Assembly: GCA_025751475.1 (NCBI GenBank)
Contig: JAOWLD010000001.1
Span: 1-64,000, forward strand
Direction of reading: 5' to 3'
Length of the DNA: 64,000 bases
Origin: Rhodobacteraceae bacterium XHP0102
GTDB taxonomy: Bacteria; Pseudomonadota; Alphaproteobacteria; Rhodobacterales; Rhodobacteraceae
Under the pieces are notes generated by a model, which did not search any database, was not told the origin of the DNA, and saw only the letters and a list, made by a program, of their open reading frames with translations. A program made the position numbers and the translations under genes. Below are positions 1-64,000 of the stretch, piece by piece (position 1 is the stretch's first letter; the number at the start of each line of letters is the position of its first letter).

Positions 1-127
1 TTGCGTCAGCGTGAAGGTCCGTTCGGTTGCGCCTGCGATATCGTTCCCGTCCGCTTTCCACTGATAGCTGAACTCACCAAAACCATCCGGATCCAAAAGA
101 GCCGAGGTGTCCACTGTGAGGACCTCG
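1..127. repeat. Exact 127-bp direct repeat, copy 1
   Basis: Bases 1-127 are identical to 1057-1183. Both copies encode the same part of an Ig-like module (LDPDGFGEFSYQWKADG region). Identity breaks off abruptly at 128/1184. Other modules of the same family in this gene differ at many silent sites, so this pair points to recent duplication or gene conversion. Confidence 0.9.
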
Positions 128-3100
128 CCTTGACGCACCGTGCCGACGATCGTGGCGGTGCCGGAGACGTTAGAAGTCGCCAAATCTATTGTTATTGTTT
201 TCTGGGCAATTTCAGACTGGTTCCCAGCTTTATCTGTTGCGGTGGCCAGGATTTTGTATGTCCCGTCAGGCGGGAAGTCTGAAACTTGCGTCAATTGAAG
301 CTGGGCCCCGGTAACTGACCAAGTACCACTTTCTGATGCTACTACAGTGACTGGTCCGTAAGGATCGTCTTCAATTTGTAAAGAAACTGCCGAACCGGCT
401 TCAGCTTGGCCAGAAAATACCAGGCTGGACAGCTCATCTACCGTGAGAACATCATCCCCCATGAAGGTGTTGAACGACGGTGCGTCTGGTGCTTCAAAGT
501 CAAAAATAATTTTATATGATATGCTGTTGGTGTTGCCTGCAGCGTCAGTGGCAGTCACCGTCTCCAGATATTCACCGCTGACTAAGTCGTTGGCAGTCAA
601 CCCGCTCTGGCCAACTGTCAGGCTGTAGGCATAGAGCGGGGAGTCGTCCGTAAGTTTCGGTGCGAGAACGCCAGAAACTTGTTCGGGGGTGATTTGGTAT
701 GTGCGCGTCGTAAAGGATGATCCAGCATCGAGTGCACGCAATTCGATCGTGATGGTCGCTGTCGGATCATCAGTATAGCCTTGGGAAAGCACTGAGTTTG
801 GATCTGAAAACGCAGCGGTTATCTCGTCTATCGCATCAAGGCCGACATAGTCGTCCTCATAGTTAAAGGTCCATGAGGGATCGATTACAGCGGGCCATCC
901 TGAATCACCGCCATCTCCGATAAGAAGGAACGGCGCTGTAGTGTCTGCCGCGTTCACGCTTTCAACAGCAGAAGTTGCAGCGCTCAAGACTTTTTCTTCG
1001 GCGCCACCGCCATCGGTATAGCTGACGGCGACCGTGATAACCTTGCCAACCTCGTCTTGCGTCAGCGTGAAGGTCCGTTCGGTTGCGCCTGCGATATCGT
1101 TCCCGTCCGCTTTCCACTGATAGCTGAACTCACCAAAACCATCCGGATCCAAAAGAGCCGAGGTGTCCACTGTGAGGACCTCGTCCTCGGTTGCATCGCC
1201 CGTGATGGTGACATTCCCGGTTGGGGCGTCGTTGATATTTTGAACAGGGGCAGTCGTTGCTACTGCTCCTTGCCCGGAAATAATTTCTAATTTGCCTTTT
1301 TGGTCTGTATAACTAACTATCGCTGTTATACTTTTTCCAACATGCTCTTGTGTTAGAAGAAGCGTACTTGCCGTGGCTCCTTCCAGCGCCACCCCACCTG
1401 CTATCCATTGATAACTAAAAGGCCCAAGCCCATCCGGGTCGCTTATGGGGGAAGTATCGATTTCAAGAGTATCGCCTTGAATTGGGTTTAATTCGAATGG
1501 CCAGAAACGTGAATTTATTAGCACATCGCCAATTGGCGGCTGATTTTGGGCCCCAACTATTGATGTTTCCTGACTAATTACACTTTCCGAAGTTCCTTCA
1601 TCATCGATATAGCTGACAGCCACGGTGATGACCTTACCAACCTCATCTTGCGTCAGAGTGTAGGTGCTGTCAGTCGCACCGGCGATGTCAGAGCCATTTG
1701 CCTTCCACTGATAGCTGAGCGTGCCGAGACCATCGGCATCCACAAGAGCGGAAGTGTTGGCGGTCAGAACGTCGCCTTCAGAGGCTGTCCCGGTGATTGT
1801 AACTTCGCCTGTTGGAATGTCGTTGACGTTGGCCACCGTTACGGTCGCAGTGCTTGCGATGGTTTCCAGCGTGCCCTCACGATCGGTGTAACTTATCTCG
1901 ACAGTGATCGCTTTGCCGACCTCAGCCTGGGTCAGCGTGTATGTACTCGCTGTCGCACCCACAATGGCAACTCCACCTGCTTTCCAGGTGTAGGCGAGCG
2001 TGCCGAGGCCATCGGCGTCGGCGAGCGTGTTGTTCGCGATGAGGGTCTGCCCCTCCTTCGGCGTACCAGAGATTGTCACATTTCCTACCGGCGCGTCATT
2101 CACCGCTGCGACGTTCACCGTGACCGTTGTGTCCGCGCTATCGGCTGTGCCGTCCGTCGCTATGTAGCTGAAGCTGGCCGCGCCATTGAAGTTCGCCGTC
2201 GGCGTGAAGGTGATCGTGCCGTCCTGGTTCAGAACTGCCGTCCCGCCGGTGCCCGAGGTCACACTCCTGCTGCTCAGCGTGTCCCCGTCGGCATCCGAGT
2301 CATTGCCAAGAAGATCAGCCGCGGTAAAGGTCACCGCCGTGTCCTCAGTTGCCGTAAGGGTGTCAGCGACAGCCACCGGTGCGTCGTTGACGTTGGTCAC
2401 CGTGATGGCCACCGCTTTCGTGTCGCTAAGGCTGCCTGTGCCATCGTCCGTGGTCGTCACTGTGATGTTGTAAACGTTGTTGGCACCCGCATCCGCAGGC
2501 GCCTCAAAGTTTGGTGCACTTTTGAATGTCACCACACCCGTGCTGGCGTCGATGTCAAACAGGTTGGCGTCTGTACCACCCAGCGTGTAGGTCAGCGTGG
2601 TGCTAGCATCCGGATCAGTAGCTGTCGCCGTGTAGACAGCGCCTGTGCCATTCTCAGCAAAGCTGGCTGTTGCCCCAGAGGTGATGCTCGGCGCTTCGTT
2701 GACGTCGGTGACGCTAACGCTGACAGCCTTGGTGCCGCTCAGGCCACCTGTGCCGTTATCTGTCGCAATGACGTTGAAGCTATAGCTCGACTTGACTTCG
2801 AAGTTGGCTGACGCCTTGAGCGTGACCGCACCCGTGCTAGAATCAATATCTAGGAGCGATGCGTCAGCGCCACTCAGACTGTAGGTTAGCGTCGTGCCAG
2901 TATCCACATCGCTGGCCTGTGCAGTATAGATCACTGTGCTGGAAGCAGCATTTTCTGCAACACTGCCCGTGGCCACAGAGACGATTACCGGCGCATCATT
3001 GACTTCCGCGATATTCACAGTGACCGTCGTGGCCTCCGTGTCTGCGGTGCCATCGGTTGCAATATAGCTGAAGCTGGCTGCGCCGTTGAAGTTGGCCGTC

Positions 3101-5595
3101 GGCGTTAAGGTGACCGTGCCGTCCTGGTTCAGAAGGGCCGTGCCGCCGGTGATCGAGTTCACGCTCTTGATGCTCAGCGTGTTGCCATCGGCATCCGTGT
3201 CATTGCCCAGCAGATCAACGGCGTCATAGGTTACAGCCGTGTCCTCGGTCGCCACCAGCGTGTCAGCGACACCCACAGGCGCGTCATTCACGGCCGCGAC
3301 GTTCACCGTGACTGTGGTGGCCGCCGTGTCTGCGGTGCCATCGGTTGCGATGTAGCTGAAGCTTGCCGCGCCATTGAAGTTCGCCATTGGTGTGAAGGTA
3401 ACCGTGCCGTCCTGGTTCAGAACGGCCGTGCCGCCGGTGATCGCGGTCACACTCTTGATGCTCAGCGTGTTGCCATCGGCATCGGTGTCATTGCCCAGAA
3501 GATCAACGGCGTCATAGGTCACTGCCGTATCCTCGGTTGCCGCCAGCGTGTCAGCGACACCCACCGGCGCGTCGTTCACCGCTGCGACATTGACGGTGAC
3601 CGTTGTGGCCGCGCTATCGGCGGTGCCATCGGTCGCGATGTAGCTGAAGCTGGCTGCGCCGTTGAAGTTCGCCGTTGGCGTGAAGGTGACCGTGTTGTTG
3701 TCGTTCAGAACCACCGTGCCGCCGGTGATCGCAGTAACGCTCTTGATGCTCAGCGTGTTGCCGTCGGCATCCGTGTCATTGCCCAGCAGCTCAGCGGCTG
3801 CATAGGTCACCGCCGTGTCCTCGCTCGCCGCCATGGTGTCAGCGGCACCCACCGGAGCGTCGTTCACGTTCTGCACCGTTCCGGTTGCGCTGCTCTCGAC
3901 CGTCTCAACGGTAGAGCCACCATCGGTGTAGCTCACGGCGATGGTGATGACTTTGCCCACCTCGGCTTGCGTCAGCGTATAGGTGCTGCCAGTCGCACCG
4001 GAGATCGTCGTCCCGTTCGCCTTCCACTGATAGTTGAACGTGCCGAGGCCATCGTCATCGGCCAGTGTGGAGGTGTCCGCAGTCAAAACCTCGCCCTGGG
4101 TCGCTGTTCCAGTGATTGTCACTGCGCCGACCGGAGCGTCGTTAACGTCCGTCACAGTGATTGTGAACGACTTGCGTAGCGTCTTGCCCCCAGCATCGGT
4201 AACATCAACTAGGATATTAAACTCTGGCGTTGTTTCAAAATCTGCCGCCTGCTTCAGAAAGAGCTCATCATCATTTCTGATCTCGAAATACTGCCAATGT
4301 GTCCCATGCTTGACTATTGAGAAGGCGCTTGTGGGCAAATCTGCGTCATCTACTGCCGACAATTTTCCTATAAAAAGATCTTCGGCATTCTCAAGGATCT
4401 CGGTATTCGACAATGAAATAGATACTGGAGCAGCGTTTTGAACCGCCTCTGATACCCTCTCGACGTCAGAAAAAACTACCGACTGGCTTCCGGAGCCCGG
4501 AGCTTCAGCTTCAGCTTGCGATGCTTCCTCAAGCTGCTGCTGAAGAACCTGTGTTGTCGACAGGGCATTTTTAACTTCATCAGAGGAGAGAGAACCGCCC
4601 GTTTCGACAACTTGTGTGACAGTTGTGTCGATGACGGCATTGACATTAATGAGAGCGGAAGACGTAACATCGGCCAGATCGTCAAAAAGGTCGGTGTTTA
4701 GATTTCGATCGCCCTGTTCGTCCAGCGCCAGAAGGTTTCCAGCAACTGCTTGTGAAATTGCACTGATATCCTCAGCGCTTGTAAAATCAACCAGTTCAGT
4801 TGCTCCATCGGCACCTTTACTTGTGACAAGCTGAACAACAGCAGAAAATGCTGCTGACATGGCTTCATCCTCAGTAACACCCGTACCTTCTGCAACGGCC
4901 GCAAAACTTCTTACAGTCGCGACCAATTGCTGGGCTATCACCTCTACCCTAGCAGCCTCGGCATTGTCTGTGCCTTGCGCATAAGGATCGTATTCAAGAG
5001 GATCGACCCCTGCGGGTAGCCCAAGTATCTGTGCAACCTGCGTGGGGGTCAAAGCGCCACCGGATTGCGCAATTATGCTCGTGACTGGCGTAACAACCGT
5101 CGCACCAGCTGGTGCAGTCAGAGTTAGGCCGTCGAGAGCAACTCCAGATGATTGGTCGATTGTGTTAGCAGATGTTGTCGCGATTATGGTCGCTGCCCCA
5201 GCTCCCTCCAAAGTGAATCGACCGTCTGAGTCGGTTGTGGAGGATGGTTCGCCAAGATCAAAAGACCCATTGCTATTTATATCAGCGAAAACAAACGCGT
5301 TCTCTAATGGGCCTTTAACAACCCGACCCAAAAGTGAATTTAGGCCGTCGTCAGCTCCATCACCAGCATCAGTCCCTCCGCTGCGACACGCGGCCAGCGC
5401 CAGGAGCGACAGAGGCGTAAGTACAACAAGTTTTGAGCTCTTGTTCTTCTGGTTGGAGCTTTGCACCTTTTGAGGGCGTGCATCCTCTTTTTCAGTTTGA
5501 TGATCTCCTCTGGGCAGAGGTAGTTCGCATTCAAGAGCAGGACGGCGAAGCGTCGGCATTGCAATTGTGGTTTTATTTCCAATGCGCTCGGACAT
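1..5595 (-). CDS. Giant multi-domain surface/adhesin-like protein, N-terminal part (runs off left edge)
   Basis: An open minus-strand frame of 1865 codons starts at ATG 5595 (GGAG about 10 nt upstream) and is still open at base 1. After about 54 polar residues comes a hydrophobic stretch ending LALAAC (Cys70), which looks like a lipobox. Next is a Sdr/dockerin-like segment with a D-I-N-S-N-G-S-F-D loop, then an all-helical region with VVTPVTSI. From about residue 380 onward it is tandem modules: cadherin-like blocks, four 96-aa Big_9/cadherin-like repeats (ADT..EDTAVTY..LLGNDTDADG..FNGAASFSYIATDGTAD), and about 90-aa Ig-like repeats (YQWKANG..STYTLTQ.EVGKVITVAVSYTD). Proteins of this layout are usually cell-surface or type I-secreted adhesins. 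The C-terminus, where RTX or secretion signals would be, is outside the window. Function is inferred from architecture only. Confidence 0.85.
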   Translation of the reverse strand, partial: MSERIGNKTTIAMPTLRRPALECELPLPRGDHQTEKEDARPQKVQSSNQKNKSSKLVVLTPLSLLALAACRSGGTDAGDGADDGLNSLLGRVVKGPLENAFVFADINSNGSFDLGEPSSTTDSDGRFTLEGAGAATIIATTSANTIDQSSGVALDGLTLTAPAGATVVTPVTSIIAQSGGALTPTQVAQILGLPAGVDPLEYDPYAQGTDNAEAARVEVIAQQLVATVRSFAAVAEGTGVTEDEAMSAAFSAVVQLVTSKGADGATELVDFTSAEDISAISQAVAGNLLALDEQGDRNLNTDLFDDLADVTSSALINVNAVIDTTVTQVVETGGSLSSDEVKNALSTTQVLQQQLEEASQAEAEAPGSGSQSVVFSDVERVSEAVQNAAPVSISLSNTEILENAEDLFIGKLSAVDDADLPTSAFSIVKHGTHWQYFEIRNDDELFLKQAADFETTPEFNILVDVTDAGGKTLRKSFTITVTDVNDAPVGAVTITGTATQGEVLTADTSTLADDDGLGTFNYQWKANGTTISGATGSTYTLTQAEVGKVITIAVSYTDGGSTVETVESSATGTVQNVNDAPVGAADTMAASEDTAVTYAAAELLGNDTDADGNTLSIKSVTAITGGTVVLNDNNTVTFTPTANFNGAASFSYIATDGTADSAATTVTVNVAAVNDAPVGVADTLAATEDTAVTYDAVDLLGNDTDADGNTLSIKSVTAITGGTAVLNQDGTVTFTPMANFNGAASFSYIATDGTADTAATTVTVNVAAVNDAPVGVADTLVATEDTAVTYDAVDLLGNDTDADGNTLSIKSVNSITGGTALLNQDGTVTLTPTANFNGAASFSYIATDGTADTEATTVTVNIAEVNDAPVIVSVATGSVAENAASSTVIYTAQASDVDTGTTLTYSLSGADASLLDIDSSTGAVTLKASANFEVKSSYSFNVIATDNGTGGLSGTKAVSVSVTDVNEAPSITSGATASFAENGTGAVYTATATDPDASTTLTYTLGGTDANLFDIDASTGVVTFKSAPNFEAPADAGANNVYNITVTTTDDGTGSLSDTKAVAITVTNVNDAPVAVADTLTATEDTAVTFTAADLLGNDSDADGDTLSSRSVTSGTGGTAVLNQDGTITFTPTANFNGAASFSYIATDGTADSADTTVTVNVAAVNDAPVGNVTISGTPKEGQTLIANNTLADADGLGTLAYTWKAGGVAIVGATASTYTLTQAEVGKAITVEISYTDREGTLETIASTATVTVANVNDIPTGEVTITGTASEGDVLTANTSALVDADGLGTLSYQWKANGSDIAGATDSTYTLTQDEVGKVITVAVSYIDDEGTSESVISQETSIVGAQNQPPIGDVLINSRFWPFELNPIQGDTLEIDTSPISDPDGLGPFSYQWIAGGVALEGATASTLLLTQEHVGKSITAIVSYTDQKGKLEIISGQGAVATTAPVQNINDAPTGNVTITGDATEDEVLTVDTSALLDPDGFGEFSYQWKADGNDIAGATERTFTLTQDEVGKVITVAVSYTDGGGAEEKVLSAATSAVESVNAADTTAPFLLIGDGGDSGWPAVIDPSWTFNYEDDYVGLDAIDEITAAFSDPNSVLSQGYTDDPTATITIELRALDAGSSFTTRTYQITPEQVSGVLAPKLTDDSPLYAYSLTVGQSGLTANDLVSGEYLETVTATDAAGNTNSISYKIIFDFEAPDAPSFNTFMGDDVLTVDELSSLVFSGQAEAGSAVSLQIEDDPYGPVTVVASESGTWSVTGAQLQLTQVSDFPPDGTYKILATATDKAGNQSEIAQKTITIDLATSNVSGTATIVGTVRQGEVLTVDTSALLDPDGFGEFSYQWKADGNDIAGATERTFTLTQ
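1057..1183. repeat. Exact 127-bp direct repeat, copy 2
   Basis: Identical to 1-127, inside the giant surface-protein gene. The start-to-start distance is 1056 bp (352 codons), so recombination between the copies would delete or add about 352 residues in frame. Confidence 0.9.
2993..3856 (-). repeat. Three tandem 288-bp modules (96 aa each) in the surface-protein gene
   Basis: Units start at 2993, 3281 and 3569 with an exact 288-bp period and are highly similar at DNA level. A fourth, more diverged unit of the same 288-bp length lies at 2093-2380, separated by two cadherin-like blocks. Each unit encodes a Big_9/cadherin-like domain with an N-D-T-D-A-D-G calcium-type loop and an F-N-G-A-A-S-F-S-Y motif. 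Confidence 0.85.
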
Positions 5596-5776
5596 GCGTT
5601 CTTACTCCAATGCCACGTTGTATTGTTACGATACTACTATGCTGGACCACGCCTAACGAGGCAAGCGTCAACAGCCTGACCCAGCTCCAGCTGTAACTTG
5701 AAAAGTCGATTTTCAGTGGAGAACGTTCTGCAAGTTCGATGTAGGTGTGGGAAGCTGGTCACTTCGTGAAAGTTGA

Positions 5777-6466
5777 TCAAGATTTTGATTCGGTCCGTTG
5801 CTCCCAAGGTAGCGCGGATGGTCGCGCTGAAGTCAGTTCAAGTATTCGCAATATTTTACCTGCGATGAGCACATCTCGGACCCAACCCAGCGCTTGCCAC
5901 CAGTCTTCATAAGCTCGCCGCGCCGCCTCAATCTGCTTCGCATCCGGTCGAAACATCACCGGACAGGCACGCACTTCCACCGTCCGCCACTTCCCGCGCG
6001 ACAGCACTCGCTCAGTGCCCACCACCACGGTCGCTGCATGATCGCCGTGTCTATTGCGCTTCATTTCCACGGGGACACAGCGTGGTACAGCCCCTGGCAT
6101 CCAGTCTGGCGTCAGCCCAGCGCGGGCGAGCTCTGCCACGCGAATGGCCATCCGCTTTCCGCCGAGGTTGTCAGGCATTCCCGCTACAGTGGCCGCAATC
6201 ACTTCGGCGTCTTCGTGGGTGTAGGTGCCCATCTTGTACTGGCCGCCGTCGATTTTGCAGCCCAGCGCCGCCCTTTGCATGAGGACGTATTCGAGACCGA
6301 AGCCAAATCCCTGGCCACGCTCTGGGTCGGGCGGCTCGGGTAGTTCCAACTGGGCATGCTCAACGCGAAACGCCCATTCCAGCGCCTGCTGCACGGACAT
6401 GACCCGCTTCTGTCTCCCCCGACCGGCTTGCCGTGACGTGGTGTGCAATTTGCGATCGTGTTTCAT
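5777..6466 (-). CDS. Hypothetical protein of integrated element (229 aa)
   Basis: Start ATG 6466 overlaps the stop of the preceding gene as ATGA (6463-6466). The open frame continues upstream to 6841, but that stretch is a shadow of the HTH gene. The product has a basic N-terminus (KHDRKLHTTSRQAGRGRQKR), a central Gly-rich segment (GFGFGLEYV) and a Trp-rich helix near the C-terminus (AYEDWWQALGWVRDV). No family recognised. As the last gene of a five-gene coupled operon with a nuclease and a replication-type HTH protein, it probably acts in replication or maintenance of the element. Confidence 0.7.
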   Translation of the reverse strand: MKHDRKLHTTSRQAGRGRQKRVMSVQQALEWAFRVEHAQLELPEPPDPERGQGFGFGLEYVLMQRAALGCKIDGGQYKMGTYTHEDAEVIAATVAGMPDNLGGKRMAIRVAELARAGLTPDWMPGAVPRCVPVEMKRNRHGDHAATVVVGTERVLSRGKWRTVEVRACPVMFRPDAKQIEAARRAYEDWWQALGWVRDVLIAGKILRILELTSARPSALPWEQRTESKS

Positions 6467-7473
6467 CGAATACCTCGTTCGCGTAGGCGCTCGACGGTCA
6501 CGAGGCCCCGGGCCAGCATGGCATCGCGCATGGAGTTGGAGATCGCGCTGACGGGCAGGTAGCGATCGGAGTTGACCATCTCGGCGTAGAATGCGGGCAA
6601 GTCGGTGATTGGCCGCGTTTCGGACTTCGCGGACTTTCGCGCCTTGCTCCGACCACGTGATTTTGCATCCGCCTTGCGCTGGGCGGCGCGCTGCATCACC
6701 CGATCCAGGCCCTTGGGCCCATCTGGCGGCTCGGGGTGTTCCTGGCGGGACGCTTCTGCGGCCTCGAGGATCTCGGCGCCGGTTAGGCAAAGGTCCGTTT
6801 GCCAGCGCCGAACATGTTCCCGGGGCGGCCAGCCCTGCCACCAGCCGGGGAGAGGCCCGTCAGGGTCAAATCCCAGTGCCGCCAGCAGCGATCCGAAAAA
6901 CTTTTCATCGACGATTTCGCGCGCTCGCGCGTCCTCCTCCTCCTTTACTGGTTTACTTACTGGTTCTCTTACAAGGTTACTGTCCGGATTTCGGACACGG
7001 GAATCGGCATTTTCCGGACACGGGTCGAGGGCAAAATCGGACAAGGCTCCGTGTGAGGATTTCGGACACGGGTGCGGGTTATCCACAGGTTTATCCTCAG
7101 AAATGGCTGTGATTTCCGAATCCTCAGCTTCGCCTGTGTGGGTCGCTTGGAAGCCGTGTCCGGATTCCGGACCCGGGACCGCGCGATCTTGGGTAAAGCC
7201 CGGCTCGAAGGCCAAGATGTAGCGGGTCGGCATCTGTCGCTTGGTGCCTGGATTCAGCCGCTGTACGCGGCGGATCAGCCCAGCGCTCTCGAGCAGCGTC
7301 AGGTGGTCATTCAGCGTTGATCGGCTGATCTCGCAATCATGGGCGAGCTGCTCTTGGGATGGAAAACAGCCGAAGTCTGGGTTGAACCGGTCACAGAGAT
7401 GCCAAAGTACGATTTTGGTCGTGGGCTTTAACCCCCGCTGCTGAATGGCCCAATTGGTGGCGGCATGGCTCAT
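6463..7473 (-). CDS. Helix-turn-helix replication-type protein (336 aa)
   Basis: Residues 1-90 form a winged HTH of the HTH_36 type (TTKIVLWHLCDRFNPDFGCFPSQEQLA..EISRSTLNDHLTLLESAGLI), the kind that opens many phage and plasmid replication proteins. The middle (about 95-180) is low-complexity and rich in Pro, Ser and Cys-Pro. The C-terminal part has a conserved-looking LLAALGFDPDGPLPGWWQGW segment and basic linker. ATGA overlaps join it to the VRR-NUC gene upstream (7470-7473) and the 229-aa gene downstream. The low-complexity stretch is where the DNA carries repeated CGGACACGGG motifs and a DnaA box, which recalls initiator genes such as lambda O that contain their own origin. Replication role is inferred. 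Confidence 0.7.
   Translation of the reverse strand: MSHAATNWAIQQRGLKPTTKIVLWHLCDRFNPDFGCFPSQEQLAHDCEISRSTLNDHLTLLESAGLIRRVQRLNPGTKRQMPTRYILAFEPGFTQDRAVPGPESGHGFQATHTGEAEDSEITAISEDKPVDNPHPCPKSSHGALSDFALDPCPENADSRVRNPDSNLVREPVSKPVKEEEDARAREIVDEKFFGSLLAALGFDPDGPLPGWWQGWPPREHVRRWQTDLCLTGAEILEAAEASRQEHPEPPDGPKGLDRVMQRAAQRKADAKSRGRSKARKSAKSETRPITDLPAFYAEMVNSDRYLPVSAISNSMRDAMLARGLVTVERLRERGIR
6981..7177. other. Candidate replication origin: iteron-like repeats plus DnaA boxes inside the HTH gene
   Basis: CGGACACGGG occurs exactly at 6992-7001, 7015-7024 and 7063-7072, with one mismatch at 7168-7177 (CGGACCCGGG). A partial copy lies at 7038-7046 and an inverted CCGTGTCCG at 7154-7162. A perfect DnaA box TTATCCACA lies at 7079-7087, followed 12 bp later by TTATCCTCA (7091-7099, one mismatch). 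The cluster sits in the low-complexity part of the replication-type gene. Origin activity is inference. Confidence 0.4.
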
Positions 7474-7865
7474 GGCGCGACCCTCCCCGTTGGAGAGGCC
7501 ACGCGCGTCGTGACCCCATGATCCGCCAAGGCGCCCAGCGCGTCATCAAGCGATCGTACCGGCGCCCAACCGAAGCCTTGCGCCAGCACAGCGTCTCGGA
7601 ATTCCTCCTGCGCTCGGCTCAGCCGCCCTTTGAGGGATTTCAACTCGAGGAACAGGACCTTGCCATCACAGAGGATGATCAAGTCGGCAAAGCCGGGATG
7701 GACGCCCATCCCCACGAGGATCGCCTGGCGCTTGGCGCCCCGTGGGCCAGCCTCCGTCACCTCATTGGCACAGTGATGGATGATGGCGCCCTTGGGGAGG
7801 GCAAAGCGCAGCGCGGTCACGACGGCGCGCTGCAGATCTGCTTCTGGAGTTCCACGTCGTTTCAT
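7470..7865 (-). CDS. VRR-NUC domain nuclease (131 aa)
   Basis: Start ATG 7865 overlaps the upstream stop (ATGA, 7862-7865). The small protein carries the PD-(D/E)XK-like VRR-NUC pattern: an N-terminal helix EADLQRAVVTALRF, then GVHPGFADLIILCDGKVLFLELKSLKGRLSRAQ. Here the Asp of GFAD and the E-L-K triad are the predicted metal and catalytic residues. Stand-alone VRR-NUC proteins of this size are common in phages and integrated elements and are thought to act as structure-specific or Holliday-junction nucleases. It lies directly before the replication-type HTH gene. Confidence 0.85.
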   Translation of the reverse strand: MKRRGTPEADLQRAVVTALRFALPKGAIIHHCANEVTEAGPRGAKRQAILVGMGVHPGFADLIILCDGKVLFLELKSLKGRLSRAQEEFRDAVLAQGFGWAPVRSLDDALGALADHGVTTRVASPTGRVAP

Positions 7866-8125
7866 GAGCGGCCCTCCTGATCTGGCGCAGGAAGCCGCCC
7901 GGGCGTTTTGGCATCGAGCACGACAAGCAGGATGCGCGCGTCCTCGCGTTCTTCTGGTGTCTCGCCGTGCTGGACCAACACATTGCATGCGAGGCGCACC
8001 AAGTAGTCGGAATGGTGAACCATATCGGCGACCACCATGCGCGCCTCGCGCCGGCGCTCTTCAATCCACTCCTGGCGGACACGGTCCCGGGCGCTGGGCT
8101 TGCGGAAGGGAAGGGGTAGGCTCAT
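7862..8125 (-). CDS. Hypothetical small protein of integrated element (87 aa)
   Basis: Start ATG 8125 was chosen because it overlaps the stop of the upstream HTH gene as ATGA (8122-8125). The end overlaps the VRR-NUC start in the same way. The product is mostly helical and charged (ARDRVRQEWIEERRREARMVVADMV, then LVRLACNVLVQHGETPEEREDARILLVVLDA). No family recognised. Tight translational coupling on both sides supports it as a real gene. Confidence 0.65.
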   Translation of the reverse strand: MSLPLPFRKPSARDRVRQEWIEERRREARMVVADMVHHSDYLVRLACNVLVQHGETPEEREDARILLVVLDAKTPGRLPAPDQEGRS

Positions 8126-8370
8126 CGGCGTGACCCCGCACGTCGTGGCGCAGGGGCTTCCTGCAGCAACAACCATTCCTGCACGGCATCTCGGCGGTAA
8201 TAGATCTTCCGGCCGGCGCGTACGCAGGGCGGGCCGAAGCGGATCTTTTCCCAACGGTGCAGGGTTTCGACGGTGACCCCGAGCTCAAGGGCGAGGTCGA
8301 GGCGGCTGATCCAACCGCTCATCAGGCGCTGAGGGCTATTGGATCGGGGGGCAGTTCCAATGTCTGGCAT
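8122..8370 (-). CDS. AlpA/excisionase-like helix-turn-helix protein (82 aa)
   Basis: Start ATG 8370 has AGGAGAA about 8 nt upstream. The core is a MerR/AlpA-type HTH: LDLALELGVTVETLHRWEKIRFGPPCVRAGRKIYYRRDAVQEWL, with the typical recognition helix and a wing carrying the YYRRDAV..WL ending. Such proteins act as transcriptional activators of integrase genes or as excisionases in P4-type islands. It is the first gene of the five-gene minus operon and stands back to back with the integrase across the 8371-8962 control region, which fits a regulatory or directionality role. Confidence 0.75.
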   Translation of the reverse strand: MPDIGTAPRSNSPQRLMSGWISRLDLALELGVTVETLHRWEKIRFGPPCVRAGRKIYYRRDAVQEWLLLQEAPAPRRAGSRR

Positions 8371-8962
8371 CTGGGTTCTCCTGAGTTTGGCCCGACGCGG
8401 GCAGGGTTCAGGGCTTCAGAAGCGCAGACGGGAAAGGGTGGCGGGAAGGCGGAGACCGGCGGTGATGCGCCAAATGGCTGCCGGTCATTGATATCATTGA
8501 GTTTTTGCGGGTTTGACGCTGAGTGGCGGCCGCAGCCGAGGGCGCCGCATAGCGCCGGCGAATTGACCGATGCAGAGTGGCAGCGACCCAAAACTGGCCA
8601 ATTTACAAGATTTCGCCGTGTTTCAGCGGGTTTGACGGACGTTCAAAGGTATTCGCCCAACCGGCAAGGGGTCCGGACCCTTGCTGGTCATTGATTTTAA
8701 ACGGAATTTACAAAATCAGGGCTTGGTCTGGGAGCGAAATGGCCTGAGGAGCACGCTTTGGGCGGCGAAACATACTCCGCTGGCCGGTAGATTCGCCCAG
8801 CGCGATGAACGCTCGCTGGTAATTTCTCCCATGTTTTCAACGACCGGCAGAGTTTTGCCGCATCACCGCCGGTCACCGCCTATGTGCCGCCCAAATCCTC
8901 ATGCTTCGCTTGATAAGCCTGCGCATCTACGCCTGTGTCATGCGCATGAAGGAGGTATGAAC
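8371..8962. promoter_or_regulatory. Divergent control region between HTH operon and integrase, with paired direct repeats
   Basis: No convincing gene is seen in these 592 bp. Repeated motifs: GCGGGTTTGACG at 8507-8518 and 8626-8637; GGTCATTGAT at 8483-8492 and 8686-8695; AATTTACAA at 8600-8608 and 8705-8713. A nearly perfect inverted repeat spans 8664-8684 (GCAAGGG arm, TCCGGA centre, CCTTGC arm). Such clusters suit binding of integrase arm domains, an AlpA-like protein or a repressor. The region should also hold promoters for both directions. A strong Shine-Dalgarno AAGGAGGT lies at 8949-8956. Confidence 0.55.
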
Positions 8963-10228
8963 ATGGTCAACCGATTGCGATTAAATGATAAAACCGTGCG
9001 CGAGCAGATCCCGGAAGAGGATCGGGCCTACCAGGTTTTCGACACCGAGATACGAGGGCTTTCCATCCGCGTGATGCCCTCGGGCGAGCGGTCTTTTGTT
9101 ATGGATTACCGCTTTGCCGGACGGCAGCGCCGCATGGCGATCGGGCGCTGGCCTGAGTGGAGCGTCACGGCAGCAAGGGAACGCGCCCGCGACCTGCGCC
9201 GCCTGATCTGCGAGGGCACAGATCCCATGGAGGAGCGCGACACGCTGCGAGAGGCACCTCGTTTCAACGACATGATCGAGCGGTATTTGATCGAGCATGC
9301 CTCAACGCTGACGCCTTTGAGCGCGTCTGATCACAAATCATTCCTGACCAAGCTGGTCGCACCGCATTGGGGCAATAAGCTGGTGACCGAGATCACGCCG
9401 CACGATGTGACAAAGCTCTTGAACCTGATTGCAGAGGGCAGGGCGCGACCATCCAAGGCGAAGCCGAACAATCGTGCGCGCAAGCTGCAAGGTCGCAAGC
9501 CAACCCCCGTGCGCGCCAACCGCGTTGGCGAAGTGCTGCGCAAGATGTTTAACCTTGCCATCCAATGGGGCTGGCGCACGGATAATCCTGCCGCTGGGTT
9601 CAAAAAGCGTGTCGAGACCGCGCGGGAGCGCTTCCTCTCCCATGAAGAAATCGGCCGGCTGGCCGAGGTGTTGGATGCGGCCGAGGATCAACGCGCCGCC
9701 GGCATTATACGCATCTGTATGCTGACAGGCGCGCGCGTTGGAGAGGTCCGCCAGGCGCAGTTCGAGCAGTTCAATCTGGAGCTCGGAATTTGGTCAAAGC
9801 CTGCAGCGACCACGAAGCAGCGCAAGATCCACCGGGTGCCGATCTCTGCGGATGTCGCGGCGATCGTGCGTCAGCGGGCGCTCGTTGTGCCCAAGGGCAA
9901 TCCGTGGCTCTTTCCTGGCGATGTGCCGGGCCAGCCCGTCAAGGAAATCCGCCGGTTTTGGGTGAAGGTGCAGCGCGAGGCAGATCTGCCGGATGTACGC
10001 ATCCATGATCTGCGTCACACATTTGCCTCGCTCTTGGTCAGCGGGGGTGCTTCGCTGGAAATGATCGGGAAGCTTCTTGGCCACAGCCAGATGCAGACGA
10101 CCCTGCGTTATGCGCATTTGATGGACTCGCCCCTGCGCGCGGGTGTCGACGCTGTGGCCGGCATGTTCCGGCCACGGCCGAAGATTGTGCATGACGCGGA
10201 TGCCGATAAAGAGGCCAAGCGGGCCTGA
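8963..10228 (+). CDS. P4-type tyrosine recombinase/integrase (421 aa)
   Basis: ATG 8963 was chosen because AAGGAGGT (8949-8956) sits 6 nt upstream; ATG 8957 abuts the Shine-Dalgarno directly. The N-terminal about 80 residues match the DUF4102 arm-binding domain (DTEIRGLSIRVMPSGERSFV..GRQRRMAIGRWPEWSVTAAR). A SAM-like core-binding domain follows, then the catalytic domain with Arg in TGARVGEV, Lys in KQRKIHRVP, His-x-x-Arg in HDLRHTF, His in GHSQMQTT and the Tyr nucleophile in LRYAHL. All catalytic residues are present, so it looks active. This family typically targets tRNA 3' ends, which fits the tRNA-fMet fragment at 15740. Confidence 0.95.
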   Translation: MVNRLRLNDKTVREQIPEEDRAYQVFDTEIRGLSIRVMPSGERSFVMDYRFAGRQRRMAIGRWPEWSVTAARERARDLRRLICEGTDPMEERDTLREAPRFNDMIERYLIEHASTLTPLSASDHKSFLTKLVAPHWGNKLVTEITPHDVTKLLNLIAEGRARPSKAKPNNRARKLQGRKPTPVRANRVGEVLRKMFNLAIQWGWRTDNPAAGFKKRVETARERFLSHEEIGRLAEVLDAAEDQRAAGIIRICMLTGARVGEVRQAQFEQFNLELGIWSKPAATTKQRKIHRVPISADVAAIVRQRALVVPKGNPWLFPGDVPGQPVKEIRRFWVKVQREADLPDVRIHDLRHTFASLLVSGGASLEMIGKLLGHSQMQTTLRYAHLMDSPLRAGVDAVAGMFRPRPKIVHDADADKEAKRA

Positions 10229-10241
10229 AAACGGCGCCTGC

Positions 10242-10838
10242 TTACTTCTCGCCGCGCATGGCGCGCCAGAAGGGGCGCAAACGACGGCGGATGGTGCTCT
10301 CGTCGGGGATCTCCCCGTTCTCGGCCACATCGGCGAACCAGTCCTGAAGATAACCGATCAGTTCGGCCTGGGTCTCTGGAATGCCATGTTCGTGGACGCG
10401 CTTCAGCAGCGCCACATACATGCCTTCCCAGTCATAGGGCGAGAGCGCACCGGTGCCGCCGCCAATGCGGCGCAGAAGGTCATATTCGTCTTCGAACCTC
10501 AGTACGTCCTGACCGGTGATCAAAAGGTCCGCGATGGACACCTCGACCCCATCCGCGGGCTCGGTAACATAGCACCAGTCTTGGGAATGCTCGGGCTTGA
10601 TCCGTTGCAGCTTGATGACCGTGGGGCCGGTCCCGGCGCGGCGAAAGAGGGGCAGCATATCCATTGGCGAGATGGTGATCTTGCCGGAGACCTTCTCGTC
10701 GCCGCAGATCGCGAGAGAAATCCCTGTGACGATATCCAGTTTGCCTTCCGTGGCCCAGCCGCCAATGTCGGCGATGGTGCAGCCCCATCGCGATGCGGTT
10801 TCATGCAGGGTGAAGAATGCTCTTTGAGGTAGTGCCAT
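10242..10838 (-). CDS. Hypothetical protein, convergent with integrase (198 aa)
   Basis: ATG 10838 was chosen (GGAG about 8 nt upstream); an in-frame extension to 10970 has no similar support. The N-terminus contains a possible HTH (FFTLHETASRWGCTIADIGGWATEGKLDI). The C-terminus ends in a basic helix (DESTIRRRLRPFWRAMRGEK) like those of small DNA-binding proteins of mobile elements. No family recognised. Its stop is only 13 bp from the integrase stop, and it is transcribed away from the WYL regulator gene, so its upstream region is shared with that gene. Confidence 0.7.
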   Translation of the reverse strand: MALPQRAFFTLHETASRWGCTIADIGGWATEGKLDIVTGISLAICGDEKVSGKITISPMDMLPLFRRAGTGPTVIKLQRIKPEHSQDWCYVTEPADGVEVSIADLLITGQDVLRFEDEYDLLRRIGGGTGALSPYDWEGMYVALLKRVHEHGIPETQAELIGYLQDWFADVAENGEIPDESTIRRRLRPFWRAMRGEK

Positions 10839-11008
10839 GCGGGCTCCAGTTCTGATGTCGAGGTAGGACAGCGGGCGGCCTGGCAAGTTGCTGACGCCGC
10901 CCAAGTGGCAGCGAGGCAGAAACTCCGGGGTGCAGGCCGCATGAAGCTGCACCCCCGCACTCATGCTCATGCGGCGACTGCCAAATTCTTCAATCGATCG
11001 GCATCCTT

Positions 11009-11023
11009 AGGACGAATCGTCCT
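11009..11023. promoter_or_regulatory. Perfect palindrome upstream of the WYL regulator gene (candidate operator)
   Basis: AGGACGA-A-TCGTCCT has two 7-bp arms around one central base, and ends 52 bp before the WYL start codon. A TATAAC hexamer at 11033-11038 could be a -10 element, which would put the palindrome over the -35 zone. WYL regulators are dimers that bind such inverted repeats, so autoregulation is a reasonable inference. Confidence 0.45.
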
Positions 11024-11075
11024 CTCTCAGGTTATAACCCAGGCACTACGTCAAAAACTGTCGGAGATACCCGCC

Positions 11076-12068
11076 ATGTCGTTCCAAAAGGCACAAGACC
11101 TGTTGAAACTCGCAGGCATGTCCGCCAGCCGGCACGGCGGCATCACTGTAAAGGAGGTCGCCGAAGCGTTCAGCGTGAATGAGCGGACCGCCCAGCGCAT
11201 GATCGCTGCCCTGAAAGATGTCTTCCCAAGTATCTCGCATCAGACGGACAGCCAGCGCCGCCGACGGTGGAAGCTGCGCGACACCAGCATGCTCGGCATG
11301 CAAGGGCTCTACCGCCGGGAACTCGTCGCGCTCGAGGCCAGCATCACGCGGGCTGAGCGGGAGGGCGCGCATATGGAAGTGGACGCGCTTCGGTCCCTGC
11401 GGGACCGCTTGGTGGCAACCTTGCCGTCAGCGCAGGCCCGGAGCATGGAGGTGGATGCTGAGGCGATCCTCGAAGCCAAAGGCTATGCCTGCCGCCCAGG
11501 CCCGAAGGTCAAAACCTCTCCGGCTGTGCTGAACATCGTTTCGACTGCCCTCAGAGGGCCGTTCCGGCTCATCATCCGATACAAAGGGGCGCAGGATGCC
11601 AAACCGCGCAAGCGTGTGATCGAGCCCTATGGGATCCTGCTCGGCACGCGACACTATCTGATTGCTCGTGATAGGGCCAAGGATACCAGCCTGCGCCGCT
11701 TCCGCATGGATCGGATCGAAATGGCTGAGATCACCAATGACTGGTTCGAGAAGGACAAGGACTTCGATCTTGAGGCCTATGCCGCCCGATCGTTCGGGTC
11801 GTTTCACTCGGACGAGGAGTTCACGCGGGTCGTATGGCGGTTCAGCCCAGCCGCTGCGCCGACGGCGCGGGAGTTTGAGTTTCATCCCAAGCAGGAAATG
11901 TCCGACTTGGAGGATGGCGGCTTGCTGGTCAGCTTCGAGGCTAGCGGGCTGGTGGAGATGGCATGGCATCTGGCGAAATGGGGTAGGGAGGTCGAGGTGC
12001 TTGAGCCGGCGGCGTTGCGTGAGATGGTGAAGGGGTGTGGCGCTGAGCGAAACCGAGTGCTTCCATAA
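11076..12068 (+). CDS. WYL-domain transcriptional regulator (330 aa)
   Basis: ATG 11076 has CGGAGA about 10 nt upstream. The N-terminal winged HTH is GGITVKEVAEAFSVNERTAQRMIAALKDVF. The central WYL domain (about 165-245) has the pattern IEPYGILLGTRHYLIARD..LRRFRMDRIEM, with H-Y-L in place of W-Y-L. A C-terminal WCX-like domain (VVWRFSPAAAPTAREFEFHP..GLVEMAWHLAKWGREVEVL) completes the three-part layout. Such proteins (BrxR/CapW and PafC relatives) sense ligands or nucleic acids and often repress neighbouring defence genes. Here it heads a run of low-GC unknown genes on the same strand. Confidence 0.85.
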   Translation: MSFQKAQDLLKLAGMSASRHGGITVKEVAEAFSVNERTAQRMIAALKDVFPSISHQTDSQRRRRWKLRDTSMLGMQGLYRRELVALEASITRAEREGAHMEVDALRSLRDRLVATLPSAQARSMEVDAEAILEAKGYACRPGPKVKTSPAVLNIVSTALRGPFRLIIRYKGAQDAKPRKRVIEPYGILLGTRHYLIARDRAKDTSLRRFRMDRIEMAEITNDWFEKDKDFDLEAYAARSFGSFHSDEEFTRVVWRFSPAAAPTAREFEFHPKQEMSDLEDGGLLVSFEASGLVEMAWHLAKWGREVEVLEPAALREMVKGCGAERNRVLP

Positions 12069-12241
12069 GGCCACCAGCAGACTATCTGGCAGGCTGTCCA
12101 GAAAATTGACTAAAATGTTGCCAAAAATACACAAATAAATATCCAGGGTTAGCCAGAAAATTTGCCAAATATTTTTCCAAATTGGAAATGACAGAACTCC
12201 TGTGTTGGGCGATGGTGTCTTCAGAGTAGGGAGAAAAAGAC
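12069..12241 (+). promoter_or_regulatory. Promoter region of the cargo genes with repeats and a palindrome
   Basis: This AT-rich gap carries CCAGAAAATT twice (12098-12107, 12153-12162), each followed by TTGCCAAA (12118-12125, 12162-12169). A palindrome TTTCCAA-A-TTGGAAA lies at 12174-12188. GGGAG lies just before the start at 12242. The paired motifs look like binding sites for a dimeric regulator, perhaps the WYL protein encoded immediately upstream. The palindrome differs in sequence from the one at 11009. Confidence 0.45.
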
Positions 12242-12526
12242 ATGCAGTCAGACGCGACACAACCTTCATGCGGGATCCGTTTTACATCTCATGCACAGTT
12301 GAGAAGCCAGCAGCGTGGGCTTCGTGAGAGCCACCTCAATGTGGTCTACGACTTTGCTGATCTAGAGCTTCACGTCGGTGGTAGCTGTCGCCGACTGTCG
12401 ATCTCAGGGAGAGAATTACGACGCTTAGTCAAGGAGGGAATGCTGGCACCGAAAGAGGCTGAACGCTGCAAGAATGTCTCTCTGATCGTCGACGGTAGTA
12501 CTTTGATCACTGCTTATCGGCACTGA
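12242..12526 (+). CDS. DUF4258-like small protein (94 aa)
   Basis: ATG 12242 follows GGGAG. The motif FTSHAQLRSQQRGL matches the F-x-x-H-A-x-x-R-x-x-x-R-G start of DUF4258-type proteins, and the rest (LVKEGMLAPKEAERCKNVSLIVDGSTLITAYRH) fits their short beta-rich fold ending in an x-T-x-Y-R/H strand. That family has been grouped with small RNase-like (BECR-fold) domains, but activity here is unproven. It is first in the cargo run, 35 bp before the 551-aa gene. The assignment rests on the short His-Arg motif. Confidence 0.65.
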   Translation: MQSDATQPSCGIRFTSHAQLRSQQRGLRESHLNVVYDFADLELHVGGSCRRLSISGRELRRLVKEGMLAPKEAERCKNVSLIVDGSTLITAYRH

Positions 12527-12561
12527 CTAACCCAATAAATGAAAAAGCTAAAGGTGTAGAG

Positions 12562-14217
12562 ATGAAGCAGGTTAATTCGAAGGCTGAGCTTTTGCTTGCA
12601 AAGCATACAAGCGAAACTATCGATGAATTAATCCGGAGATTCACAGATAAAAAACTAGATCTCGCAGACCGACGGACTGTGGCAATCAATATGGGTAAAC
12701 TGGCTGCAAGCATTAACCCAAAAGATCCTTTGGATGGTGCCAAGAAAATCACAAAAACCGCAGGGATGTTTGACTCCCATTGGGCAAAACGGACACGTTT
12801 GTTTCGGTTTCCAGAACAAGAAGCCGCGACTGATTTAGGCGTTGATCAAGTATACTATGCTGATCCGCGTGTCTTTTTGTCGTTGGCGAAAGCCTCGGGC
12901 AGGTTAAGGAGCGGCTCCAACGACAAGACCTTGCAGGCTCAGGGTGAAAAAGAAGCTATACGGCTCATGCTACAAGGGACTAGTTTCCTGCCCTCATACA
13001 AACCAGAGACGCAGGCGGAACGGTCTTTGGAGGCTATCATGGAGCAATATGGACTTCGCGTGTCGGAGGCCATTAAACAGAGAACTCGTATCAAAGACCT
13101 TTGGGCGACGCTTGAGGCAACTCCTGTTTCTTTGGAGGTTAGTGAAGACCCGCTGCCACCCTCCGTCTATGGAAGTTCTGCAGCATGCCCACAGGAGTTG
13201 CTCCAGCCCGCATACAAAGACTTCATTAAGTATGGTCAATTCACACCTTCAAGAACCTATGCGGATATGGATTGGGCTCAGCCAACAATAACTATTGGCT
13301 ATCTTCTGGTCGCTTATAGGGTGCATGCGCTTAAAATTCCCCATGATAAGGTAGACTTGTTTCCTATGGATTGGGGGAAATTCGAAGGATGTGCCAATGA
13401 AAGAAATCAATGGTTGGACAGCATAGGATTTGACGTTGAAGGCCATCAATTTGCTGACGGTGAGGTTGGAAGAAATCAAGCCGAGCTTGTCCCCGTAACT
13501 GTTGGTTTCATCCACAAGGTTGGGCTGGGGGTGAAGAAGGGATCTGATGGAAGCGCCAAATTGCAGCTTCAGATTTGGCGGGCGTCACGTGACCGTGACT
13601 TTCAAGGCGATACTGATTTCCTTGTCTCGTGTGAAAACTATCAGAGTGACTTTCTAAGTGTGTTCGGGAACATAGCGCGAGATTTTGGCAAGTATGCTAA
13701 CGAAACGGAGGGATTGAACTTGCCAGTCCAAGTTTCGCTTGGTCCAGATTTTGATTACGATAATGAAGATGAATACGCGTTTGATGCTTGGTGTCAGGAC
13801 TATGCTTTTAATTGCTATGTGGCTGAAAGTTGTGTGCCTGATGGATCGACGCCAGAGCGATTTCTTTTCCTGAAAGATGGCTTTGAAGCGGATAACTGGG
13901 CAGAAGAGGATGATTTCGAGGAATATCTGCAGATAGTTAGGCCTGAAGGTTGGCTTGAATCTCCAGGTTCTGCCAAGCTTATGTTTGGGTCGTCAAACAT
14001 TATGTTCTTGCCTGTGCATCGAGAGGCCGAACCGAAAGCCGGTGCCGCGAAAGAGGGCAGCATCGCTGCATCGCTTTTGGAAAATGCCCTAACAGCTGCG
14101 CCAGAGAACCGGATAACACAAAAGCTCATTGAAAAGGTTTCTTTGACGGCTGAAGCTGGTCTAGCTTTCTGTGAAGCGCTCCTAGAGCGCAGCCGCAATG
14201 CTCTTAGCAATATTTAG
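12562..14217 (+). CDS. Unrecognised cargo protein (551 aa)
   Basis: ATG 12562 has AAAGGTG upstream. The long protein is acidic with no signal peptide or membrane segment. An N-terminal helical part (SKAELLLAKHTSETIDELIRRFTDKKLDL) is followed by a mixed region. The middle and C-terminal half is rich in aromatic and acidic residues (DFDYDNEDEYAFDAWCQDYAFNCYV region, split by loops), and the tail is helical and Ala-rich. No known domain or catalytic motif recognised. GC content is lower than in the core genome. It is followed 15 bp later by the T5orf172-type gene, so the two are probably co-expressed. Confidence 0.75.
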   Translation: MKQVNSKAELLLAKHTSETIDELIRRFTDKKLDLADRRTVAINMGKLAASINPKDPLDGAKKITKTAGMFDSHWAKRTRLFRFPEQEAATDLGVDQVYYADPRVFLSLAKASGRLRSGSNDKTLQAQGEKEAIRLMLQGTSFLPSYKPETQAERSLEAIMEQYGLRVSEAIKQRTRIKDLWATLEATPVSLEVSEDPLPPSVYGSSAACPQELLQPAYKDFIKYGQFTPSRTYADMDWAQPTITIGYLLVAYRVHALKIPHDKVDLFPMDWGKFEGCANERNQWLDSIGFDVEGHQFADGEVGRNQAELVPVTVGFIHKVGLGVKKGSDGSAKLQLQIWRASRDRDFQGDTDFLVSCENYQSDFLSVFGNIARDFGKYANETEGLNLPVQVSLGPDFDYDNEDEYAFDAWCQDYAFNCYVAESCVPDGSTPERFLFLKDGFEADNWAEEDDFEEYLQIVRPEGWLESPGSAKLMFGSSNIMFLPVHREAEPKAGAAKEGSIAASLLENALTAAPENRITQKLIEKVSLTAEAGLAFCEALLERSRNALSNI

Positions 14218-14232
14218 AGAGTGAGGCAAATA

Positions 14233-14814
14233 ATGAGCAGAGTTAATCTCTTTGATATCGGCAAAGCTTTCTATCAAAGGTCGCGCCGTGATCCGCAAAG
14301 TAGGATCAAGGAAGAAGCTTACAAGACTTCGCGGGAGTTATGGGAAAACCATAAAACCAAGAGGGAACTCTTAAGCATTATAGCGCGGTTGAAAGATCTT
14401 GAACGTAAATCTCAAGGGGTTCGTGTACCTCAGGCGGAAAAGGCAGAGCGAGCTGTCAGGAGTGGCGAGTATTTTGTTAGTATACCTCATGAGATTTCGC
14501 ATCGCTACAATGAACAGCCTGGCAGGGTTTACATTATGACATCGGCATCAAGACCCGGCGAGTGCAAGTTAGGGGCAACAACGATGAACATGTTTCAACG
14601 GTGCCTCGCCTATCACAAGAAGTTTGGCTACCGCGTGACGGATGTCTTCGCCTTTGAAACCGATAAGCCTTTTGCTTTGGAGAAAATGGTCGCCGAACAA
14701 ATTTCAGAGCTGCGCGTGGCCGGAAATGTGACTGGGGATTCAAACGAATGGTATCGCATCGAGCCTAACCTACTTAGGTCAGTTATCATCAGTGTCGCTC
14801 GAGCAGCCTCATAA
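14233..14814 (+). CDS. T5orf172/GIY-YIG-superfamily domain protein (193 aa)
   Basis: ATG 14233 was chosen with TGAGG about 8 nt upstream; GTG 14221 is an in-frame alternative. A basic helical N-terminus of about 90 residues precedes a C-terminal domain with the T5orf172 pattern: GRVYIMTSASRPGECKLGATT, an Arg in the next helix (MFQRCLAYHKKFG), a Glu in PFALEKMVAEQI, and a terminal NEWYRI. This places it in the GIY-YIG nuclease superfamily, where V-Y-I stands for GIY and K-L-G-A-T for the second strand. It may cleave DNA, but some family members are thought to be binding modules. Confidence 0.7.
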   Translation: MSRVNLFDIGKAFYQRSRRDPQSRIKEEAYKTSRELWENHKTKRELLSIIARLKDLERKSQGVRVPQAEKAERAVRSGEYFVSIPHEISHRYNEQPGRVYIMTSASRPGECKLGATTMNMFQRCLAYHKKFGYRVTDVFAFETDKPFALEKMVAEQISELRVAGNVTGDSNEWYRIEPNLLRSVIISVARAAS

Positions 14815-14839
14815 GAAAAGTTAAGTATTGGATTTAAAA

Positions 14840-15496
14840 ATGAATCCTGAGTTCGTCACGAATTTGGCCGTGGCATGCACCCTCGCTCTCACTGTTGGTG
14901 TTTGTCCGAGCTTCGCCCAGGAAAGATGGGTCGTCCAAGATAATGAATTAATATTTAATATGGGTGTTCCATATCGTGATGCGCCGAACGAGGTTGGGCT
15001 TATCAAAAGGGATGTTGAAGAGTTCAAGCTGGTAATTATGGAAAATCCCGCTGTGGACACCATCGTGGTTTCGGGCCGGGGTGGTTATGGACCTGCCGGA
15101 GATGAGATCGCAGATTCAATCTTAGACTTTGGTTTTCATACGAGGGCATTTGGCGATTGCCTAAGCGCCTGCACAAGAATCTTCTTGGCTGGTGATATTA
15201 GACGCCTCTCGCCTGAGGCTTCACTCGGGTTTCATCGCCCTTACGTGCTTAGAGAGGAAGAGCAGGCATACTATCTTGCTCATCGGATGAATAGGGGATG
15301 GCACGACGAGTTTGACTATGTTGAGTTCATTTATGATGTCGGTTTGGTCGACATGCTGGACAACGTAGAATTTATGGTGTCGCGTAGGGTGGCTTTTGAA
15401 TTTATTGCTCAAGCTTATTCATATGGCAGTTTTGAGATGTGGCGCCCTGAAGTAGACTTGCTCCTGGAAAGTGGGGTCGTCACTGCGCTCGAATGA
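14840..15496 (+). CDS. Secreted ClpP/crotonase-fold protein, COG3904-like (218 aa)
   Basis: ATG 14840 gives a clear signal peptide (FVTNLAVACTLALTVGVCPSFA, cut after SFA-Q). The mature part has the ClpP-like pattern of periplasmic alphaproteobacterial proteins: a strand VDTIVVSGRGGYGPAGDEIADSI, then FGDCLSACTRIFLAGDIRRL with the candidate nucleophile Ser in C-L-S-A-C, and SLGFHRP with the candidate His. It is probably a periplasmic serine-protease-like protein. It is the last gene before the island boundary and lies 25 bp after the T5orf172 gene, so co-transcription is likely. An exported product is unusual in a cargo run that otherwise looks cytoplasmic. Confidence 0.75.
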   Translation: MNPEFVTNLAVACTLALTVGVCPSFAQERWVVQDNELIFNMGVPYRDAPNEVGLIKRDVEEFKLVIMENPAVDTIVVSGRGGYGPAGDEIADSILDFGFHTRAFGDCLSACTRIFLAGDIRRLSPEASLGFHRPYVLREEEQAYYLAHRMNRGWHDEFDYVEFIYDVGLVDMLDNVEFMVSRRVAFEFIAQAYSYGSFEMWRPEVDLLLESGVVTALE

Positions 15497-15739
15497 TCTT
15501 GATGTAAACGTGCTGTTGATAGTTGGCGGGCATAGATTTGGGAGGTGGGTAATCATTGATCGACATGTTTAGGGCTGTCCATGTCAACACCATGTCAACG
15601 AGCGTACGTCATTTTTTGAGTGTGAGGCACGGTGGATGTGGGCCAATTTCAGCGAGTTTCAGGGCTGAAGATTTGTGAATTCAAAGGCTTACCGTCTATG
15701 TATCTGAATTTATTAAGTTATTGAGATCGTTAAATAATG
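15497..15739. other. Non-coding right end of the island
   Basis: No gene seen. The stretch between the last cargo gene and the tRNA fragment is AT-rich near 15690-15735. It contains the tandem direct repeat at 15579-15600 and a GTTTCAGGGC-type motif near 15655. Confidence 0.5.
15579..15600. repeat. Tandem direct repeat near the attachment site
   Basis: CCATGTCAACA (15579-15589) is followed directly by CCATGTCAACG (15590-15600), and an inverted related GACATGTTT lies at 15562-15570. Adjacent 11-bp direct repeats about 140 bp from an att core are typical of integrase arm-type sites. The role is inferred. Confidence 0.45.
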
Positions 15740-15785
15740 GGCTCATAACCTGAAGGCCGCAGGTTCAAATCCTGCCCCCGCAACC
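15740..15785 (+). repeat. 3' fragment of tRNA-fMet gene: attachment-site copy (att) at island right end
   Basis: This 46-bp stretch reads GGCTCATAACCTGAAGG, then GCAGG-TTCAAAT-CCTGC (T arm) and CCCCGCAACCA. It matches the alphaproteobacterial initiator tRNA from the anticodon loop (CAT) to the encoded CCA. Nothing upstream can form the acceptor 5' strand (CGCGGGG), D arm or 5' anticodon stem, so this is not a whole tRNA. Integrases of the type at 8963 recombine at this part of tRNA genes and leave such a duplicate. The intact gene should lie at the other end of the island, left of this window. Confidence 0.85.
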
Positions 15786-16015
15786 AAAATCAAAAAACAT
15801 CAGGTCAAAACGGCGCGCACTGAAACCGAGGTCTATGCACAGTGTATTTTCGCTGTGCCGAAGGGCGCGTGCGCGGCCCATATCTTCGTACTGATTTAGG
15901 GTTACACCTGAGATACGGCGCATTAACTGTGCTTTACCCATTTCATGTCAGATTTGACCGATTGAAAGATCCAGTGCGCGGGGACTTTGGCCCAGAATGG
16001 CCGAACGGCACTGTG
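15786..16015. other. Intergenic chromosomal stretch after the att site
   Basis: This lies just outside the island. An open frame at 15842-16231 runs through it but mostly overlaps the SGNH hydrolase in antisense and lacks a ribosome binding site. No gene supported. Confidence 0.5.
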
Positions 16016-16678
16016 TTAACTCTGATCTCCCATCGCCTGCATCACCGCCTCTACCACGATTTGTGCGATGATGGGCATCATATCGGCCTCATAGTGGATG
16101 CCATCTACAGGCGAGACGGCAATTCGCCCAGCGAGATCGGCAAAGGTCACCCCTTCCCGCGTGGCCATTGCCTCCAAAGCTTTGCCAAGGTCGACCGATT
16201 TTGCGTGGCCGCCTTTGAAAATCTCATGTAACACGCCACGCTCTTCGATGGGGGGTGGGGCAATCACCACGATGGCGGGCGCATCGCCCGCAGGGCCGCA
16301 GCTTGTCGCGCGCACCGCTTGGATCAATTTCGCCACGGATTGGGCAATATCCACGGGTCCAACCGCAAAGCGCGGTTTCAGGTCATTGGTGCCCAACATG
16401 ATGACCACACAATCAATCGGACGATGACTTTCTAAAATGGCAGGCAATACCCGCGCGCCATTTTTGTGTGGCCCCTCGACTGGGTCATCATGCACGGTGG
16501 TGCGGCCTGGTAATCCCTCGTCAATGACGCGCCACCCACTGCCCAATGTGTCGGACAACCGCTGCGGCCAACGCAGATTTATCGGGTAACGCTCGAACTG
16601 GCCCAGAACGCGCAGTGGCACAGTGCCATGGGTGTTGGAGTCGCCAAACAGCAGCAGGGTTTTGGGTGCGGGGCTCAT
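16016..16678 (-). CDS. SGNH/GDSL-family hydrolase (220 aa)
   Basis: The blocks of the family are all visible: LLLFGDSNTHG at the N-terminus (nucleophile Ser14 in GDSN), a Gly in block II (DEGLPGRTT), MLGTND in block III, and the catalytic Asp/His pair in VDGIHYE near the C-terminus. There is no signal peptide, so a cytoplasmic esterase is likely; similar proteins are often annotated as arylesterase or lysophospholipase-like. It is the first chromosomal gene after the island and is transcribed towards it. Substrate cannot be told from sequence. Confidence 0.85.
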   Translation of the reverse strand: MSPAPKTLLLFGDSNTHGTVPLRVLGQFERYPINLRWPQRLSDTLGSGWRVIDEGLPGRTTVHDDPVEGPHKNGARVLPAILESHRPIDCVVIMLGTNDLKPRFAVGPVDIAQSVAKLIQAVRATSCGPAGDAPAIVVIAPPPIEERGVLHEIFKGGHAKSVDLGKALEAMATREGVTFADLAGRIAVSPVDGIHYEADMMPIIAQIVVEAVMQAMGDQS

Positions 16679-16909
16679 GGTATCAGGTCCTCGTCTATCC
16701 TTAAATCAAAGGCACAAATGGCACGCCGCAGCCTGTCAAAAGCATACAAGCTGTTAGAAGGAGGATGATCCGCATTGCTTGCCTCACGGGTTAACACCGA
16801 TCGGCACGATAGCTTGCGAAGCTGTGGTTGGAAAGAGACGCATAGCTGTTGCAGTGCTGTGATCTTCGGTCTTTAACCTATCCGCGATGGCGCGCGTGGG
16901 ATGTGAATT

Positions 16910-17785
16910 ATGCCAAATCAAATTGACGCATTTAAAAAGCGCACGGGCGTGATCCGTATTGTTGGCCACCGCGGTGCGCGCGGGGTGTTTCCTGAAAACA
17001 CCATGCTTGGCTTTGAATACGCTCTCGCCTCTGGCGTGCCGCTGTTAGAATTTGACGTTGTTCTGACCGCTGACGATATCCCCGTGATCACCCATAACCC
17101 TACGCTGCACAAGCAGACCTTTCGGGATCAGACGGGCCAATTCATTTCCAAGGAGCTTCCCATTCGCAGCCTAAGCTTTGCGGATCTTGGCCGCTATGAG
17201 GTGGGCAAAATAGATGGCACCACCGCCTATGGCGCGGCATTTCCCGATCAGGCACAAGTGGCGGGGTTGCGGGTCCCCGCATTGGCGGAGCTATGCGCAT
17301 TGGTTAAACATCCCCGTCATCACGCAGCCCACCTGCTTTTGGAATTGAAATCCGACCCTAGGCTTATCGATATGCGCGCGCATTTTGTGGCGCAGGTTCT
17401 GCGGGTTATTCGCGACCATGAAGTCGTCGGGCAAACTGTGCTGCACAGCTTCGACTGGGAGATTTTGGCCGAATGTAAGGCCCAAGCGCCTGATATCCCC
17501 ACCTCCTTTCTCAGCATTGCCAGCGAACCCGAATTCAATCTCCCTGATGATCTCCCCGCTCATATCAAAGCGGCGGGCGGGGCGCTGTGGTGCCCACATT
17601 TTCGGGACATCACCGCCGAGGACGTTGCCTATGCGCAAACCATGGGTTTGGGGGTGGTTGTGTGGACCGTCAACACCATTCCCGACATAGATCGGATGAT
17701 CGATTTTGGCGTGGATGCCATCTGTTCAGACTACCCTGGACGCGTGCAGCGCCGCCTTTCAGATCGGGGCCTGCTGTGGGAGTGA
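16910..17785 (+). CDS. Glycerophosphodiester phosphodiesterase (291 aa)
   Basis: GDPD family: the N-terminal VGHRGARGVFPENTMLGFEYAL carries the catalytic His and Glu-Asn, LEFDVVLTADDIPVITHNPTL has the metal-binding Glu-x-Asp and second His, and LLLELKSD supplies a third Glu. The end WTVNTIPDIDRMIDFGVDAICSDYP is typical. It hydrolyses glycerophosphodiesters to glycerol-3-phosphate and an alcohol. No signal peptide, so it is probably cytoplasmic (UgpQ-like). The glycerol-3-phosphate genes at 33-37 kb could use its product, but they are not adjacent. Confidence 0.92.
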   Translation: MPNQIDAFKKRTGVIRIVGHRGARGVFPENTMLGFEYALASGVPLLEFDVVLTADDIPVITHNPTLHKQTFRDQTGQFISKELPIRSLSFADLGRYEVGKIDGTTAYGAAFPDQAQVAGLRVPALAELCALVKHPRHHAAHLLLELKSDPRLIDMRAHFVAQVLRVIRDHEVVGQTVLHSFDWEILAECKAQAPDIPTSFLSIASEPEFNLPDDLPAHIKAAGGALWCPHFRDITAEDVAYAQTMGLGVVVWTVNTIPDIDRMIDFGVDAICSDYPGRVQRRLSDRGLLWE

Positions 17786-17934
17786 CGCTGCAGAAGCGAT
17801 ATTCCCATTTCATTTCAATGCATAAAGCGCTTCATCCCCTTGGGTTGTGACACCTTTTTGTATTTTTTGAAAATAATTCCGCACTTTCTGATTTAGCCTA
17901 TGGGATGACCTTGCGCTTACAGGCAAAGGTCTGT

Positions 17935-17959
17935 CGCCGCCGATCAGGGCGCGGCGGCG
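17935..17959 (+). other. GC-rich hairpin in the leader of the purine permease gene
   Basis: CGCCGCCG (17935-17942) pairs with CGGCGGCG (17952-17959) across a 9-nt loop, about 75 bp before the start codon. No T-tract follows, so it is not a standard terminator. It could be a leader RNA structure. I cannot assign it to a known riboswitch class. Confidence 0.4.
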
Positions 17960-18032
17960 CATAGCGCGACTTATCGTTCAGGCTTTGTTGCAGGAGGAGG
18001 CGACAAAGCATTGAACAGGGAGGGACAGGAAG

Positions 18033-19433
18033 ATGTCAACACCATCTATTGGAACGCCAGATCAACTGCGCGATCCCAACTATATGCCGCCGCTGCCACA
18101 GGCAGTGCCGCTTGGAATTCAACACGTTTTGGCGATGTTCGTCTCGAATGTGACCCCCGCCATTATCGTATGTGGCGCTGCTGGGTTTGGGTTTGGATCA
18201 AACAGCCCCGACTTTCCGCAAATGATTTATATGATTCAAATGTCCATGTTCTTTGCGGGTATTGCGACATTGTTCCAGACCATTGGCTTCGGTCCCGTTG
18301 GGGCGCGTTTGCCGATTGTGCAGGGCACAAGTTTTGCCTTTATCCCAATTATGATTCCACTTGTGGCAGGTAAAGGTGTTGATGCGATTGCGGTTTTGAT
18401 GGGTGGCGTCTTGGTGGGCGGTTTGTTCCATGCTGTCTTGGGTCTTTTCATTGGCCGATTGCGATTTGCGTTGCCGCCTCTGGTCACAGGGCTTGTTGTC
18501 ACGATGATTGGTTTGGCTCTGGTTCAGGTGGGCATTCAATACGCTGCGGGTGGGGTCCCAGCGATTGGCACGGCGGAATATGGGTCGGGCCTGAATTGGG
18601 TGATGGCGGGCACAGTGATCTTTGTGACGCTGGGATTGAAATTCTTTGCGCGGGGAATGCTGTCTGTTTCTGCCGTGTTGATTGGCCTTTTGGCGGGCTA
18701 TGTTGTGGCCTTTGCCTTGGGGCAGGTGAACTTGGGCAATGTGGCGCGCGCCTCCAGTTTTGCCTTGCCAAATCCGCTCCATTTCGGACTGGAATTTTCG
18801 ATCGCGGCCATCATCGGTTTCTGCGCCATGTCATTTGTCTCTGCAGTCGAAACGGTGGGCGATGTGTCTGGGATCACCAAAGGCGGTGCGAACCGTGAGG
18901 CGACCGATCAGGAAATCCAAGGCGCGACATTTGCAGATGGTTTGGGAACGGCGGTTTCCGGTCTGTTTGGCGCGCTGCCAAACACATCATTTTCCCAAAA
19001 TGTTGGCCTGATCGCGATGACGGGTGTGATGAGCCGTGGTGTTGTCACCATTGGCGCAATTTTCCTGATCCTCTGCGGTTTGGTGCCGAAAGTGGGCGCG
19101 GTGATTTCTTCCATCCCAATCGAAGTCTTGGGGGGCGGTGTCATCGTGATGTTCGGCATGGTTGTGGCTGCGGGTATATCCATGTTGTCGGATGTGCGGT
19201 GGAACCGCCGCAATATGGTGATTTTTGCGATCGCGCTCTCTTTGGGTTTGGGTCTCCAGCTTGAACCAGACGCACTGCAATATTTGCCAAGCACGATCAA
19301 AATCTTGGCCACATCGGGTATCCTTCCCGCAGCTTTGATCGCGATTGTTCTCAACCTTGTTCTTCCTGACGAACTGAGTGCTGAAGCCACCGAAGAGGTT
19401 TCGGGTGGTATGGCGGGGAAACGCAGCAAGTAG
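18033..19433 (+). CDS. NCS2-family purine (xanthine/uric acid) permease (466 aa)
   Basis: ATG 18033 follows GGGAGGGACAGGA. The protein has about 12-14 hydrophobic segments. NCS2 hallmarks are present: the QH pair in the first helix (LGIQHVLAMF), FVSAVETVGDVSGI in TM8 and the signature PNTSFSQNVGLIAMTGV. It lies in the inner membrane and imports a nucleobase by ion symport. The ETVGD and QN-x-G motifs fit the xanthine/urate branch better than the uracil branch, but specificity is inferred. A strong hairpin terminator follows at 19458. Confidence 0.9.
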   Translation: MSTPSIGTPDQLRDPNYMPPLPQAVPLGIQHVLAMFVSNVTPAIIVCGAAGFGFGSNSPDFPQMIYMIQMSMFFAGIATLFQTIGFGPVGARLPIVQGTSFAFIPIMIPLVAGKGVDAIAVLMGGVLVGGLFHAVLGLFIGRLRFALPPLVTGLVVTMIGLALVQVGIQYAAGGVPAIGTAEYGSGLNWVMAGTVIFVTLGLKFFARGMLSVSAVLIGLLAGYVVAFALGQVNLGNVARASSFALPNPLHFGLEFSIAAIIGFCAMSFVSAVETVGDVSGITKGGANREATDQEIQGATFADGLGTAVSGLFGALPNTSFSQNVGLIAMTGVMSRGVVTIGAIFLILCGLVPKVGAVISSIPIEVLGGGVIVMFGMVVAAGISMLSDVRWNRRNMVIFAIALSLGLGLQLEPDALQYLPSTIKILATSGILPAALIAIVLNLVLPDELSAEATEEVSGGMAGKRSK

Positions 19434-19457
19434 AGACATATTTTCATCTATCGATTG

Positions 19458-19489
19458 ACAAAGCGGCACAGTCCCCTGTGCCGCTTTGT
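19458..19489 (+). terminator. Hairpin terminator after the purine permease gene
   Basis: ACAAAGCGGCACAG (19458-19471) pairs perfectly with CTGTGCCGCTTTGT (19476-19489) over a TCCC loop, giving a 14-bp stem 25 bp after the stop codon. The T-run is short, so termination may be helped by the A/T-rich base of the stem. Confidence 0.8.
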
Positions 19490-19573
19490 TCATATCTGGG
19501 CTTGTGCAGTGGCCCGTCTGGTGTAGATTTTTGCAGATGATAGAAAATAAGGTCAAAATTTGAGGCGCAGGCA

Positions 19574-21088
19574 GTGACGGGACAGCAAAAGCAATTATGG
19601 ATCATGGTGATCTTGCAGGCGGCGATTTCCGCCTCAAGCCTCGTGGTGGAGATTGTCGCGGGACGGATGATTGCACCCTATGTGGGCATGAGCCTTTATA
19701 CATGGACCGCGATTATCGCGGTTGTTTTGGCGGGCTTTTCGGTGGGGCATTGGTGGGGTGGACGCATTGCGGCACGCGAGCGGGACAGTGCCTTGCGCGT
19801 AACGGCATGGACAATGGTTGCCGCGGCGCTAACCACCGCAGGGGCAAGCTTGATGTTGCGCGGTTTCGCGGCGCCCCTGATTGAGGCGTTCAGCCATCCA
19901 TTGGCGGCGATCACAGCCTTGAGCATGGTTGCGTTTTTTCTGCCCTCTCTCTTTGCGGGCATCCCCGCCCCCGTTTTGACGGTGGTCGCCATGCGCGGGC
20001 ATCCCAAATCCGAGCAGGTCTTGGGTGTGATGTTTGCAACAGGTGCCATCGGTGCAATCCTTGGCACTCTATTGGCAGGATTTTTCTTTGTGCCGCGATT
20101 GGGGTCGATGACCACCTTGATGGTGATTGCGGGCATCTATGCGCTTGCGGCAGCGGTGTGTTTTGGGTTGGCAAAGATCAAGCCGCGCGATGTTGGCTTA
20201 GGCCTCGCTGCCTGTGCTTTGATGGTGGGGATTGGGTATCACGCCCTCAGCCAACCGCCCGTTTGCGATGAGGAAAGCGAATATTTTTGCATCCGCACGG
20301 TGACCCTGTCCGAAGATGAGGGCGCGCGGGTGCATTTGATGGTTCTCGATCATCTTGCCCATGGCATCAGCGGCGAGGCCGAGCCGCAATTGATGCTGAC
20401 CGAGCATGGGGCGATGCTGGATGCCCTGCCGCGGATGCGGATGGGGCGGGTTGACTTCACATCCCTGCATATTGGCGGCGGGTCCTATACGGTTCCGCGA
20501 GCATGGGCCGCGCGGGGCATGGAGGGGATAACGGTGGTCGAGATTGATCCCGCCGTAACCCAAGCGGCGGCGCATGATTTTTGGCTTGATCCTGATCAGA
20601 TGACGGTGCTTCACCAAGATGCGCGTATCGCGTTGCGCAACAGCATGATGCAATATGATGTCATCATCGGGGATGCGTTCAATGATATCGCCGTGCCCCC
20701 GCATTTGATCACGCAGGAGTTTTTTCAATTGGTCCAAAGCCGCCTGACCGAAGGCGGCGTTTTTGCGATGAATTTGATCGATAATGTCGACCGATTGGAC
20801 GCTTTGGCCGCAATGATTGTGACGCTACAATCCGTGTTTCCAAATGTAGAGGTCTGGACCGCCGCGCGCGCGCCCACCCCAGGAGAGCGGCGGATTTTTG
20901 TCTTGCTGTGCAGCGACACTCAAAGCCCTGTTTCACAAATCAACACCCGCGCCCCTGACCCGATTTCGTTTCAACCGCTTGATGCGGGGTTCGTGGCGCA
21001 GATCCTTGCCCAAAAGCAACCAAGGATTCTGACGGATGATTATGCGCCGATCAGTGCATTGATCGGTTTTGAACCGATTTTGAACTAA
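19574..21088 (+). CDS. Membrane protein fused to spermidine-synthase-like domain (504 aa)
   Basis: Start GTG 19574 (GAGG upstream). The N-terminal 220 residues form about six to seven hydrophobic helices (MFS-like half). The C-terminal half is a spermidine-synthase-fold methyltransferase-like domain: SLHIGGGSYTVPRAWAARG (nucleotide loop), VVEIDPAV, HQDARIALRN and YDVIIGDAFNDIAVPPHL (active-site Asp). Such fused MFS/spermidine-synthase-like proteins are common in alphaproteobacteria, and their substrate is usually unknown. No speD or other polyamine genes are nearby. The last 4 bp overlap the convergent aroE-like gene. Confidence 0.8.
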   Translation: MTGQQKQLWIMVILQAAISASSLVVEIVAGRMIAPYVGMSLYTWTAIIAVVLAGFSVGHWWGGRIAARERDSALRVTAWTMVAAALTTAGASLMLRGFAAPLIEAFSHPLAAITALSMVAFFLPSLFAGIPAPVLTVVAMRGHPKSEQVLGVMFATGAIGAILGTLLAGFFFVPRLGSMTTLMVIAGIYALAAAVCFGLAKIKPRDVGLGLAACALMVGIGYHALSQPPVCDEESEYFCIRTVTLSEDEGARVHLMVLDHLAHGISGEAEPQLMLTEHGAMLDALPRMRMGRVDFTSLHIGGGSYTVPRAWAARGMEGITVVEIDPAVTQAAAHDFWLDPDQMTVLHQDARIALRNSMMQYDVIIGDAFNDIAVPPHLITQEFFQLVQSRLTEGGVFAMNLIDNVDRLDALAAMIVTLQSVFPNVEVWTAARAPTPGERRIFVLLCSDTQSPVSQINTRAPDPISFQPLDAGFVAQILAQKQPRILTDDYAPISALIGFEPILN

Positions 21089-21945
21089 CCCTGCAAGAGT
21101 GTCGCGCGCAACTCAGCCTCGTCCACCGAGCAACCCGAAAAATGCGCCCAAGCATGGACGCCTTGGAAAAAGAACAATTCCCATCCTGAAATGATCTCTA
21201 TCCCATGTGATTTGGCGGCTTGCAGAAACGGGGTTTCGAGCGGGGTATAGACCGCATCAAACACCCATTCGGCCCCCGCCATATACGCGGGGTCCATGGG
21301 CGTGCCGCCATAACCGACCATGCCCATTGGCGTGGCATTCACCAGACCTGTGACGGAGGCAGGGCGCTCTATGACCTCGCGCCCCGTGGTGATGTTTAGC
21401 TTTGGGAAAACATGGGCCAAATCGCGGGCCAAAGCTTGGGCCTTGTCGCCATCTTTGTCGATCAGATATAAAGCTTCAGCGCCCAAATCGGCAAGACCAA
21501 AGGCGATCGCCCGCCCCGCCCCGCCTGATCCGATGATCATAACCTGCTGCGGTGGTTTGGTGTTGCGCGCGGCGCGATATGCGGCTTTGAACCCAGTGTA
21601 ATCGGTGTTCTGTCCCAAAGCGCCATAAGCTGTGAACAATACCGTATTAACCGCGCCCATGGCGCGCAAAACCGGATCTTGCAGTTCTACCAACGGGACA
21701 ACTTTTTCTTTATAGGGCAGGGTGATGTTCAACCCTGCGTAAGCTTCATTTTGGGCGGTCTCAAAAACCTCTAAAAAGGTTTCTTCTCGCAGGGCAGGAA
21801 TGAGCAGATCATAGCGCACAGATATGCCGTTGAGCGCCCCTGCGATCTGATGCAGACGGGGCGCGCTTGACTGTGCGATGTTATCCCCAATCAGGCCCAG
21901 TTTGAGTTCGGGCTTTTGCAGTGGGGTGTGTTCTGTGGCGTTCAT
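21085..21945 (-). CDS. Shikimate/quinate dehydrogenase family protein, AroE-like (286 aa)
   Basis: ATG 21945 was chosen because the AroE fold begins just after it (KLGLIGDNIAQSSAPRLHQIAG). Family motifs: NITLPYKEKVV (Lys and catalytic region), MGAVNTV, GQNTDYTGF (Asp), IGSGGAGRAIAFGLADLG (NAD(P) loop), VNATPMGM and FDAVYTPLETPFLQ. It should interconvert shikimate (or quinate) and the 3-dehydro acid. The S-S-A-P motif replaces the usual S-x-S-P, and no aromatic-amino-acid genes are near, so a catabolic hydroaromatic enzyme rather than the main biosynthetic AroE is possible. It lies 79 bp downstream of the binding-protein gene on the same strand. Confidence 0.82.
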   Translation of the reverse strand: MNATEHTPLQKPELKLGLIGDNIAQSSAPRLHQIAGALNGISVRYDLLIPALREETFLEVFETAQNEAYAGLNITLPYKEKVVPLVELQDPVLRAMGAVNTVLFTAYGALGQNTDYTGFKAAYRAARNTKPPQQVMIIGSGGAGRAIAFGLADLGAEALYLIDKDGDKAQALARDLAHVFPKLNITTGREVIERPASVTGLVNATPMGMVGYGGTPMDPAYMAGAEWVFDAVYTPLETPFLQAAKSHGIEIISGWELFFFQGVHAWAHFSGCSVDEAELRATLLQG

Positions 21946-22024
21946 GAGCTGCTCGATTGATTGGCGTGTTATGATTTGATCATCTCGCCATGATTGATCA
22001 GAGGATGCAACTTTTGTTGAAGCA

Positions 22025-23053
22025 TCATTGTTGGAGAATGGCATTCTCCCATTCGGCCAAGAAATTCCGCCTATTGAGCGGGTCAAGGTAGACCATCAGC
22101 GCAGGACCAAGGCGGATCGGTCCAAAGCCTGAGCCTGTGGCGGGGACTGTCGCCGCATTCAACGGTGGCAGGGGCCAATCTTCCGCTCCATTGCGCAGCG
22201 CAATCGTCAAAAGCGCATCGATGAACGCGCCAGCCTCGGTCGGGTTCGGGGCCGTATTGGGGATCAGTGCGGTGCGCAAAATCACATTAGAAAAATCGGT
22301 CATGCGCAGTATTTGCACCCGCCCCTCGGATTGGTCGGCCAAGCGCTCGGCCGCATAGCTGCCCAAGACATTATAGGCCAAAGCCAGTTTGCCGCTCATG
22401 ACATCTTCAATCATCGGGCCAGAACAGCAGTAAAGGGCAGGCTGCAACCGGCCCATGACCTCAGACAGGCGCCAATAGGCATCAGTGGCGCGGTCCTCTT
22501 GAGTGGCAAAAAGATATCCAAGGCCGCTGTCGCGCACGTCATATGTGCCAATCGCACCTGTAAACCGTTCGGGATTGTCGCGCAGGATGGTGATCAACTC
22601 TTGCCGTGTTTGCGGGATCTCCAGCCCGTCAAAATGCTCTGTTGAAATCAGGACCACGGCAGGCTCCGTGGTGAAAGCGAAAATCACTTCGCGCCATTGC
22701 GCCCAATCAGGCAGGTTTTGCGTGATGGGCGAGCGATGTCGCCGCGCCAAGCCGTCATTGGCCAATTGAAACTGTAAATCCATAGCCGAGGAAATCACCA
22801 CATCATAGACGCCGCCCGCATGGATTTCACTGTAGAGATCGGTTGAAGACACGACCGTGTAATCAAGATCAAGGCTTGGGTTTTCGGCATGGAACGCCAT
22901 CAGATAGGGGGTAAACACATCGAGGTCCGCGGTCGACAGAATGCGCAGCACCTCATCACCGCTGCCCTCGATCCAGAGGTGGTCTTCTGGTTCAAAACCC
23001 GCTGCGGGTGTTAACGACAGACTCAGGCCAAGGGCAAAATAAGCGAGGCGCAT
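22025..23053 (-). CDS. Periplasmic solute-binding protein linked to the TctDE-like sensor (342 aa)
   Basis: The N-terminus MRLAYFALGLSLSLTPAAGF is a signal peptide. The mature protein has a type 2 periplasmic-binding fold like iron/polyamine ABC-transporter binding proteins (ILSTADLDVFTPYLMAFHAENPSLDLDYTVVSS, then VYDVVISSAMDLQFQLANDG). No ABC permease genes are nearby. Its start lies 31 bp inside the 3' end of the histidine-kinase gene, so expression is coupled to the sensor. This suggests an accessory ligand-binding partner for the kinase, as seen with some TctE-like sensors; that role is inferred. Confidence 0.8.
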   Translation of the reverse strand: MRLAYFALGLSLSLTPAAGFEPEDHLWIEGSGDEVLRILSTADLDVFTPYLMAFHAENPSLDLDYTVVSSTDLYSEIHAGGVYDVVISSAMDLQFQLANDGLARRHRSPITQNLPDWAQWREVIFAFTTEPAVVLISTEHFDGLEIPQTRQELITILRDNPERFTGAIGTYDVRDSGLGYLFATQEDRATDAYWRLSEVMGRLQPALYCCSGPMIEDVMSGKLALAYNVLGSYAAERLADQSEGRVQILRMTDFSNVILRTALIPNTAPNPTEAGAFIDALLTIALRNGAEDWPLPPLNAATVPATGSGFGPIRLGPALMVYLDPLNRRNFLAEWENAILQQ

Positions 23054-24408
23054 ACGCCGCTCCCTTCTGCTTTATTGCGCAATTCCAGCCGCCCTCCATG
23101 GGCGGATAACACGTCAGCCGCGATGGTGAGGCCAAGGCCAGAGCCGACAATATTTTCGGCATTCTTGCCACGTTTGAATCGTTGTGTCAGCATTTCGGCG
23201 GGATCATCGCCAAGCCCTGCGCCTTGGTCGATGATGGTGATATGTGCCTCGCTGTTTTGCGCCGTGACACGCATCAAGATGGTGGTATCCTCAGATGAAT
23301 ATTTGATCGCGTTGTCCAAGATATTGCGCAACGCATTGTCCAGTAAGACCGCGTCACCTTCCACGCATAGCGCCTCCGCTTCAAGGTCAATCTCAATGTC
23401 TTTCATACTGGCAGTTGGCACCATTGAGGTCACCGTTCGTTCTGCCAATTCTTTGAGAGAAATTTGATCTTTCAGCAAATCATCGGCTCGAAAGGCGACC
23501 GTGGCGTGATCCAGAAGCTGCCCCGCGGAACGGGAGCTTTCGTCAATCGCACGGATCATCTGGCGCAGGCGGTCGCGTTCTGCCTCCGTTTGCGCATTGC
23601 GCAGGGCAAGATCGGCATGGACCCGAACGGTGGCCAAGGGCGTGCGCACGCGATGGGCGGCCTCGACAATGAAATCTTCGGACCTGCGGATGGACTGACC
23701 CAAGCGATCCATGAAACGATTCAAGGCCGCAACCAACGGGGCCAATTCGCGCGGTGCTGAACGCCGCAAGGGGCGTAGATCAGATGGCCCGCGCCGCGAA
23801 ACCGCCTTTGCAATTTCGTTCAAGGGGCGCAAAGAGGCGCGCGCCGCGAAAAATGACAACACCACCGCGATCAAGAAAAAGGCAATTGACAGAAAACCTG
23901 CTTGGCGAGACAGGCCACGCGCGATGGTGGCGATGCCTTCGCGGGTTTGACCAACGGTGACGATGACCTGCACGGGGCGATTGCCCGCCAAGATGCGCCG
24001 TGACACGGTCGCCATGCGTAAGGCCTCGCCGCGATAGGCGTTGGTTGTGAAGCCAACTTCGCCCGCGCGGATGCTGGGGTCACTGCTAACGGGCAAGTCT
24101 TCGTATCCTGTCAGCAAGGCCCCATTTGCCGTGATGCGATAAAACACCCGATCTTCGCTGATTGCGCCGAGCATCGAGAAGGCGGAATAGGGCAGTTCGA
24201 GCCAAACCTCCCCCTGCTCACTGCGCAAGGTTTCGGCAATGGCCGTGGCTGCTGCAGCCAGAACATTGTCTTGGGTCTTTTCTGTCGCTTGCCGTGCAAA
24301 ACCCGTCACGATGCCCCAAGACAGGAGCGACAACAAGGCCGCGACAATTGCCAAGTATAGCGTCAATCGCCGCCCGATAGAGCCCGTGGTGTGCTGTGCA
24401 TCCGTCAT
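23023..24408 (-). CDS. Sensor histidine kinase, TctE-like (461 aa)
   Basis: TM1 (about 15-36), a periplasmic domain of about 130 residues, TM2 (about 171-189) and a linker (RPLNEIAKAVSRRG) lead to the H-box FIVEAAHRVRTPLATVRVH with His252 as phosphoacceptor. The residue after the His is Arg instead of the usual Glu/Asp/Gln. The ATPase domain has an N box (LLDNALRNILDNAIKYS), G1 (DQGAGLGDD) and G2 (GSGLGLTIA). Its start overlaps the response-regulator stop as ATGA (24405-24408). The divergent tctCBA operon suggests it controls carboxylate uptake. Confidence 0.88.
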   Translation of the reverse strand: MTDAQHTTGSIGRRLTLYLAIVAALLSLLSWGIVTGFARQATEKTQDNVLAAAATAIAETLRSEQGEVWLELPYSAFSMLGAISEDRVFYRITANGALLTGYEDLPVSSDPSIRAGEVGFTTNAYRGEALRMATVSRRILAGNRPVQVIVTVGQTREGIATIARGLSRQAGFLSIAFFLIAVVLSFFAARASLRPLNEIAKAVSRRGPSDLRPLRRSAPRELAPLVAALNRFMDRLGQSIRRSEDFIVEAAHRVRTPLATVRVHADLALRNAQTEAERDRLRQMIRAIDESSRSAGQLLDHATVAFRADDLLKDQISLKELAERTVTSMVPTASMKDIEIDLEAEALCVEGDAVLLDNALRNILDNAIKYSSEDTTILMRVTAQNSEAHITIIDQGAGLGDDPAEMLTQRFKRGKNAENIVGSGLGLTIAADVLSAHGGRLELRNKAEGSGVCASLILPLA

Positions 24409-25073
24409 GCGGGTTTCACCTCCATCCGATAGCCGATACCGCGCACGGTTTCGATGTGGATATCAGTGCCATCTAGCTTTCGGCGCAAGCGACCGACATA
24501 GACCTCGATGGCGTTTTCGGTGATGTCCGCATCATAGGAAAACAGCCGATCCATCAGCTGCGCTTTGGATAGGATTTGCCCTTGGTGACGCACGAATACC
24601 TCCAAAAGCCGCAACTCACGACTGCGCAATTCCATGGTTGTTGTGTCATGAGAAAGCGTGCCCGCAAGTGGATCAAATAGGGTGGAGCCTAAAGAAATCT
24701 GGTTGCGCGCAGTGCCCCCACGGCGGCGCAGCACAGCGCGACAGCGCGCTTCGAGTTCCGAAAAATCAAAAGGTTTTGTGATGTAATCATCTGCGCCTTG
24801 GTCCAATGCCCCAACGCGGTCTGACACTTGGCTGCGTGCGGTGAGCATGATGACTGGTGTTTCAATATAGCTGCGGCTTTGCGCGAGGAAAACGCGGCCA
24901 TCTCCGTCAGGTAGCATCACATCCAACAAAATAAGGTCGTAGCTTGCCGAAGATAGGCAATCCCGCGCATGGGCGAGATCGGGCGCATGATCCACAGCAT
25001 GGCCATCAAGCACCAAGCGCTTGATCACGGCCTCGGCCAATTCCTCATTGTCCTCCACAAGCAAATAACGCAT
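24405..25073 (-). CDS. OmpR-family response regulator, TctD-like (222 aa)
   Basis: The receiver domain has the acidic pair (VEDNEE), phosphoacceptor Asp in LILLDVMLPDGDG, Thr in IMLTARS and Lys in YITKPFD. The C-terminal winged helix is typical of OmpR/TctD proteins (LRSRELRLLEVFVRHQGQILSKAQLMDRLF, NAIEVYVGRLRRKL..VRGIGYRM). It is first gene of the operon regulator-kinase-binding protein and is transcribed away from tctC across a 150-bp gap that probably contains its own target sites. Confidence 0.92.
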   Translation of the reverse strand: MRYLLVEDNEELAEAVIKRLVLDGHAVDHAPDLAHARDCLSSASYDLILLDVMLPDGDGRVFLAQSRSYIETPVIMLTARSQVSDRVGALDQGADDYITKPFDFSELEARCRAVLRRRGGTARNQISLGSTLFDPLAGTLSHDTTTMELRSRELRLLEVFVRHQGQILSKAQLMDRLFSYDADITENAIEVYVGRLRRKLDGTDIHIETVRGIGYRMEVKPA

Positions 25074-25223
25074 CGGTCTGCGTTACCCCCCTCCCTTTGT
25101 GGCTCTTTTCGTCCACAGGGCGCGTTGCTTCTGGCCTACTCGTGTCAGGCTCATGTCAGCTTTCTGTGGTGGGACTGGACTATGGGCGGTGGAGGATCGC
25201 CTGTCAAATGGGAGGATTATCAC

Positions 25224-26210
25224 ATGAACACCTTTGGGTGGACACGCCGCGCCGTAATCGCGGCTGCAACAGCAACATTGGCCTTGTCAGGTATGGCCCA
25301 GGCAGATGGCCATAAAATGATGGATCAGGTCCATTTCCTCATCCCTGGCGGTGCAGGCGGTGGTTGGGATGGCACAGCGCGTGGCACGGGCGAGGCATTG
25401 GTCAATTCTGGTTTGGTGGCCAATGCCACATATGAAAATATGTCGGGCGGCGGCGGTGGCGTGGCCATTGCGCATTTGATTGAGAACGCCGCCTCCAGCG
25501 ATGGCACGTTGATGGTAAACTCAACGCCTATCGTGATCCGTGCTTTGACGGGTGAAATTTCTCAAAGCTTCCGCGATCTGACGATGGTTGCGGGCACAGT
25601 TGGCGATTACGCGGCCCTGGTTGTGACCGCCGATAGCCCATTGACCACGATGGAAGATGCCTTGGCATCCTATCGTGAAGCACCCTTGGATTTCGCCATC
25701 GGTGGTGGCTCGGTCCCTGGTGGGATGGATCATTTGGTTGCTGCAATCGTGATGCAGGCGGCGGGTGAAGACCCCACCGCATTCAACTATATCGGTTATG
25801 ACGCGGGCGGCGAGGCGATGGCGGGTCTGCTTTCGGGCGAGATTGACGCGCTGTCGACTGGTTTCTCCGAAGCGGTCGCCTTGGCCGAACAGGGTGAGGT
25901 TCGCATCTTGGGCGTGACCGCGCCTGATCGTGTGCCAGCCTATGCCGAAGCGCCAACATTTGCCGAGCAGGGAATTGATGCCCAATTTGTAAATTGGCGC
26001 GGCTTCTTTGCGGCGCCTGGCATGGCACCAGAGAAGGTAGAGGCCTATCAGGCCATGCTGGCAGCCATGATGGAAACCCCAGAGTGGGAAGAGGTCCGCG
26101 CACGTATGGGCCTTGTCAATATCTATCGCCCTGGCGCTGATTTCGTTTCCTTCTTAGAGGCGCAAGAAAAGCAGATCGGCGATCTGATGCGCGAATTGGG
26201 TTTCTTGTAA
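25224..26210 (+). CDS. tctC: Tripartite tricarboxylate transporter substrate-binding protein TctC (328 aa)
   Basis: ATG 25224 follows GGGAGGA. A twin-Arg-like signal peptide (TRRAVIAAATATLALSGMAQA) precedes a mature binding protein with the TctC pattern VHFLIPGGAGGGWDGTARGTGEAL, YENMSGGGGGVAIAHLI and VRILGVTAPDRVPAYAEAPTFAEQGID. It captures a carboxylate in the periplasm and passes it to TctAB. First gene of tctCBA, divergent from the tctDE-like operon. Ligand (citrate or another organic acid) cannot be told. Confidence 0.92.
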   Translation: MNTFGWTRRAVIAAATATLALSGMAQADGHKMMDQVHFLIPGGAGGGWDGTARGTGEALVNSGLVANATYENMSGGGGGVAIAHLIENAASSDGTLMVNSTPIVIRALTGEISQSFRDLTMVAGTVGDYAALVVTADSPLTTMEDALASYREAPLDFAIGGGSVPGGMDHLVAAIVMQAAGEDPTAFNYIGYDAGGEAMAGLLSGEIDALSTGFSEAVALAEQGEVRILGVTAPDRVPAYAEAPTFAEQGIDAQFVNWRGFFAAPGMAPEKVEAYQAMLAAMMETPEWEEVRARMGLVNIYRPGADFVSFLEAQEKQIGDLMRELGFL

Positions 26211-26310
26211 TCCGATTGCCCTAATGTGCACTCGCCATGGGCGGTCCTTTCATGGGCGGCCCATGGCCCAGATTTTGTAACTAAATTTGCCCAAGACAAG
26301 GGAGGCAAGC

Positions 26311-26808
26311 ATGGCTTTGGACCGCTGGATTGCATTGGTGTTTGTCGCGCTGTGCTGCGTCTATGGCTATGCGGCGTTCTTCACGATGGATCACCTTTTG
26401 CCTGCGATTTTGCAGCGCAATCCGATTTGGCCATCGACATTCCCGAAAATTTTATCGGTGCTTGGCGTGATCGTAGGCTTGGTGGTGTTGCTCTCGCCAA
26501 AGGCCAAAACGGACGCGCCCGATACTTCGAGCGCTGCGGATGCCATAGATCACCGCCGTTTGGGCGACTATAATTTGGGGCAGGCTTTGGCTCTTTTGGT
26601 GTTGATGGTGGCTTATGCATTGGCACTGCGGCCCATCGGATTTTTGGGCGCAACCGTTTTGTTCCTCGCGCTTGGCGGGTTCATTTTGGGAGAACGGAAA
26701 CTTCATATTCTGATCCCCGTGGCTGCGGTGGCGGCAGGGTCCATCTGGTATCTCGTGCAAGAGGTTCTGGGGATTTTCCTGCGCCCTTGGCCTGCGTTTC
26801 TGATTTGA
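26311..26808 (+). CDS. tctB: Tripartite tricarboxylate transporter small membrane subunit TctB (165 aa)
   Basis: ATG 26311 has GGGAGG about 6 nt upstream. Four hydrophobic helices and the typical PxxFP element (IWPSTFPKILSVLGVIVGLVVLL), then a charged loop (AKTDAPDTSS) and RPIGFLGATVLFLALGGFILGERK. This is the standard size and layout of TctB, the small permease subunit. It lies between tctC and tctA with a 12-bp gap to tctA. Confidence 0.9.
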   Translation: MALDRWIALVFVALCCVYGYAAFFTMDHLLPAILQRNPIWPSTFPKILSVLGVIVGLVVLLSPKAKTDAPDTSSAADAIDHRRLGDYNLGQALALLVLMVAYALALRPIGFLGATVLFLALGGFILGERKLHILIPVAAVAAGSIWYLVQEVLGIFLRPWPAFLI

Positions 26809-26820
26809 AGGGGGTGCATT

Positions 26821-28338
26821 ATGCTTGAAGGTTTGCTTCTTGGACTTGCAGCGGCTGTCACGCCCTTCAACCTTGTGATGGTTGTCTTGGGCTGCGTGAT
26901 TGGCACGGTGATTGGGATGTTGCCCGGTCTTGGGCCGATGTCGATCATTGCCATCATGATCCCTGTTGCGATTGGGTTGGGTGATCCGACCGCTGCGTTG
27001 ATCTTGCTTTCTGGGGTCTATTACGGCGCGATTTTCGGGGGATCGACATCCTCAATCTTGCTCAATGCGCCGGGGGTTGCGGGGACGGTCGCGACTTCAT
27101 TTGACGGCTACCCAATGGCGCAGAGGGGACAGGCGGGCAAGGCCCTGACCATCGCCGCGATTGCTTCATTTGCAGGGGGCACGATTGGCGCAATCTTGTT
27201 GATGATTTTTGCGCCCGCGCTGTCCTCGGTCGCGCTTTTGTTCCATTCCGCAGAATATTTCGCGCTTATGGTGGTCGGGCTTTCTGCCATCGCGGCTTTT
27301 GCGGGAACAGGGCAGGTGGCCAAGGCGTTGATGATGACCATCCTTGGCTTGATTATGGGCACGGTGGGCGAGGGGGCTTTGTCGAATATGCCCCGCTTTA
27401 CCTTTGGCTTGATGGAGCTGCAATCGGGCTTCTCCTTCATCACCCTTGCCATGGCCATGTTCGCGCTGCCCGAGGCGCTGTTCTTGGTGTTGAACCCTGC
27501 GCGCGGCGCACAAAGCGGCGCTGGTTCAGCGATCAAGGATTTGCACATCACCAAGGATGAGGCCCGCAAAATCGCCCCTGTGATTGGGCGGCAATCCTTG
27601 CAGGGCTTTTTCATCGGCGTTCTGCCAGGTGCGGGGGCCACGATTGCGTCTTTCTTGGGCTATGCGGTGGAGCGCAATATTGCCAAGGGCGCGGAGCAAG
27701 CAGAATTTGGAAAAGGCTCGATCAAAGGGTTGGCCGCGCCTGAATCTGCCAATAATGCGGCCTGCACAGGCTCGTTCGTGCCGCTGCTGACCTTGGGTAT
27801 TCCAGGATCGGGGACCACGGCGATTTTGCTCGGCGCTTTGATTGCGCTCAATGTCACGCCTGGTCCGCGCCTGATGACTGATGAGCCAGATGTGTTCTGG
27901 GCTGTGATCATTTCGATGTATATCGGCAATCTGGTGTTGTTGATCCTAAACCTGCCGTTGATCCCATATATTGCGAAACTTCTGACAATCCCGCGCGCAT
28001 ATCTGATCCCGTTCATTTTGTTTTTCACCATGATGGGCAGCTACATCGGCCAAAACAATGCGACCGAACTTTTGATTTTGGTGGGGTTTGGGGTGGTTGC
28101 TACGATCTTACGCTTTGCGGATTACCCGCTTGCGCCTTTGTTGATCGGGTTCATTCTTGGCACCATGATGGAAGATAATTTTGCCCGTGCGATGCAGCTT
28201 TACCGTGGCTTCGGCTTTATTCTAGAGCGCCCGATGACCTTGGCGCTGCTGATACTCGCGGCGGCTTTGGTCTTCGTTCCCGCCTATCGTGCGCGGCGCG
28301 CGCGGCTCCGCCAAGCGGGTGTTGCTGATGGAGATTGA
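26821..28338 (+). CDS. tctA: Tripartite tricarboxylate transporter large permease TctA (505 aa)
   Basis: ATG 26821 follows AGGGGG. About 12 membrane segments with the family motifs GTVIGMLPGLGPMSIIAIMIP, YYGAIFGGSTSSILLNAPG, ESANNAACTGSFVPLLTLGIPGSGTTAILLGAL and YPLAPLLIGFILG. This is the channel-forming permease driven by the cation gradient, receiving ligand from TctC. Full length, no damage seen. Confidence 0.95.
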   Translation: MLEGLLLGLAAAVTPFNLVMVVLGCVIGTVIGMLPGLGPMSIIAIMIPVAIGLGDPTAALILLSGVYYGAIFGGSTSSILLNAPGVAGTVATSFDGYPMAQRGQAGKALTIAAIASFAGGTIGAILLMIFAPALSSVALLFHSAEYFALMVVGLSAIAAFAGTGQVAKALMMTILGLIMGTVGEGALSNMPRFTFGLMELQSGFSFITLAMAMFALPEALFLVLNPARGAQSGAGSAIKDLHITKDEARKIAPVIGRQSLQGFFIGVLPGAGATIASFLGYAVERNIAKGAEQAEFGKGSIKGLAAPESANNAACTGSFVPLLTLGIPGSGTTAILLGALIALNVTPGPRLMTDEPDVFWAVIISMYIGNLVLLILNLPLIPYIAKLLTIPRAYLIPFILFFTMMGSYIGQNNATELLILVGFGVVATILRFADYPLAPLLIGFILGTMMEDNFARAMQLYRGFGFILERPMTLALLILAAALVFVPAYRARRARLRQAGVADGD

Positions 28339-28416
28339 TCAAGGCTAAGGGTCACGGATATCAGGCGCGATATGCCCTGCGCCTGAACCTGTCTTGTATT
28401 GCAAAAGGCTTATCCA

Positions 28417-29451
28417 GTGCGTGTCACGGAACACCGTATCTTGCGCGAAACTTTGCCCACACTCGCCATTGGCGCGCTTGGGGCGGGTCTTTTTTGGCTC
28501 ATTGGTTTTCCAGCCTATACGCTTACGGGGCCCGCGGCTGCTGTTTCGGTGGCGACTTTGCTGGGCATGAAAAGTCTGATCCCCATTGCGCTGCGCGATG
28601 TGGTTTTTGTGGTGATCGGTGTCTCCATTGGCAGCACGGTGACCCCTGAGGTGATTGAAACCGCGCTGACATGGCCGATTTCCTTAGCCGTGCTTGCGGT
28701 GACCTTGGTTGTCTTGATCTTGGTCTTGCGCGTGATTTTGATGCGTGGCTTCGGGTATGATGCCCTGACCGCAACTTTATCCGCCACGCCTGGGCACCTG
28801 AGCTATATTCTCAGCCTGTCCACGACCATGGGGGTTGATGTGGCGCGCGTGGCTTTGGTGCAGGCAACGCGGGTTTTATTGCTTACGCTTTGCGTGCCTG
28901 TGCTGATCTCGCTGTGGGGGATGACGGGCACGGCCTATGTGGTGGATTATGGGTCAATCGGCCTTGTGCCCGCCGCGTTGGTGTTTGCGGCGGCCTTAGG
29001 TTTGGGGATGTTGTTCAAGCGGTTTGGTATCCCTGCACCGCTGTTGTTAGGGGCCATGGCCGCCTCTGCCATTGGCCATGGTGCAAACCTCACCCCTGGT
29101 GCCTTGCCGCATGGGTTGACGGCTGCGGCCTTTATGGTGATGGGGTGTCTGATTGGAACGCGCTTTCGCGGATTGGATCGCAAGGGGCTTTTCGGGGCAT
29201 TGACGGCAGGGGCGATTGCCACATTGGTGTCCTGCGCTGTGGCGGCCATTGGCGCTATGATTGCGGCGGAGTTGATTGGCCTGCCCCCTGCGGCGTTGCT
29301 TTTGGCTTTTGCGCCTGGCGGGGTTGAGATCATGGCGGCCTTGGCGGTGTCCACGGGGTTGGAGCCAGCCTTGGTTGCCGCCCATCACGTAATGCGGCTC
29401 TTGATCCTCAGCCTGCTTGTGCCGATTTTGATCGTGCGCCTACGAAAATAG
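28417..29451 (+). CDS. AbrB-family membrane protein (344 aa)
   Basis: Start uncertain: GTG 28417 was chosen (AAAGG about 10 nt upstream), with GTG 28423 and TTG 28399 as alternatives. The protein has two related halves, each with the AbrB/AmoA-type repeat (FPAYTLTGPAAAVSVATLLGMK in the first, GIPAPLLLGAMAASAIGHG in the second), and ATPGHLSYILSLSTTMGVDVARVALVQATR and LAFAPGGVEIMAALAVSTGLEPALVAAHHVMR elements. The family (PF05145) is membrane-bound and of unknown transport function. It is 78 bp after tctA and often travels with tct genes, so a related uptake role is likely. Confidence 0.82.
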   Translation: MRVTEHRILRETLPTLAIGALGAGLFWLIGFPAYTLTGPAAAVSVATLLGMKSLIPIALRDVVFVVIGVSIGSTVTPEVIETALTWPISLAVLAVTLVVLILVLRVILMRGFGYDALTATLSATPGHLSYILSLSTTMGVDVARVALVQATRVLLLTLCVPVLISLWGMTGTAYVVDYGSIGLVPAALVFAAALGLGMLFKRFGIPAPLLLGAMAASAIGHGANLTPGALPHGLTAAAFMVMGCLIGTRFRGLDRKGLFGALTAGAIATLVSCAVAAIGAMIAAELIGLPPAALLLAFAPGGVEIMAALAVSTGLEPALVAAHHVMRLLILSLLVPILIVRLRK

Positions 29452-29486
29452 CGGGCGGTGCCAAACGGCCACGCCCTGCCATTTGG

Positions 29487-30560
29487 TCAGCCAACCAAGT
29501 AATTGGCGGCAGCCATCCAAATCGGAATTGACAAAAGCGCGATTGGCGTGCCGATCCCTGTGGATGTGCCGATGTAGGCCGAAGGGTTTGCTTCGGGCAG
29601 TGCAGCGCGCAATGTGGGAGGGCCCGAAATGTCAGAGCTTGACGCGGCCATCACCGCCAAAAGAACCATGCCGCCTTCAGAAAACCCTGTGATGTGATGC
29701 GCCACAAGGCCAAGCCCAAGGCCAATTGCACCATGCAGGAACGGGGCACAAATTCCGTAGATGAGGTAGGCATGGGCCACTTTGCGCAATTCAGAAAGCC
29801 GTGCCCATGCCTCCATCCCCATCACCAGCATCAGCAAGGACAACAACCCGTGAAACAGCGGTTTATAGAATTCCTGATACACGGCATCAGGTTTCGCAAA
29901 GAGGCCAATGGCAATCCCCAACAGCAAGGCTGAAATGGCAGGGCTGCGCAGCGTATCGATCAGAATGGATTTGGCCAGTGATCCTGCCTCTTGCCCGCCT
30001 GCGCCAAAGCTGATGGGCGCGCGCCCTGATCCGCCGCCCAGCGCCAATGTGCCGCCTGAGACAAGCGCGGTCTGTTTGCGCGCCGCAGCCATCCGCGCCA
30101 CCAAAATGGCCGTGATCAGGGCGGCAACGTCCATAAACGGGTAAAGCGCGCCGATATAGCCCTCATAGGCGACCCCTTCGGCTTCAAGCATCGCCATGGC
30201 TGCTGCGAGTGTAGAGGCCGAGACAGCACCGAAAAGCCCTGCCGTGGCCATCGCGTCCATATCGCTCACACCGCGCAGTTTGCGCAAAGCAAAGCGGCCC
30301 AAAAAGACGATTGCCACGCCTGCCACGGTTGCAGCGAATGCAGGCACGAGTAATTCGGTGATGTTGGCTTGCGCGATTGCTATCCCACTCGACAAGCCGA
30401 CTTTGAGCAACAGCAGCATCACGATCAGCTTATAGATCGGTTCTGGCATCTCAAATTTGCTTGAAGCAGCGGCCAAAACCATCCCGCCAATCAAAAAGGC
30501 CAAGGTGGGTTTCTGCAACTGCTCCACCACGGTTGTTATGATGTGAACGACAATGTCCAT
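29487..30560 (-). CDS. SbtA-like sodium-dependent bicarbonate transport family permease (357 aa)
   Basis: About ten hydrophobic segments in two inverted halves. Motifs of PF05982: MDAMATAGLFGAVSASTLAAAMAML in the first half, GMEAWARLSEL, and LLAVMAASSSDISGPPTLRAALPEANPSAYIGTSTGIGTPIAL at the C-terminus, the most conserved part of the family. The cyanobacterial prototype imports bicarbonate with sodium; in heterotrophs the substrate is unproven. A LysR gene stands divergent from it, which fits LysR-controlled expression. Confidence 0.85.
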   Translation of the reverse strand: MDIVVHIITTVVEQLQKPTLAFLIGGMVLAAASSKFEMPEPIYKLIVMLLLLKVGLSSGIAIAQANITELLVPAFAATVAGVAIVFLGRFALRKLRGVSDMDAMATAGLFGAVSASTLAAAMAMLEAEGVAYEGYIGALYPFMDVAALITAILVARMAAARKQTALVSGGTLALGGGSGRAPISFGAGGQEAGSLAKSILIDTLRSPAISALLLGIAIGLFAKPDAVYQEFYKPLFHGLLSLLMLVMGMEAWARLSELRKVAHAYLIYGICAPFLHGAIGLGLGLVAHHITGFSEGGMVLLAVMAASSSDISGPPTLRAALPEANPSAYIGTSTGIGTPIALLSIPIWMAAANYLVG

Positions 30561-30671
30561 GGTCTTCCCCTTTATTTTCTTTGGGGGGTGTCACCGATCT
30601 TGTTGATTATATCAAATATATGTTTTCTTAGTTTTTGTTCTGTTTTATAGAATTTTAAAAAGGGGGCTGCG

Positions 30672-31556
30672 ATGCAAAGACTGAACCTTCATCACCTGCA
30701 TCTGTTTCACGCCATTGCCCAAGACGGCACGCTGACGGGGGCTGCGGCGCGCTTGAATATCTCGCAATCGGCGGTCTCAACCCAGCTGCGGGCTTTGGAG
30801 GCGGCCTTGGGCCATGATTTGTTCGAGCGGCGCGGGCGCGGCTTGATCTTGACCGAGGCGGGGCGCATCGCATTGGATCATGCCGATACGATTTTTCGCA
30901 CCGCCTCCGATCTGATCGGCACATTGAGCGAGGCATCGCGTGCGCGCAGCCGCCTTCGGGTGGGGGCTTTGGCAACGCTGTCGCGCAATTTCCAGATGCA
31001 GTTCCTCAAGCCCTTGCTGATCCGTGATGATGTTGAGGTGAGCGTGCAATCGGGCACGCAAACCGATCTTCTGCGCGGACTAGAGGATTTGTCCCTTGAT
31101 GTCGTTTTGACCAATCTTGCCCCGTTGCGTGACGCAACCAATCCGTGGCTTGTTCATGCGATGGATGAGCAGCCCGTCAGTTTGATTGCCGCGCCCGCGC
31201 GGGTTGCCGGGCAGACGGGGGATTTATCGGCGATGATTGGTGAATTGCCCTTAATCCTGCCCAGCCCGCAAACCGCTATTCGCGCAGGGTTTGATGCGCT
31301 GGCGGCACGGCTTGGGATCGTGCCGATCGTTGTCGCGGAGGCTGATGATATGGCCATGTTGCGGCTGCTGGTCCGCGAGGATGCAGGCGTGGGCGTTATT
31401 CCCCCCATTGTTGTGCGCGATGAGCTGGCTTCGGGCCGTCTGGTCGAAATGGCCCGTTTGCAGGGGATCACGGAGAGTTTTTTTGCCGTAACCCGTCCGC
31501 GGCGCTTTCCCAATCCCGCCTTGGCGGAGCTTCTCAGGCCTGTTGGCGCCCTCTAG
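30672..31556 (+). CDS. LysR-family transcriptional regulator (294 aa)
   Basis: The N-terminal HTH is LNLHHLHLFHAIAQDGTLTGAAARLNISQSAVSTQLRALEAALGHDLFERRGRGLILTEAG in shape, split here over residues 3-65, with the typical Q-S-A-V-S recognition helix. The rest is a LysR effector domain (SRLRVGALATLSRNFQMQFLKPLL, VVLTNLAPL). It faces the SbtA-like gene across a 111-bp AT-rich gap and probably regulates it. The last 4 bp overlap the convergent aldehyde dehydrogenase gene. Confidence 0.92.
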   Translation: MQRLNLHHLHLFHAIAQDGTLTGAAARLNISQSAVSTQLRALEAALGHDLFERRGRGLILTEAGRIALDHADTIFRTASDLIGTLSEASRARSRLRVGALATLSRNFQMQFLKPLLIRDDVEVSVQSGTQTDLLRGLEDLSLDVVLTNLAPLRDATNPWLVHAMDEQPVSLIAAPARVAGQTGDLSAMIGELPLILPSPQTAIRAGFDALAARLGIVPIVVAEADDMAMLRLLVREDAGVGVIPPIVVRDELASGRLVEMARLQGITESFFAVTRPRRFPNPALAELLRPVGAL

Positions 31557-32983
31557 AAAACGATCTGTGCCAGTTTCGTGTCGAGATAATCCTCGATCCC
31601 CTCGCGGCCCCCTTCGCGTCCAAGCCCTGAGAAATTCGTTCCGCCAAATGGGGCCTCGCTGGCCGCTAAGGCAAAGCTGTTGATCCCGACCATGCCCGCG
31701 TGAAGCGCGGCCACGGTGCGCTTGGCCCGTGCGGGATCACGGGTGAACGCATAGGCCGATAGTCCCATGGAGGAGGCATTGGCGCGGGCCAAAACCTCAT
31801 CCTCGTCACTAAATGTGGTGATGGCGGCAATGGGGCCGAAATTTTCGTCAGCAAAAACACGCATCTTGTCGGTCACGTTGCTGAGAACTGTGGGGCGGTA
31901 GAAAAAGCCTGTGTTATGCGCGCGGTCCCGCGTGCCGCCACAGTGCAAGGTGGCGCCGTCCCATACGGCCTCCTCCACGATACGGGTGATCTCAGACAGG
32001 CGGCGGGCATTGATGAGGGGGCCCATCTCGCTTGTCTCGTCCATCCCATCGCCAAGCGTCAACGCATCCGCACGTTTCGCGAATTCGGTCACGAATTCAT
32101 CGTGCAGACTTTCGTGCACGAAAAAACGGTCAGGTGTGACGCAGACTTGCCCCGCATTGGCGAATTTGGTTGGCACGACCATATCCAAGGCCACAGCAAG
32201 CTCCGCATCGTCATAAATGATGAGGGGCGCGTTGCCGCCTAATTCCATCGACACTTTCTTGACCGTATCCGCCGCGTCCCGCAGCATTTGCTGCCCCACA
32301 CGGGTCGAACCGGTCAGGGATACTTTGCGCACCCGTGCATCTTTCATAATGGGATCATATGTGTCCGCCGTGGCCCCGACAAGCAGGCCAATGGCCCCGT
32401 CAGGCCATCCCCCTGCGCGCAAGCAATCCACCATGAGCATCGCAACCCCAGGTGTTTGGGAGGAGGGGCGCAGGATCACGGGGCAGCCTGCCGCCAAGGC
32501 AGGGGCCAGCTTGCGCGCAGGAAGCGCGGCAGGGAAGTTCCACGCGGTGAACGCCGCGACAATTCCCACAGGTTCCTTGGTCACCTCAAAGCGGCCACCT
32601 GGCACGCGCGAGGATATGATGCGACCATAAATGCGGCGGGCCTCTTCCGCATACCAACGAAATTGATCCACCGCCAAAACCCATTCACGGCGGGATTGCG
32701 CAATCGGTTTCCCAGTCTCCAAGGAAATGGTTCGGGCGGCCTCTTCGGCGCGCGCCTGCATGGCATCAGCGCATTTGTGCAGGGCATCTGCACGACCAAA
32801 GCCCCCCATCTCAAGCAGTGGCAGGCGGGCATGATCGGCGGCATCAATGGCGCGCTGCGTGTCATTGACCGAAGCGGTATATGCGGCCCCGAGCGGCGTT
32901 TCACTGACGGGTGAGATCACATCGCACGTGGCCGCGGATGTGACCCACGCCCCGTTAATAAACAGCCCGAAATCGGCATACAT
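31553..32983 (-). CDS. NAD(P)-dependent aldehyde dehydrogenase, succinate-semialdehyde type (476 aa)
   Basis: ALDH superfamily, full length, GGGAGGG before ATG 32983. Landmarks: VGIVAAFTAWNFPAALPARKLAPALAAGCPVILRPS (cofactor site), VSLTGSTRVGQQML, catalytic Glu in VSMELGGNAPLI, catalytic Cys in NAGQVCVTPDRFFVH and the C-terminal EAPFGGTNFSGLGREGG. The pattern is closest to succinate-semialdehyde/gabD-like enzymes, but the substrate cannot be fixed. It stands alone between the LysR gene (convergent) and the glycerol kinase terminator. Confidence 0.9.
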   Translation of the reverse strand: MYADFGLFINGAWVTSAATCDVISPVSETPLGAAYTASVNDTQRAIDAADHARLPLLEMGGFGRADALHKCADAMQARAEEAARTISLETGKPIAQSRREWVLAVDQFRWYAEEARRIYGRIISSRVPGGRFEVTKEPVGIVAAFTAWNFPAALPARKLAPALAAGCPVILRPSSQTPGVAMLMVDCLRAGGWPDGAIGLLVGATADTYDPIMKDARVRKVSLTGSTRVGQQMLRDAADTVKKVSMELGGNAPLIIYDDAELAVALDMVVPTKFANAGQVCVTPDRFFVHESLHDEFVTEFAKRADALTLGDGMDETSEMGPLINARRLSEITRIVEEAVWDGATLHCGGTRDRAHNTGFFYRPTVLSNVTDKMRVFADENFGPIAAITTFSDEDEVLARANASSMGLSAYAFTRDPARAKRTVAALHAGMVGINSFALAASEAPFGGTNFSGLGREGGREGIEDYLDTKLAQIVF

Positions 32984-33044
32984 TTTACAAGCCCTCCCAC
33001 GGTTGCGCGCTTAAGGGCTATCCGAGTCGGCCTCTCTATTCAAC

Positions 33045-33071
33045 AAAAAATGCAGAATCAATTTTTCTGCA
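33045..33071 (-). terminator. Rho-independent terminator of glpK
   Basis: Read on the minus strand: TGCAGAA, loop AAATTGA, TTCTGCA, then six T. It starts about 20 bp after the glpK stop codon. A classic short-stem terminator. Confidence 0.85.
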
Positions 33072-33090
33072 ATACACGTTGCAAGCAAGG

Positions 33091-34587
33091 CTAGGTTCCG
33101 AACCCGATGGTGGCCGCAACGGCGCGTTGCCAGCGTGCATAATCGGCTTCGCGTCTTTCTGGGTCGAGCTTGGGCAGGAATTGCCGATCCTTGGCCCAAG
33201 TTTTGGCGAAGCCTGCTTGGTCGGGGTAAAGCCCCGCTTGATACCCTGCCAGCCATGCAACCCCACGCGCCGTTGTCTCAACATGGGTGGGGCGGTCCAC
33301 GGGTGCGTTCAGGATATCGGCCACATATTGCAGCGTATAGTCCGAGGCGCTCATGCCACCGTCCACCCGCAAGACGGTTTGGCCCGTGTCCACGGCGGCC
33401 ATATCCGCGCGCATGGCTTCCATCAAATCACGGGTTTGAAGCCCGACCGATTGCAGCGCTGCGCGGGCCAGTTCATTGGGGCTGGTGTTGCGCGACAGGC
33501 CAAACACCGCGCCGCGGCAATCGGAATTCCAATAAGGCGCGGCAAGCCCTGTGAAGGCGGGCACGATTGTGACGTTTTGGCCTGGGTCGGCCGCGATGGC
33601 CATGGCTTCGGTGTCCGCTGCGTTGACGATGACCCCTAAACCGTCACGCAGCCATTGCACCACCGCGCCGGCAATATAGATTGAGCCCTCCAGTGCATAG
33701 GCCGTTTGGCCGCCGATGCGATAGGCAATCGTGGTCAGCAGTTTGTTTTGGGAGGGGACAGGGCTTGCCCCTGTGTTCATCAGTGCAAAGCAGCCCGTCC
33801 CATAGGTGACCTTGGCCATGCCTGGCGCAAAGCAGGCTTGGCCGATGGTGGCTGCTTGCTGATCGCCTGCCACGGCGCGAATGGGAATCTCTGCCCCAAT
33901 GGTCGCCTGTGTGGTCGTGCCGAAATTGCCGTCACAGTCCAGCACATCGGGCAACAGCGCGCGGGGGATATCAAAGAGGTCGAGGATCTCTTGGCACCAG
34001 TCGAGGCGGTGAATGTCGAACACCATGGTGCGCGCGGCGTTGGTCACATCGGTGACATGGGATGCCCCCCCAGTGAGCTGCCAAATCAACCATGTGTCAA
34101 CGGTCCCAAAGGCCAATTCCCCCGCTTCGGCCCGCGCCCGCAGGCCTGGAATTTCATCCAGAAGCCACGCCAATTTGCTGGCTGAAAAATAGGGATCAAG
34201 CACAAGCCCCGTTTTGGCAGTGATCATGGCTTCATGGCCTGCCTCGCGCAGCTTCATACAGGTCTGCGCTGTGCGCCGATCTTGCCAGACGATGGCGTTA
34301 TGCACGGGCGCGCCGGTCTTGCGATCCCATAGCACCACGGTTTCGCGTTGGTTTGTGATGCCGATGGCCGCGATGTCCCGCACGGCAAGCCCCGCCTGCT
34401 GCACCGCGCCTGCGATGCAGGTTTGGGTCGTTGTCCACAGATCCATTGCATCATGTTCCACCCATCCAGAGCGTGGATAATGTTGGGTGAACTCGGCTTG
34501 CGCCTGTGCCAATGCGGCGAAATTTGCATCATACACAATCGCGCGGGTCGAGGTGGTGCCTTGGTCGATGGCAAGAATATAGGTCAT
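33091..34587 (-). CDS. glpK: Glycerol kinase (498 aa)
   Basis: FGGY-family kinase of standard length. N-terminal [17 protein letters not shown] binds ATP phosphate. [29 protein letters not shown] and the FGGY signature region ([41 protein letters not shown]) follow, and [11 protein letters not shown] closes the adenosine site. It phosphorylates glycerol to glycerol-3-phosphate in the cytoplasm. It lies 14 bp downstream of the glpR-type gene in one operon. No glpF facilitator is visible nearby. Confidence 0.97.
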
Positions 34588-34601
34588 GGGCGAGTGTCTC
34601 G

Positions 34602-35369
34602 TCAGTCGCAGGAAATGATGTGGGTCACAAGCCCCCAGTCGCGGCAGCGCGCGGCCAAGTCTGGGGCAAGCGGTTGGTCGGTGAACAGCGCGTCTACTTG
34701 CGATAAGCGCGCGATTTTCGCAGGCGCGGTGCGGATGAATTTGGAGTGATCCGCGACCAGAAACACGCGGCGTGATTGCGAGAGGATGGTTTGACTGACA
34801 CCAACTTCCTGAATGTCAAAATCGAGCAAGTCTCCCTCCTCATCGATAGCAGAACAACCAATCACCGCGAGATCGAATTTGAACTGCGCAACAGCATCTG
34901 AGGTCAGCTTGCCGACCAGCCCGCCATCGGCGCGGCGCAACTGCCCCCCTGCAAGAATGATCTCGCAATCAGGATTGGCGGCAAGGATCGTGGCCACATT
35001 GATATTATTCGTCACCACAAGCAGGTTTTTGTGATGCAGAAGGTTTTGCGCGACCGCCTCGGTTGTGGTGCCGATGTTGAGGAAAAGCGAAATATCATTT
35101 GGGATTTCTGCGGCACAGGCCGCGGCAATACGCGCCTTTGCTTCGGCGTTGAGACTGCGCCGGGTTTCATAGCCGATATTGGCCACGCCAGACGGAAGGA
35201 TCGCCCCCCCATGCACACGTTCCAGCTTACCTGCATCGGCCAAGTCGCTCAGATCACGGCGTATAGTTTGGGTGGTCACACCGAAATGCGCGGCAAGGCC
35301 TTCAACGGTCACTTTGCCCTCACGTCTGGCGTGCTCCAAAATCTCGGGCCAACGAAAGCTTTGCGACAT
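34602..35369 (-). CDS. glpR: DeoR-family repressor, GlpR-like (255 aa)
   Basis: N-terminal DeoR HTH ([39 protein letters not shown]) and a C-terminal sugar-phosphate sensor domain ([72 protein letters not shown]). Position between glpK and divergent glpD supports the name GlpR, a repressor released by glycerol-3-phosphate. It probably controls both directions through sites in the 35370-35553 gap. Confidence 0.92.
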
Positions 35370-35474
35370 ATGCGTTTATTTTCCTTTTCGTGCGACCCTG
35401 CCTACATTTGAGCATATTATGAAGAAATTCAGCGGTCAATTCTATCTAATTGTCCAATAATGAACATTATCGAA

Positions 35475-35499
35475 GAAAACTGTTTTCGTTTTTGTTCGC
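35475..35499. promoter_or_regulatory. Candidate GlpR operator between glpR and glpD
   Basis: A perfect inverted repeat GAAAAC-T-GTTTTC (35475-35487) runs into GTTTTTGTTCG, similar to the TTTTCG/TGTTCG-type half-sites of DeoR/GlpR regulators. It lies about 55-80 bp before the glpD start in the only intergenic gap of the module. Confidence 0.45.
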
Positions 35500-35553
35500 T
35501 TGTGGCATAGGGGCCATGTTGGTTCAGGAGTGCCGAAAGGACAAGCGCAGCAT

Positions 35554-37131
35554 ATGAACAGCGAAATTGACGACATTTTCATCATCGGCGGCGGAATCAA
35601 CGGCTGTGGCATTGCCCGTGATGCGGCGGGGCGTGGGCTTAAGGTGCGCTTGGCGGAAATGAATGATCTGGGCTCGGGCACGTCTTCTGCTTCGACCAAA
35701 CTGTTTCATGGCGGTTTGCGCTATTTGGAATATTTTGAATTCCGTTTGGTGCGTGAGGCACTGATAGAGCGCGAGATTTTACTATCGGCCATGCCCCATA
35801 TTGCATGGCCAATGCGCTTTGTGTTGCCCTATCACAAAGAGATGCGCTTCGAGAGCCAAACCCCCGCTTCGCGGCTTTTGGCGCGGGTGATGCCGTGGGT
35901 GGCGGGGCGGCGACCGCGATGGCTCATTCGCCTTGGATTGTTTCTGTATGACCATTTGGGCGGGCGTAAAATCTTGCCTGCGACCTCGGTTCTGGACTTG
36001 CGTGCAACGCCTGAGGGGGCGGCGTTGCAGGATAAATTTTCCATGGCCTATGAATATTCTGATTGCTGGGTGGAGGACAGCCGCCTTGTGGCGCTGAATG
36101 CTCGTGATGCGGCGGCGCGCGGGGCGGTGATCTTGCCCCGTCATAAGGTGGTGTCGGCTGCGCGCGTGGATGGCATTTGGCAGATCAGCACGCAGACCCG
36201 TGATGGTCAAACCCATCACCATCAGGCGCGGATCTTGATCAATGCAGCAGGGCCTTGGGTCAGCGATGTGATTGGCCAAAAGATCGGCCAAAACAGCAAA
36301 GGTGGCGTGCGCCTTGTGCGGGGCAGCCATATTGTGACCAAGCGCCTTTATGACCATGAGAAATGCTATTTCTTTCAAGGTCAGGATGGGCGCATATGTT
36401 TTGCCATTCCCTATGAGCAGGACTTCACGCTGATTGGCACCACTGACCAAGACCACCATGATCCCGATACCCGCCCCGAATGCAGCGCGGAAGAGCGGGA
36501 TTATATGCTGGCCTTCGTGAATAAATATTTCAGCACGGCTGTCACCGCCGAGGATATCGTTTGGTCTTATTCTGGTTTGCGGCCTCTCTATGATGATGGG
36601 GCGCAATCGGCATCTGCCGCCACACGCGATTATACGCTCATCCTTGAGAGCGAGGGGGATGCGCCCTTGCTGAATATTTTTGGGGGAAAAATCACAACCT
36701 ATCGCCGCTTGGCCGAATCTGCGCTTGCGAAGATTGCAGATTTCACCAAGGACGCCAACGCGCCGTGGACGGCAGGTGTGGCCTTGCCTGGGGGTGATTT
36801 TGCGGTGGGTGATGTGGATCGGCTGATTGCGCGCCTGGCGGCGGACTATCCGTTTCTTATGCCCAAATGGGCCACCCGCCTCATTCGCGCCTATGGGCGG
36901 GATGCTTGGACGCTTTTGGGGGATGCCAAAACAGCCGATGATCTGGGCCGCGATTTTGGCGCGACATTGACCGCGTGTGAGATCCAATGGCTCATGAAAC
37001 ATGAATTCGCGCAAACCGCCGAGGATGTGGTCTGGCGGCGCAGCAAACTGGGCTTGCGTCTCGACCCCTCGCAGGTCGCGGCCATTGATGACTGGATGCA
37101 AAGCGCCGCACCGCAGATGGCAGCAGAATAA
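35554..37131 (+). CDS. glpD: Aerobic glycerol-3-phosphate dehydrogenase (525 aa)
   Basis: ATG 35554 was chosen because the FAD-binding motif starts at once (DDIFIIGGGINGCGIARDAAGRGLKVRLAEMNDLGSGTSSAST). Further GlpD motifs: LFHGGLRYLEYFEFRLVREALIER, INAAGPWVSDV, RLVRGSHIVTKRL, IPYEQDFTLIGTTD, YSGLRPLYDD and IFGGKITTYRRLAE. The flavoprotein oxidises glycerol-3-phosphate to dihydroxyacetone phosphate at the inner membrane and feeds electrons to quinone. Its stop codon is 1 bp from the stop of the convergent photolyase gene. Confidence 0.96.
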   Translation: MNSEIDDIFIIGGGINGCGIARDAAGRGLKVRLAEMNDLGSGTSSASTKLFHGGLRYLEYFEFRLVREALIEREILLSAMPHIAWPMRFVLPYHKEMRFESQTPASRLLARVMPWVAGRRPRWLIRLGLFLYDHLGGRKILPATSVLDLRATPEGAALQDKFSMAYEYSDCWVEDSRLVALNARDAAARGAVILPRHKVVSAARVDGIWQISTQTRDGQTHHHQARILINAAGPWVSDVIGQKIGQNSKGGVRLVRGSHIVTKRLYDHEKCYFFQGQDGRICFAIPYEQDFTLIGTTDQDHHDPDTRPECSAEERDYMLAFVNKYFSTAVTAEDIVWSYSGLRPLYDDGAQSASAATRDYTLILESEGDAPLLNIFGGKITTYRRLAESALAKIADFTKDANAPWTAGVALPGGDFAVGDVDRLIARLAADYPFLMPKWATRLIRAYGRDAWTLLGDAKTADDLGRDFGATLTACEIQWLMKHEFAQTAEDVVWRRSKLGLRLDPSQVAAIDDWMQSAAPQMAAE

Positions 37132-37132
37132 G

Positions 37133-38653
37133 CTAATCAAACAGGGACAGTTGTGCGGTTGTCTGCTTGGCGGCCCGCTTTGTCTTGCGGGGGGATTTGC
37201 GGCTGCCATGGCGGGTGAGAACCGCTGCCGCGCCCGCCTTGTGATCTGGCGCGCGGCGCTTTGCCCAAATCTGATCTTTGGCCCATTTGGCGCGTGCGGC
37301 GGGGTCAAAGATCGGTGCGGGATACGTGCGTCCCAAAATTCCATGCGCGTCTGGATGTAACCATGGGCGGTGCAGGGCATCCCCTGACAGGCCCTCAAGT
37401 TCAGGCACCCAACGGCGGATGAACACCCCCTCGGGGTCTTGATCCAACCCTTGCTTGATGGGGTTATACACGCGGATCGTGTTGATGCCTGTTGTGCCAG
37501 ATTGCATTTGCACCTGTGACCAATGAATGCCTGGCTCGTAATCGGTGAACATCCGCGCCAGATGCAGCCCAGTTTCGCGCCAATGGAACCACATATGATA
37601 ACTGGCCACTGCCATGACCATCGCACGCATTCGGAAATTGAGCCACCCTGTGTGGCGCAAGGATCGCATACAGGCGTCAAGGAAGGGCAGGCCCGTTTGC
37701 CCCTCTGTCCAAGCCTCAAACCAAGGGTGTCCCTGCGGGTCATCGCGCAAGCCATCATAGGATGGGTGCATATTCGCCCATTCGATCCGTGGTTCGTCTT
37801 CCAGTTTTTGGATAAAATGACAGTGCCAATAGAGGCGGGATTGAAAGGCGCGCAGTGCGCCGCGCCAGTCTTTGTGGCTCGGCCCTTTGGGTAGGTTCGC
37901 TGCACGCTGTGCGGCGGCTTGTGCCACCTCACGCAGGGAGATTGTGCCGAATGACAGATGCGCAGAGAGGCGGGAGCAGGCCTGTGCACCTGCAAGCGGG
38001 CTGGACATCGCCGCGCGATAAGGCGCGCCGCGCGTGGAGAGGAAACTGTGTAATATCTCATGCGCGGCGTTCGCCCCGCCGTTTTGAATTTGCGTGCCTC
38101 CATCAGGCGCAAGGCCCAAATCGGCGGACTTTGGCAAGTTGAAATCAGGCGCCTCGTAAATCGGTTCCAGATGCGGGGTTGCATGGCAGGGATGCGACAT
38201 CTGTCTGTCCCATTCCCCCGCCCATCCATCGCGCGAGGTCAATTTTCGGATCACTCCGAATTGACGCGGCTGATGCCAAGGCAGACCCTTGGATTTGCAC
38301 CAAGCTGAAACCCGTTTGTCACGGGCATAGGTCCAATCATTCCCCGTTTCTTGATGTGACCAAAGTGCCCCAATGGAGCATTCTTGCGACAGCGCCTCCA
38401 GAACAGCGACAGCCTCCCCTTGGCGGACCAAGAGGGGCTGACCCAAGCCTGCGAGGGTGTCGCGCAGTTCTGTCAGCGATTGACGGAGGAAAATCCAATG
38501 CCGCGCGCTTGCATCTGGTTCAGCCCAAAAAGCAGGCTCGATGATGTAAAGGGGCAAAACAGGCCCGCGCGCTGCCGCAGAAGCGAGGCAGGCGTGATCG
38601 GTGATACGCAAATCGCGTTTGAACCAAACAAGCTGAACGGGCCGTTTCATCAT
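37133..38653 (-). CDS. Cryptochrome/deoxyribodipyrimidine photolyase family protein (506 aa)
   Basis: ATG 38653 (followed by a second ATG at 38650) was chosen because the photolyase N-terminus starts there: QLVWFKRDLRITDHACLASAA. The antenna domain is followed by the FAD-binding helical domain with LSAHLSFGTISLREV, FQSRLYWHCHFIQKLEDEP, LPFLDACMRSLRHTGWLNFRMRAMVMAVAS and W-x-Q-V-Q-M-Q-S-G-T-T-G-I-N. The N-to-I-N-T-I-R-V-Y-N-P ending is typical of the photolyase/cryptochrome family. It probably repairs pyrimidine dimers using blue light, though a photoreceptor role cannot be excluded. A basic Lys/Arg tail ends the protein. Confidence 0.88.
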   Translation of the reverse strand: MMKRPVQLVWFKRDLRITDHACLASAAARGPVLPLYIIEPAFWAEPDASARHWIFLRQSLTELRDTLAGLGQPLLVRQGEAVAVLEALSQECSIGALWSHQETGNDWTYARDKRVSAWCKSKGLPWHQPRQFGVIRKLTSRDGWAGEWDRQMSHPCHATPHLEPIYEAPDFNLPKSADLGLAPDGGTQIQNGGANAAHEILHSFLSTRGAPYRAAMSSPLAGAQACSRLSAHLSFGTISLREVAQAAAQRAANLPKGPSHKDWRGALRAFQSRLYWHCHFIQKLEDEPRIEWANMHPSYDGLRDDPQGHPWFEAWTEGQTGLPFLDACMRSLRHTGWLNFRMRAMVMAVASYHMWFHWRETGLHLARMFTDYEPGIHWSQVQMQSGTTGINTIRVYNPIKQGLDQDPEGVFIRRWVPELEGLSGDALHRPWLHPDAHGILGRTYPAPIFDPAARAKWAKDQIWAKRRAPDHKAGAAAVLTRHGSRKSPRKTKRAAKQTTAQLSLFD

Positions 38654-38758
38654 AATTGGGCAAATTAGGGCGGCTGCACGACTTGTCAGCCATTTGTCCA
38701 GTCGACAGCGCGGCATTTGCGGCCTATGGATATGGTATACCAAATTTTCGTGCCAATC

Positions 38759-39676
38759 ATGCCCACCATCCCAGACCTTCCGCAAAACACGCCCACCCCA
38801 CCCGCACCCCCCAAAACCCCGAGCAACCTGAAAGGGTTGGCTCTGATGGCGGCGGGGTTTTTTCTGTTTGCGGCTGTCGATACGATGGCCAAATTTTTGA
38901 CCGATAGCTTCCATCCCGTGCAGATCGTTTGGACGCGGCAATTGGGGCTGTTGTTTGGGGTTGTCGTTTTGTTGATGTGGCGCGGGCCAGTGATCCTGCG
39001 CACCGCCAAGCCGCGTTTGCAGGTGGTGAGGGGGGCAATTGCGGTGATCTCGGCCACCTGTTTTATCCTAGGGGTCAGTTTTGTACCCTTGGCCGATGCG
39101 GTGGCCGTGACCTTTGTGGCGCCGCTGATCGTGACTGTCTTAGGGGCTGTGATCCTGCGCGAACGGGTAGGGTGGCACCGTTGGGGCGCGATTTCCATCG
39201 GCTTTATCGGCACGTTGATTGTCATCCGCCCTGGGTTGGGGATCGTCCATCCTGCGGTGCTTCTGGTGTTGCTGGCTGCCAGTCTCTTCGCGCTGCGTCA
39301 GGTGCTCTCACGCATGATCGCGCCCTATGACAACACATATACCACGGTGGCTTATACGGCGCTTGTGGGCAGTGCTTTGATCAGCCTGCCGTTGCCCTTT
39401 GTTTGGATTTGGCCCAGTGATCCAACCTCAATCGTTCTAATGATTTCAATCGCCGCCTTGGCGGGGGTAGCGGAATTGATGGTGATCCGTGCGCTTGAAA
39501 TCGCCGAAGCGGTGGTTCTTGCACCCGTTCATTACTCCATGATCCTGTGGTCCGTGATGTATGGCTACCTCGTCTTTGCGCAATTGCCAGACAGTTGGAC
39601 CTTGGCGGGCACAGCCGTGATCGTGGCAACAGGGCTATATACAATGCATCGCGAGCGATTGGCCGCGCGCTCATGA
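38759..39676 (+). CDS. EamA/DMT-family transporter (305 aa)
   Basis: Ten hydrophobic helices in two EamA halves (GLALMAAGFFLFAAVDTMAKFL, then VRGAIAVISATCFILGVSFVPLADAVAVTFVAPLIVTVLGAVIL, and a second half ending AGTAVIVATGLYTMHRERLAAR). A Pro-rich cytoplasmic N-terminus precedes TM1. The start is unsure: 38759, 38732 and 38726 are in-frame ATGs without a clear Shine-Dalgarno. Probably an inner-membrane metabolite exporter; substrate unknown. Divergent from the photolyase gene and convergent with arsJ, overlapping it by 6 bp. Confidence 0.85.
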   Translation: MPTIPDLPQNTPTPPAPPKTPSNLKGLALMAAGFFLFAAVDTMAKFLTDSFHPVQIVWTRQLGLLFGVVVLLMWRGPVILRTAKPRLQVVRGAIAVISATCFILGVSFVPLADAVAVTFVAPLIVTVLGAVILRERVGWHRWGAISIGFIGTLIVIRPGLGIVHPAVLLVLLAASLFALRQVLSRMIAPYDNTYTTVAYTALVGSALISLPLPFVWIWPSDPTSIVLMISIAALAGVAELMVIRALEIAEAVVLAPVHYSMILWSVMYGYLVFAQLPDSWTLAGTAVIVATGLYTMHRERLAARS

Positions 39677-40924
39677 GCGTTGTGGGTCCAGCCGATTGGC
39701 GGCAAGAGCCGACAGAGACAGCAGAACACTGGCCGTGATCAAACAGGCCTCTACGCCGCCTGCCTGATAGGCCAACCCCGAAAGACCCGTGCCAAGCAGC
39801 CTGCCCGCGGCATTTGCCATGTAATAAAAGCCAACGTCTTGGCTGACGCGCTCAGATTTGGAAAAGGCGAGGATCAAATAGGAATGCAGGGCCGAATTGA
39901 CGGCGAATATTCCGCCAAAAGCCAATAGCCCCAAAACCACCGTTGCGGTCAGCCAAGGCGCAGGGGTCGCCGTGGCCCAGACCGTAAGCCCCAACGCAGC
40001 GGGGATAGGGATCAGGGCCAAGGCCCAAAACCGCGCATTGCGGGCCAAGCGCGGCAGATCATTGGCTGAAGCCTTTAGAATTTGCGGCGCCATGGCCTGA
40101 ACCGCGCCGTAAAGAATGATCCAGATTGCCATAAACGTGCCGATCATGAAAAAGGCCGCGCGGCGGCTTTCATCGCTGCCATCCGAGAGCACCGCATAGA
40201 AATAAACGGGAATGCCCACCACGAACCACACATCGCGCGCCCCGAATAAAAACACACGGGCCACGGACAGGCGATTGATATTGATGTCGCGAGAGATGAC
40301 GGATGAGAATTTGGTCGATTTTTTTCCCTTCGGGAGGCCTTCGGGCATGAACAGCAAAACGGCGATCAGGATCAGACCCAGAACGGCGGCCATTCCAATC
40401 AGCGCAGTGTCATAGCCATAAAGCGCCAACAGCGCCGCACCCAAGAGGAACCCCAGACCTTTGACTGCGTTTTTGCTGCCTGTGAGCCAAGACACCCATT
40501 TGAGCAAGCCCGCCCCTTCGGGGGCCAATAGCTTAACCGCTGATTTGGAAGACATCTTGGCCAAATCCTTGGCCACGCCTGAAGCCCCTTGCACGGCCAT
40601 CACGTAAAGGACAGATGCGCCGATAGACCACGCAGGATCAAGGGCGGTCAGGGCCAAAAGCGCCCCCACCTGTAGGATCAGCCCTGCATAGAGCGTGCGG
40701 GTCAGGCCAAAGCGTGCGGCCAGCCAACCTGCAGAAAGATTGGTGATCACCCCTGCAAGCTCATAGAGCAAAAACAGATAGGCCAGTTGAACGGGGCTAA
40801 AGCCGCGTTCGTGGAAGGCCAAAAGAACCAACATCCGCAGCGCACCATCCGAGAGCATGAAGGCCCAATAGGACGCCGTTACGGCTATATAGGCGGGCAG
40901 GGCGGATGGCTTGGGCGTGGTCAT
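39671..40924 (-). CDS. arsJ: Organoarsenical efflux MFS transporter ArsJ (417 aa)
   Basis: Twelve-helix MFS protein with the ArsJ-type N-terminus ([52 protein letters not shown]) and the conserved loop [19 protein letters not shown]. It exports 1-arseno-3-phosphoglycerate, made by the partner GAPDH from arsenate. Its start overlaps the gapdh stop as ATGA (40921-40924), which confirms the pairing known for arsenate resistance in other bacteria. Confidence 0.92.
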
Positions 40925-41919
40925 AGGTTTGCGCCAACCATACGCGCCACATCGATCAGGCGATGGGCATAGCCCATCTCATTGTCATACCATGCATAAA
41001 TTTTGGCCTGCGTGCCGTTGATGACCATGGTTGATGGCCCATCCACGATGGAGGAGCGGGTATCATTGGTATAATCCGCGCTCACCAGAGGGCGCGTTTC
41101 AAAGCCCAGAATGCCCTTCAACGCGCCATCAGCGGCTTTGGCGAAAGCGGCGTTGATCTCCTCCGCCGTGGTTTCGCGGGCCAGTTCAAACACGCAATCG
41201 GTGATCGAGGCATTGAGCAGTGGCACGCGCACGGCGTGTCCGTTCAGCTTGCCCTTTAGTTCGGGATAGATCAGCGTGATCGCCGTGGCGCTGCCCGTGG
41301 TGGTCGGGATCAGCGAGTTCAGCGCAGACCGCGCGCGGCGCAAATCCTTGGCGGGCCTGTCCACGATGGTTTGGGTGTTGGTCACATCATGGATCGTGGT
41401 GATGGAACCGTGCTTGATCCCAAACTCCTCCATCATCACCTTCACCACGGGGGCAAGGCAATTTGTGGTGCAGCTTGCAGCAGTCACGATGTGATGGGTG
41501 GAAGGGTCATAAATATCATGATTTACACCAAAAACGATATTCGCCGTTGGGCCGTCTTTGACGGGGGCGGAGACGACCACCTTTTTCACACCTGCCGCGA
41601 AATAGGGGGCCAAATCAGCCTCGGTTTTGAATTTCCCCGTGCAGTCGATCACCACATCCACGCCGCCAAGCGGTAAGGCCGTGAGGTCTTTTGTGCCGAT
41701 GAAGGGGAGGGTTTGATCGTTGATAACAACCGCATGATCCGTCGCAGAAAAGGCGGCAGGCCAGCGCCCATGCACCGTATCAAATTCCAACAGATGCGCG
41801 TGCATCGCGGCATCACCCACGGCATCATTGATCCAAGCAATATCCGCGCCGCTTTCGATCAAAGGGCGCAAGGCCAATTTGCCGATGCGGCCCAATCCGT
41901 TCAGAGCATAGACGGTCAT
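40921..41919 (-). CDS. ArsJ-associated glyceraldehyde-3-phosphate dehydrogenase (332 aa)
   Basis: GAPDH fold with N-terminal [19 protein letters not shown], the catalytic Cys in [57 protein letters not shown], and the C-terminal [15 protein letters not shown]. The gene lies between arsRC and arsJ, so it is most likely the dedicated enzyme that makes 1-arseno-3-phosphoglycerate from glyceraldehyde-3-phosphate and arsenate, not the glycolytic copy. It starts 4 bp after the arsRC stop. Confidence 0.92.
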
Positions 41920-41923
41920 GTGT

Positions 41924-42754
41924 TTAATCCTTCAGCGGCAATTCTGCAATTTCATCCACCGCCTTTTGCAGCGCTGCGCGCTCAAGGCTTTCGATGGGAA
42001 GGGCTGTGAAGGCCGCGATCCGATTGCGTAACGCGCCATAGGTTGCTTGGAACACCAATGCCCGCTCGGCCTCCGTGCCCGTGGCCTTAACAGGGTCAGG
42101 CAGACCCCAGTGCCCGCTTACGGGTTGGCCTGCCCATGGGGGGCATTCCTCATTCGCGGCAATGTCGCAGACGGTGAAAACGAAATCCATGTGCGGCGCA
42201 TCCGCAGCCTGATAGAGGCTGATATGTTTGGAGGATAAGGTGCTTGTGTCATGCCCTTTCTCCGCCAGAAGCGAGACGGTCATCGGGTTCAGGTCACTGT
42301 AGGGGCTGATCCCTGCCGAATAGGCATTAAAGCGATCTCCGCCCAATTCGCGCAGCAGCGCCTCGGCCATTATGGAGCGCGCGGAGTTCCCCACGCATAG
42401 GAACAGGACATTGAAGCGATCTTTGGTCATGGTGTTTTCCAATTCTGGGGGGCAAAGAGAGGGCAGGACGACCCGTCCACGACAGCAATCCGCGAAAAGC
42501 ATCGACATCATATCTTGCGCGGCTGGTATCGACACCCGATAGCGCAATGATGTGCCGCTGCGGTTTTGTTCAATCAGCCCCGTGCCATGCAGCGCATTGA
42601 GATAGGCAGACAGGGTTGAGGGTTTGACCCCAAGGGCTGTGCCAATCTCGCCCGCAGCCACCCAATCGGGATAGCGGCGCATGAGCAGCCGATAGATATC
42701 AAGCCGTGGCGCGTGACCTAAGGTTGAAAGCTGTGTGATGAGTGTATTTTCCAT
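41924..42754 (-). CDS. ArsR-ArsC fusion: arsenic-responsive repressor plus arsenate reductase-type domain (276 aa)
   Basis: Residues 1-100 are an ArsR winged HTH ([48 protein letters not shown]) with Cys90, Cys91 and Cys101 in [14 protein letters not shown] as likely arsenite ligands. Residues 113-245 are a low-molecular-weight-phosphatase-type arsenate reductase domain with the loop CVGNSARS (Cys120, Arg126) and a later [10 protein letters not shown] Cys. A short tail follows. There is no stop between the halves; an internal Met109 with GGAAA upstream could also give free ArsC. It heads the operon arsRC-gapdh-arsJ. No ArsB or Acr3 is in the window. Confidence 0.9.
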
Positions 42755-42774
42755 ATTTCATGAATAATCGAAAT
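42755..42774. promoter_or_regulatory. Candidate ArsR operator at the ars operon start
   Basis: ATTTC (42755-42759) and GAAAT (42770-42774) form an inverted repeat over a 10-bp spacer, with a TTCATGAA palindrome (42757-42764) on one side. It sits immediately upstream of the start codon of the ars fusion gene, where an autorepressor would bind. Confidence 0.35.
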
Positions 42775-42831
42775 AAAGAGTCGCTCAAAGCCCCAAACCG
42801 CCCTGTCATAAAAAATTCACGGAAAGCTAGA

Positions 42832-43734
42832 CTAGCCTGCCAAATGGCTTTCGCCGCGGGCCTTGGCCAAGGCAATCTGGTGCTGACGTTCGCGGAAGCG
42901 CGCGCGATCTTCATCGCTGTGCTCGTCCATACATTGATGGCAGGAGACGCCTTCTTCGAAATGAGGATGTTTGCGATCTTCCTCAGAAATTGGGCGGCGA
43001 CAGGCGCGGCACAGGCCATAAGGCCCCTGTTTGAGGCCGTGACCGACAGAGACGCGTTCATCAAAGACGAAACACTCGCCCTGCCAAAGGCTGTTTTCCT
43101 GCGGCATTTCCTCAAGATATTTTAGGATGCCACCTTTGAGGTGATACACCTCCTCTACGCCTTGATCTTTGAGGAAGGCGGTGGATTTCTCGCAGCGAAT
43201 GCCGCCTGTGCAGAACATGGCGATCCGCTTATTGTGGAAGCGGTGTTTGTTCTCCTCCCACCATTGTGGAAACTGGCGGAAGCTTTCGGTCTGTGGGTCG
43301 ACAGCGCCTTTGAATGTGCCAATGGCCACTTCGTAATCATTGCGCGTGTCGATCACGGCAACATCGGGGGCCGAGATCAATTCATTCCATTCTTCCGGCG
43401 CAACATAGGTGCCCACGATTTTGAGCGGATCTGTTTCAGGCACGCCCATCGTGACGATCTCGCGCTTCAGGCGCACTTTGAGGCGGCCAAAGGGCATATC
43501 GGTGGCGGTGCTTTCTTTCCATTCAAAAGCGGCACAACCAGGAAGGGCGCGGATATGGGCCAAAACGGCGTCAATTCCTGCGCGGCTGCCTGCGATGGTG
43601 CCGTTGATCCCCTCGCGCGCGAGCAAGAGTGAACCTTTGACCCCCTGCGCTTCGCAAAGCGCAAGCAGGGGCGCACGCAAATCTTCGGGCGCGTCAAATC
43701 GGGTGAAGTGATAAAGGGCAGCAACGATATACAT
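42832..43734 (-). CDS. trhO: tRNA uridine hydroxylase TrhO, rhodanese-domain protein (300 aa)
   Basis: The N-terminal acylphosphatase-like domain ([43 protein letters not shown]) and the central rhodanese domain ([35 protein letters not shown]) carry the active Cys in [18 protein letters not shown]-terminal Cys-rich tail ([19 protein letters not shown]) is typical. The family (formerly UPF0176, YceA) hydroxylates U34 of some tRNAs. Single gene upstream of the ars operon on the same strand. Confidence 0.93.
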
Positions 43735-43828
43735 GGCGGCGATTTACGCCCTTGCCTTGCACAACTCAACCCTTAGGTGATGCGGCACACTGCCCTTTGC
43801 CGCGAAACATCTTTTTCCTAAATGGCGA

Positions 43829-44923
43829 CTATAGATTGGCTTGATAGAGTTTCACCGTTAAACCGCCAAAGGCCACGGGGCGGCTCACCTCTGCCCAAGG
43901 GAGGCCAGTGGATTTCGCCAATCCCTCATCCGCGGTGACCATACCAAATTGCCAGCCGTGAAACCGCTCCTGCATCACCGCGCCAATCGCGCCGTAAAGC
44001 CCAAACAGCAATTTGCGATTGCCAATCCGCGCGCCATAGGGCGGGTTCAGAATGACCAAACCATTTTGCTTTGTCGGTGGTTCAAGCGCACTGAGGGGCT
44101 GGCAGGCAAAGCTGATCCAATCCGCAACGCCTGCCCGTTCGGCATTGGCGCGCGCGCCCGTAATGGCCCCTTGGTCCCGATCGAACCCGTAAAACTGCAC
44201 GGCTTCGGCCTTGCGCGGCGAAAAATTGCGGCGCATCGCGGACCAATCCGCATTTTTAAATCCTGCAAGCTCTTCAAAAGCAAAACTGCGCCCGCGTCCT
44301 GCGGGCAAACGCGCGGCAATCTCGGCAGCCTCAAGCAGAAATGTGCCCGAGCCGCACATGGGATCAACCACAGGGAACTGCCCATGATAGCCGCAGGCGC
44401 GTAGAAACAGGGCGGCCAGTGTTTCCTTCATCGGCGCTTTGCCGATGAATTCCTTGGCCCCGCGTTTGTGCAGGCTTTCGCCAGAGGTATCGAGGCTGAG
44501 TGTGCAAAGATCATCTTCGATGCGCAGTTTTATCACTATCTGCGCCTCAGGGGTGGGCGTGCCGCCAAGGGCCGCGCTGATCGCGCCTTCGATCCGTTCA
44601 GCGGCGGCACGCTGGTGGTAAATTTTGGATTTGCGACTTGTGGCTTCGACCCGCCATGGCCGATCGTTTCGCAAAATGGCGCCCCAATCCAATTTGCGCG
44701 CGCGCTTGTCTAATTGCGCCAGATGCATGGCGCGAAATTCTGCGATGCGGATCAAGACGCGCCCCGCGCCGCGCAGCCAGAGATTGGCGCGCATTGCCTC
44801 TGACAGATCACCTTGGCAGATGACGCCGCCCGCCACGGGGTGCACGCCTGCGAAAGACAGGCTGCGCGCCTCTTCGGCGAGGGTATCCTCCAATCCTGGG
44901 GTGCCTTGCAGGAAAATTTCCAT
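43829..44923 (-). CDS. THUMP-domain class I RNA methyltransferase, RlmL-N-terminal-like (364 aa)
   Basis: N-terminal ferredoxin-like and THUMP region (QGTPGLEDTLAEEARSL, RIEDDLCTLSLDTSGESLHKRG) is followed by the methyltransferase domain: MKETLAALFLRACGYHGQFPVVDPMCGSGTFLLEAAEIAARLPAGRGR, FYGFDRDQGAITGARANAERAG, and the catalytic loop VILNPPYGARIG. It matches the YcbY/RlmL m2G2445 23S rRNA methyltransferase half; the second (RlmK) half is absent. Activity on rRNA is inferred from the family. Confidence 0.88.
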   Translation of the reverse strand: MEIFLQGTPGLEDTLAEEARSLSFAGVHPVAGGVICQGDLSEAMRANLWLRGAGRVLIRIAEFRAMHLAQLDKRARKLDWGAILRNDRPWRVEATSRKSKIYHQRAAAERIEGAISAALGGTPTPEAQIVIKLRIEDDLCTLSLDTSGESLHKRGAKEFIGKAPMKETLAALFLRACGYHGQFPVVDPMCGSGTFLLEAAEIAARLPAGRGRSFAFEELAGFKNADWSAMRRNFSPRKAEAVQFYGFDRDQGAITGARANAERAGVADWISFACQPLSALEPPTKQNGLVILNPPYGARIGNRKLLFGLYGAIGAVMQERFHGWQFGMVTADEGLAKSTGLPWAEVSRPVAFGGLTVKLYQANL

Positions 44924-44990
44924 CGCTCTTGCCTTTATGGCCTATCATTTGCTCTAAACGGCGCGAAACACGCCTGCTTGGAGCCTAGCC

Positions 44991-46283
44991 ATGGTCGATA
45001 TCGCCACCCGTGTCCATAACCATCGCTGGAGGATCGACCCCATCGTGCGCTCGCTGATCGACACGGATTTCTACAAATTGCTGATGTGTCAGTCGGTGTT
45101 TCGCAATCGACCCAACACCCAAGTCGCGTTCTCGCTGATCAATCGCACCACGCGCATTCCGCTGGCGCATCTGATTGACGAGGGCGAATTGCGCGAGCAG
45201 CTGGATCACATCCGCACCTTGCGCCTGACCCGTGGCGAAAGCACATGGCTGCGCGGGAATACATTTTATGGCAAGCGGCAGATGTTCCGCCCCGATTTCA
45301 TGGAATGGTTCGAGGCGCTGCAACTGCCGCCCTATCATCTCGAACGCGTGGGGGATCAATATGAGCTGACCTTTGAAGGGTCGTGGCCCGAGGTGATGCT
45401 GTGGGAAATCCCTGCGCTTGCGGTTTTGATGGAACTGCGTGGGCGCGCCGTGCTGAAGGATATGGGCAAATTCGAGCTGCAGGTGCTGTACGCCCGCGCG
45501 ATGACGAAACTGTGGGAAAAGATCGAAAGAATGCGCGCGATTGAGGGTTTGCGCATCGCTGATTTCGGCACAAGGCGGCGGCATTCCTATCTGTGGCAAG
45601 ACTGGGCTGTGCAGGCGATGATCGAGGGCTTGGGGGGTAAATTCGCGGGCACCTCGAATTGCCACATCGCGATGAAGCGCGACATTGAGGCCATCGGCAC
45701 GAATGCGCATGAATTGCCGATGGTTTATGCGGCTTTGGCCAAAGACGATGCGGAACTGGCCCGCGCGCCCTATGATGTTCTGGCCGATTGGCATGAGGAA
45801 CATGACGGGAACCTGCGCATCATCCTGCCTGACACCTATGGCACGGTGGGGTTCCTCAAGAACGCGCCCGATTGGTTGGCGGGGTGGACGGGTATCCGCA
45901 TTGATTCAGGGATGCCAGAAGCAGGGGCGGAGGCCGCCATCGCATGGTGGAAATCCCGTGGCGAAGACCCTACGCAGAAATTGGTGATCTTCTCAGATGG
46001 GTTGGACGTTGAGAAAATCGAGGAATTGCACGCCAAGTTTTCAGGCCGCGTGCGCGTGTCCTTTGGTTGGGGCACGCTCTTGACCAATGATTTCCGCGGT
46101 CTTGTGGCGGATGACGCGCTGGCCCCATTTTCCCTTGTCTGCAAAGCCATCAGCGCCGATGGCAGACCCACCGTCAAACTGTCCGATAACCCAGAGAAGG
46201 CGATGGGGCCAGAAGCGGAGATTGCCCGCTACAAGCGCGTGTTTGGGGTGGGCGAACAGGAACGGGTGGAGGTGGTGGTTTAA
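44991..46283 (+). CDS. pncB: Nicotinate phosphoribosyltransferase (430 aa)
   Basis: PncB motifs: SLIDTDFYKLLMCQSVFRN near the N-terminus, DFGTRRRHSYLWQDWAVQAM with the conserved D-F-G-T-R-R, and GTSNCHIAMKRDIEAIGTNAHELPMVYAAL around the phosphorylated-His site. The C-terminal phosphate loop region is FSDGLDVEKI..VSFGWGTLLTND. It makes NaMN from nicotinate and PRPP in NAD salvage. It is divergent from the methyltransferase gene, with its stop 1 bp from the stop of the convergent OLD-type gene. Confidence 0.96.
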   Translation: MVDIATRVHNHRWRIDPIVRSLIDTDFYKLLMCQSVFRNRPNTQVAFSLINRTTRIPLAHLIDEGELREQLDHIRTLRLTRGESTWLRGNTFYGKRQMFRPDFMEWFEALQLPPYHLERVGDQYELTFEGSWPEVMLWEIPALAVLMELRGRAVLKDMGKFELQVLYARAMTKLWEKIERMRAIEGLRIADFGTRRRHSYLWQDWAVQAMIEGLGGKFAGTSNCHIAMKRDIEAIGTNAHELPMVYAALAKDDAELARAPYDVLADWHEEHDGNLRIILPDTYGTVGFLKNAPDWLAGWTGIRIDSGMPEAGAEAAIAWWKSRGEDPTQKLVIFSDGLDVEKIEELHAKFSGRVRVSFGWGTLLTNDFRGLVADDALAPFSLVCKAISADGRPTVKLSDNPEKAMGPEAEIARYKRVFGVGEQERVEVVV

Positions 46284-46284
46284 G

Positions 46285-48171
46285 TTATTTCGAGAAGGCT
46301 TCTAGCTGAGCAAGCAGCGTCTTTGCTCGGTCAATTGTATTCTTTGAAAGTAGAATATCAGCATCAGAGGAAAGCCCCTCTTGAAAGGCCAGTAGTATCC
46401 CCTTTTTCGTAGCATTGCCTTTAGTTGCGTTTAGGCCCATTTTGTTCAAGTCGTCAGCGGTGAAGAGGTCTTCTACCTCCTCTAGGTTTGGATCAAAGTC
46501 GCTGATTAGAGATATTTCATTATCAGAGAGAAGGAACTCACGGGCATATCTCTGTTTTTCCTTCTTTCCAGCCTCGTCTGAGTCAAGCACAACTCTGATC
46601 CCCTTTCCCCATCCGCGCAGAAGCGCAATAAGGGCACTCATGGTTCCAGCCCCGAGGCATGGATAGAGGCGAAGCTTCCCCGATAGATATCTTCGGTTGA
46701 AGTATTGCAGGATATAGTAGTCCGATTTGCCCTCCACTAAAATACCAGCAGCATCTATGTCAAAGCGTGAAGGCACAACTGAAAGCCGATCAATAATTGG
46801 TTGAAAGTAAATTGTTTTTGAAGGGCTTTTCGAAATAAACTGTTTGTATGGCGTTACTTCGACTTTGACGGTGGCGTCGTCAAGCATAGCCTCGTCGATC
46901 AAATTTCCTGATGCGTGAGCAGGCTCATTCTGGACAATGTAGGTTTGTTCTAACCAATGGGGATGAACAAGGTAATGGCTGTGTGTTGAATAGATCAAAT
47001 GGTGTGGTGGTCGAGCAATTTCCGGGAAGCTCTCAATTAGCTTCTGTTGAGCGGATGCGTGAAGGTTTGATGCTGGTTCATCCAAAAGAAAAATTACAGG
47101 CCGCCCATTATTTCTTCCCGCGCGAAACTGCGTAAATAGCAGAAATGAGAAAAACCAGCGAAAACCAAGGGAGCGCGTTTCGATTGGATATGTGTCCGCG
47201 CCATCCTTCACGCGAAATTGAATGAAAATATCGTGTTCAGTCGGACTAATCCCCTTCTCTTGCTGATCTTTTGTTTGCAGGCCTTCATCCGCGTCCCAAG
47301 ATATCTCTATTTCTTTCTTGCCTGGATCCTCATGAAATATTTCGTTCCATTTTGAATAGACAACTTTGCTGACTGTGCGGGCGGCATGCCTTACAACCTG
47401 ATCAATCTGCTCCCACTCAGTGGATTTTCTAAAGAATGGAATAAAGCCAGCCCACTCAAGCTTAAAACCGTCTTGTTGGATTCTGCCCGTAATATGATCT
47501 TGGATCTGAAAGCCCTTGCCTCCAAAATCAAGAATATCTTGAAAAAGTAAACGGTAGAAAAGATTTCTGCGATCTAGGGGTCGGCCAGAAAGATAAATTC
47601 TTTCCGGGAAGTCAAAGACAAATGTGGGAAAGTAAGCGATGGTTGGCATAAGATAACGAAGTGTGTTTGCTACAGCATTAAGCTCATCTTTAGTTGCGCT
47701 CCGAAACTTCTTTTGTCTTGGTTTTTTGACCAATGGCTGAAAACCAATTCTAAAAAAGTTATTTACTGGTGAGCCGTTCTGGTATGATGAAACTCGTTCA
47801 AATTTGAAATTCTGAGGTACTGCGCCAAGATCAATGTGAAGGTCGTGTTCAAGAAGGCCTTCGCCAATCGCATCCAAGTCACCGTCATCGAGGCCAACTA
47901 CGGCAGCAATGGACACTTCTCCAGTAAAGTACGAAATTTTGGAGCGCGGTACCGCGCCTGTGCTGTTTGTTCCACCGCGTGAGGTGTTTCCAACGACAGT
48001 GTCGGCGCTCATGTCTGGAGCGAAGGAGTGAATTGCTTCCAACACTGTAGTTTTGCCGCTCTCGTTTAGTCCAACGAGAGTAATCACTCTTGCGTTCTTC
48101 GTGGTGGAGAGTTCTAGTTCCGCGTATTCGATACCTTTAAAGTTCCTGATTTCGAAACTCTGGTAGTGCAT
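46285..48171 (-). CDS. OLD-family ATPase/TOPRIM nuclease, solitary candidate defence gene (628 aa)
   Basis: N-terminal ABC/SMC-type ATPase: Walker A GLNESGKTT (residues 34-42), signature-like RSLGFRWFFSFLL (333-345), Walker B VIFLLDEPASNLH (359-371, Asp364/Glu365) and an H-switch in IYSTHSHYLVHP (His397). The C-terminal TOPRIM domain has GILVEGKSDYYIL (Glu480) and VVLDSDEAGKK (Asp530, Asp532). This is the OLD-nuclease layout (GajA, P2 OLD). No UvrD-like GajB or other partner is adjacent. The gene is clearly lower in GC than its neighbours and sits alone between pncB and arfB, which points to horizontal gain. Confidence 0.85.
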   Translation of the reverse strand: MHYQSFEIRNFKGIEYAELELSTTKNARVITLVGLNESGKTTVLEAIHSFAPDMSADTVVGNTSRGGTNSTGAVPRSKISYFTGEVSIAAVVGLDDGDLDAIGEGLLEHDLHIDLGAVPQNFKFERVSSYQNGSPVNNFFRIGFQPLVKKPRQKKFRSATKDELNAVANTLRYLMPTIAYFPTFVFDFPERIYLSGRPLDRRNLFYRLLFQDILDFGGKGFQIQDHITGRIQQDGFKLEWAGFIPFFRKSTEWEQIDQVVRHAARTVSKVVYSKWNEIFHEDPGKKEIEISWDADEGLQTKDQQEKGISPTEHDIFIQFRVKDGADTYPIETRSLGFRWFFSFLLFTQFRAGRNNGRPVIFLLDEPASNLHASAQQKLIESFPEIARPPHHLIYSTHSHYLVHPHWLEQTYIVQNEPAHASGNLIDEAMLDDATVKVEVTPYKQFISKSPSKTIYFQPIIDRLSVVPSRFDIDAAGILVEGKSDYYILQYFNRRYLSGKLRLYPCLGAGTMSALIALLRGWGKGIRVVLDSDEAGKKEKQRYAREFLLSDNEISLISDFDPNLEEVEDLFTADDLNKMGLNATKGNATKKGILLAFQEGLSSDADILLSKNTIDRAKTLLAQLEAFSK

Positions 48172-48240
48172 ATCGACGCTCCATAAAATGATGCGTCAAT
48201 ATGATAATATAAATATGCATAATGCAACTTCATTATGTGC

Positions 48241-48657
48241 TCACCCCTCGACTTTCCCCCGTCCCGCCTTTACCTCTGCGCGCAATTTCTTCGCTTTGAT
48301 CCGCCGTTCTACCGATCCCTTGGTGGGTTTTGTCGGGCGGCGGGGTTTGGGGGTGACGAGGGCGGCGCGGATCATTTCGGCCAGTCTTTCGCGGGCGATG
48401 TCGCGGTTGCGGGTTTGGCTGCGGGTGTCTTGCACAAAGATCACCACAGCGCCGTCCTTTGTCCATTTCTGCCCTGCGATGCGCGCCAATCGGCGTTTCA
48501 CCGAAGCGCTCAGGTGGGGGGAGCGGGCGGCTTCGAAGCGCAATTCCACCGCCGTTGAGACCTTGTTGACATTCTGACCGCCTGGCCCTTGGGCGCGGGT
48601 GAAGCTTTCGGTCAATTCCCAATCTGCGATGGTGATCTCTTTGGTGATGGTCAGCAT
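48241..48657 (-). CDS. arfB: Peptidyl-tRNA hydrolase ArfB (138 aa)
   Basis: ATG 48657 has AAGGAGGG 7-8 nt upstream; a longer in-frame version to 48693 is less likely. The catalytic GGQ motif lies in FTRAQGPGGQNVNKVSTAVELRF, and the long basic tail (KPRRPTKPTKGSVERRIKAKKLRAEVKAGRGK) is the part that threads into the mRNA channel. It rescues ribosomes stalled on mRNAs without a stop codon. Confidence 0.94.
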   Translation of the reverse strand: MLTITKEITIADWELTESFTRAQGPGGQNVNKVSTAVELRFEAARSPHLSASVKRRLARIAGQKWTKDGAVVIFVQDTRSQTRNRDIARERLAEMIRAALVTPKPRRPTKPTKGSVERRIKAKKLRAEVKAGRGKVEG

Positions 48658-48889
48658 CTTGGCCCCCTCCTTGCTGCGCGGGTGTTTCCGCACGCAACCT
48701 CACCCATAGCTTACACGCGGTCCGTGGCACAGTGTTGAGCAAAGTTTTCTTGGCGCAAACCCTTGTTTGCGCGCTGCGCGATAGCTACATGACGCGCATG
48801 ATGTTACCGCCGCATTGCCCCTTTCAGCCGCGCTGTGCAAGTGACCCGTCCGCGCGGGCCTGTGCCTATTTTGGTGAGTTGCGGTCGTG

Positions 48890-49024
48890 ATGCTTAAGAT
48901 TATCAGCTTGTTTTTGATTTTCATGGCCCTTCTGGCCATGTTTGGAAAACTGCGCTTGCCCAAGTTGAAATCCCGCAAACCGCGCTGGCCGCGTGATCCG
49001 ATGGATAAGGATAAATCAGAATGA
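48890..49024 (+). CDS. Small membrane protein (44 aa) coupled to the Ca/Na antiporter gene
   Basis: ATG 48890 opens a 45-codon frame whose TGA overlaps the next start as ATGA (49021-49024). The product has one hydrophobic helix (IISLFLIFMALLAMFG) followed by a very basic, Pro/Trp-containing tail (KLRLPKLKSRKPRWPRD). It is too short for most gene finders, but the translational coupling supports it. Function unknown. Confidence 0.6.
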   Translation: MLKIISLFLIFMALLAMFGKLRLPKLKSRKPRWPRDPMDKDKSE

Positions 49025-49977
49025 CCGCGCATTTTGCCTTGGCGGGCTTGGGCTTGGTAATATTGGTTCTGGCGGGCGATGCACTGGTGCGAGGGGCTGT
49101 GAACCTGTCGCTGCGCTTGGGGATTTCGGCGCTGATCGTCAGCCTGACCATTGTGGCCTTCGGAACCTCCGCCCCTGAATTGCTTGTGTCCATCCAAGCT
49201 GTTTTGGTGGATGCGGGCGGTTTGGCCTTGGGCAATGTTGTCGGCTCGAATATCGCCAATATCTTGCTGGTTTTGGGGCTGCCGGCGCTGATCTCGGGGC
49301 TTGATCCCAGCGTTTCCGACACACGAAAAAATTACGTTTTGATGATTTGTGCCAGCCTCGTCTTCATCGTGCTGGCTTTTTTCGGGCCATTTGTCTGGTG
49401 GCACGGGTTGATCCTCTTGGCAGTGTTTTTGTTGATTTTGGGGGATCAGGTCCGTCATGCCATCGTAGGACGCTCACCCGATGATGCCTCCGAGGCGGAG
49501 CCTGAAGAATTGGAAGGCGCCGACCCGTCCATGCCCTCGTGGAAGATCGCGGTTTACCTTGGCTTGGGCTTGGTCGGGTTGCCGCTTGGGGCGGATTTGC
49601 TGATCGACAGTGCCACACATATTGCGCGGGCCTATGGCGTGTCAGAGGCGGTGATTGGTCTGACCCTTGTGGCTTTGGGCACGAGCCTGCCTGAATTGGC
49701 GACTTCGGTGATGGCTGCCTTGCGCCGCCATGCCGATGTTGCTTTGGGCAACGTGATTGGGTCCAATATTTTCAACTTGGTGTTCATTTTTGGTGTGGCA
49801 CCGTGGTTTGGGGCCGTTCCTGTTGCGATAGAGTTTTTGCGCTTTGACCTTTGGGTGATGCTTGCGGCTTCACTGGCCTTGGCCCCATTTGTGTTCTTGC
49901 GGTGGCGCATGGGGCGCGCCGTGGGACTTCTCTTCGCGGCGCTCTATATCGGCTATGTAAGCTTCTTGTTGCAGTAG
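49021..49977 (+). CDS. Calcium/sodium antiporter, YrbG-like (318 aa)
   Basis: CaCA superfamily with two alpha repeats in opposite orientation: ALIVSLTIVAFGTSAPELLVSIQA..GLALGNVVGSNIANILLVLG and AVIGLTLVALGTSLPELATSVMAALRRHADVALGNVIGSNIFNLVFIFG. The conserved G-T-S-x-P-E and G-N-x-x-G-S-N residues of both repeats are intact. An acidic cytoplasmic loop (DDASEAEPEELEGADPS) separates the halves. Inner-membrane cation exchanger. Confidence 0.93.
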   Translation: MTAHFALAGLGLVILVLAGDALVRGAVNLSLRLGISALIVSLTIVAFGTSAPELLVSIQAVLVDAGGLALGNVVGSNIANILLVLGLPALISGLDPSVSDTRKNYVLMICASLVFIVLAFFGPFVWWHGLILLAVFLLILGDQVRHAIVGRSPDDASEAEPEELEGADPSMPSWKIAVYLGLGLVGLPLGADLLIDSATHIARAYGVSEAVIGLTLVALGTSLPELATSVMAALRRHADVALGNVIGSNIFNLVFIFGVAPWFGAVPVAIEFLRFDLWVMLAASLALAPFVFLRWRMGRAVGLLFAALYIGYVSFLLQ

Positions 49978-49991
49978 TCGGAGGATCACAT

Positions 49992-50771
49992 ATGCCCGCA
50001 GCATTGGTGACAGGCGCGGGGCAGCGCTTGGGTCAGGCAATGGCAATCGCCTTGGCAAAAGCGGGATATGATGTTGCGGTTCATTACGCCTCTTCCCGCC
50101 AAGGTGCGCAAGACACCGCAAACGCGATTGAAGCAGAAGGCCAGAGGGCCGTTTTGGTTCAGGCCGATCTGTTGGACGAGGCGCAAACCCAAAATTTGCT
50201 ATCAGAGGCGCGCAGCAAAATTGGCGCGGATTTTTCTGTCTTGGTCAATAATGCCTCGATCTTTGAGTTTGACACCTTTGGTGGTTTGACCCGCGAAAGT
50301 TGGGATCGGCATATGAATTCGAACTTGCGGGCCAGCGTGGTTCTGTCCGAAGCATTTGCTGCGCAAGCCCCGAAGGCCGAAAGAGATGCACAAGGTGAGC
50401 CACGTGCAAGATCAGTGATCATCAACATGATTGATCAACGGGTGCACAAGCTGACCCCTGATTTTGTCAGTTATACTTTAGCAAAATCTGCGCTTTGGAC
50501 CTTCACCAAAACCGCCGCACAGAATTTGGCACCTGATATTCGCGTGAATGCAATCGGGCCTGGACCGACTTTGCGCGGCGGGCGTCAGGACGCAGAAGCC
50601 TTCGCCAAACAACGCCAAGCTACAATTTTACAGCGCGGTGCAGATTTGGACGATATTACAGATGCTTTGCTCTATCTGGTGCAGGCCAAGGCTGTGACAG
50701 GGCAAATGATCGCTGTGGATGGGGGGCAGCATCTTGCGTGGGCCACGCCCGATGTTATCGGCACGGAATAG
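49992..50771 (+). CDS. SDR-family oxidoreductase, pteridine-reductase/FolM-like (259 aa)
   Basis: ATG 49992 follows GGAGG. The cofactor motif is VTGAGQRLGQAMAIALAKAGYDV: an Arg-Leu-Gly in place of Gly-x-Gly, the TGxxxRxG form typical of pteridine reductases and FolM. NNAS, the catalytic region SVIINMIDQRVHKLTPDFVSYTLAKSAL (Tyr-x-x-x-Lys) and VNAIGPGPTLRG follow. The catalytic Ser position holds Asp/Met-Ile-Asp as in that group. It probably reduces a dihydropterin with NADPH. Confidence 0.82.
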   Translation: MPAALVTGAGQRLGQAMAIALAKAGYDVAVHYASSRQGAQDTANAIEAEGQRAVLVQADLLDEAQTQNLLSEARSKIGADFSVLVNNASIFEFDTFGGLTRESWDRHMNSNLRASVVLSEAFAAQAPKAERDAQGEPRARSVIINMIDQRVHKLTPDFVSYTLAKSALWTFTKTAAQNLAPDIRVNAIGPGPTLRGGRQDAEAFAKQRQATILQRGADLDDITDALLYLVQAKAVTGQMIAVDGGQHLAWATPDVIGTE

Positions 50772-51074
50772 GTATTATTTTAGAACATGATTGCAAGTTG
50801 TCCACCGCAGCAAAGTGATTAACGTTCGCGTAAAGGTTTGGTGACGAATTTACGACATTGGCATATTGCAAAAGAAAATTCATAATATTTTCAAATGGTT
50901 ATTTGACTGCTTAAAATTTAAGCAATTCACAGAACGCGCCGAAAAACAAAGAAAATTTCTGATGCTTCAAGGGTTTTCCGCAGGTTTATCCACAGGTTTC
51001 GTGGATACATTTTCCCTTGAATTTGGGGCCTCTTCGTTGCAGCGCGATTTGGAATCAGGGCAAAGATAGGCAGT
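50772..51074. other. AT-rich intergenic region before uvrC with a DnaA box
   Basis: No gene supported; an open frame at 50866-51069 lacks a ribosome binding site and recognisable sequence. A perfect DnaA box TTATCCACA lies at 50986-50994, and a weaker inverted copy (TATCCAC core) follows within about 10 bp. AT-rich runs fill 50850-50935. This may be a promoter region, possibly DnaA-influenced, for uvrC. Confidence 0.4.
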
Positions 51075-52970
51075 ATGAGCGAATCCGAAAACGAGAGCAT
51101 AAATCAAATCCCTGCCCCTGCCACCGCGCGGGTCGGGCATGAGGTTATTCGTGACTACTTGAGAACCTTAGACAATAGTCCAGGCGTGTATCGAATGCTC
51201 GATGCGCAAAGCCGGGTTCTTTATGTTGGAAAGGCGCGGGCGCTCAAACGGCGGGTTTCGAATTATGCGAAACCATCAGGCCATTCTGCACGCATTGCGC
51301 GGATGATTTCCGAGACCGCTTCGATGATGTTCCTGACCACGCGCACGGAAACCGAGGCGTTGCTGCTTGAACAGAACCTAATCAAGCAACTTAAGCCGCG
51401 TTACAATGTGCTGCTGCGGGATGATAAAAGCTTTCCCAATATCGTGATCGGGGGGGCACATGATTTTCCCCAAATTCGCAAGCACCGCGGGGCCAAGACC
51501 GAGAAAGGCCAATATTTTGGCCCCTTCGCTTCGGCGGGAGCGGTCAACCGCACGTTGAACCAATTGCAAAAGGTGTTTTTGCTGCGCAACTGCAGCGATA
51601 CCACATTTGACAGCCGCACGCGGCCTTGTCTGCTTTACCAGATCAAGCGCTGTTCGGCCCCTTGTGTGGGCTATATCAGCCGCGCCGATTATGCGGGCAC
51701 CGTGGCCGATGCCGCACGGTTCTTGCGCGGTCATTCCACAGAGATACAGGCACAATTGGCGGCGCAAATGAATGATGCGGCAGAGGCCATGGAATATGAA
51801 CGCGCCGCCGCCCTGCGTGACCGCATCCGCGCGTTGACACAGGTGCAAGGCAGCCAAGGTATCAACCCCCAAACCGTGCAAGAGGCGGATATCATTGCGC
51901 TACACATGGAGGGTGGGCAGGCCTGTGTTCAAGTGTTCTTTATCCGCGCCAATCAAAATTGGGGCAACCATGATTATTACCCGCGTTTGGGTGGCTCAGA
52001 GTCGCCTGATGAAGTGATGGAGGCGTTCCTAGGACAGTTCTACGACAACAAGGAGCCGCCGCGCCAATTGATCCTATCGCAGAGTTTTGAAGAAACCGCA
52101 TTGATGGAGGCGGCCTTGGCACAAAAGCGTGGCGGCAAGGTCGAGATCCTTGTGCCCATGCGGGGCGAAAAAGCCGAGTTGGTCGAGGGCGCATTGCGAA
52201 ACGCGCGTGAAAGCCTTGCGCGGCGCATGGCCGAAAGTGCCACGCAAAAGAAACTGCTGCAGGGCCTCGCAGAAGCCTTTGGTCTGGATGGTCCGCCTGC
52301 ACGGGTCGAGGTATATGACAATTCTCACATCCAAGGTGCGCACGCTGTTGGCGCAATGATCGTGGCGGGGGCCGATGGTTTGCTCAAAAGCCAATATCGG
52401 AAGTTTAACATCCGCGGCGATGATCTGACCCCAGGGGATGATTTTGGCATGATGAAGGAAATGCTCACCCGCCGTTTTCAGCGTCTGTTGAAAGAAGACC
52501 CAGACCGAAAATCCGAGGCTTGGCCCGATCTGTTGCTGATTGACGGTGGCGCAGGGCAGGTGAGCGCTGTGGCACAGATCATGGCGGAGCTTGGGATTGA
52601 TGATTTGCCCTTTATCGGTGTGGCAAAGGGCGTGGATCGGGATGCAGGCAAGGAAGAATTCCACCGCGTGGGTCGGCAACCTTTTGCCCTTAGGCGCAAT
52701 GACCCTGTGCTTTATTTCATCCAACGTCTGCGCGATGAGGCACATCGCTTTGCCATTGGCGCGCATCGCGACAAACGGTCGAAGGCCATTGGGACAACCC
52801 CGCTAGACGAGGTGCCAGGCATTGGGGCCACGCGCAAGCGCGCGCTTTTGGCCCATTTTGGAAGTGCAAAGGCGGTGGCGCGCGCGGATTTGGCCGATTT
52901 GAAAGCGGTGGAGGGCATTTCGGATCGCATTGCAGAAACCATTTATGCCTTCTTCCATGATGGATCATGA
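51075..52970 (+). CDS. uvrC: Excinuclease ABC subunit C (631 aa)
   Basis: GIY-YIG nuclease domain ([31 protein letters not shown], Glu in [30 protein letters not shown]), UVR motif ([26 protein letters not shown]), the RNase H-like C-terminal nuclease with [20 protein letters not shown] and [12 protein letters not shown], and tandem helix-hairpin-helix ([51 protein letters not shown]). It makes both incisions in nucleotide excision repair. First gene of a run with pgsA, moaD and moaE. Confidence 0.98.
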
Positions 52971-52988
52971 GCGAGTAAGACTACGCTC

Positions 52989-53603
52989 ATGACATGGACG
53001 CTTCCAAATATTCTGACGGTGCTTCGTCTGTTTGCCGCGATTGCGGTCGGCTTGGCCTTTGCCATTTTTCCCCGCCCCTTGGCAGATTGGGTGGCGTTGA
53101 TCTTGTTTATCGCGGCGGCCACGACAGATTATCTGGATGGTTATCTGGCGCGCAAATGGGCGCAGGTGTCGCGGTTTGGAGCGATGCTTGACCCTATTGC
53201 AGACAAGGCGATGGTTGTGATCGCTTTGGCCGTCTTGGTCGGCCTATTTGATCTGACCATGGTGCTGCTTTGCCCCGTGGTTTTGATCCTGTTTCGCGAG
53301 GTCTTTGTGTCTGGGTTGCGCGAATTTTTGGGGGCAGATGCAGGGCGGCTGAAAGTGACCAAATTGGCCAAATGGAAAACCATGGCCCAGATGGTTGCGA
53401 TTGTGTTGTTGTTCTTATGGGCGATTGCCGAACATAATATGCAGGCCAATCACTCCTTCACCACGCTCAGTCTGCACGCCTTGCGCGATGTCCTTGCTGT
53501 GATAGGGCTGGTGATGGTTTGGCTTGCGGCGGGTCTGACGGTGGTTACGGGCGTTGATTACTTTCTGAAAGCCTTGCCATTTCTGAGCGACCAAAAAGGG
53601 TAA
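52989..53603 (+). CDS. pgsA: CDP-diacylglycerol--glycerol-3-phosphate 3-phosphatidyltransferase (204 aa)
   Basis: CDP-alcohol phosphotransferase motif D-G-x2-A-R-x8-G-x3-D-x3-D is complete in DYLDGYLARKWAQVSRFGAMLDPIADK. Six membrane helices. It makes phosphatidylglycerol phosphate at the inner membrane. The gene lies 18 bp after uvrC and 3 bp before moaD, so it is co-transcribed with both. Confidence 0.95.
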   Translation: MTWTLPNILTVLRLFAAIAVGLAFAIFPRPLADWVALILFIAAATTDYLDGYLARKWAQVSRFGAMLDPIADKAMVVIALAVLVGLFDLTMVLLCPVVLILFREVFVSGLREFLGADAGRLKVTKLAKWKTMAQMVAIVLLFLWAIAEHNMQANHSFTTLSLHALRDVLAVIGLVMVWLAAGLTVVTGVDYFLKALPFLSDQKG

Positions 53604-53606
53604 GTG

Positions 53607-53855
53607 ATGGTAGAAGTCCGATATTTTGCTTGGCTGCGTGAGCGCTTGGGAACGGATCGCGAAACGATTGCGAGCGGCGCGTCCACGGTGATCGAATTGG
53701 TGGCCGAACTGAGACGTCAATCCGAGGCGCATGATCTGGTCTTCTCGGACCTCGCGGGCATTCGAGCGGCAGTGGATCAGGAGTTGGTCGATATGGATCA
53801 CCCGATTGCCAATGCGCAAGAGATCGCCTTTTTCCCACCCATGACTGGGGGGTGA
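53607..53855 (+). CDS. moaD: Molybdopterin synthase sulfur-carrier subunit MoaD (82 aa)
   Basis: ATG 53607 (GTG 53604 is an in-frame alternative). Ubiquitin-like fold of standard length starting VEVRYFAWLRERLGTDRETI and ending in the Gly-Gly tail of FFPPMTGG, which is thiocarboxylated and donates sulfur to molybdopterin. Partner of moaE directly downstream. Confidence 0.95.
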   Translation: MVEVRYFAWLRERLGTDRETIASGASTVIELVAELRRQSEAHDLVFSDLAGIRAAVDQELVDMDHPIANAQEIAFFPPMTGG

Positions 53856-53860
53856 GACCC

Positions 53861-54322
53861 ATGTCCATCGACATCCGCGTGCAAAGTGCTGCGTTCGATC
53901 TTGGCGCTGAAGTCAACGCATTTGCCGCCGCCGCACAGGGCGCAGGGGCGGTGGTCAGTTTTACGGGGGTGGTGCGCGACCTGCCCGAAGAACCGCTCGC
54001 CCATATGGAAATCGAGCATTACGCGGGCATGACGGAGAAGGCGCTGTTGCATATTGCCAAGGAAGCGATGGCACGATGGCCGTTGGTGCGTGTGTTAATT
54101 ATCCACCGTTACGGGGTTCTCGCACCGAGCGAGAAGATCATGATGGTTGCGACCGCCTCCCCCCATCGCAAGGCGGCATTTGAAAGCGCGGATTTCTTGA
54201 TGGATTACCTCAAATCCCGCGCACCGTTTTGGAAAAAAGAAGCGCGCCATGATGGGCGCGCGGATTGGGTCGAAGCCAAAGACGAGGATGAGGCGGCGCT
54301 AGCCGCGTGGAAAAAAAGCTGA
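53861..54322 (+). CDS. moaE: Molybdopterin synthase catalytic subunit MoaE (153 aa)
   Basis: ATG 53861 follows GGGGGGTGAG; it lies 5 bp after moaD. MoaE motifs: GAVVSFTGVVRDL, LEIEHYAGM-type MEIEHYAGMTEKAL, VLIIHRYGVLAPSEKIMMVATASPHRKAAFES and the Lys-rich PFWKKEARHDGRADWVEA carrying the active-site lysines. With MoaD it forms molybdopterin synthase for the molybdenum cofactor. Confidence 0.96.
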   Translation: MSIDIRVQSAAFDLGAEVNAFAAAAQGAGAVVSFTGVVRDLPEEPLAHMEIEHYAGMTEKALLHIAKEAMARWPLVRVLIIHRYGVLAPSEKIMMVATASPHRKAAFESADFLMDYLKSRAPFWKKEARHDGRADWVEAKDEDEAALAAWKKS

Positions 54323-54324
54323 TT

Positions 54325-54642
54325 TCAGGCTTTTTCTAATCTGCTGCGCAAATCATCATTTTCGCGGCGTGCGTCCCGCAATCCCTCCATCGTGGTGCGC
54401 AACTCTGCCTCCACCTGCGCCAATTGTGCGGTAAGCTCACTTTCGCGTTGCTCGATATAGGTGATGGCTTGATCGCGTAACTCCTCTGCGTCATGGAGAT
54501 CGGATGCAAGGCGTTCCAACTCATTGACATCGGCATCTGACACGCGTGTCATGCGATGCACCAACCAATTGGCAAACCATCCCATCGCAAAAGCGAGGAT
54601 TAAGATAATCGTGATGGCGATAATGAATTCTGTGCGGTTCAT
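54325..54642 (-). CDS. Membrane-anchored coiled-coil protein coupled to the OmpA gene (105 aa)
   Basis: One N-terminal membrane helix (FIIAITIILILAFAMGWFANWLV) and then a continuous predicted coiled coil rich in Glu, Arg, Leu and Gln (NELERLASDLHDAEELRDQAITYIEQRESELTAQLAQVEAEL). Its start overlaps the stop of the OmpA-family gene as ATGA (54639-54642). Function unknown; an envelope partner of the OmpA protein is likely. Confidence 0.8.
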   Translation of the reverse strand: MNRTEFIIAITIILILAFAMGWFANWLVHRMTRVSDADVNELERLASDLHDAEELRDQAITYIEQRESELTAQLAQVEAELRTTMEGLRDARRENDDLRSRLEKA

Positions 54643-56519
54643 TCTGGCGTTTCCTCGCCTTCTGGCGTTTCGGTGTCCTGCGCGGTTTCGGACGGATCAT
54701 TTTCAACAGTGCTGCGATCGACCAATTTAAACTCGATCCGGCGATTTTTCTCGCGCCCTTCCTCCGTTTCATTATCGGCAATGGGGTTGGTTTCGCCATA
54801 GCCGCGCGCTGAAAGGTTAGAGACCAAGATACGGCGGGCCAACAGCCCATTCAACACGGCATCTGCACGCGCTTGGCTCAAGGTCAGGTTCATCTCCTCG
54901 CGCCCTTGGCTGTCTGTGTGGCCACCGATTTCCATCTCAACATGGCGGCAATCGGGTAAAATTTCGGCCAATCGGTCCAAGATTTCGCCGCTGCGCGCAT
55001 TGATCTCGATGGAGCCAGGATCAAAGGTGATCTTTGTTTCCGATAAAAGCCCATTGATCCGTGCGATGCAGGTTTCAGGGGCCATCAACTCTGGTTCGGG
55101 TGCGAGGCTGGTATCGAGTGTGACATTCACGTCAAATGCTGCCCCGTCCAATTTGTCGGACAAGAGCCGCGAGATCCCCTCAATATCACCCCGCGCGGCA
55201 GCTCTGCCGCTGATGGACAGTTTTGCGGGGGTCAATAGAATTTCGCCATCATGCAGCATGGACAGGGCTTCTAGCCCTGCCAGACTGCGCACGGACCAAC
55301 CTTCTGGCAGTGTTGCATCTAAATTGGTGGCCATATCGACATTCTCACGGCCAAATAGCGCTTGTGCATAGGCCTGGTTGGCGGCTGCGAGTTGCGCATC
55401 TGGCAGGCGGCCCCGCAATTGAACGGCACCTGTTTCAGACAGGCTGGCGATGAATTCTGGTTCTTCTTGGACACCATCGCCTTGCGGTGTGGGCGGCAAG
55501 GTTGCTTGGAGCGAGAAAAGATCGGGCAGGTTGCGGTCCAATTCGCCCACCACACGATCAAAGTCGCGTTGCGCTGTGCCTGCCTTGGCAATCAAACTTA
55601 CATCCGCATCTGAAAAGGTCAGCGTCCCATCGCCGAGTTGTGCCAGAGCCGCGATCGCGACTTCAATTGCGCGCGCCCATTCGGTCGATGGAACCCCAAG
55701 ACCGACATCGCAGGTTTGATCTGGGGCCAAGCCCGCCGCTTGGGCAGCCCTTAGGATGCGCGCGGCGCTTGCCTCGCTATCGGCAGAACAGACTTCAAGT
55801 GTGGCTGTGTCATCCTCACGGGTCATGCGAAAGGCGAAAGGGGTTATAACTGGACGCGGGGCGGAAATATCAATGATGATCTCGAGCCCCGTTTGGGGGT
55901 AGCTGCGCAAGCGCGACAAGGCGCTGTCGCGCTCTGACGTGCTATCGGCCACCGCTGTAACGGTCACCTTGCCTGCTGTCACCGAAACTTTCGAGCGCGG
56001 CAAAAGCCGCAGTGCCCGCAGGCCATATTCCAGCGCCGCATCCCATCCTTGAGGTTTGGGGAATTCCACGGTTTCAACTAGATTTGCGACTTCAACCCCG
56101 TTGGTGATATCGGCAATCCGCGCCGCGATGGTTTCGCCATCGGCATCGTTGGGGATCAGGCCAATCATTGAAATGCCATCACTGTTGCGCAGCATCTCAA
56201 GCAGAAAATCAGGGGTTTTGATCCCTGTCGGGTCGGCCACCGTAATGTGATCAATGATCCGTTCATCATCAATCACAGCGGCCACTTGGGTCAGGGCGCG
56301 GAAGCGGGCGGCCTCGTTAGGGGCCTCTCCGCCAAGATGCACTTGCAACCCATCCCCGTGCAGCGTGACCCATTCGATACCCGATTGCGCCAAGCGCTGC
56401 TCCACCGCTGCGACAGAACGATTTTCTGTCGACACCGCCGCCGCGTAGGCCACGAGATAAGAGAGACAGCCCGCAACCACAAAGGTCAACACGCCGGCAA
56501 GGTTGGAAGTCAATTTCAT
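54639..56519 (-). CDS. BON/OmpA-family envelope protein (626 aa)
   Basis: The N-terminal hydrophobic segment (LAGVLTFVVAGCLSYLVAYAAAV) anchors or exports the protein. Several BON-like alpha/beta modules follow (for example WVTLHGDGLQVHLGGEAPNEAARFRAL and VQLRGRLPDAQLAAANQAYAQALFG). The C-terminal OmpA domain has KITFDPGSIEINARSGEILDRLAEIL, EIGGHTDSQGREEMNLTLSQARADAV and the peptidoglycan-binding GYGETNPIADNETEEGREKNRRIEF. The tail is acidic (ETPEGEETPE). It probably links the inner or outer membrane to peptidoglycan. The pair with the coiled-coil gene recurs in Rhodobacterales. Confidence 0.88.
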   Translation of the reverse strand: MKLTSNLAGVLTFVVAGCLSYLVAYAAAVSTENRSVAAVEQRLAQSGIEWVTLHGDGLQVHLGGEAPNEAARFRALTQVAAVIDDERIIDHITVADPTGIKTPDFLLEMLRNSDGISMIGLIPNDADGETIAARIADITNGVEVANLVETVEFPKPQGWDAALEYGLRALRLLPRSKVSVTAGKVTVTAVADSTSERDSALSRLRSYPQTGLEIIIDISAPRPVITPFAFRMTREDDTATLEVCSADSEASAARILRAAQAAGLAPDQTCDVGLGVPSTEWARAIEVAIAALAQLGDGTLTFSDADVSLIAKAGTAQRDFDRVVGELDRNLPDLFSLQATLPPTPQGDGVQEEPEFIASLSETGAVQLRGRLPDAQLAAANQAYAQALFGRENVDMATNLDATLPEGWSVRSLAGLEALSMLHDGEILLTPAKLSISGRAAARGDIEGISRLLSDKLDGAAFDVNVTLDTSLAPEPELMAPETCIARINGLLSETKITFDPGSIEINARSGEILDRLAEILPDCRHVEMEIGGHTDSQGREEMNLTLSQARADAVLNGLLARRILVSNLSARGYGETNPIADNETEEGREKNRRIEFKLVDRSTVENDPSETAQDTETPEGEETPE

Positions 56520-56583
56520 AGTCGCTTTAGCACATCCGATTTTGGCCTAAGCAAGGCTTAAATGTTAAACTCGTGAGGATCAA

Positions 56584-57537
56584 TCACAGCCATGCGGCGA
56601 TGGCAAGAAATAGCGCAAAGATCAGTCCTGCATCGCGGTTGCTGCGAAAAAGCAGCAAGCAGCGCTCCACATCATGAATGTCGAGACGCTGCATTTGCCA
56701 GATCATATGAGCGGCAAATCCCATAACACCACAGAGCCCCAAGATCAGGGGCAAACCCGTCAGTGTGATCCCGATTGCCGCAGCGGCGCAAACCGTGCTG
56801 AGGATCAAAAAGCCCCAAAGCCACAGCGCCGATTTTTCGCCAAAGAGCCGTGCGGTGGATTTCACCCCGATCAGCGCATCGTCTTCGCGATCCTGATGCG
56901 CATAGATCGTGTCGTAGAATAGGGTCCAAGCGATACCCGCGAGATAGAGCAAGATCGGCGCAAGCGTGAGATTGCCTTGATGTGCGGCCCATGCCAAGAG
57001 CGCACCCCAATTGAAGGCGATGCCAAGAAAGACTTGCGGCCACCATGTGAAGCGCTTGGCGAAGGGATAAACCGCAACAGGCAGCAGGGCGAGCACACCA
57101 AGCCAAATGGCCGCTGATTTGAAACTCAGCAAAATAGCAAAGGATATCAGCGCTTGCGCGACCAGCCATATCATCGCGGCCTTCACGCTAATTTGCCCAG
57201 ATGGCAATGGGCGCGAGCGGGTGCGTGCCACGCTTGCGTCAATCTCACGGTCCGTGATGTCGTTCCATGTGCAGCCTGCACCACGCATCAAAAACGCCCC
57301 CATCGCGCAGGCCACCGCAATCCATAGATCATAGACTGTGCCGCCTGCAGGGTCTGCGGCCACCGCCAATGCCAGCCCCCACCAACAGGGCAGCAGCAAA
57401 AGCCATGTGCCGATTGGGCGGTCTGCACGGGACAGCCGCAAATAGGGCCGCATCATGGACGGAGCGCGGGTGTCGACCCAATTGCCGTCATCCGCGTCTT
57501 GCACGCGACCCTCTGGCATTTGGTTATCTGCGCTCAT
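56584..57537 (-). CDS. ubiA: 4-hydroxybenzoate polyprenyltransferase (317 aa)
   Basis: Membrane prenyltransferase with both Asp-rich motifs: GCTWNDITDREIDASVARTRSRPLPSG (N-D-x-x-D-x-x-x-D) and YDTIYAHQDREDDALIGVKSTARLFG (D-R-E-D-D). About eight helices; the N-terminal RADRPIGTWLLLLPCWWGLAL is typical of UbiA. It attaches the isoprenoid tail to 4-hydroxybenzoate in ubiquinone synthesis. Its start codon is only 11 bp from the divergent rsmE start, so the two promoters must overlap each other's genes. Confidence 0.94.
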   Translation of the reverse strand: MSADNQMPEGRVQDADDGNWVDTRAPSMMRPYLRLSRADRPIGTWLLLLPCWWGLALAVAADPAGGTVYDLWIAVACAMGAFLMRGAGCTWNDITDREIDASVARTRSRPLPSGQISVKAAMIWLVAQALISFAILLSFKSAAIWLGVLALLPVAVYPFAKRFTWWPQVFLGIAFNWGALLAWAAHQGNLTLAPILLYLAGIAWTLFYDTIYAHQDREDDALIGVKSTARLFGEKSALWLWGFLILSTVCAAAAIGITLTGLPLILGLCGVMGFAAHMIWQMQRLDIHDVERCLLLFRSNRDAGLIFALFLAIAAWL

Positions 57538-57548
57538 ATGATCCCCTC

Positions 57549-58292
57549 ATGTCCCAAACCGCTAAGATACGTATTTACCTAGACCAGCCCCTTGGCCAAG
57601 CGCAAACACTCTCTCTTGCGCGGGATCAGGCGAATTATCTTTTTGCGGTCATGCGCCTTTCGGTTGGTGCGGAAATTCTTGTGTTCAACGGACGTGATGG
57701 CGAATTTCTTGCTGAAGTGCGCGAGGCCAATAAGCGTGCGGGGCGATTGCTTTGCAAGCAAAAGACCCGTGATCTGCAGGTGCCGCCCGATCTGTGGGTT
57801 CTGTTCGCCCCGATCAAAAAGGCGCGCACCGATTTCATCGTGGAGAAATCCACCGAGATGGGCGCCGCGCGGATCATTCCTGTGCAAACGGAATTCACCA
57901 ATTCAGAACGGATCAGGCAAGACCGTTTGCAAGCCCATGCGATAGAGGCGGCCGAGCAATGCGGCGGCACTTTCGTCCCTGAGGTGACCGAATTGATGCG
58001 GTTGGATCGGCTGCTTGGGGATTGGCCACACGAACGCCAGATCATTTGGGCTGATGAGGCGCGCGTGGGGATGGCTGCCGCCTTGGAAGGACGCGAAGAT
58101 CAGACAAAATGGGCCTTGCTCATAGGCCCTGAGGGCGGGTTTTCTGCCGAGGAGCGGGCACGATTGGCGCAATATCCCTTTGTCACACCCGTCAGTTTGG
58201 GACCTCGCATTCTGCGTGCCGATACGGCGGCGGTGGCGCTATTGACCTTGTTTCAATCACATCTGGGGGATTGGCATCATGATCCGGCCTGA
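57549..58292 (+). CDS. rsmE: 16S rRNA m3U1498 methyltransferase (247 aa)
   Basis: ATG 57549 was chosen; an upstream in-frame extension to 57267 lies antisense to ubiA and does not look like this family. N-terminal PUA-like part (RIYLDQPLGQAQTLSLARDQANYLFAVMRLSVGAEILVFNGRDGEF) and a SPOUT domain with the knot motifs LLIGPEGGFSAEERARL and VSLGPRILRADTAAVALLTLFQ. EKSTEMGAARIIPVQTEFT is also typical. Confidence 0.95.
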   Translation: MSQTAKIRIYLDQPLGQAQTLSLARDQANYLFAVMRLSVGAEILVFNGRDGEFLAEVREANKRAGRLLCKQKTRDLQVPPDLWVLFAPIKKARTDFIVEKSTEMGAARIIPVQTEFTNSERIRQDRLQAHAIEAAEQCGGTFVPEVTELMRLDRLLGDWPHERQIIWADEARVGMAAALEGREDQTKWALLIGPEGGFSAEERARLAQYPFVTPVSLGPRILRADTAAVALLTLFQSHLGDWHHDPA

Positions 58293-58818
58293 ATTGCGTG
58301 TGTTATTTCTGCGCTATGCCGAAACGATACTGGCCGCCTGTGTTGCGGGTGTCGCACTGTGGTTGATCACCCGTCCGAGCCCTATTTTGGCTGGTGTCGG
58401 ATGGGTTGTTTTGGTTTTGGCCCTGATAACGGGCTTTGTTGCACTGCGCCGCGCGCGGTTTGCATCCACGGGTCAAGGCGCAGGCGTGGTTCGTCTGGTT
58501 GAGGGCCGCATCGCGTATATGGGGCCCGTTTGGGGCGGGGCGGTGGATTTGGACGACCTGCAAAGTCTTGCTTTGCGCAAAGAAGCAGATCAGGGCTTGG
58601 CGTGGGTTTTGAAAACCCATGACAGAATGCTTGCAATCCCATTGGATGCCCAAGGGGCGGAGGTCTTGGTCGATGGGTTTGCGGCTTTGCCCAAGCTGTC
58701 CGTGGCGGCTCTGATCGCGGCACGCGACAAGAATAAGGAGGGCACGCATATTCTCTGGACGCGTGGACTTGACACCGATGGCCAAGCGGGCCAGTTGCGC
58801 ATGAGTGTGCAATCATAA
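58279..58818 (+). CDS. Two-helix membrane protein of unknown function (179 aa)
   Basis: ATG 58279 lies 14 bp inside the end of rsmE, so translation is coupled. Two N-terminal membrane helices (ETILAACVAGVALWLIT, ILAGVGWVVLVLALITGFVAL) and a cytoplasmic beta-rich domain (GVVRLVEGRIAYMGPVWGGAVDLDDLQSLALRKE) resembling a PH-like inner-membrane-associated domain. Not recognised by name. It lies between rsmE and gshA on the same strand. Confidence 0.75.
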   Translation: MIRPELRVLFLRYAETILAACVAGVALWLITRPSPILAGVGWVVLVLALITGFVALRRARFASTGQGAGVVRLVEGRIAYMGPVWGGAVDLDDLQSLALRKEADQGLAWVLKTHDRMLAIPLDAQGAEVLVDGFAALPKLSVAALIAARDKNKEGTHILWTRGLDTDGQAGQLRMSVQS

Positions 58819-58838
58819 GTGAAGCGGGAGCAGCGCCC

Positions 58839-60209
58839 ATGTCGATACCTCAAGAGGGCGGTGGCCCAATTGAACATGAAAGCCAATTGGCCGCGTATTT
58901 GGCGGCAGGCTGCAAGCCGCGCGACTTATGGCGTATCGGCACGGAGCATGAAAAATTTGGCTATTGTCGCGACAGTCTGAACCCGCTGCCCTATGAAGGG
59001 CCCCGCTCGGTCAAAACTGTTCTTGAGGGGCTACGCGACAGATTTGGATGGTCGCCTGTGATGGAGGGCGATCATATCATCGGACTGACCAAAGATGGCG
59101 CGAATGTCAGTCTTGAGCCAGGCGGCCAGTTGGAGCTTTCTGGCGCACCCTTGGAGACAATTCACCAGACCTGTGACGAGGTGAACCAACATTTGCGCGA
59201 AGTGCGCGAAGTGGCCGATAAAATCGGGGTGGAGTTCATTGGTTTGGGTGCAGCCCCGATTTGGCGTCACGATCAGATGCCGATGATGCCCAAGGGGCGC
59301 TATCGGTTGATGACTGGTTATATGGATAAGGTGGGAACCATGGGAAAGACCATGATGTATCGCACCTGCACCGTTCAGGTGAATCTCGATTTTGGGTCCG
59401 AGGCGGATATGGTGCAAAAGCTGCGCGTGGCTTTGGCGCTGCAGCCCGTGGCCACCGCCCTGTTCGCCAATTCGCCGTTTTTGGATGGCAAGCCCAATGG
59501 CCATAAATCTTGGCGCGCGCGCGTCTGGCGCGATCTTGATCCAGCGCGCACGGGAATGTTGCCCTTTGTCTTTGAACAGGGCTTTGGATTTGAGGCTTGG
59601 GTGCAATACGCCCTCGATGTGCCGATGTATTTTGTCTATCGCGATGGGGTTTACATTGACGCGCTTGGTCAATCCTTCCGCGATTTTCTCAAAGGTCAGC
59701 TGCCCGCTCTGCCTGGTGAGGTGCCAACCCTGTCAGATTGGGCAGACCATTTGACCACGATTTTCCCTGAGGCGCGGGTGAAAAAATTCATCGAAATGCG
59801 CGGAGCAGACGGTGGACCTTGGCGCAGGCTGTGTGCGCTGCCTGCGTTTTGGGTTGGCCTCATGTATGATCAATCCAGTTTGGACGCCGCATGGGATTTG
59901 GTGAAGGGTTGGGATGCCGAAACCCGTGATGCGCTGCGTGTGGCCGCATCTGTGGATGGGCTTGCGGCGCAGACGCATGGGATCAAGATGCTTGATCTGG
60001 CCCGCGATGTCGTGGCCTTGTCGGAGGCGGGTCTCAAAGCCCGTGCGCGCGCGGGTGCGGGCGGGCTTGTGCCTGATGAGACGCATTTCCTCAATGCGTT
60101 GAAAGAAAGTTTGGACAGCGGCAAAACCCCCGCCGATGAATTGCTGGAACGCTATTACGGCGATTGGGGCGGTGATCTGACGCGGATTTACGAAGACTAT
60201 AAATATTGA
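58839..60209 (+). CDS. gshA: Glutamate--cysteine ligase, plant/alphaproteobacterial type (456 aa)
   Basis: GCS2-family enzyme: WRIGTEHEKFGYCRDSLNPLPYEG at the N-terminus, DGANVSLEPGGQLELSGAPLETIHQTCDEVNQHLREV, MPKGRYRLMTGYMDKVGTMGKTMMYRTCTVQVNLDFGSE, FANSPFLDGKPNGHKSWRARVW and the C-terminal PADELLERYYGDWGGDLTRIY. First step of glutathione synthesis in the cytoplasm. Its stop is directly followed by the stop of convergent plsY. Confidence 0.95.
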   Translation: MSIPQEGGGPIEHESQLAAYLAAGCKPRDLWRIGTEHEKFGYCRDSLNPLPYEGPRSVKTVLEGLRDRFGWSPVMEGDHIIGLTKDGANVSLEPGGQLELSGAPLETIHQTCDEVNQHLREVREVADKIGVEFIGLGAAPIWRHDQMPMMPKGRYRLMTGYMDKVGTMGKTMMYRTCTVQVNLDFGSEADMVQKLRVALALQPVATALFANSPFLDGKPNGHKSWRARVWRDLDPARTGMLPFVFEQGFGFEAWVQYALDVPMYFVYRDGVYIDALGQSFRDFLKGQLPALPGEVPTLSDWADHLTTIFPEARVKKFIEMRGADGGPWRRLCALPAFWVGLMYDQSSLDAAWDLVKGWDAETRDALRVAASVDGLAAQTHGIKMLDLARDVVALSEAGLKARARAGAGGLVPDETHFLNALKESLDSGKTPADELLERYYGDWGGDLTRIYEDYKY

Positions 60210-60812
60210 TCAGGATTTTTGGCCGATTTTCGGTTCAGTTCCCGCCAACAGCCTTTTGATATTGGCGTGATGGCGGTTGAAAATCAGCGCGGCCAAAATC
60301 ACCGTGACCAAGGCTGTGTTCGGGTAGCCAAAAATCACCACAAAGACAGGTGACAGCAGCGCAGCCACAAGGGCCGAAAGGGAGGAGATGCGGAATATGC
60401 CTGCCACGAGCGCCCAAGTGGCGCAGGCAGCAATTCCAGCAGGCCAAGCGAGCGCCAAAAGCGTGCCGAGAAATGTTGCAACGCCCTTACCGCCCTTGAA
60501 GCCAATAAAGATCGGGAAGCAATGGCCAAGAAAAGCGGCCCCACCCGCGATTTGCGCGGCCTTATCGTCAAAAAGGGCGCGCGCGATTAGAACAGCAATC
60601 GCACCCTTGCCCGCGTCCAAGCATAAGGTCAAAAAAGCGGCCAGTTTATTACCTGTCCGCAAGACATTGGTGGCACCGATATTGCCCGAGCCGATGCTGC
60701 GCAAATCACCCAATTTAAAAAGCCGTGCCATGACAAGCCCAAAGGGGACCGAGCCCAGCCCATAAGCGGCAAGCCCGACCAGACCCAATTGGATAAGGCT
60801 AAACTCTGTCAT
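60210..60812 (-). CDS. plsY: Glycerol-3-phosphate acyltransferase PlsY (200 aa)
   Basis: ATG 60812 was chosen because it overlaps the upstream stop as ATGA (60809-60812). Motifs of PlsY: GSVPFGLVMARLFKLGDLRSIGSGNIGATNVLRTG, LGHCFPIFIGFKGGKGVATFLGTLLAL and LIFNRHHANIKRLLAGTE. Inner-membrane enzyme that acylates glycerol-3-phosphate from acyl-phosphate in phospholipid synthesis. Third gene of the operon pyrB-pyrC'-plsY. Confidence 0.96.
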   Translation of the reverse strand: MTEFSLIQLGLVGLAAYGLGSVPFGLVMARLFKLGDLRSIGSGNIGATNVLRTGNKLAAFLTLCLDAGKGAIAVLIARALFDDKAAQIAGGAAFLGHCFPIFIGFKGGKGVATFLGTLLALAWPAGIAACATWALVAGIFRISSLSALVAALLSPVFVVIFGYPNTALVTVILAALIFNRHHANIKRLLAGTEPKIGQKS

Positions 60813-62092
60813 GCCCCCGTCCGTTCGTAGATGCACGCGCCGTTGACGTAGCTTGCCAAGACCACGCCTTGCAGGCGCGCGCCATCAAAGGGGGTGTTTT
60901 TTGATTTCGACTGAAGGGCGAAGCGATCCAGCACGAAGGGACGATTGGGATCAAACAGGATCAAGTCCGCCACTGCCCCATCAGCAAGACTGCCACCTTG
61001 CAGCCCAAAACGGCGCGCGGGATTGAGCGACAGCGCCTTGAACAAATGGGGCAATGATATCCCCGCCCCATGATGCAAGCGCAGCGCGCCGGGCAATAAT
61101 GTCTCCAAGCCAACCGCCCCGCTTGCGGCGGCCTCAAAGGGTAGGCGCTTGCTTTCTTCATCTTGCGGCGTGTGCATGGAGCAGATGATATCGATCAGCC
61201 CCTCGCGCAAAGCTTCCACCATCGCCACGCGGTCTTCCTCGGCACGCAGGGGCGGCTTGACCTTGAAGAAGGTGCGGTAATCGCCCACGTCAAATTCATT
61301 CAGCGTCAAATGGTGGATTGAAATTCCTGCCGTCACGTTCAGCCCTGCCTCTTTCGCGCGGCGCAGGGCGGGCAAGGATTTTGCGGTGGAAATCTGATCC
61401 GCGTGATAGGCCACGCCTGTCATCTCGACCAAGGCAAGGTCACGCTCCAGCCCCATCCGTTCGGCCATAGGGGAAACGGCGGGCAGGCCTTTTAGCGAGG
61501 CGAATTTGCCTGAGGTCACCGCCGCACCTTCGGACAGGACAGGGTCTTGCGGGTGGCCCACGATCAACGCGCCAAGACTGCGGGCATAGACCATGCAGCG
61601 GCTTAGAACCTTATTGTCTCGCAGCACTTGGTCGCCATCGCCAAAGGCCACAGCCCCAGCATCGAGAAGAAACCCCAGTTCGGTCATCTCGCGCCCTTCG
61701 CGGCCCTTTGTCAGGGCGGCCATGGGCAGGATGCGGACCGCAGTTGCATCTTGGGCACGGCGGCGCACGAATTCGAGGGTTTCGGGCGTATCAATCGGGG
61801 GTGTGGTGTCCGCACGGGTGACAATGGTGGTTACGCCACCCGCCGCCGCGGCAGCCCCCGCGCTGCGGAAACTTTCCTTATGCCGTTCACCTGGTTCACC
61901 GATTTTCACGCCGATATCGACCAGACCTGGAGCCAGGCACGCGCCTGCGCAATCCACGACACGCGTGGCTTTTGGGGTTGGGCGGCCTTGGCCTTTTGCG
62001 GCGATCTGCCCATCTTTGACCAAAAGCCAACCGAGGCTATCGGTTCCTGCCTCAGGATCAATCAGGCGAGCGTTTTCAAAAAGGATGCTCAT
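60809..62092 (-). CDS. Dihydroorotase-like protein, probably non-catalytic PyrC' partner of PyrB (427 aa)
   Basis: Amidohydrolase fold aligned with dihydroorotase ([27 protein letters not shown]), but metal ligands are lost. The usual D-x-H-x-H is [10 protein letters not shown] (Gly61 and Lys63), the His-x-Glu site reads GHPQDP, and the final T-D-H-A-P-H region reads [16 protein letters not shown] keeps its His pair. It therefore resembles the inactive PyrC' (PyrX) subunits that hold aspartate transcarbamoylase together. ATGA overlaps join it to pyrB upstream (62089-62092) and plsY downstream. A true PyrC should be elsewhere in the genome. Confidence 0.88.
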
Positions 62093-63045
62093 ATCTGCCT
62101 CCCCCGTTCGGCCCGTCTGGCGCGCAAGTTTTGCGCAAGCAAATCCATCGCTGCCATCCGCACGGCAACGCCCATTTCGACCTGCTCTTGGATCACCGAA
62201 CGGTTGATGTCATCGGCGATTGTCCCGTCAATCTCAACCCCGCGATTCATCGGGCCGGGATGCATCACAATTGAATCATCCTTGGCGGCGCTCAGCTTTT
62301 CGGCGTCAAGGCCAAAGCGGTGATAATATTCCCGCTCCGATGGAATAAATGCGCCATCCATCCGCTCTTTCTGAAGGCGCAGCATCATCACCACATCGCA
62401 GCCTGCAAGCCCCGCCTGCATATCATCATACATCTCTACACCCCATTCGCTGACGCCCGCAGGCATCAACGTGGGAGGGCCGATCAAGCGGATACGGTTT
62501 TCCATTTTCCCAAGCAGCAGGATGTTTGAGCGCGCCACGCGGCTATGGGCAATGTCGCCACATATGGCAATGTTGAGGCGGTGCAACCGCCCCTTGGCGC
62601 GGCGAATGGTCAGCGCATCCAATAGGGCTTGGGTTGGGTGTTCATGCTTGCCATCACCTGCATTCAGAACCGCGCAGTTCACCTTTTCCGCCAAGAGGTT
62701 CACCGCGCCTGAATGGGGATGACGCACAACCAAGAGGTCGGGATGCATCGCGTTCAGCGTCAGCGCCGTATCAATCAGCGTTTCACCCTTTTTCAGGCTA
62801 GAGGCGGCCATGGCCATATTCATTACATCGGCGCCAAGACGTTTGCCCGCCAATTCAAAACTGGCTTGGGTGCGGGTAGAGGCCTCAAAAAACATATTGA
62901 TCTGGGTCAGCCCTTGTAGGGCGTCACCATGTTTATCATCGCCACGCTCCAATTCAGCGTAGCGATCCGCGAGATCAAGAACTGTAACGATTTCGTCAGG
63001 GGCAAGTGTTTCGATACCTAAGAGGTGGTTTTGGCGAAACGACAT
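62089..63045 (-). CDS. pyrB: Aspartate carbamoyltransferase catalytic chain (318 aa)
   Basis: ATG 63045 follows GGGGAGG. Carbamoyl-phosphate loop [26 protein letters not shown] (S-T-R-T), the His and Gln of [18 protein letters not shown] and [12 protein letters not shown], and the Leu-Pro-type region [20 protein letters not shown]. Standard length. It makes carbamoyl aspartate in pyrimidine synthesis. Divergent from the uracil-DNA-glycosylase-like gene. Confidence 0.96.
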
Positions 63046-63179
63046 CGGGCCTCCCCTGATCTGCCTTTATATTCGACTGCGCCGCTTATAGGCTGTCTTT
63101 GGGGGCAGACACAACCCAAGGTTTGCGCGGGTGCTATCGCCCATTTACCTCACCGCGCGCTGGCAGTAGCATTGCAACC

Positions 63180-63992
63180 ATGCGCAACGATCTTGATCAG
63201 ATGGACTATTGGGACGCTTTTGCCGCATTGAGCTGGCAAGTGGATTTAGGCGTTGCCGATGCGTTGGCGGAGGAACCGATCAACCGTTTTGATCTGGAGC
63301 CTGAAGCCAAGCCCGCACCACTTGCGCCAAAAGCCGCACAGCCTGCGCCTGCACCAAAGCCTGCCACCGTTTCGGATTTGGCCAAAGCGGCCGAAGCGGC
63401 GGCACAAACCGCCCCTTCCTTGGATTCTTTGCGCGCGGCAATGGCGGATTTCCACGGCCTCGATCTGCGCAACGGTGCGCGGAACATGATTTTTTCTCAG
63501 GGCAATCCCGAGGCTGATGTGATGGTCATTGCCGAGGCCCCAAGCCGTGCCGATGATGAGGCAGGTCAGGGCTTTAGCGATGAAGCGGGCAAGCTGTTTG
63601 ACGCGATGTTTGCTGCGGTTGGACTGTCGCGCAATGCAGAGCTGCCAAAGGCGGCGCTTTACGTCGCCTATGTCTCACCGTGGCGGATGCCGCAGGATCG
63701 GCCCATCACCGAGGCCGAACACAACGTGTTGCGTCCCTTCTTGTTGCGCCACATTGCCCTGCGTGCGCCAAAGGCGGTGGTTCTTCTGGGCAATGGGGCC
63801 TGTGCTGCGGTTCTCGGAAAATCGGGGCTGCAACGGTTGCGCGAGGCGGACCAAACCGTAACAGCACGGGCGCATATTTGCCCTGCATTCCCCATTTATG
63901 CGCCAGAGCGTTTGATGGCCATCCCCTTGCTGAAACGCGAGGCTTGGGCTGATCTGTTGAAGTTGAAAGCCACTCTTGAGGGCCGCACATGA
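63180..63992 (+). CDS. Uracil-DNA glycosylase superfamily protein, diverged (270 aa)
   Basis: ATG 63180. About 90 residues of Ala/Pro-rich linker (PAPLAPKAAQPAPAPKPATV) precede a UDG fold: NMIFSQGNPEADVMVIAEAPSRADDEAGQGFSDEAGKLFDAMFAAVGLSR, LYVAYVSPWRMPQDRPITEAE, RPFLLRHIALRAPKAVVLLGNGACAAVLG. The pattern follows family 4 UDGs, but the first Fe-S cysteines before GNP are absent, GEAPG reads AEAPS, and the usual H-P-A/S motif near the end reads FPIYAPE. Activity may be lost or changed. Confidence 0.8.
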   Translation: MRNDLDQMDYWDAFAALSWQVDLGVADALAEEPINRFDLEPEAKPAPLAPKAAQPAPAPKPATVSDLAKAAEAAAQTAPSLDSLRAAMADFHGLDLRNGARNMIFSQGNPEADVMVIAEAPSRADDEAGQGFSDEAGKLFDAMFAAVGLSRNAELPKAALYVAYVSPWRMPQDRPITEAEHNVLRPFLLRHIALRAPKAVVLLGNGACAAVLGKSGLQRLREADQTVTARAHICPAFPIYAPERLMAIPLLKREAWADLLKLKATLEGRT

Positions 63993-64000
63993 GCCGCATT
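63989..64000 (+). CDS. Start of the next gene (partial, 4 codons)
   Basis: ATG 63989 overlaps the previous stop as ATGA and reads M-S-R-I before the window ends. In related Rhodobacterales a molybdenum-cofactor gene of the moaB type often follows this gene and starts similarly, but four codons cannot prove it. Confidence 0.4.

What the first reader, a model, noticed from the sequence alone, without database searches (positions are those of the whole stretch)
11076..15496. Possible undescribed defence or stress module: WYL regulator, DUF4258-like, 551-aa orphan, T5orf172 protein and secreted ClpP-fold protein
A WYL regulator of the kind that represses defence operons heads four short-spaced plus-strand genes of lower GC next to an island end. 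Two encode domains of nuclease-related superfamilies, one is a large protein without recognised domains, and one is exported. I know no named system with this combination.
Basis: partly seen in the sequence, partly recalled or inferred. Interest (0 to 1): 0.65.

Follow-up and report, generated by a model that had tools for sequence, protein, structure and literature searches.

The report
Undescribed nuclease module in prophage defence slot
Three neighbouring genes (a small toxin-like protein, a large protein of unknown type and a DNA-cutting enzyme of changing make) occur together in unrelated bacteria, and here they sit in a prophage slot that in sister phages holds known anti-virus systems, so they are probably an undescribed bacterial immune system.

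Summary
The WYL gene (11076-12068) belongs to the core of an integrated prophage-like element (integrase, 242-aa gene, WYL; GC 61%). It is shared with elements that carry quite different cargo.

DNA alignment with two close relatives shows a replaced segment at window ~12039-15577, GC 47.5%. It holds only the DUF4258-like, 551-aa, T5orf172 and secreted genes and ends about 160 bp before a tRNA-Met att fragment. In related elements of other Rhodobacteraceae the same slot holds CBASS, Lamassu, ShosTA, retron VI, HEC-03, SIR2 and other defence-type genes. It is a prophage defence hotspot.

The 551-aa protein matches no profile library. Only two relatives were found (Planktotalea frisia, 29%; an Azospirillum plasmid, 27%). 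Both sit in the same gene order: small DUF4258-like gene, 551-type gene, GIY-YIG-superfamily nuclease. The nuclease is of a different subfamily each time, with the catalytic G, R and E kept. A motif close to TTGCCARAAWTT lies upstream of the small gene in all three loci.

Best reading: 12242-14814 is a new three-gene candidate anti-phage module with an exchangeable GIY-YIG effector. Defence activity is inferred, not shown.

The parts
12242..12526 (+). Gene A: 94-aa DUF4258-like protein (motif HAxxRxQQR)
   Evidence: Homologues of 26-35% identity in the same position in L004 and L003; weak DUF4258 hits in all three; hhalign 96% to an annotated DUF4258 protein
12562..14217 (+). Gene B: 551-aa core protein, no known family
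   Evidence: No profile match; homologues in Planktotalea frisia (E 1e-55) and Azospirillum plasmid TSH58_p07 (E 6e-26)
14221..14814 (+). Gene C: GIY-YIG-superfamily nuclease, T5orf172/MUG113 type (GTG 14221, or ATG 14233)
   Evidence: Pfam 1e-6; YIG Gly, Arg and Glu shared with the HIRAN-GIY-YIG and LEM-3-like GIY-YIG proteins at the same position in L004 and L003
14828..15496 (+). Secreted ClpP-like protein, probably a passenger of the same slot
   Evidence: PHROG protease hit; not seen beside the other two module copies; R. pomeroyi relative lies in a housekeeping neighbourhood
12118..12173 (+). Two copies of a TTGCCARAAWTT-like motif (12118-12129, 12162-12173) upstream of gene A; candidate operator
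   Evidence: Same motif is the only 0-1-mismatch site in L004 (6558) and in L003 (7573), each just upstream of the small gene; 3 sites in the 64-kb window, 2 of them here
12039..15577 (.). Variable cargo slot of the prophage-like element
   Evidence: L083 and L050 match the window at 89-91% nt up to ~12038 and again from ~15578 through the att, with unrelated DNA between
11076..12068 (+). WYL+WCX regulator: element core gene, not part of the module
   Evidence: Follows int and the 242-aa gene in several related elements with other cargo; GC as in the core
10242..10970 (-). Element core gene, 242 aa, unknown
   Evidence: Found in 24 of 298 sampled family genomes, 23 besides the window's own
8981..10228 (+). 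Tyrosine integrase of the element
   Evidence: Pfam Phage_integrase 1.2e-22 with arm-binding domain; 68-98% identical in related elements
6463..8370 (-). Element core block: replication/HTH protein, nuclease-like gene, small ORF, HTH_17 protein
   Evidence: Collinear in the related elements; HTH_17/excisionase-like hits
15739..15786 (+). tRNA-Met 3' fragment = right attachment site
   Evidence: 100% match to tRNA-Met 3' part in G777 and G292; a tRNA-Met-like sequence sits at the same flank in G778; similar fragments end the slot in related elements

Best explanation
Window 12242-14814 is a three-gene anti-phage (anti-mobile-element) module, carried as cargo in a defence slot of a tRNA-Met-integrated prophage. 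Genes A and B are the constant core. B (551 aa) is the likely sensor or scaffold that recognises infection. A, a small protein probably of the BECR toxin fold, is a small regulatory or toxic subunit and may keep the operon repressed through the upstream TTGCCARAAWTT-like site. C is the effector: a GIY-YIG-type nuclease, most likely acting on DNA, that can be swapped for other GIY-YIG subfamilies while A and B stay. Shown: conserved order, nuclease swap with catalytic residues kept, placement in a slot that elsewhere holds known defence systems. Inferred: defence activity, the roles of A and B, DNA as target, autoregulation.
For: A-B-C order in three unrelated replicons although B is only 27-30% identical to its relatives. 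C is T5orf172, HIRAN+GIY-YIG or LEM-3-like GIY-YIG, the last with a PADLOC hit to PD-T4-3, with Gly, Arg and Glu kept. PF01541 genes number about 2 per genome (36 in 17), so repeated adjacency is unlikely by chance. Slot boundaries by DNA alignment; slot occupants in related elements: CBASS cyclase + phospholipase, PDC-S06, kinase and RmrA-like genes, Lamassu LmuABC, ShosTA, HEC-03, SIR2/PDC-S25, retron VI. The Planktotalea copy lies near a type III restriction enzyme. Shared upstream motif.
Against: Only three copies are known, so co-conservation rests on few independent events. Not every slot holds defence genes: L093 is empty, L088 looks metabolic, L091 and L095 share a gene for which no PADLOC match was found. 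Structure models of A and B were too poor to use (pLDDT 48 and 41), so neither fold is known. The upstream motif was derived after looking. No experiment.
Confidence: 0.62

Rival explanations
1. A toxin-antitoxin or addiction module that stabilises the prophage: A is a BECR-fold toxin, B its antitoxin, C an accessory. Phage defence would be secondary or absent.
For: A resembles DUF4258, listed among BECR-fold toxin families (PMC11980606); self-contained operon with a candidate operator; cargo of mobile replicons in at least two of three cases.
Against: A 551-aa partner is far larger than usual antitoxins; the repeated presence of a catalytically intact GIY-YIG nuclease is not explained; the slot is mostly occupied by immune systems.
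Confidence: 0.15
2. The nuclease is a homing-type selfish endonuclease and the neighbours are hitch-hikers.
For: The GIY-YIG protein of L002 hits homing-endonuclease models; T5orf172 proteins are prominent in a paper on nuclease genes at exchange boundaries between phages (PMC10448857, seen as a search result only).
Against: Three different nuclease subfamilies at the same operon position behind conserved A and B fit an exchanged effector better than independent homing events.
Confidence: 0.06
3. Prophage cargo of non-defence function (lysogenic conversion or stress), with the secreted protein as a real fourth member.
For: Four genes with small gaps share one cargo segment; a few related slots hold non-defence genes.
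Against: The secreted gene was not seen beside the two other copies and has a relative at a chromosomal-type locus; most readable slots hold defence-type genes.
Confidence: 0.1
4. One reading: the WYL regulator plus four genes form one dedicated operon.
For: WYL lies immediately upstream on the same strand; a WYL regulator family co-localises with phage defence systems (PMC9122601, title).
Against: WYL is 91-92% conserved in elements whose cargo is unrelated, is absent beside the other two module copies, and differs in GC.
Confidence: 0.05

Closest known systems
CMoRE / PD-T4-3 (single-gene GIY-YIG type IV restriction enzyme, PMC12923530)
   Same: GIY-YIG nuclease as anti-phage effector; the Azospirillum gene C hits the PD-T4-3 model (4e-5)
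   Different: CMoRE is one protein with its own sensing domain; here the nuclease follows two conserved separate genes, and the window's nuclease is of T5orf172 type
DUF4258 / BECR-fold toxin families (PMC11980606)
   Same: Gene A carries the N-terminal HAxxRxQQRG segment of DUF4258 proteins
   Different: Below the Pfam cut-off; partnered with a 551-aa protein and a nuclease instead of a small antitoxin
Prophage and satellite anti-phage hotspots (P2/P4, PMC9122126)
   Same: Short variable locus (about 1.6-5.3 kb when occupied by defence-type genes) between conserved phage genes, with CBASS, Lamassu, ShosTA, retron and the like
   Different: Different phage family (Rhodobacteraceae, tRNA-Met att); the slot lies between the int block and att
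PADLOC PDC-S57 (candidate T5orf172 system)
   Same: T5orf172-type domain in gene C (4e-4)
   Different: Only the nuclease domain matches; no model covers A or B

Membership tests
GIY-YIG nuclease superfamily (gene C) | GIY-YIG/T5orf172 domain with catalytic Gly, Arg, Glu | tested here: met
   Pfam T5orf172 1.5e-6, MUG113 9.4e-7; G118, R127, E154 invariant with the other two
DUF4258 (gene A) | Profile score over Pfam cut-off | tested here: not met
   13.6, 19.1 and 14.9 bits against cut-off 25 in the three homologues
DUF4258 (gene A) | Sequence similarity to accepted members | tested here: inconclusive
   hhalign probability 96% over 35 of 94 residues; model pLDDT 48
CMoRE / PD-T4-3 | Single protein with N-terminal GIYxY-YIG domain and C-terminal modification-sensing domain | tested here: not met
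   Window gene C has a C-terminal T5orf172 domain (residues 101-189 of 197) and no PD-T4-3 hit
Known defence systems in PADLOC 2.0 | Core protein B matched by a model | tested here: not met
   Best hit for B DndF E 0.026; none for its relatives
Prophage anti-phage hotspot | Conserved flanks with replaced cargo | tested here: met
   window vs L083 and L050
Prophage anti-phage hotspot | Cargo enriched in known defence systems | tested here: met
   9 of 14 slots bounded by an att-like sequence carry PADLOC-matched genes; no formal background rate computed
Prophage anti-phage hotspot | Cargo shown to block phages | not testable with these tools
   needs plaque assays
Toxin-antitoxin system | Toxicity neutralised by partner | not testable with these tools
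   needs expression tests
WYL-controlled defence operon | WYL gene co-occurs with the module | tested here: not met
   WYL absent at L004 and L003; present with other cargo at L045, L050, L083, L097

The most novel reading that the evidence does not exclude
A new anti-phage system whose sensor is a protein family without known relatives, working with a BECR-type small subunit and interchangeable GIY-YIG nucleases under its own operator, carried in an undescribed Rhodobacteraceae prophage defence hotspot.
Probability: 0.5. Interest if true: 0.75.

Novelty: new variant of a known kind. Interest (0 to 1): 0.62.

Why it matters
If true, it adds an immune system whose recognition protein belongs to no known family and whose nuclease is exchanged while the recognition part stays. 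It also supplies a hotspot anchor (integrase, 242-aa gene, tRNA-Met) found in about 8% of sampled family genomes, from which further unknown systems can be read directly; L091 and L095 already share one unassigned cargo gene.

Tried and rejected
Homologue scans of viral contigs (four), phages and plasmids, and of family, order, class and phylum genomes, gave only two relatives of B. The G039 hit (E 1.7e-5) is a two-component-system locus and was rejected. A scan for gene A with A2 in viral contigs and plasmid searches with A and C found nothing. AlphaFold models of A and B were too poor for a fold search, so none was run. PDB profile hits of B were chance. WYL as operon head: rejected. Secreted protein as core member: not supported. 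Promoter and terminator scans found nothing above shuffles.

Full report
What is in the window. The contig is alphaproteobacterial (own assembly 2.68 Mb). Profile searches give WYL+WCX for 11076-12068, a weak DUF4258 trace for 12242-12526, nothing for 12562-14217, T5orf172/MUG113 for 14221-14814, and a PHROG protease trace for 14828-15496. The 551-aa protein has no meaningful relative in the PDB by sequence.

Does the combination recur? Relatives of the 551-aa protein are very rare: one besides the window's own in 397 family genomes (G373, the same locus as Planktotalea frisia L004), one Azospirillum plasmid, none in phages or viral contigs, and no real hit in further samples of the order, class, phylum, genus and relatives of G373. 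In both relatives the gene before it encodes a 92-96-aa homologue of the small protein, and the gene after it a GIY-YIG-superfamily nuclease. The nucleases are of three kinds: T5orf172/MUG113 here, HIRAN+GIY-YIG with a C-terminal hydrophobic stretch in Planktotalea, and a LEM-3-like GIY-YIG that hits PD-T4-3 in Azospirillum. The YIG glycine, the catalytic arginine and the glutamate are kept in all three. PF01541 matches number 36 in 17 genomes, including one long, UvrC-like one in nearly every genome, so finding such a gene directly behind the core every time is not expected by chance; the wider superfamily (T5orf172, LEM-3-like) was not counted, so the true base rate is somewhat higher.

The real unit. 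WYL does not accompany the module elsewhere, and the secreted gene was not seen beside the other copies (the Planktotalea contig ends about 0.5 kb after the nuclease, so there its absence is not fully testable). The 242-aa gene at 10242-10970 marks a family of integrated elements: 24 of 298 sampled family genomes including the window's own, three viral contigs and plasmids. Their core is collinear: a conserved gene matching 5777-6481, replication/HTH gene, nuclease-like gene, HTH_17, integrase and the 242-aa gene, with WYL in some. In about a third of the loci the replication block is turned round. Two relatives (L083, L050) align to the window at 89-91% up to about 12038, the end of WYL, and again from about 15578 through the tRNA-Met att; between lie unrelated genes. 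The cargo segment of the window is therefore 12039-15577, with 47.5% GC against 61.4% for 8981-12068.

What the slot holds elsewhere. Among 14 related slots bounded by a tRNA-Met-like sequence, nine hold genes with PADLOC matches: CBASS cyclase and phospholipase (L087), PDC-S06 ATPase (L083), PD-T4-6-like kinase (L089), RmrA-like gene with a DUF4411 gene (L092), Lamassu LmuABC (L097), ShosTA (L098), HEC-03 with an RNA ligase (L101), SIR2/PDC-S25 (L045) and retron VI (L052). PDC and HEC models are candidates, and the kinase and RmrA-like hits may reflect shared domains only. L050 holds a HEPN/RES-type gene, L091 and L095 share an unassigned 446-449-aa gene, L093 is empty (503 bp) and L088 looks metabolic by my reading. 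This is the kind of prophage hotspot described for P2 and P4 (PMC9122126); a four-term literature search for this family returned three papers, none evidently describing it (they were not read).

Regulation. A 13-base exact match links the upstream regions of the window module and of Planktotalea (2 of 400 shuffles reach it). A derived motif, TTGCCARAAWTT with at most one mismatch, occurs three times in the 64-kb window, twice of these between WYL and gene A, and once each in L004 and L003, in both cases just before the small gene. The motif was found after looking, so it is a lead: it suggests that the module carries its own operator and does not need WYL.

How it most likely works. Inferred: B senses infection, A is a small BECR-type regulatory or toxic subunit, and C cuts DNA. 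DNA is favoured because the alternative effectors carry HIRAN (a DNA-binding domain, own knowledge) or resemble CMoRE, which degrades modified phage DNA (PMC12923530). None of these steps was shown. Models of A and B are unreliable.

Verdict. The module is a candidate new variant of nuclease-based phage defence with a core protein of unknown family.

Noticed in passing
L083:4254-5231, L050 left part, L087:811-3774, L089:1496-3783: A second variable region on the other side of the conserved gene matching window 5777-6481 holds AbiD (L083), a Fic/Doc-like gene (L050, by eye), a type I restriction enzyme (L087) and a methyltransferase with a PRTase-like gene (L089): perhaps a second defence slot of the same phages.
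   Followed up: partly
L091:12782-14131 and L095:498-1835: Two related elements share an unassigned 446-449-aa cargo gene with no PADLOC match, a further candidate system.
   Followed up: partly
L091:14340-14391 and 15783-15829: Two tRNA-Met-like att copies in tandem with one 216-aa apparently secreted protein between them, perhaps a second small integration.
   Followed up: no
L096-L102 and L045: The replication block (HTH_17, nuclease-like gene, replication gene) is inverted relative to the integrase in 8 of 24 loci; the cargo then lies between att and the integrase.
   Followed up: partly
window 1-5595: A minus-strand ORF of at least 1865 aa with cadherin/VCBS-like repeats runs off the contig start; whether it lies in the element is unknown.
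   Followed up: no
L046-L049: Relatives of this WYL regulator on alphaproteobacterial plasmids stand next to or near TM0106 RecB-like nuclease, DUF3883, DUF1156 or AAA genes, and in L049 near a DUF4258 gene.
   Followed up: partly
L004:1-5059: The Planktotalea module lies near a type III restriction enzyme and an ADP-ribosylglycohydrolase.
   Followed up: partly
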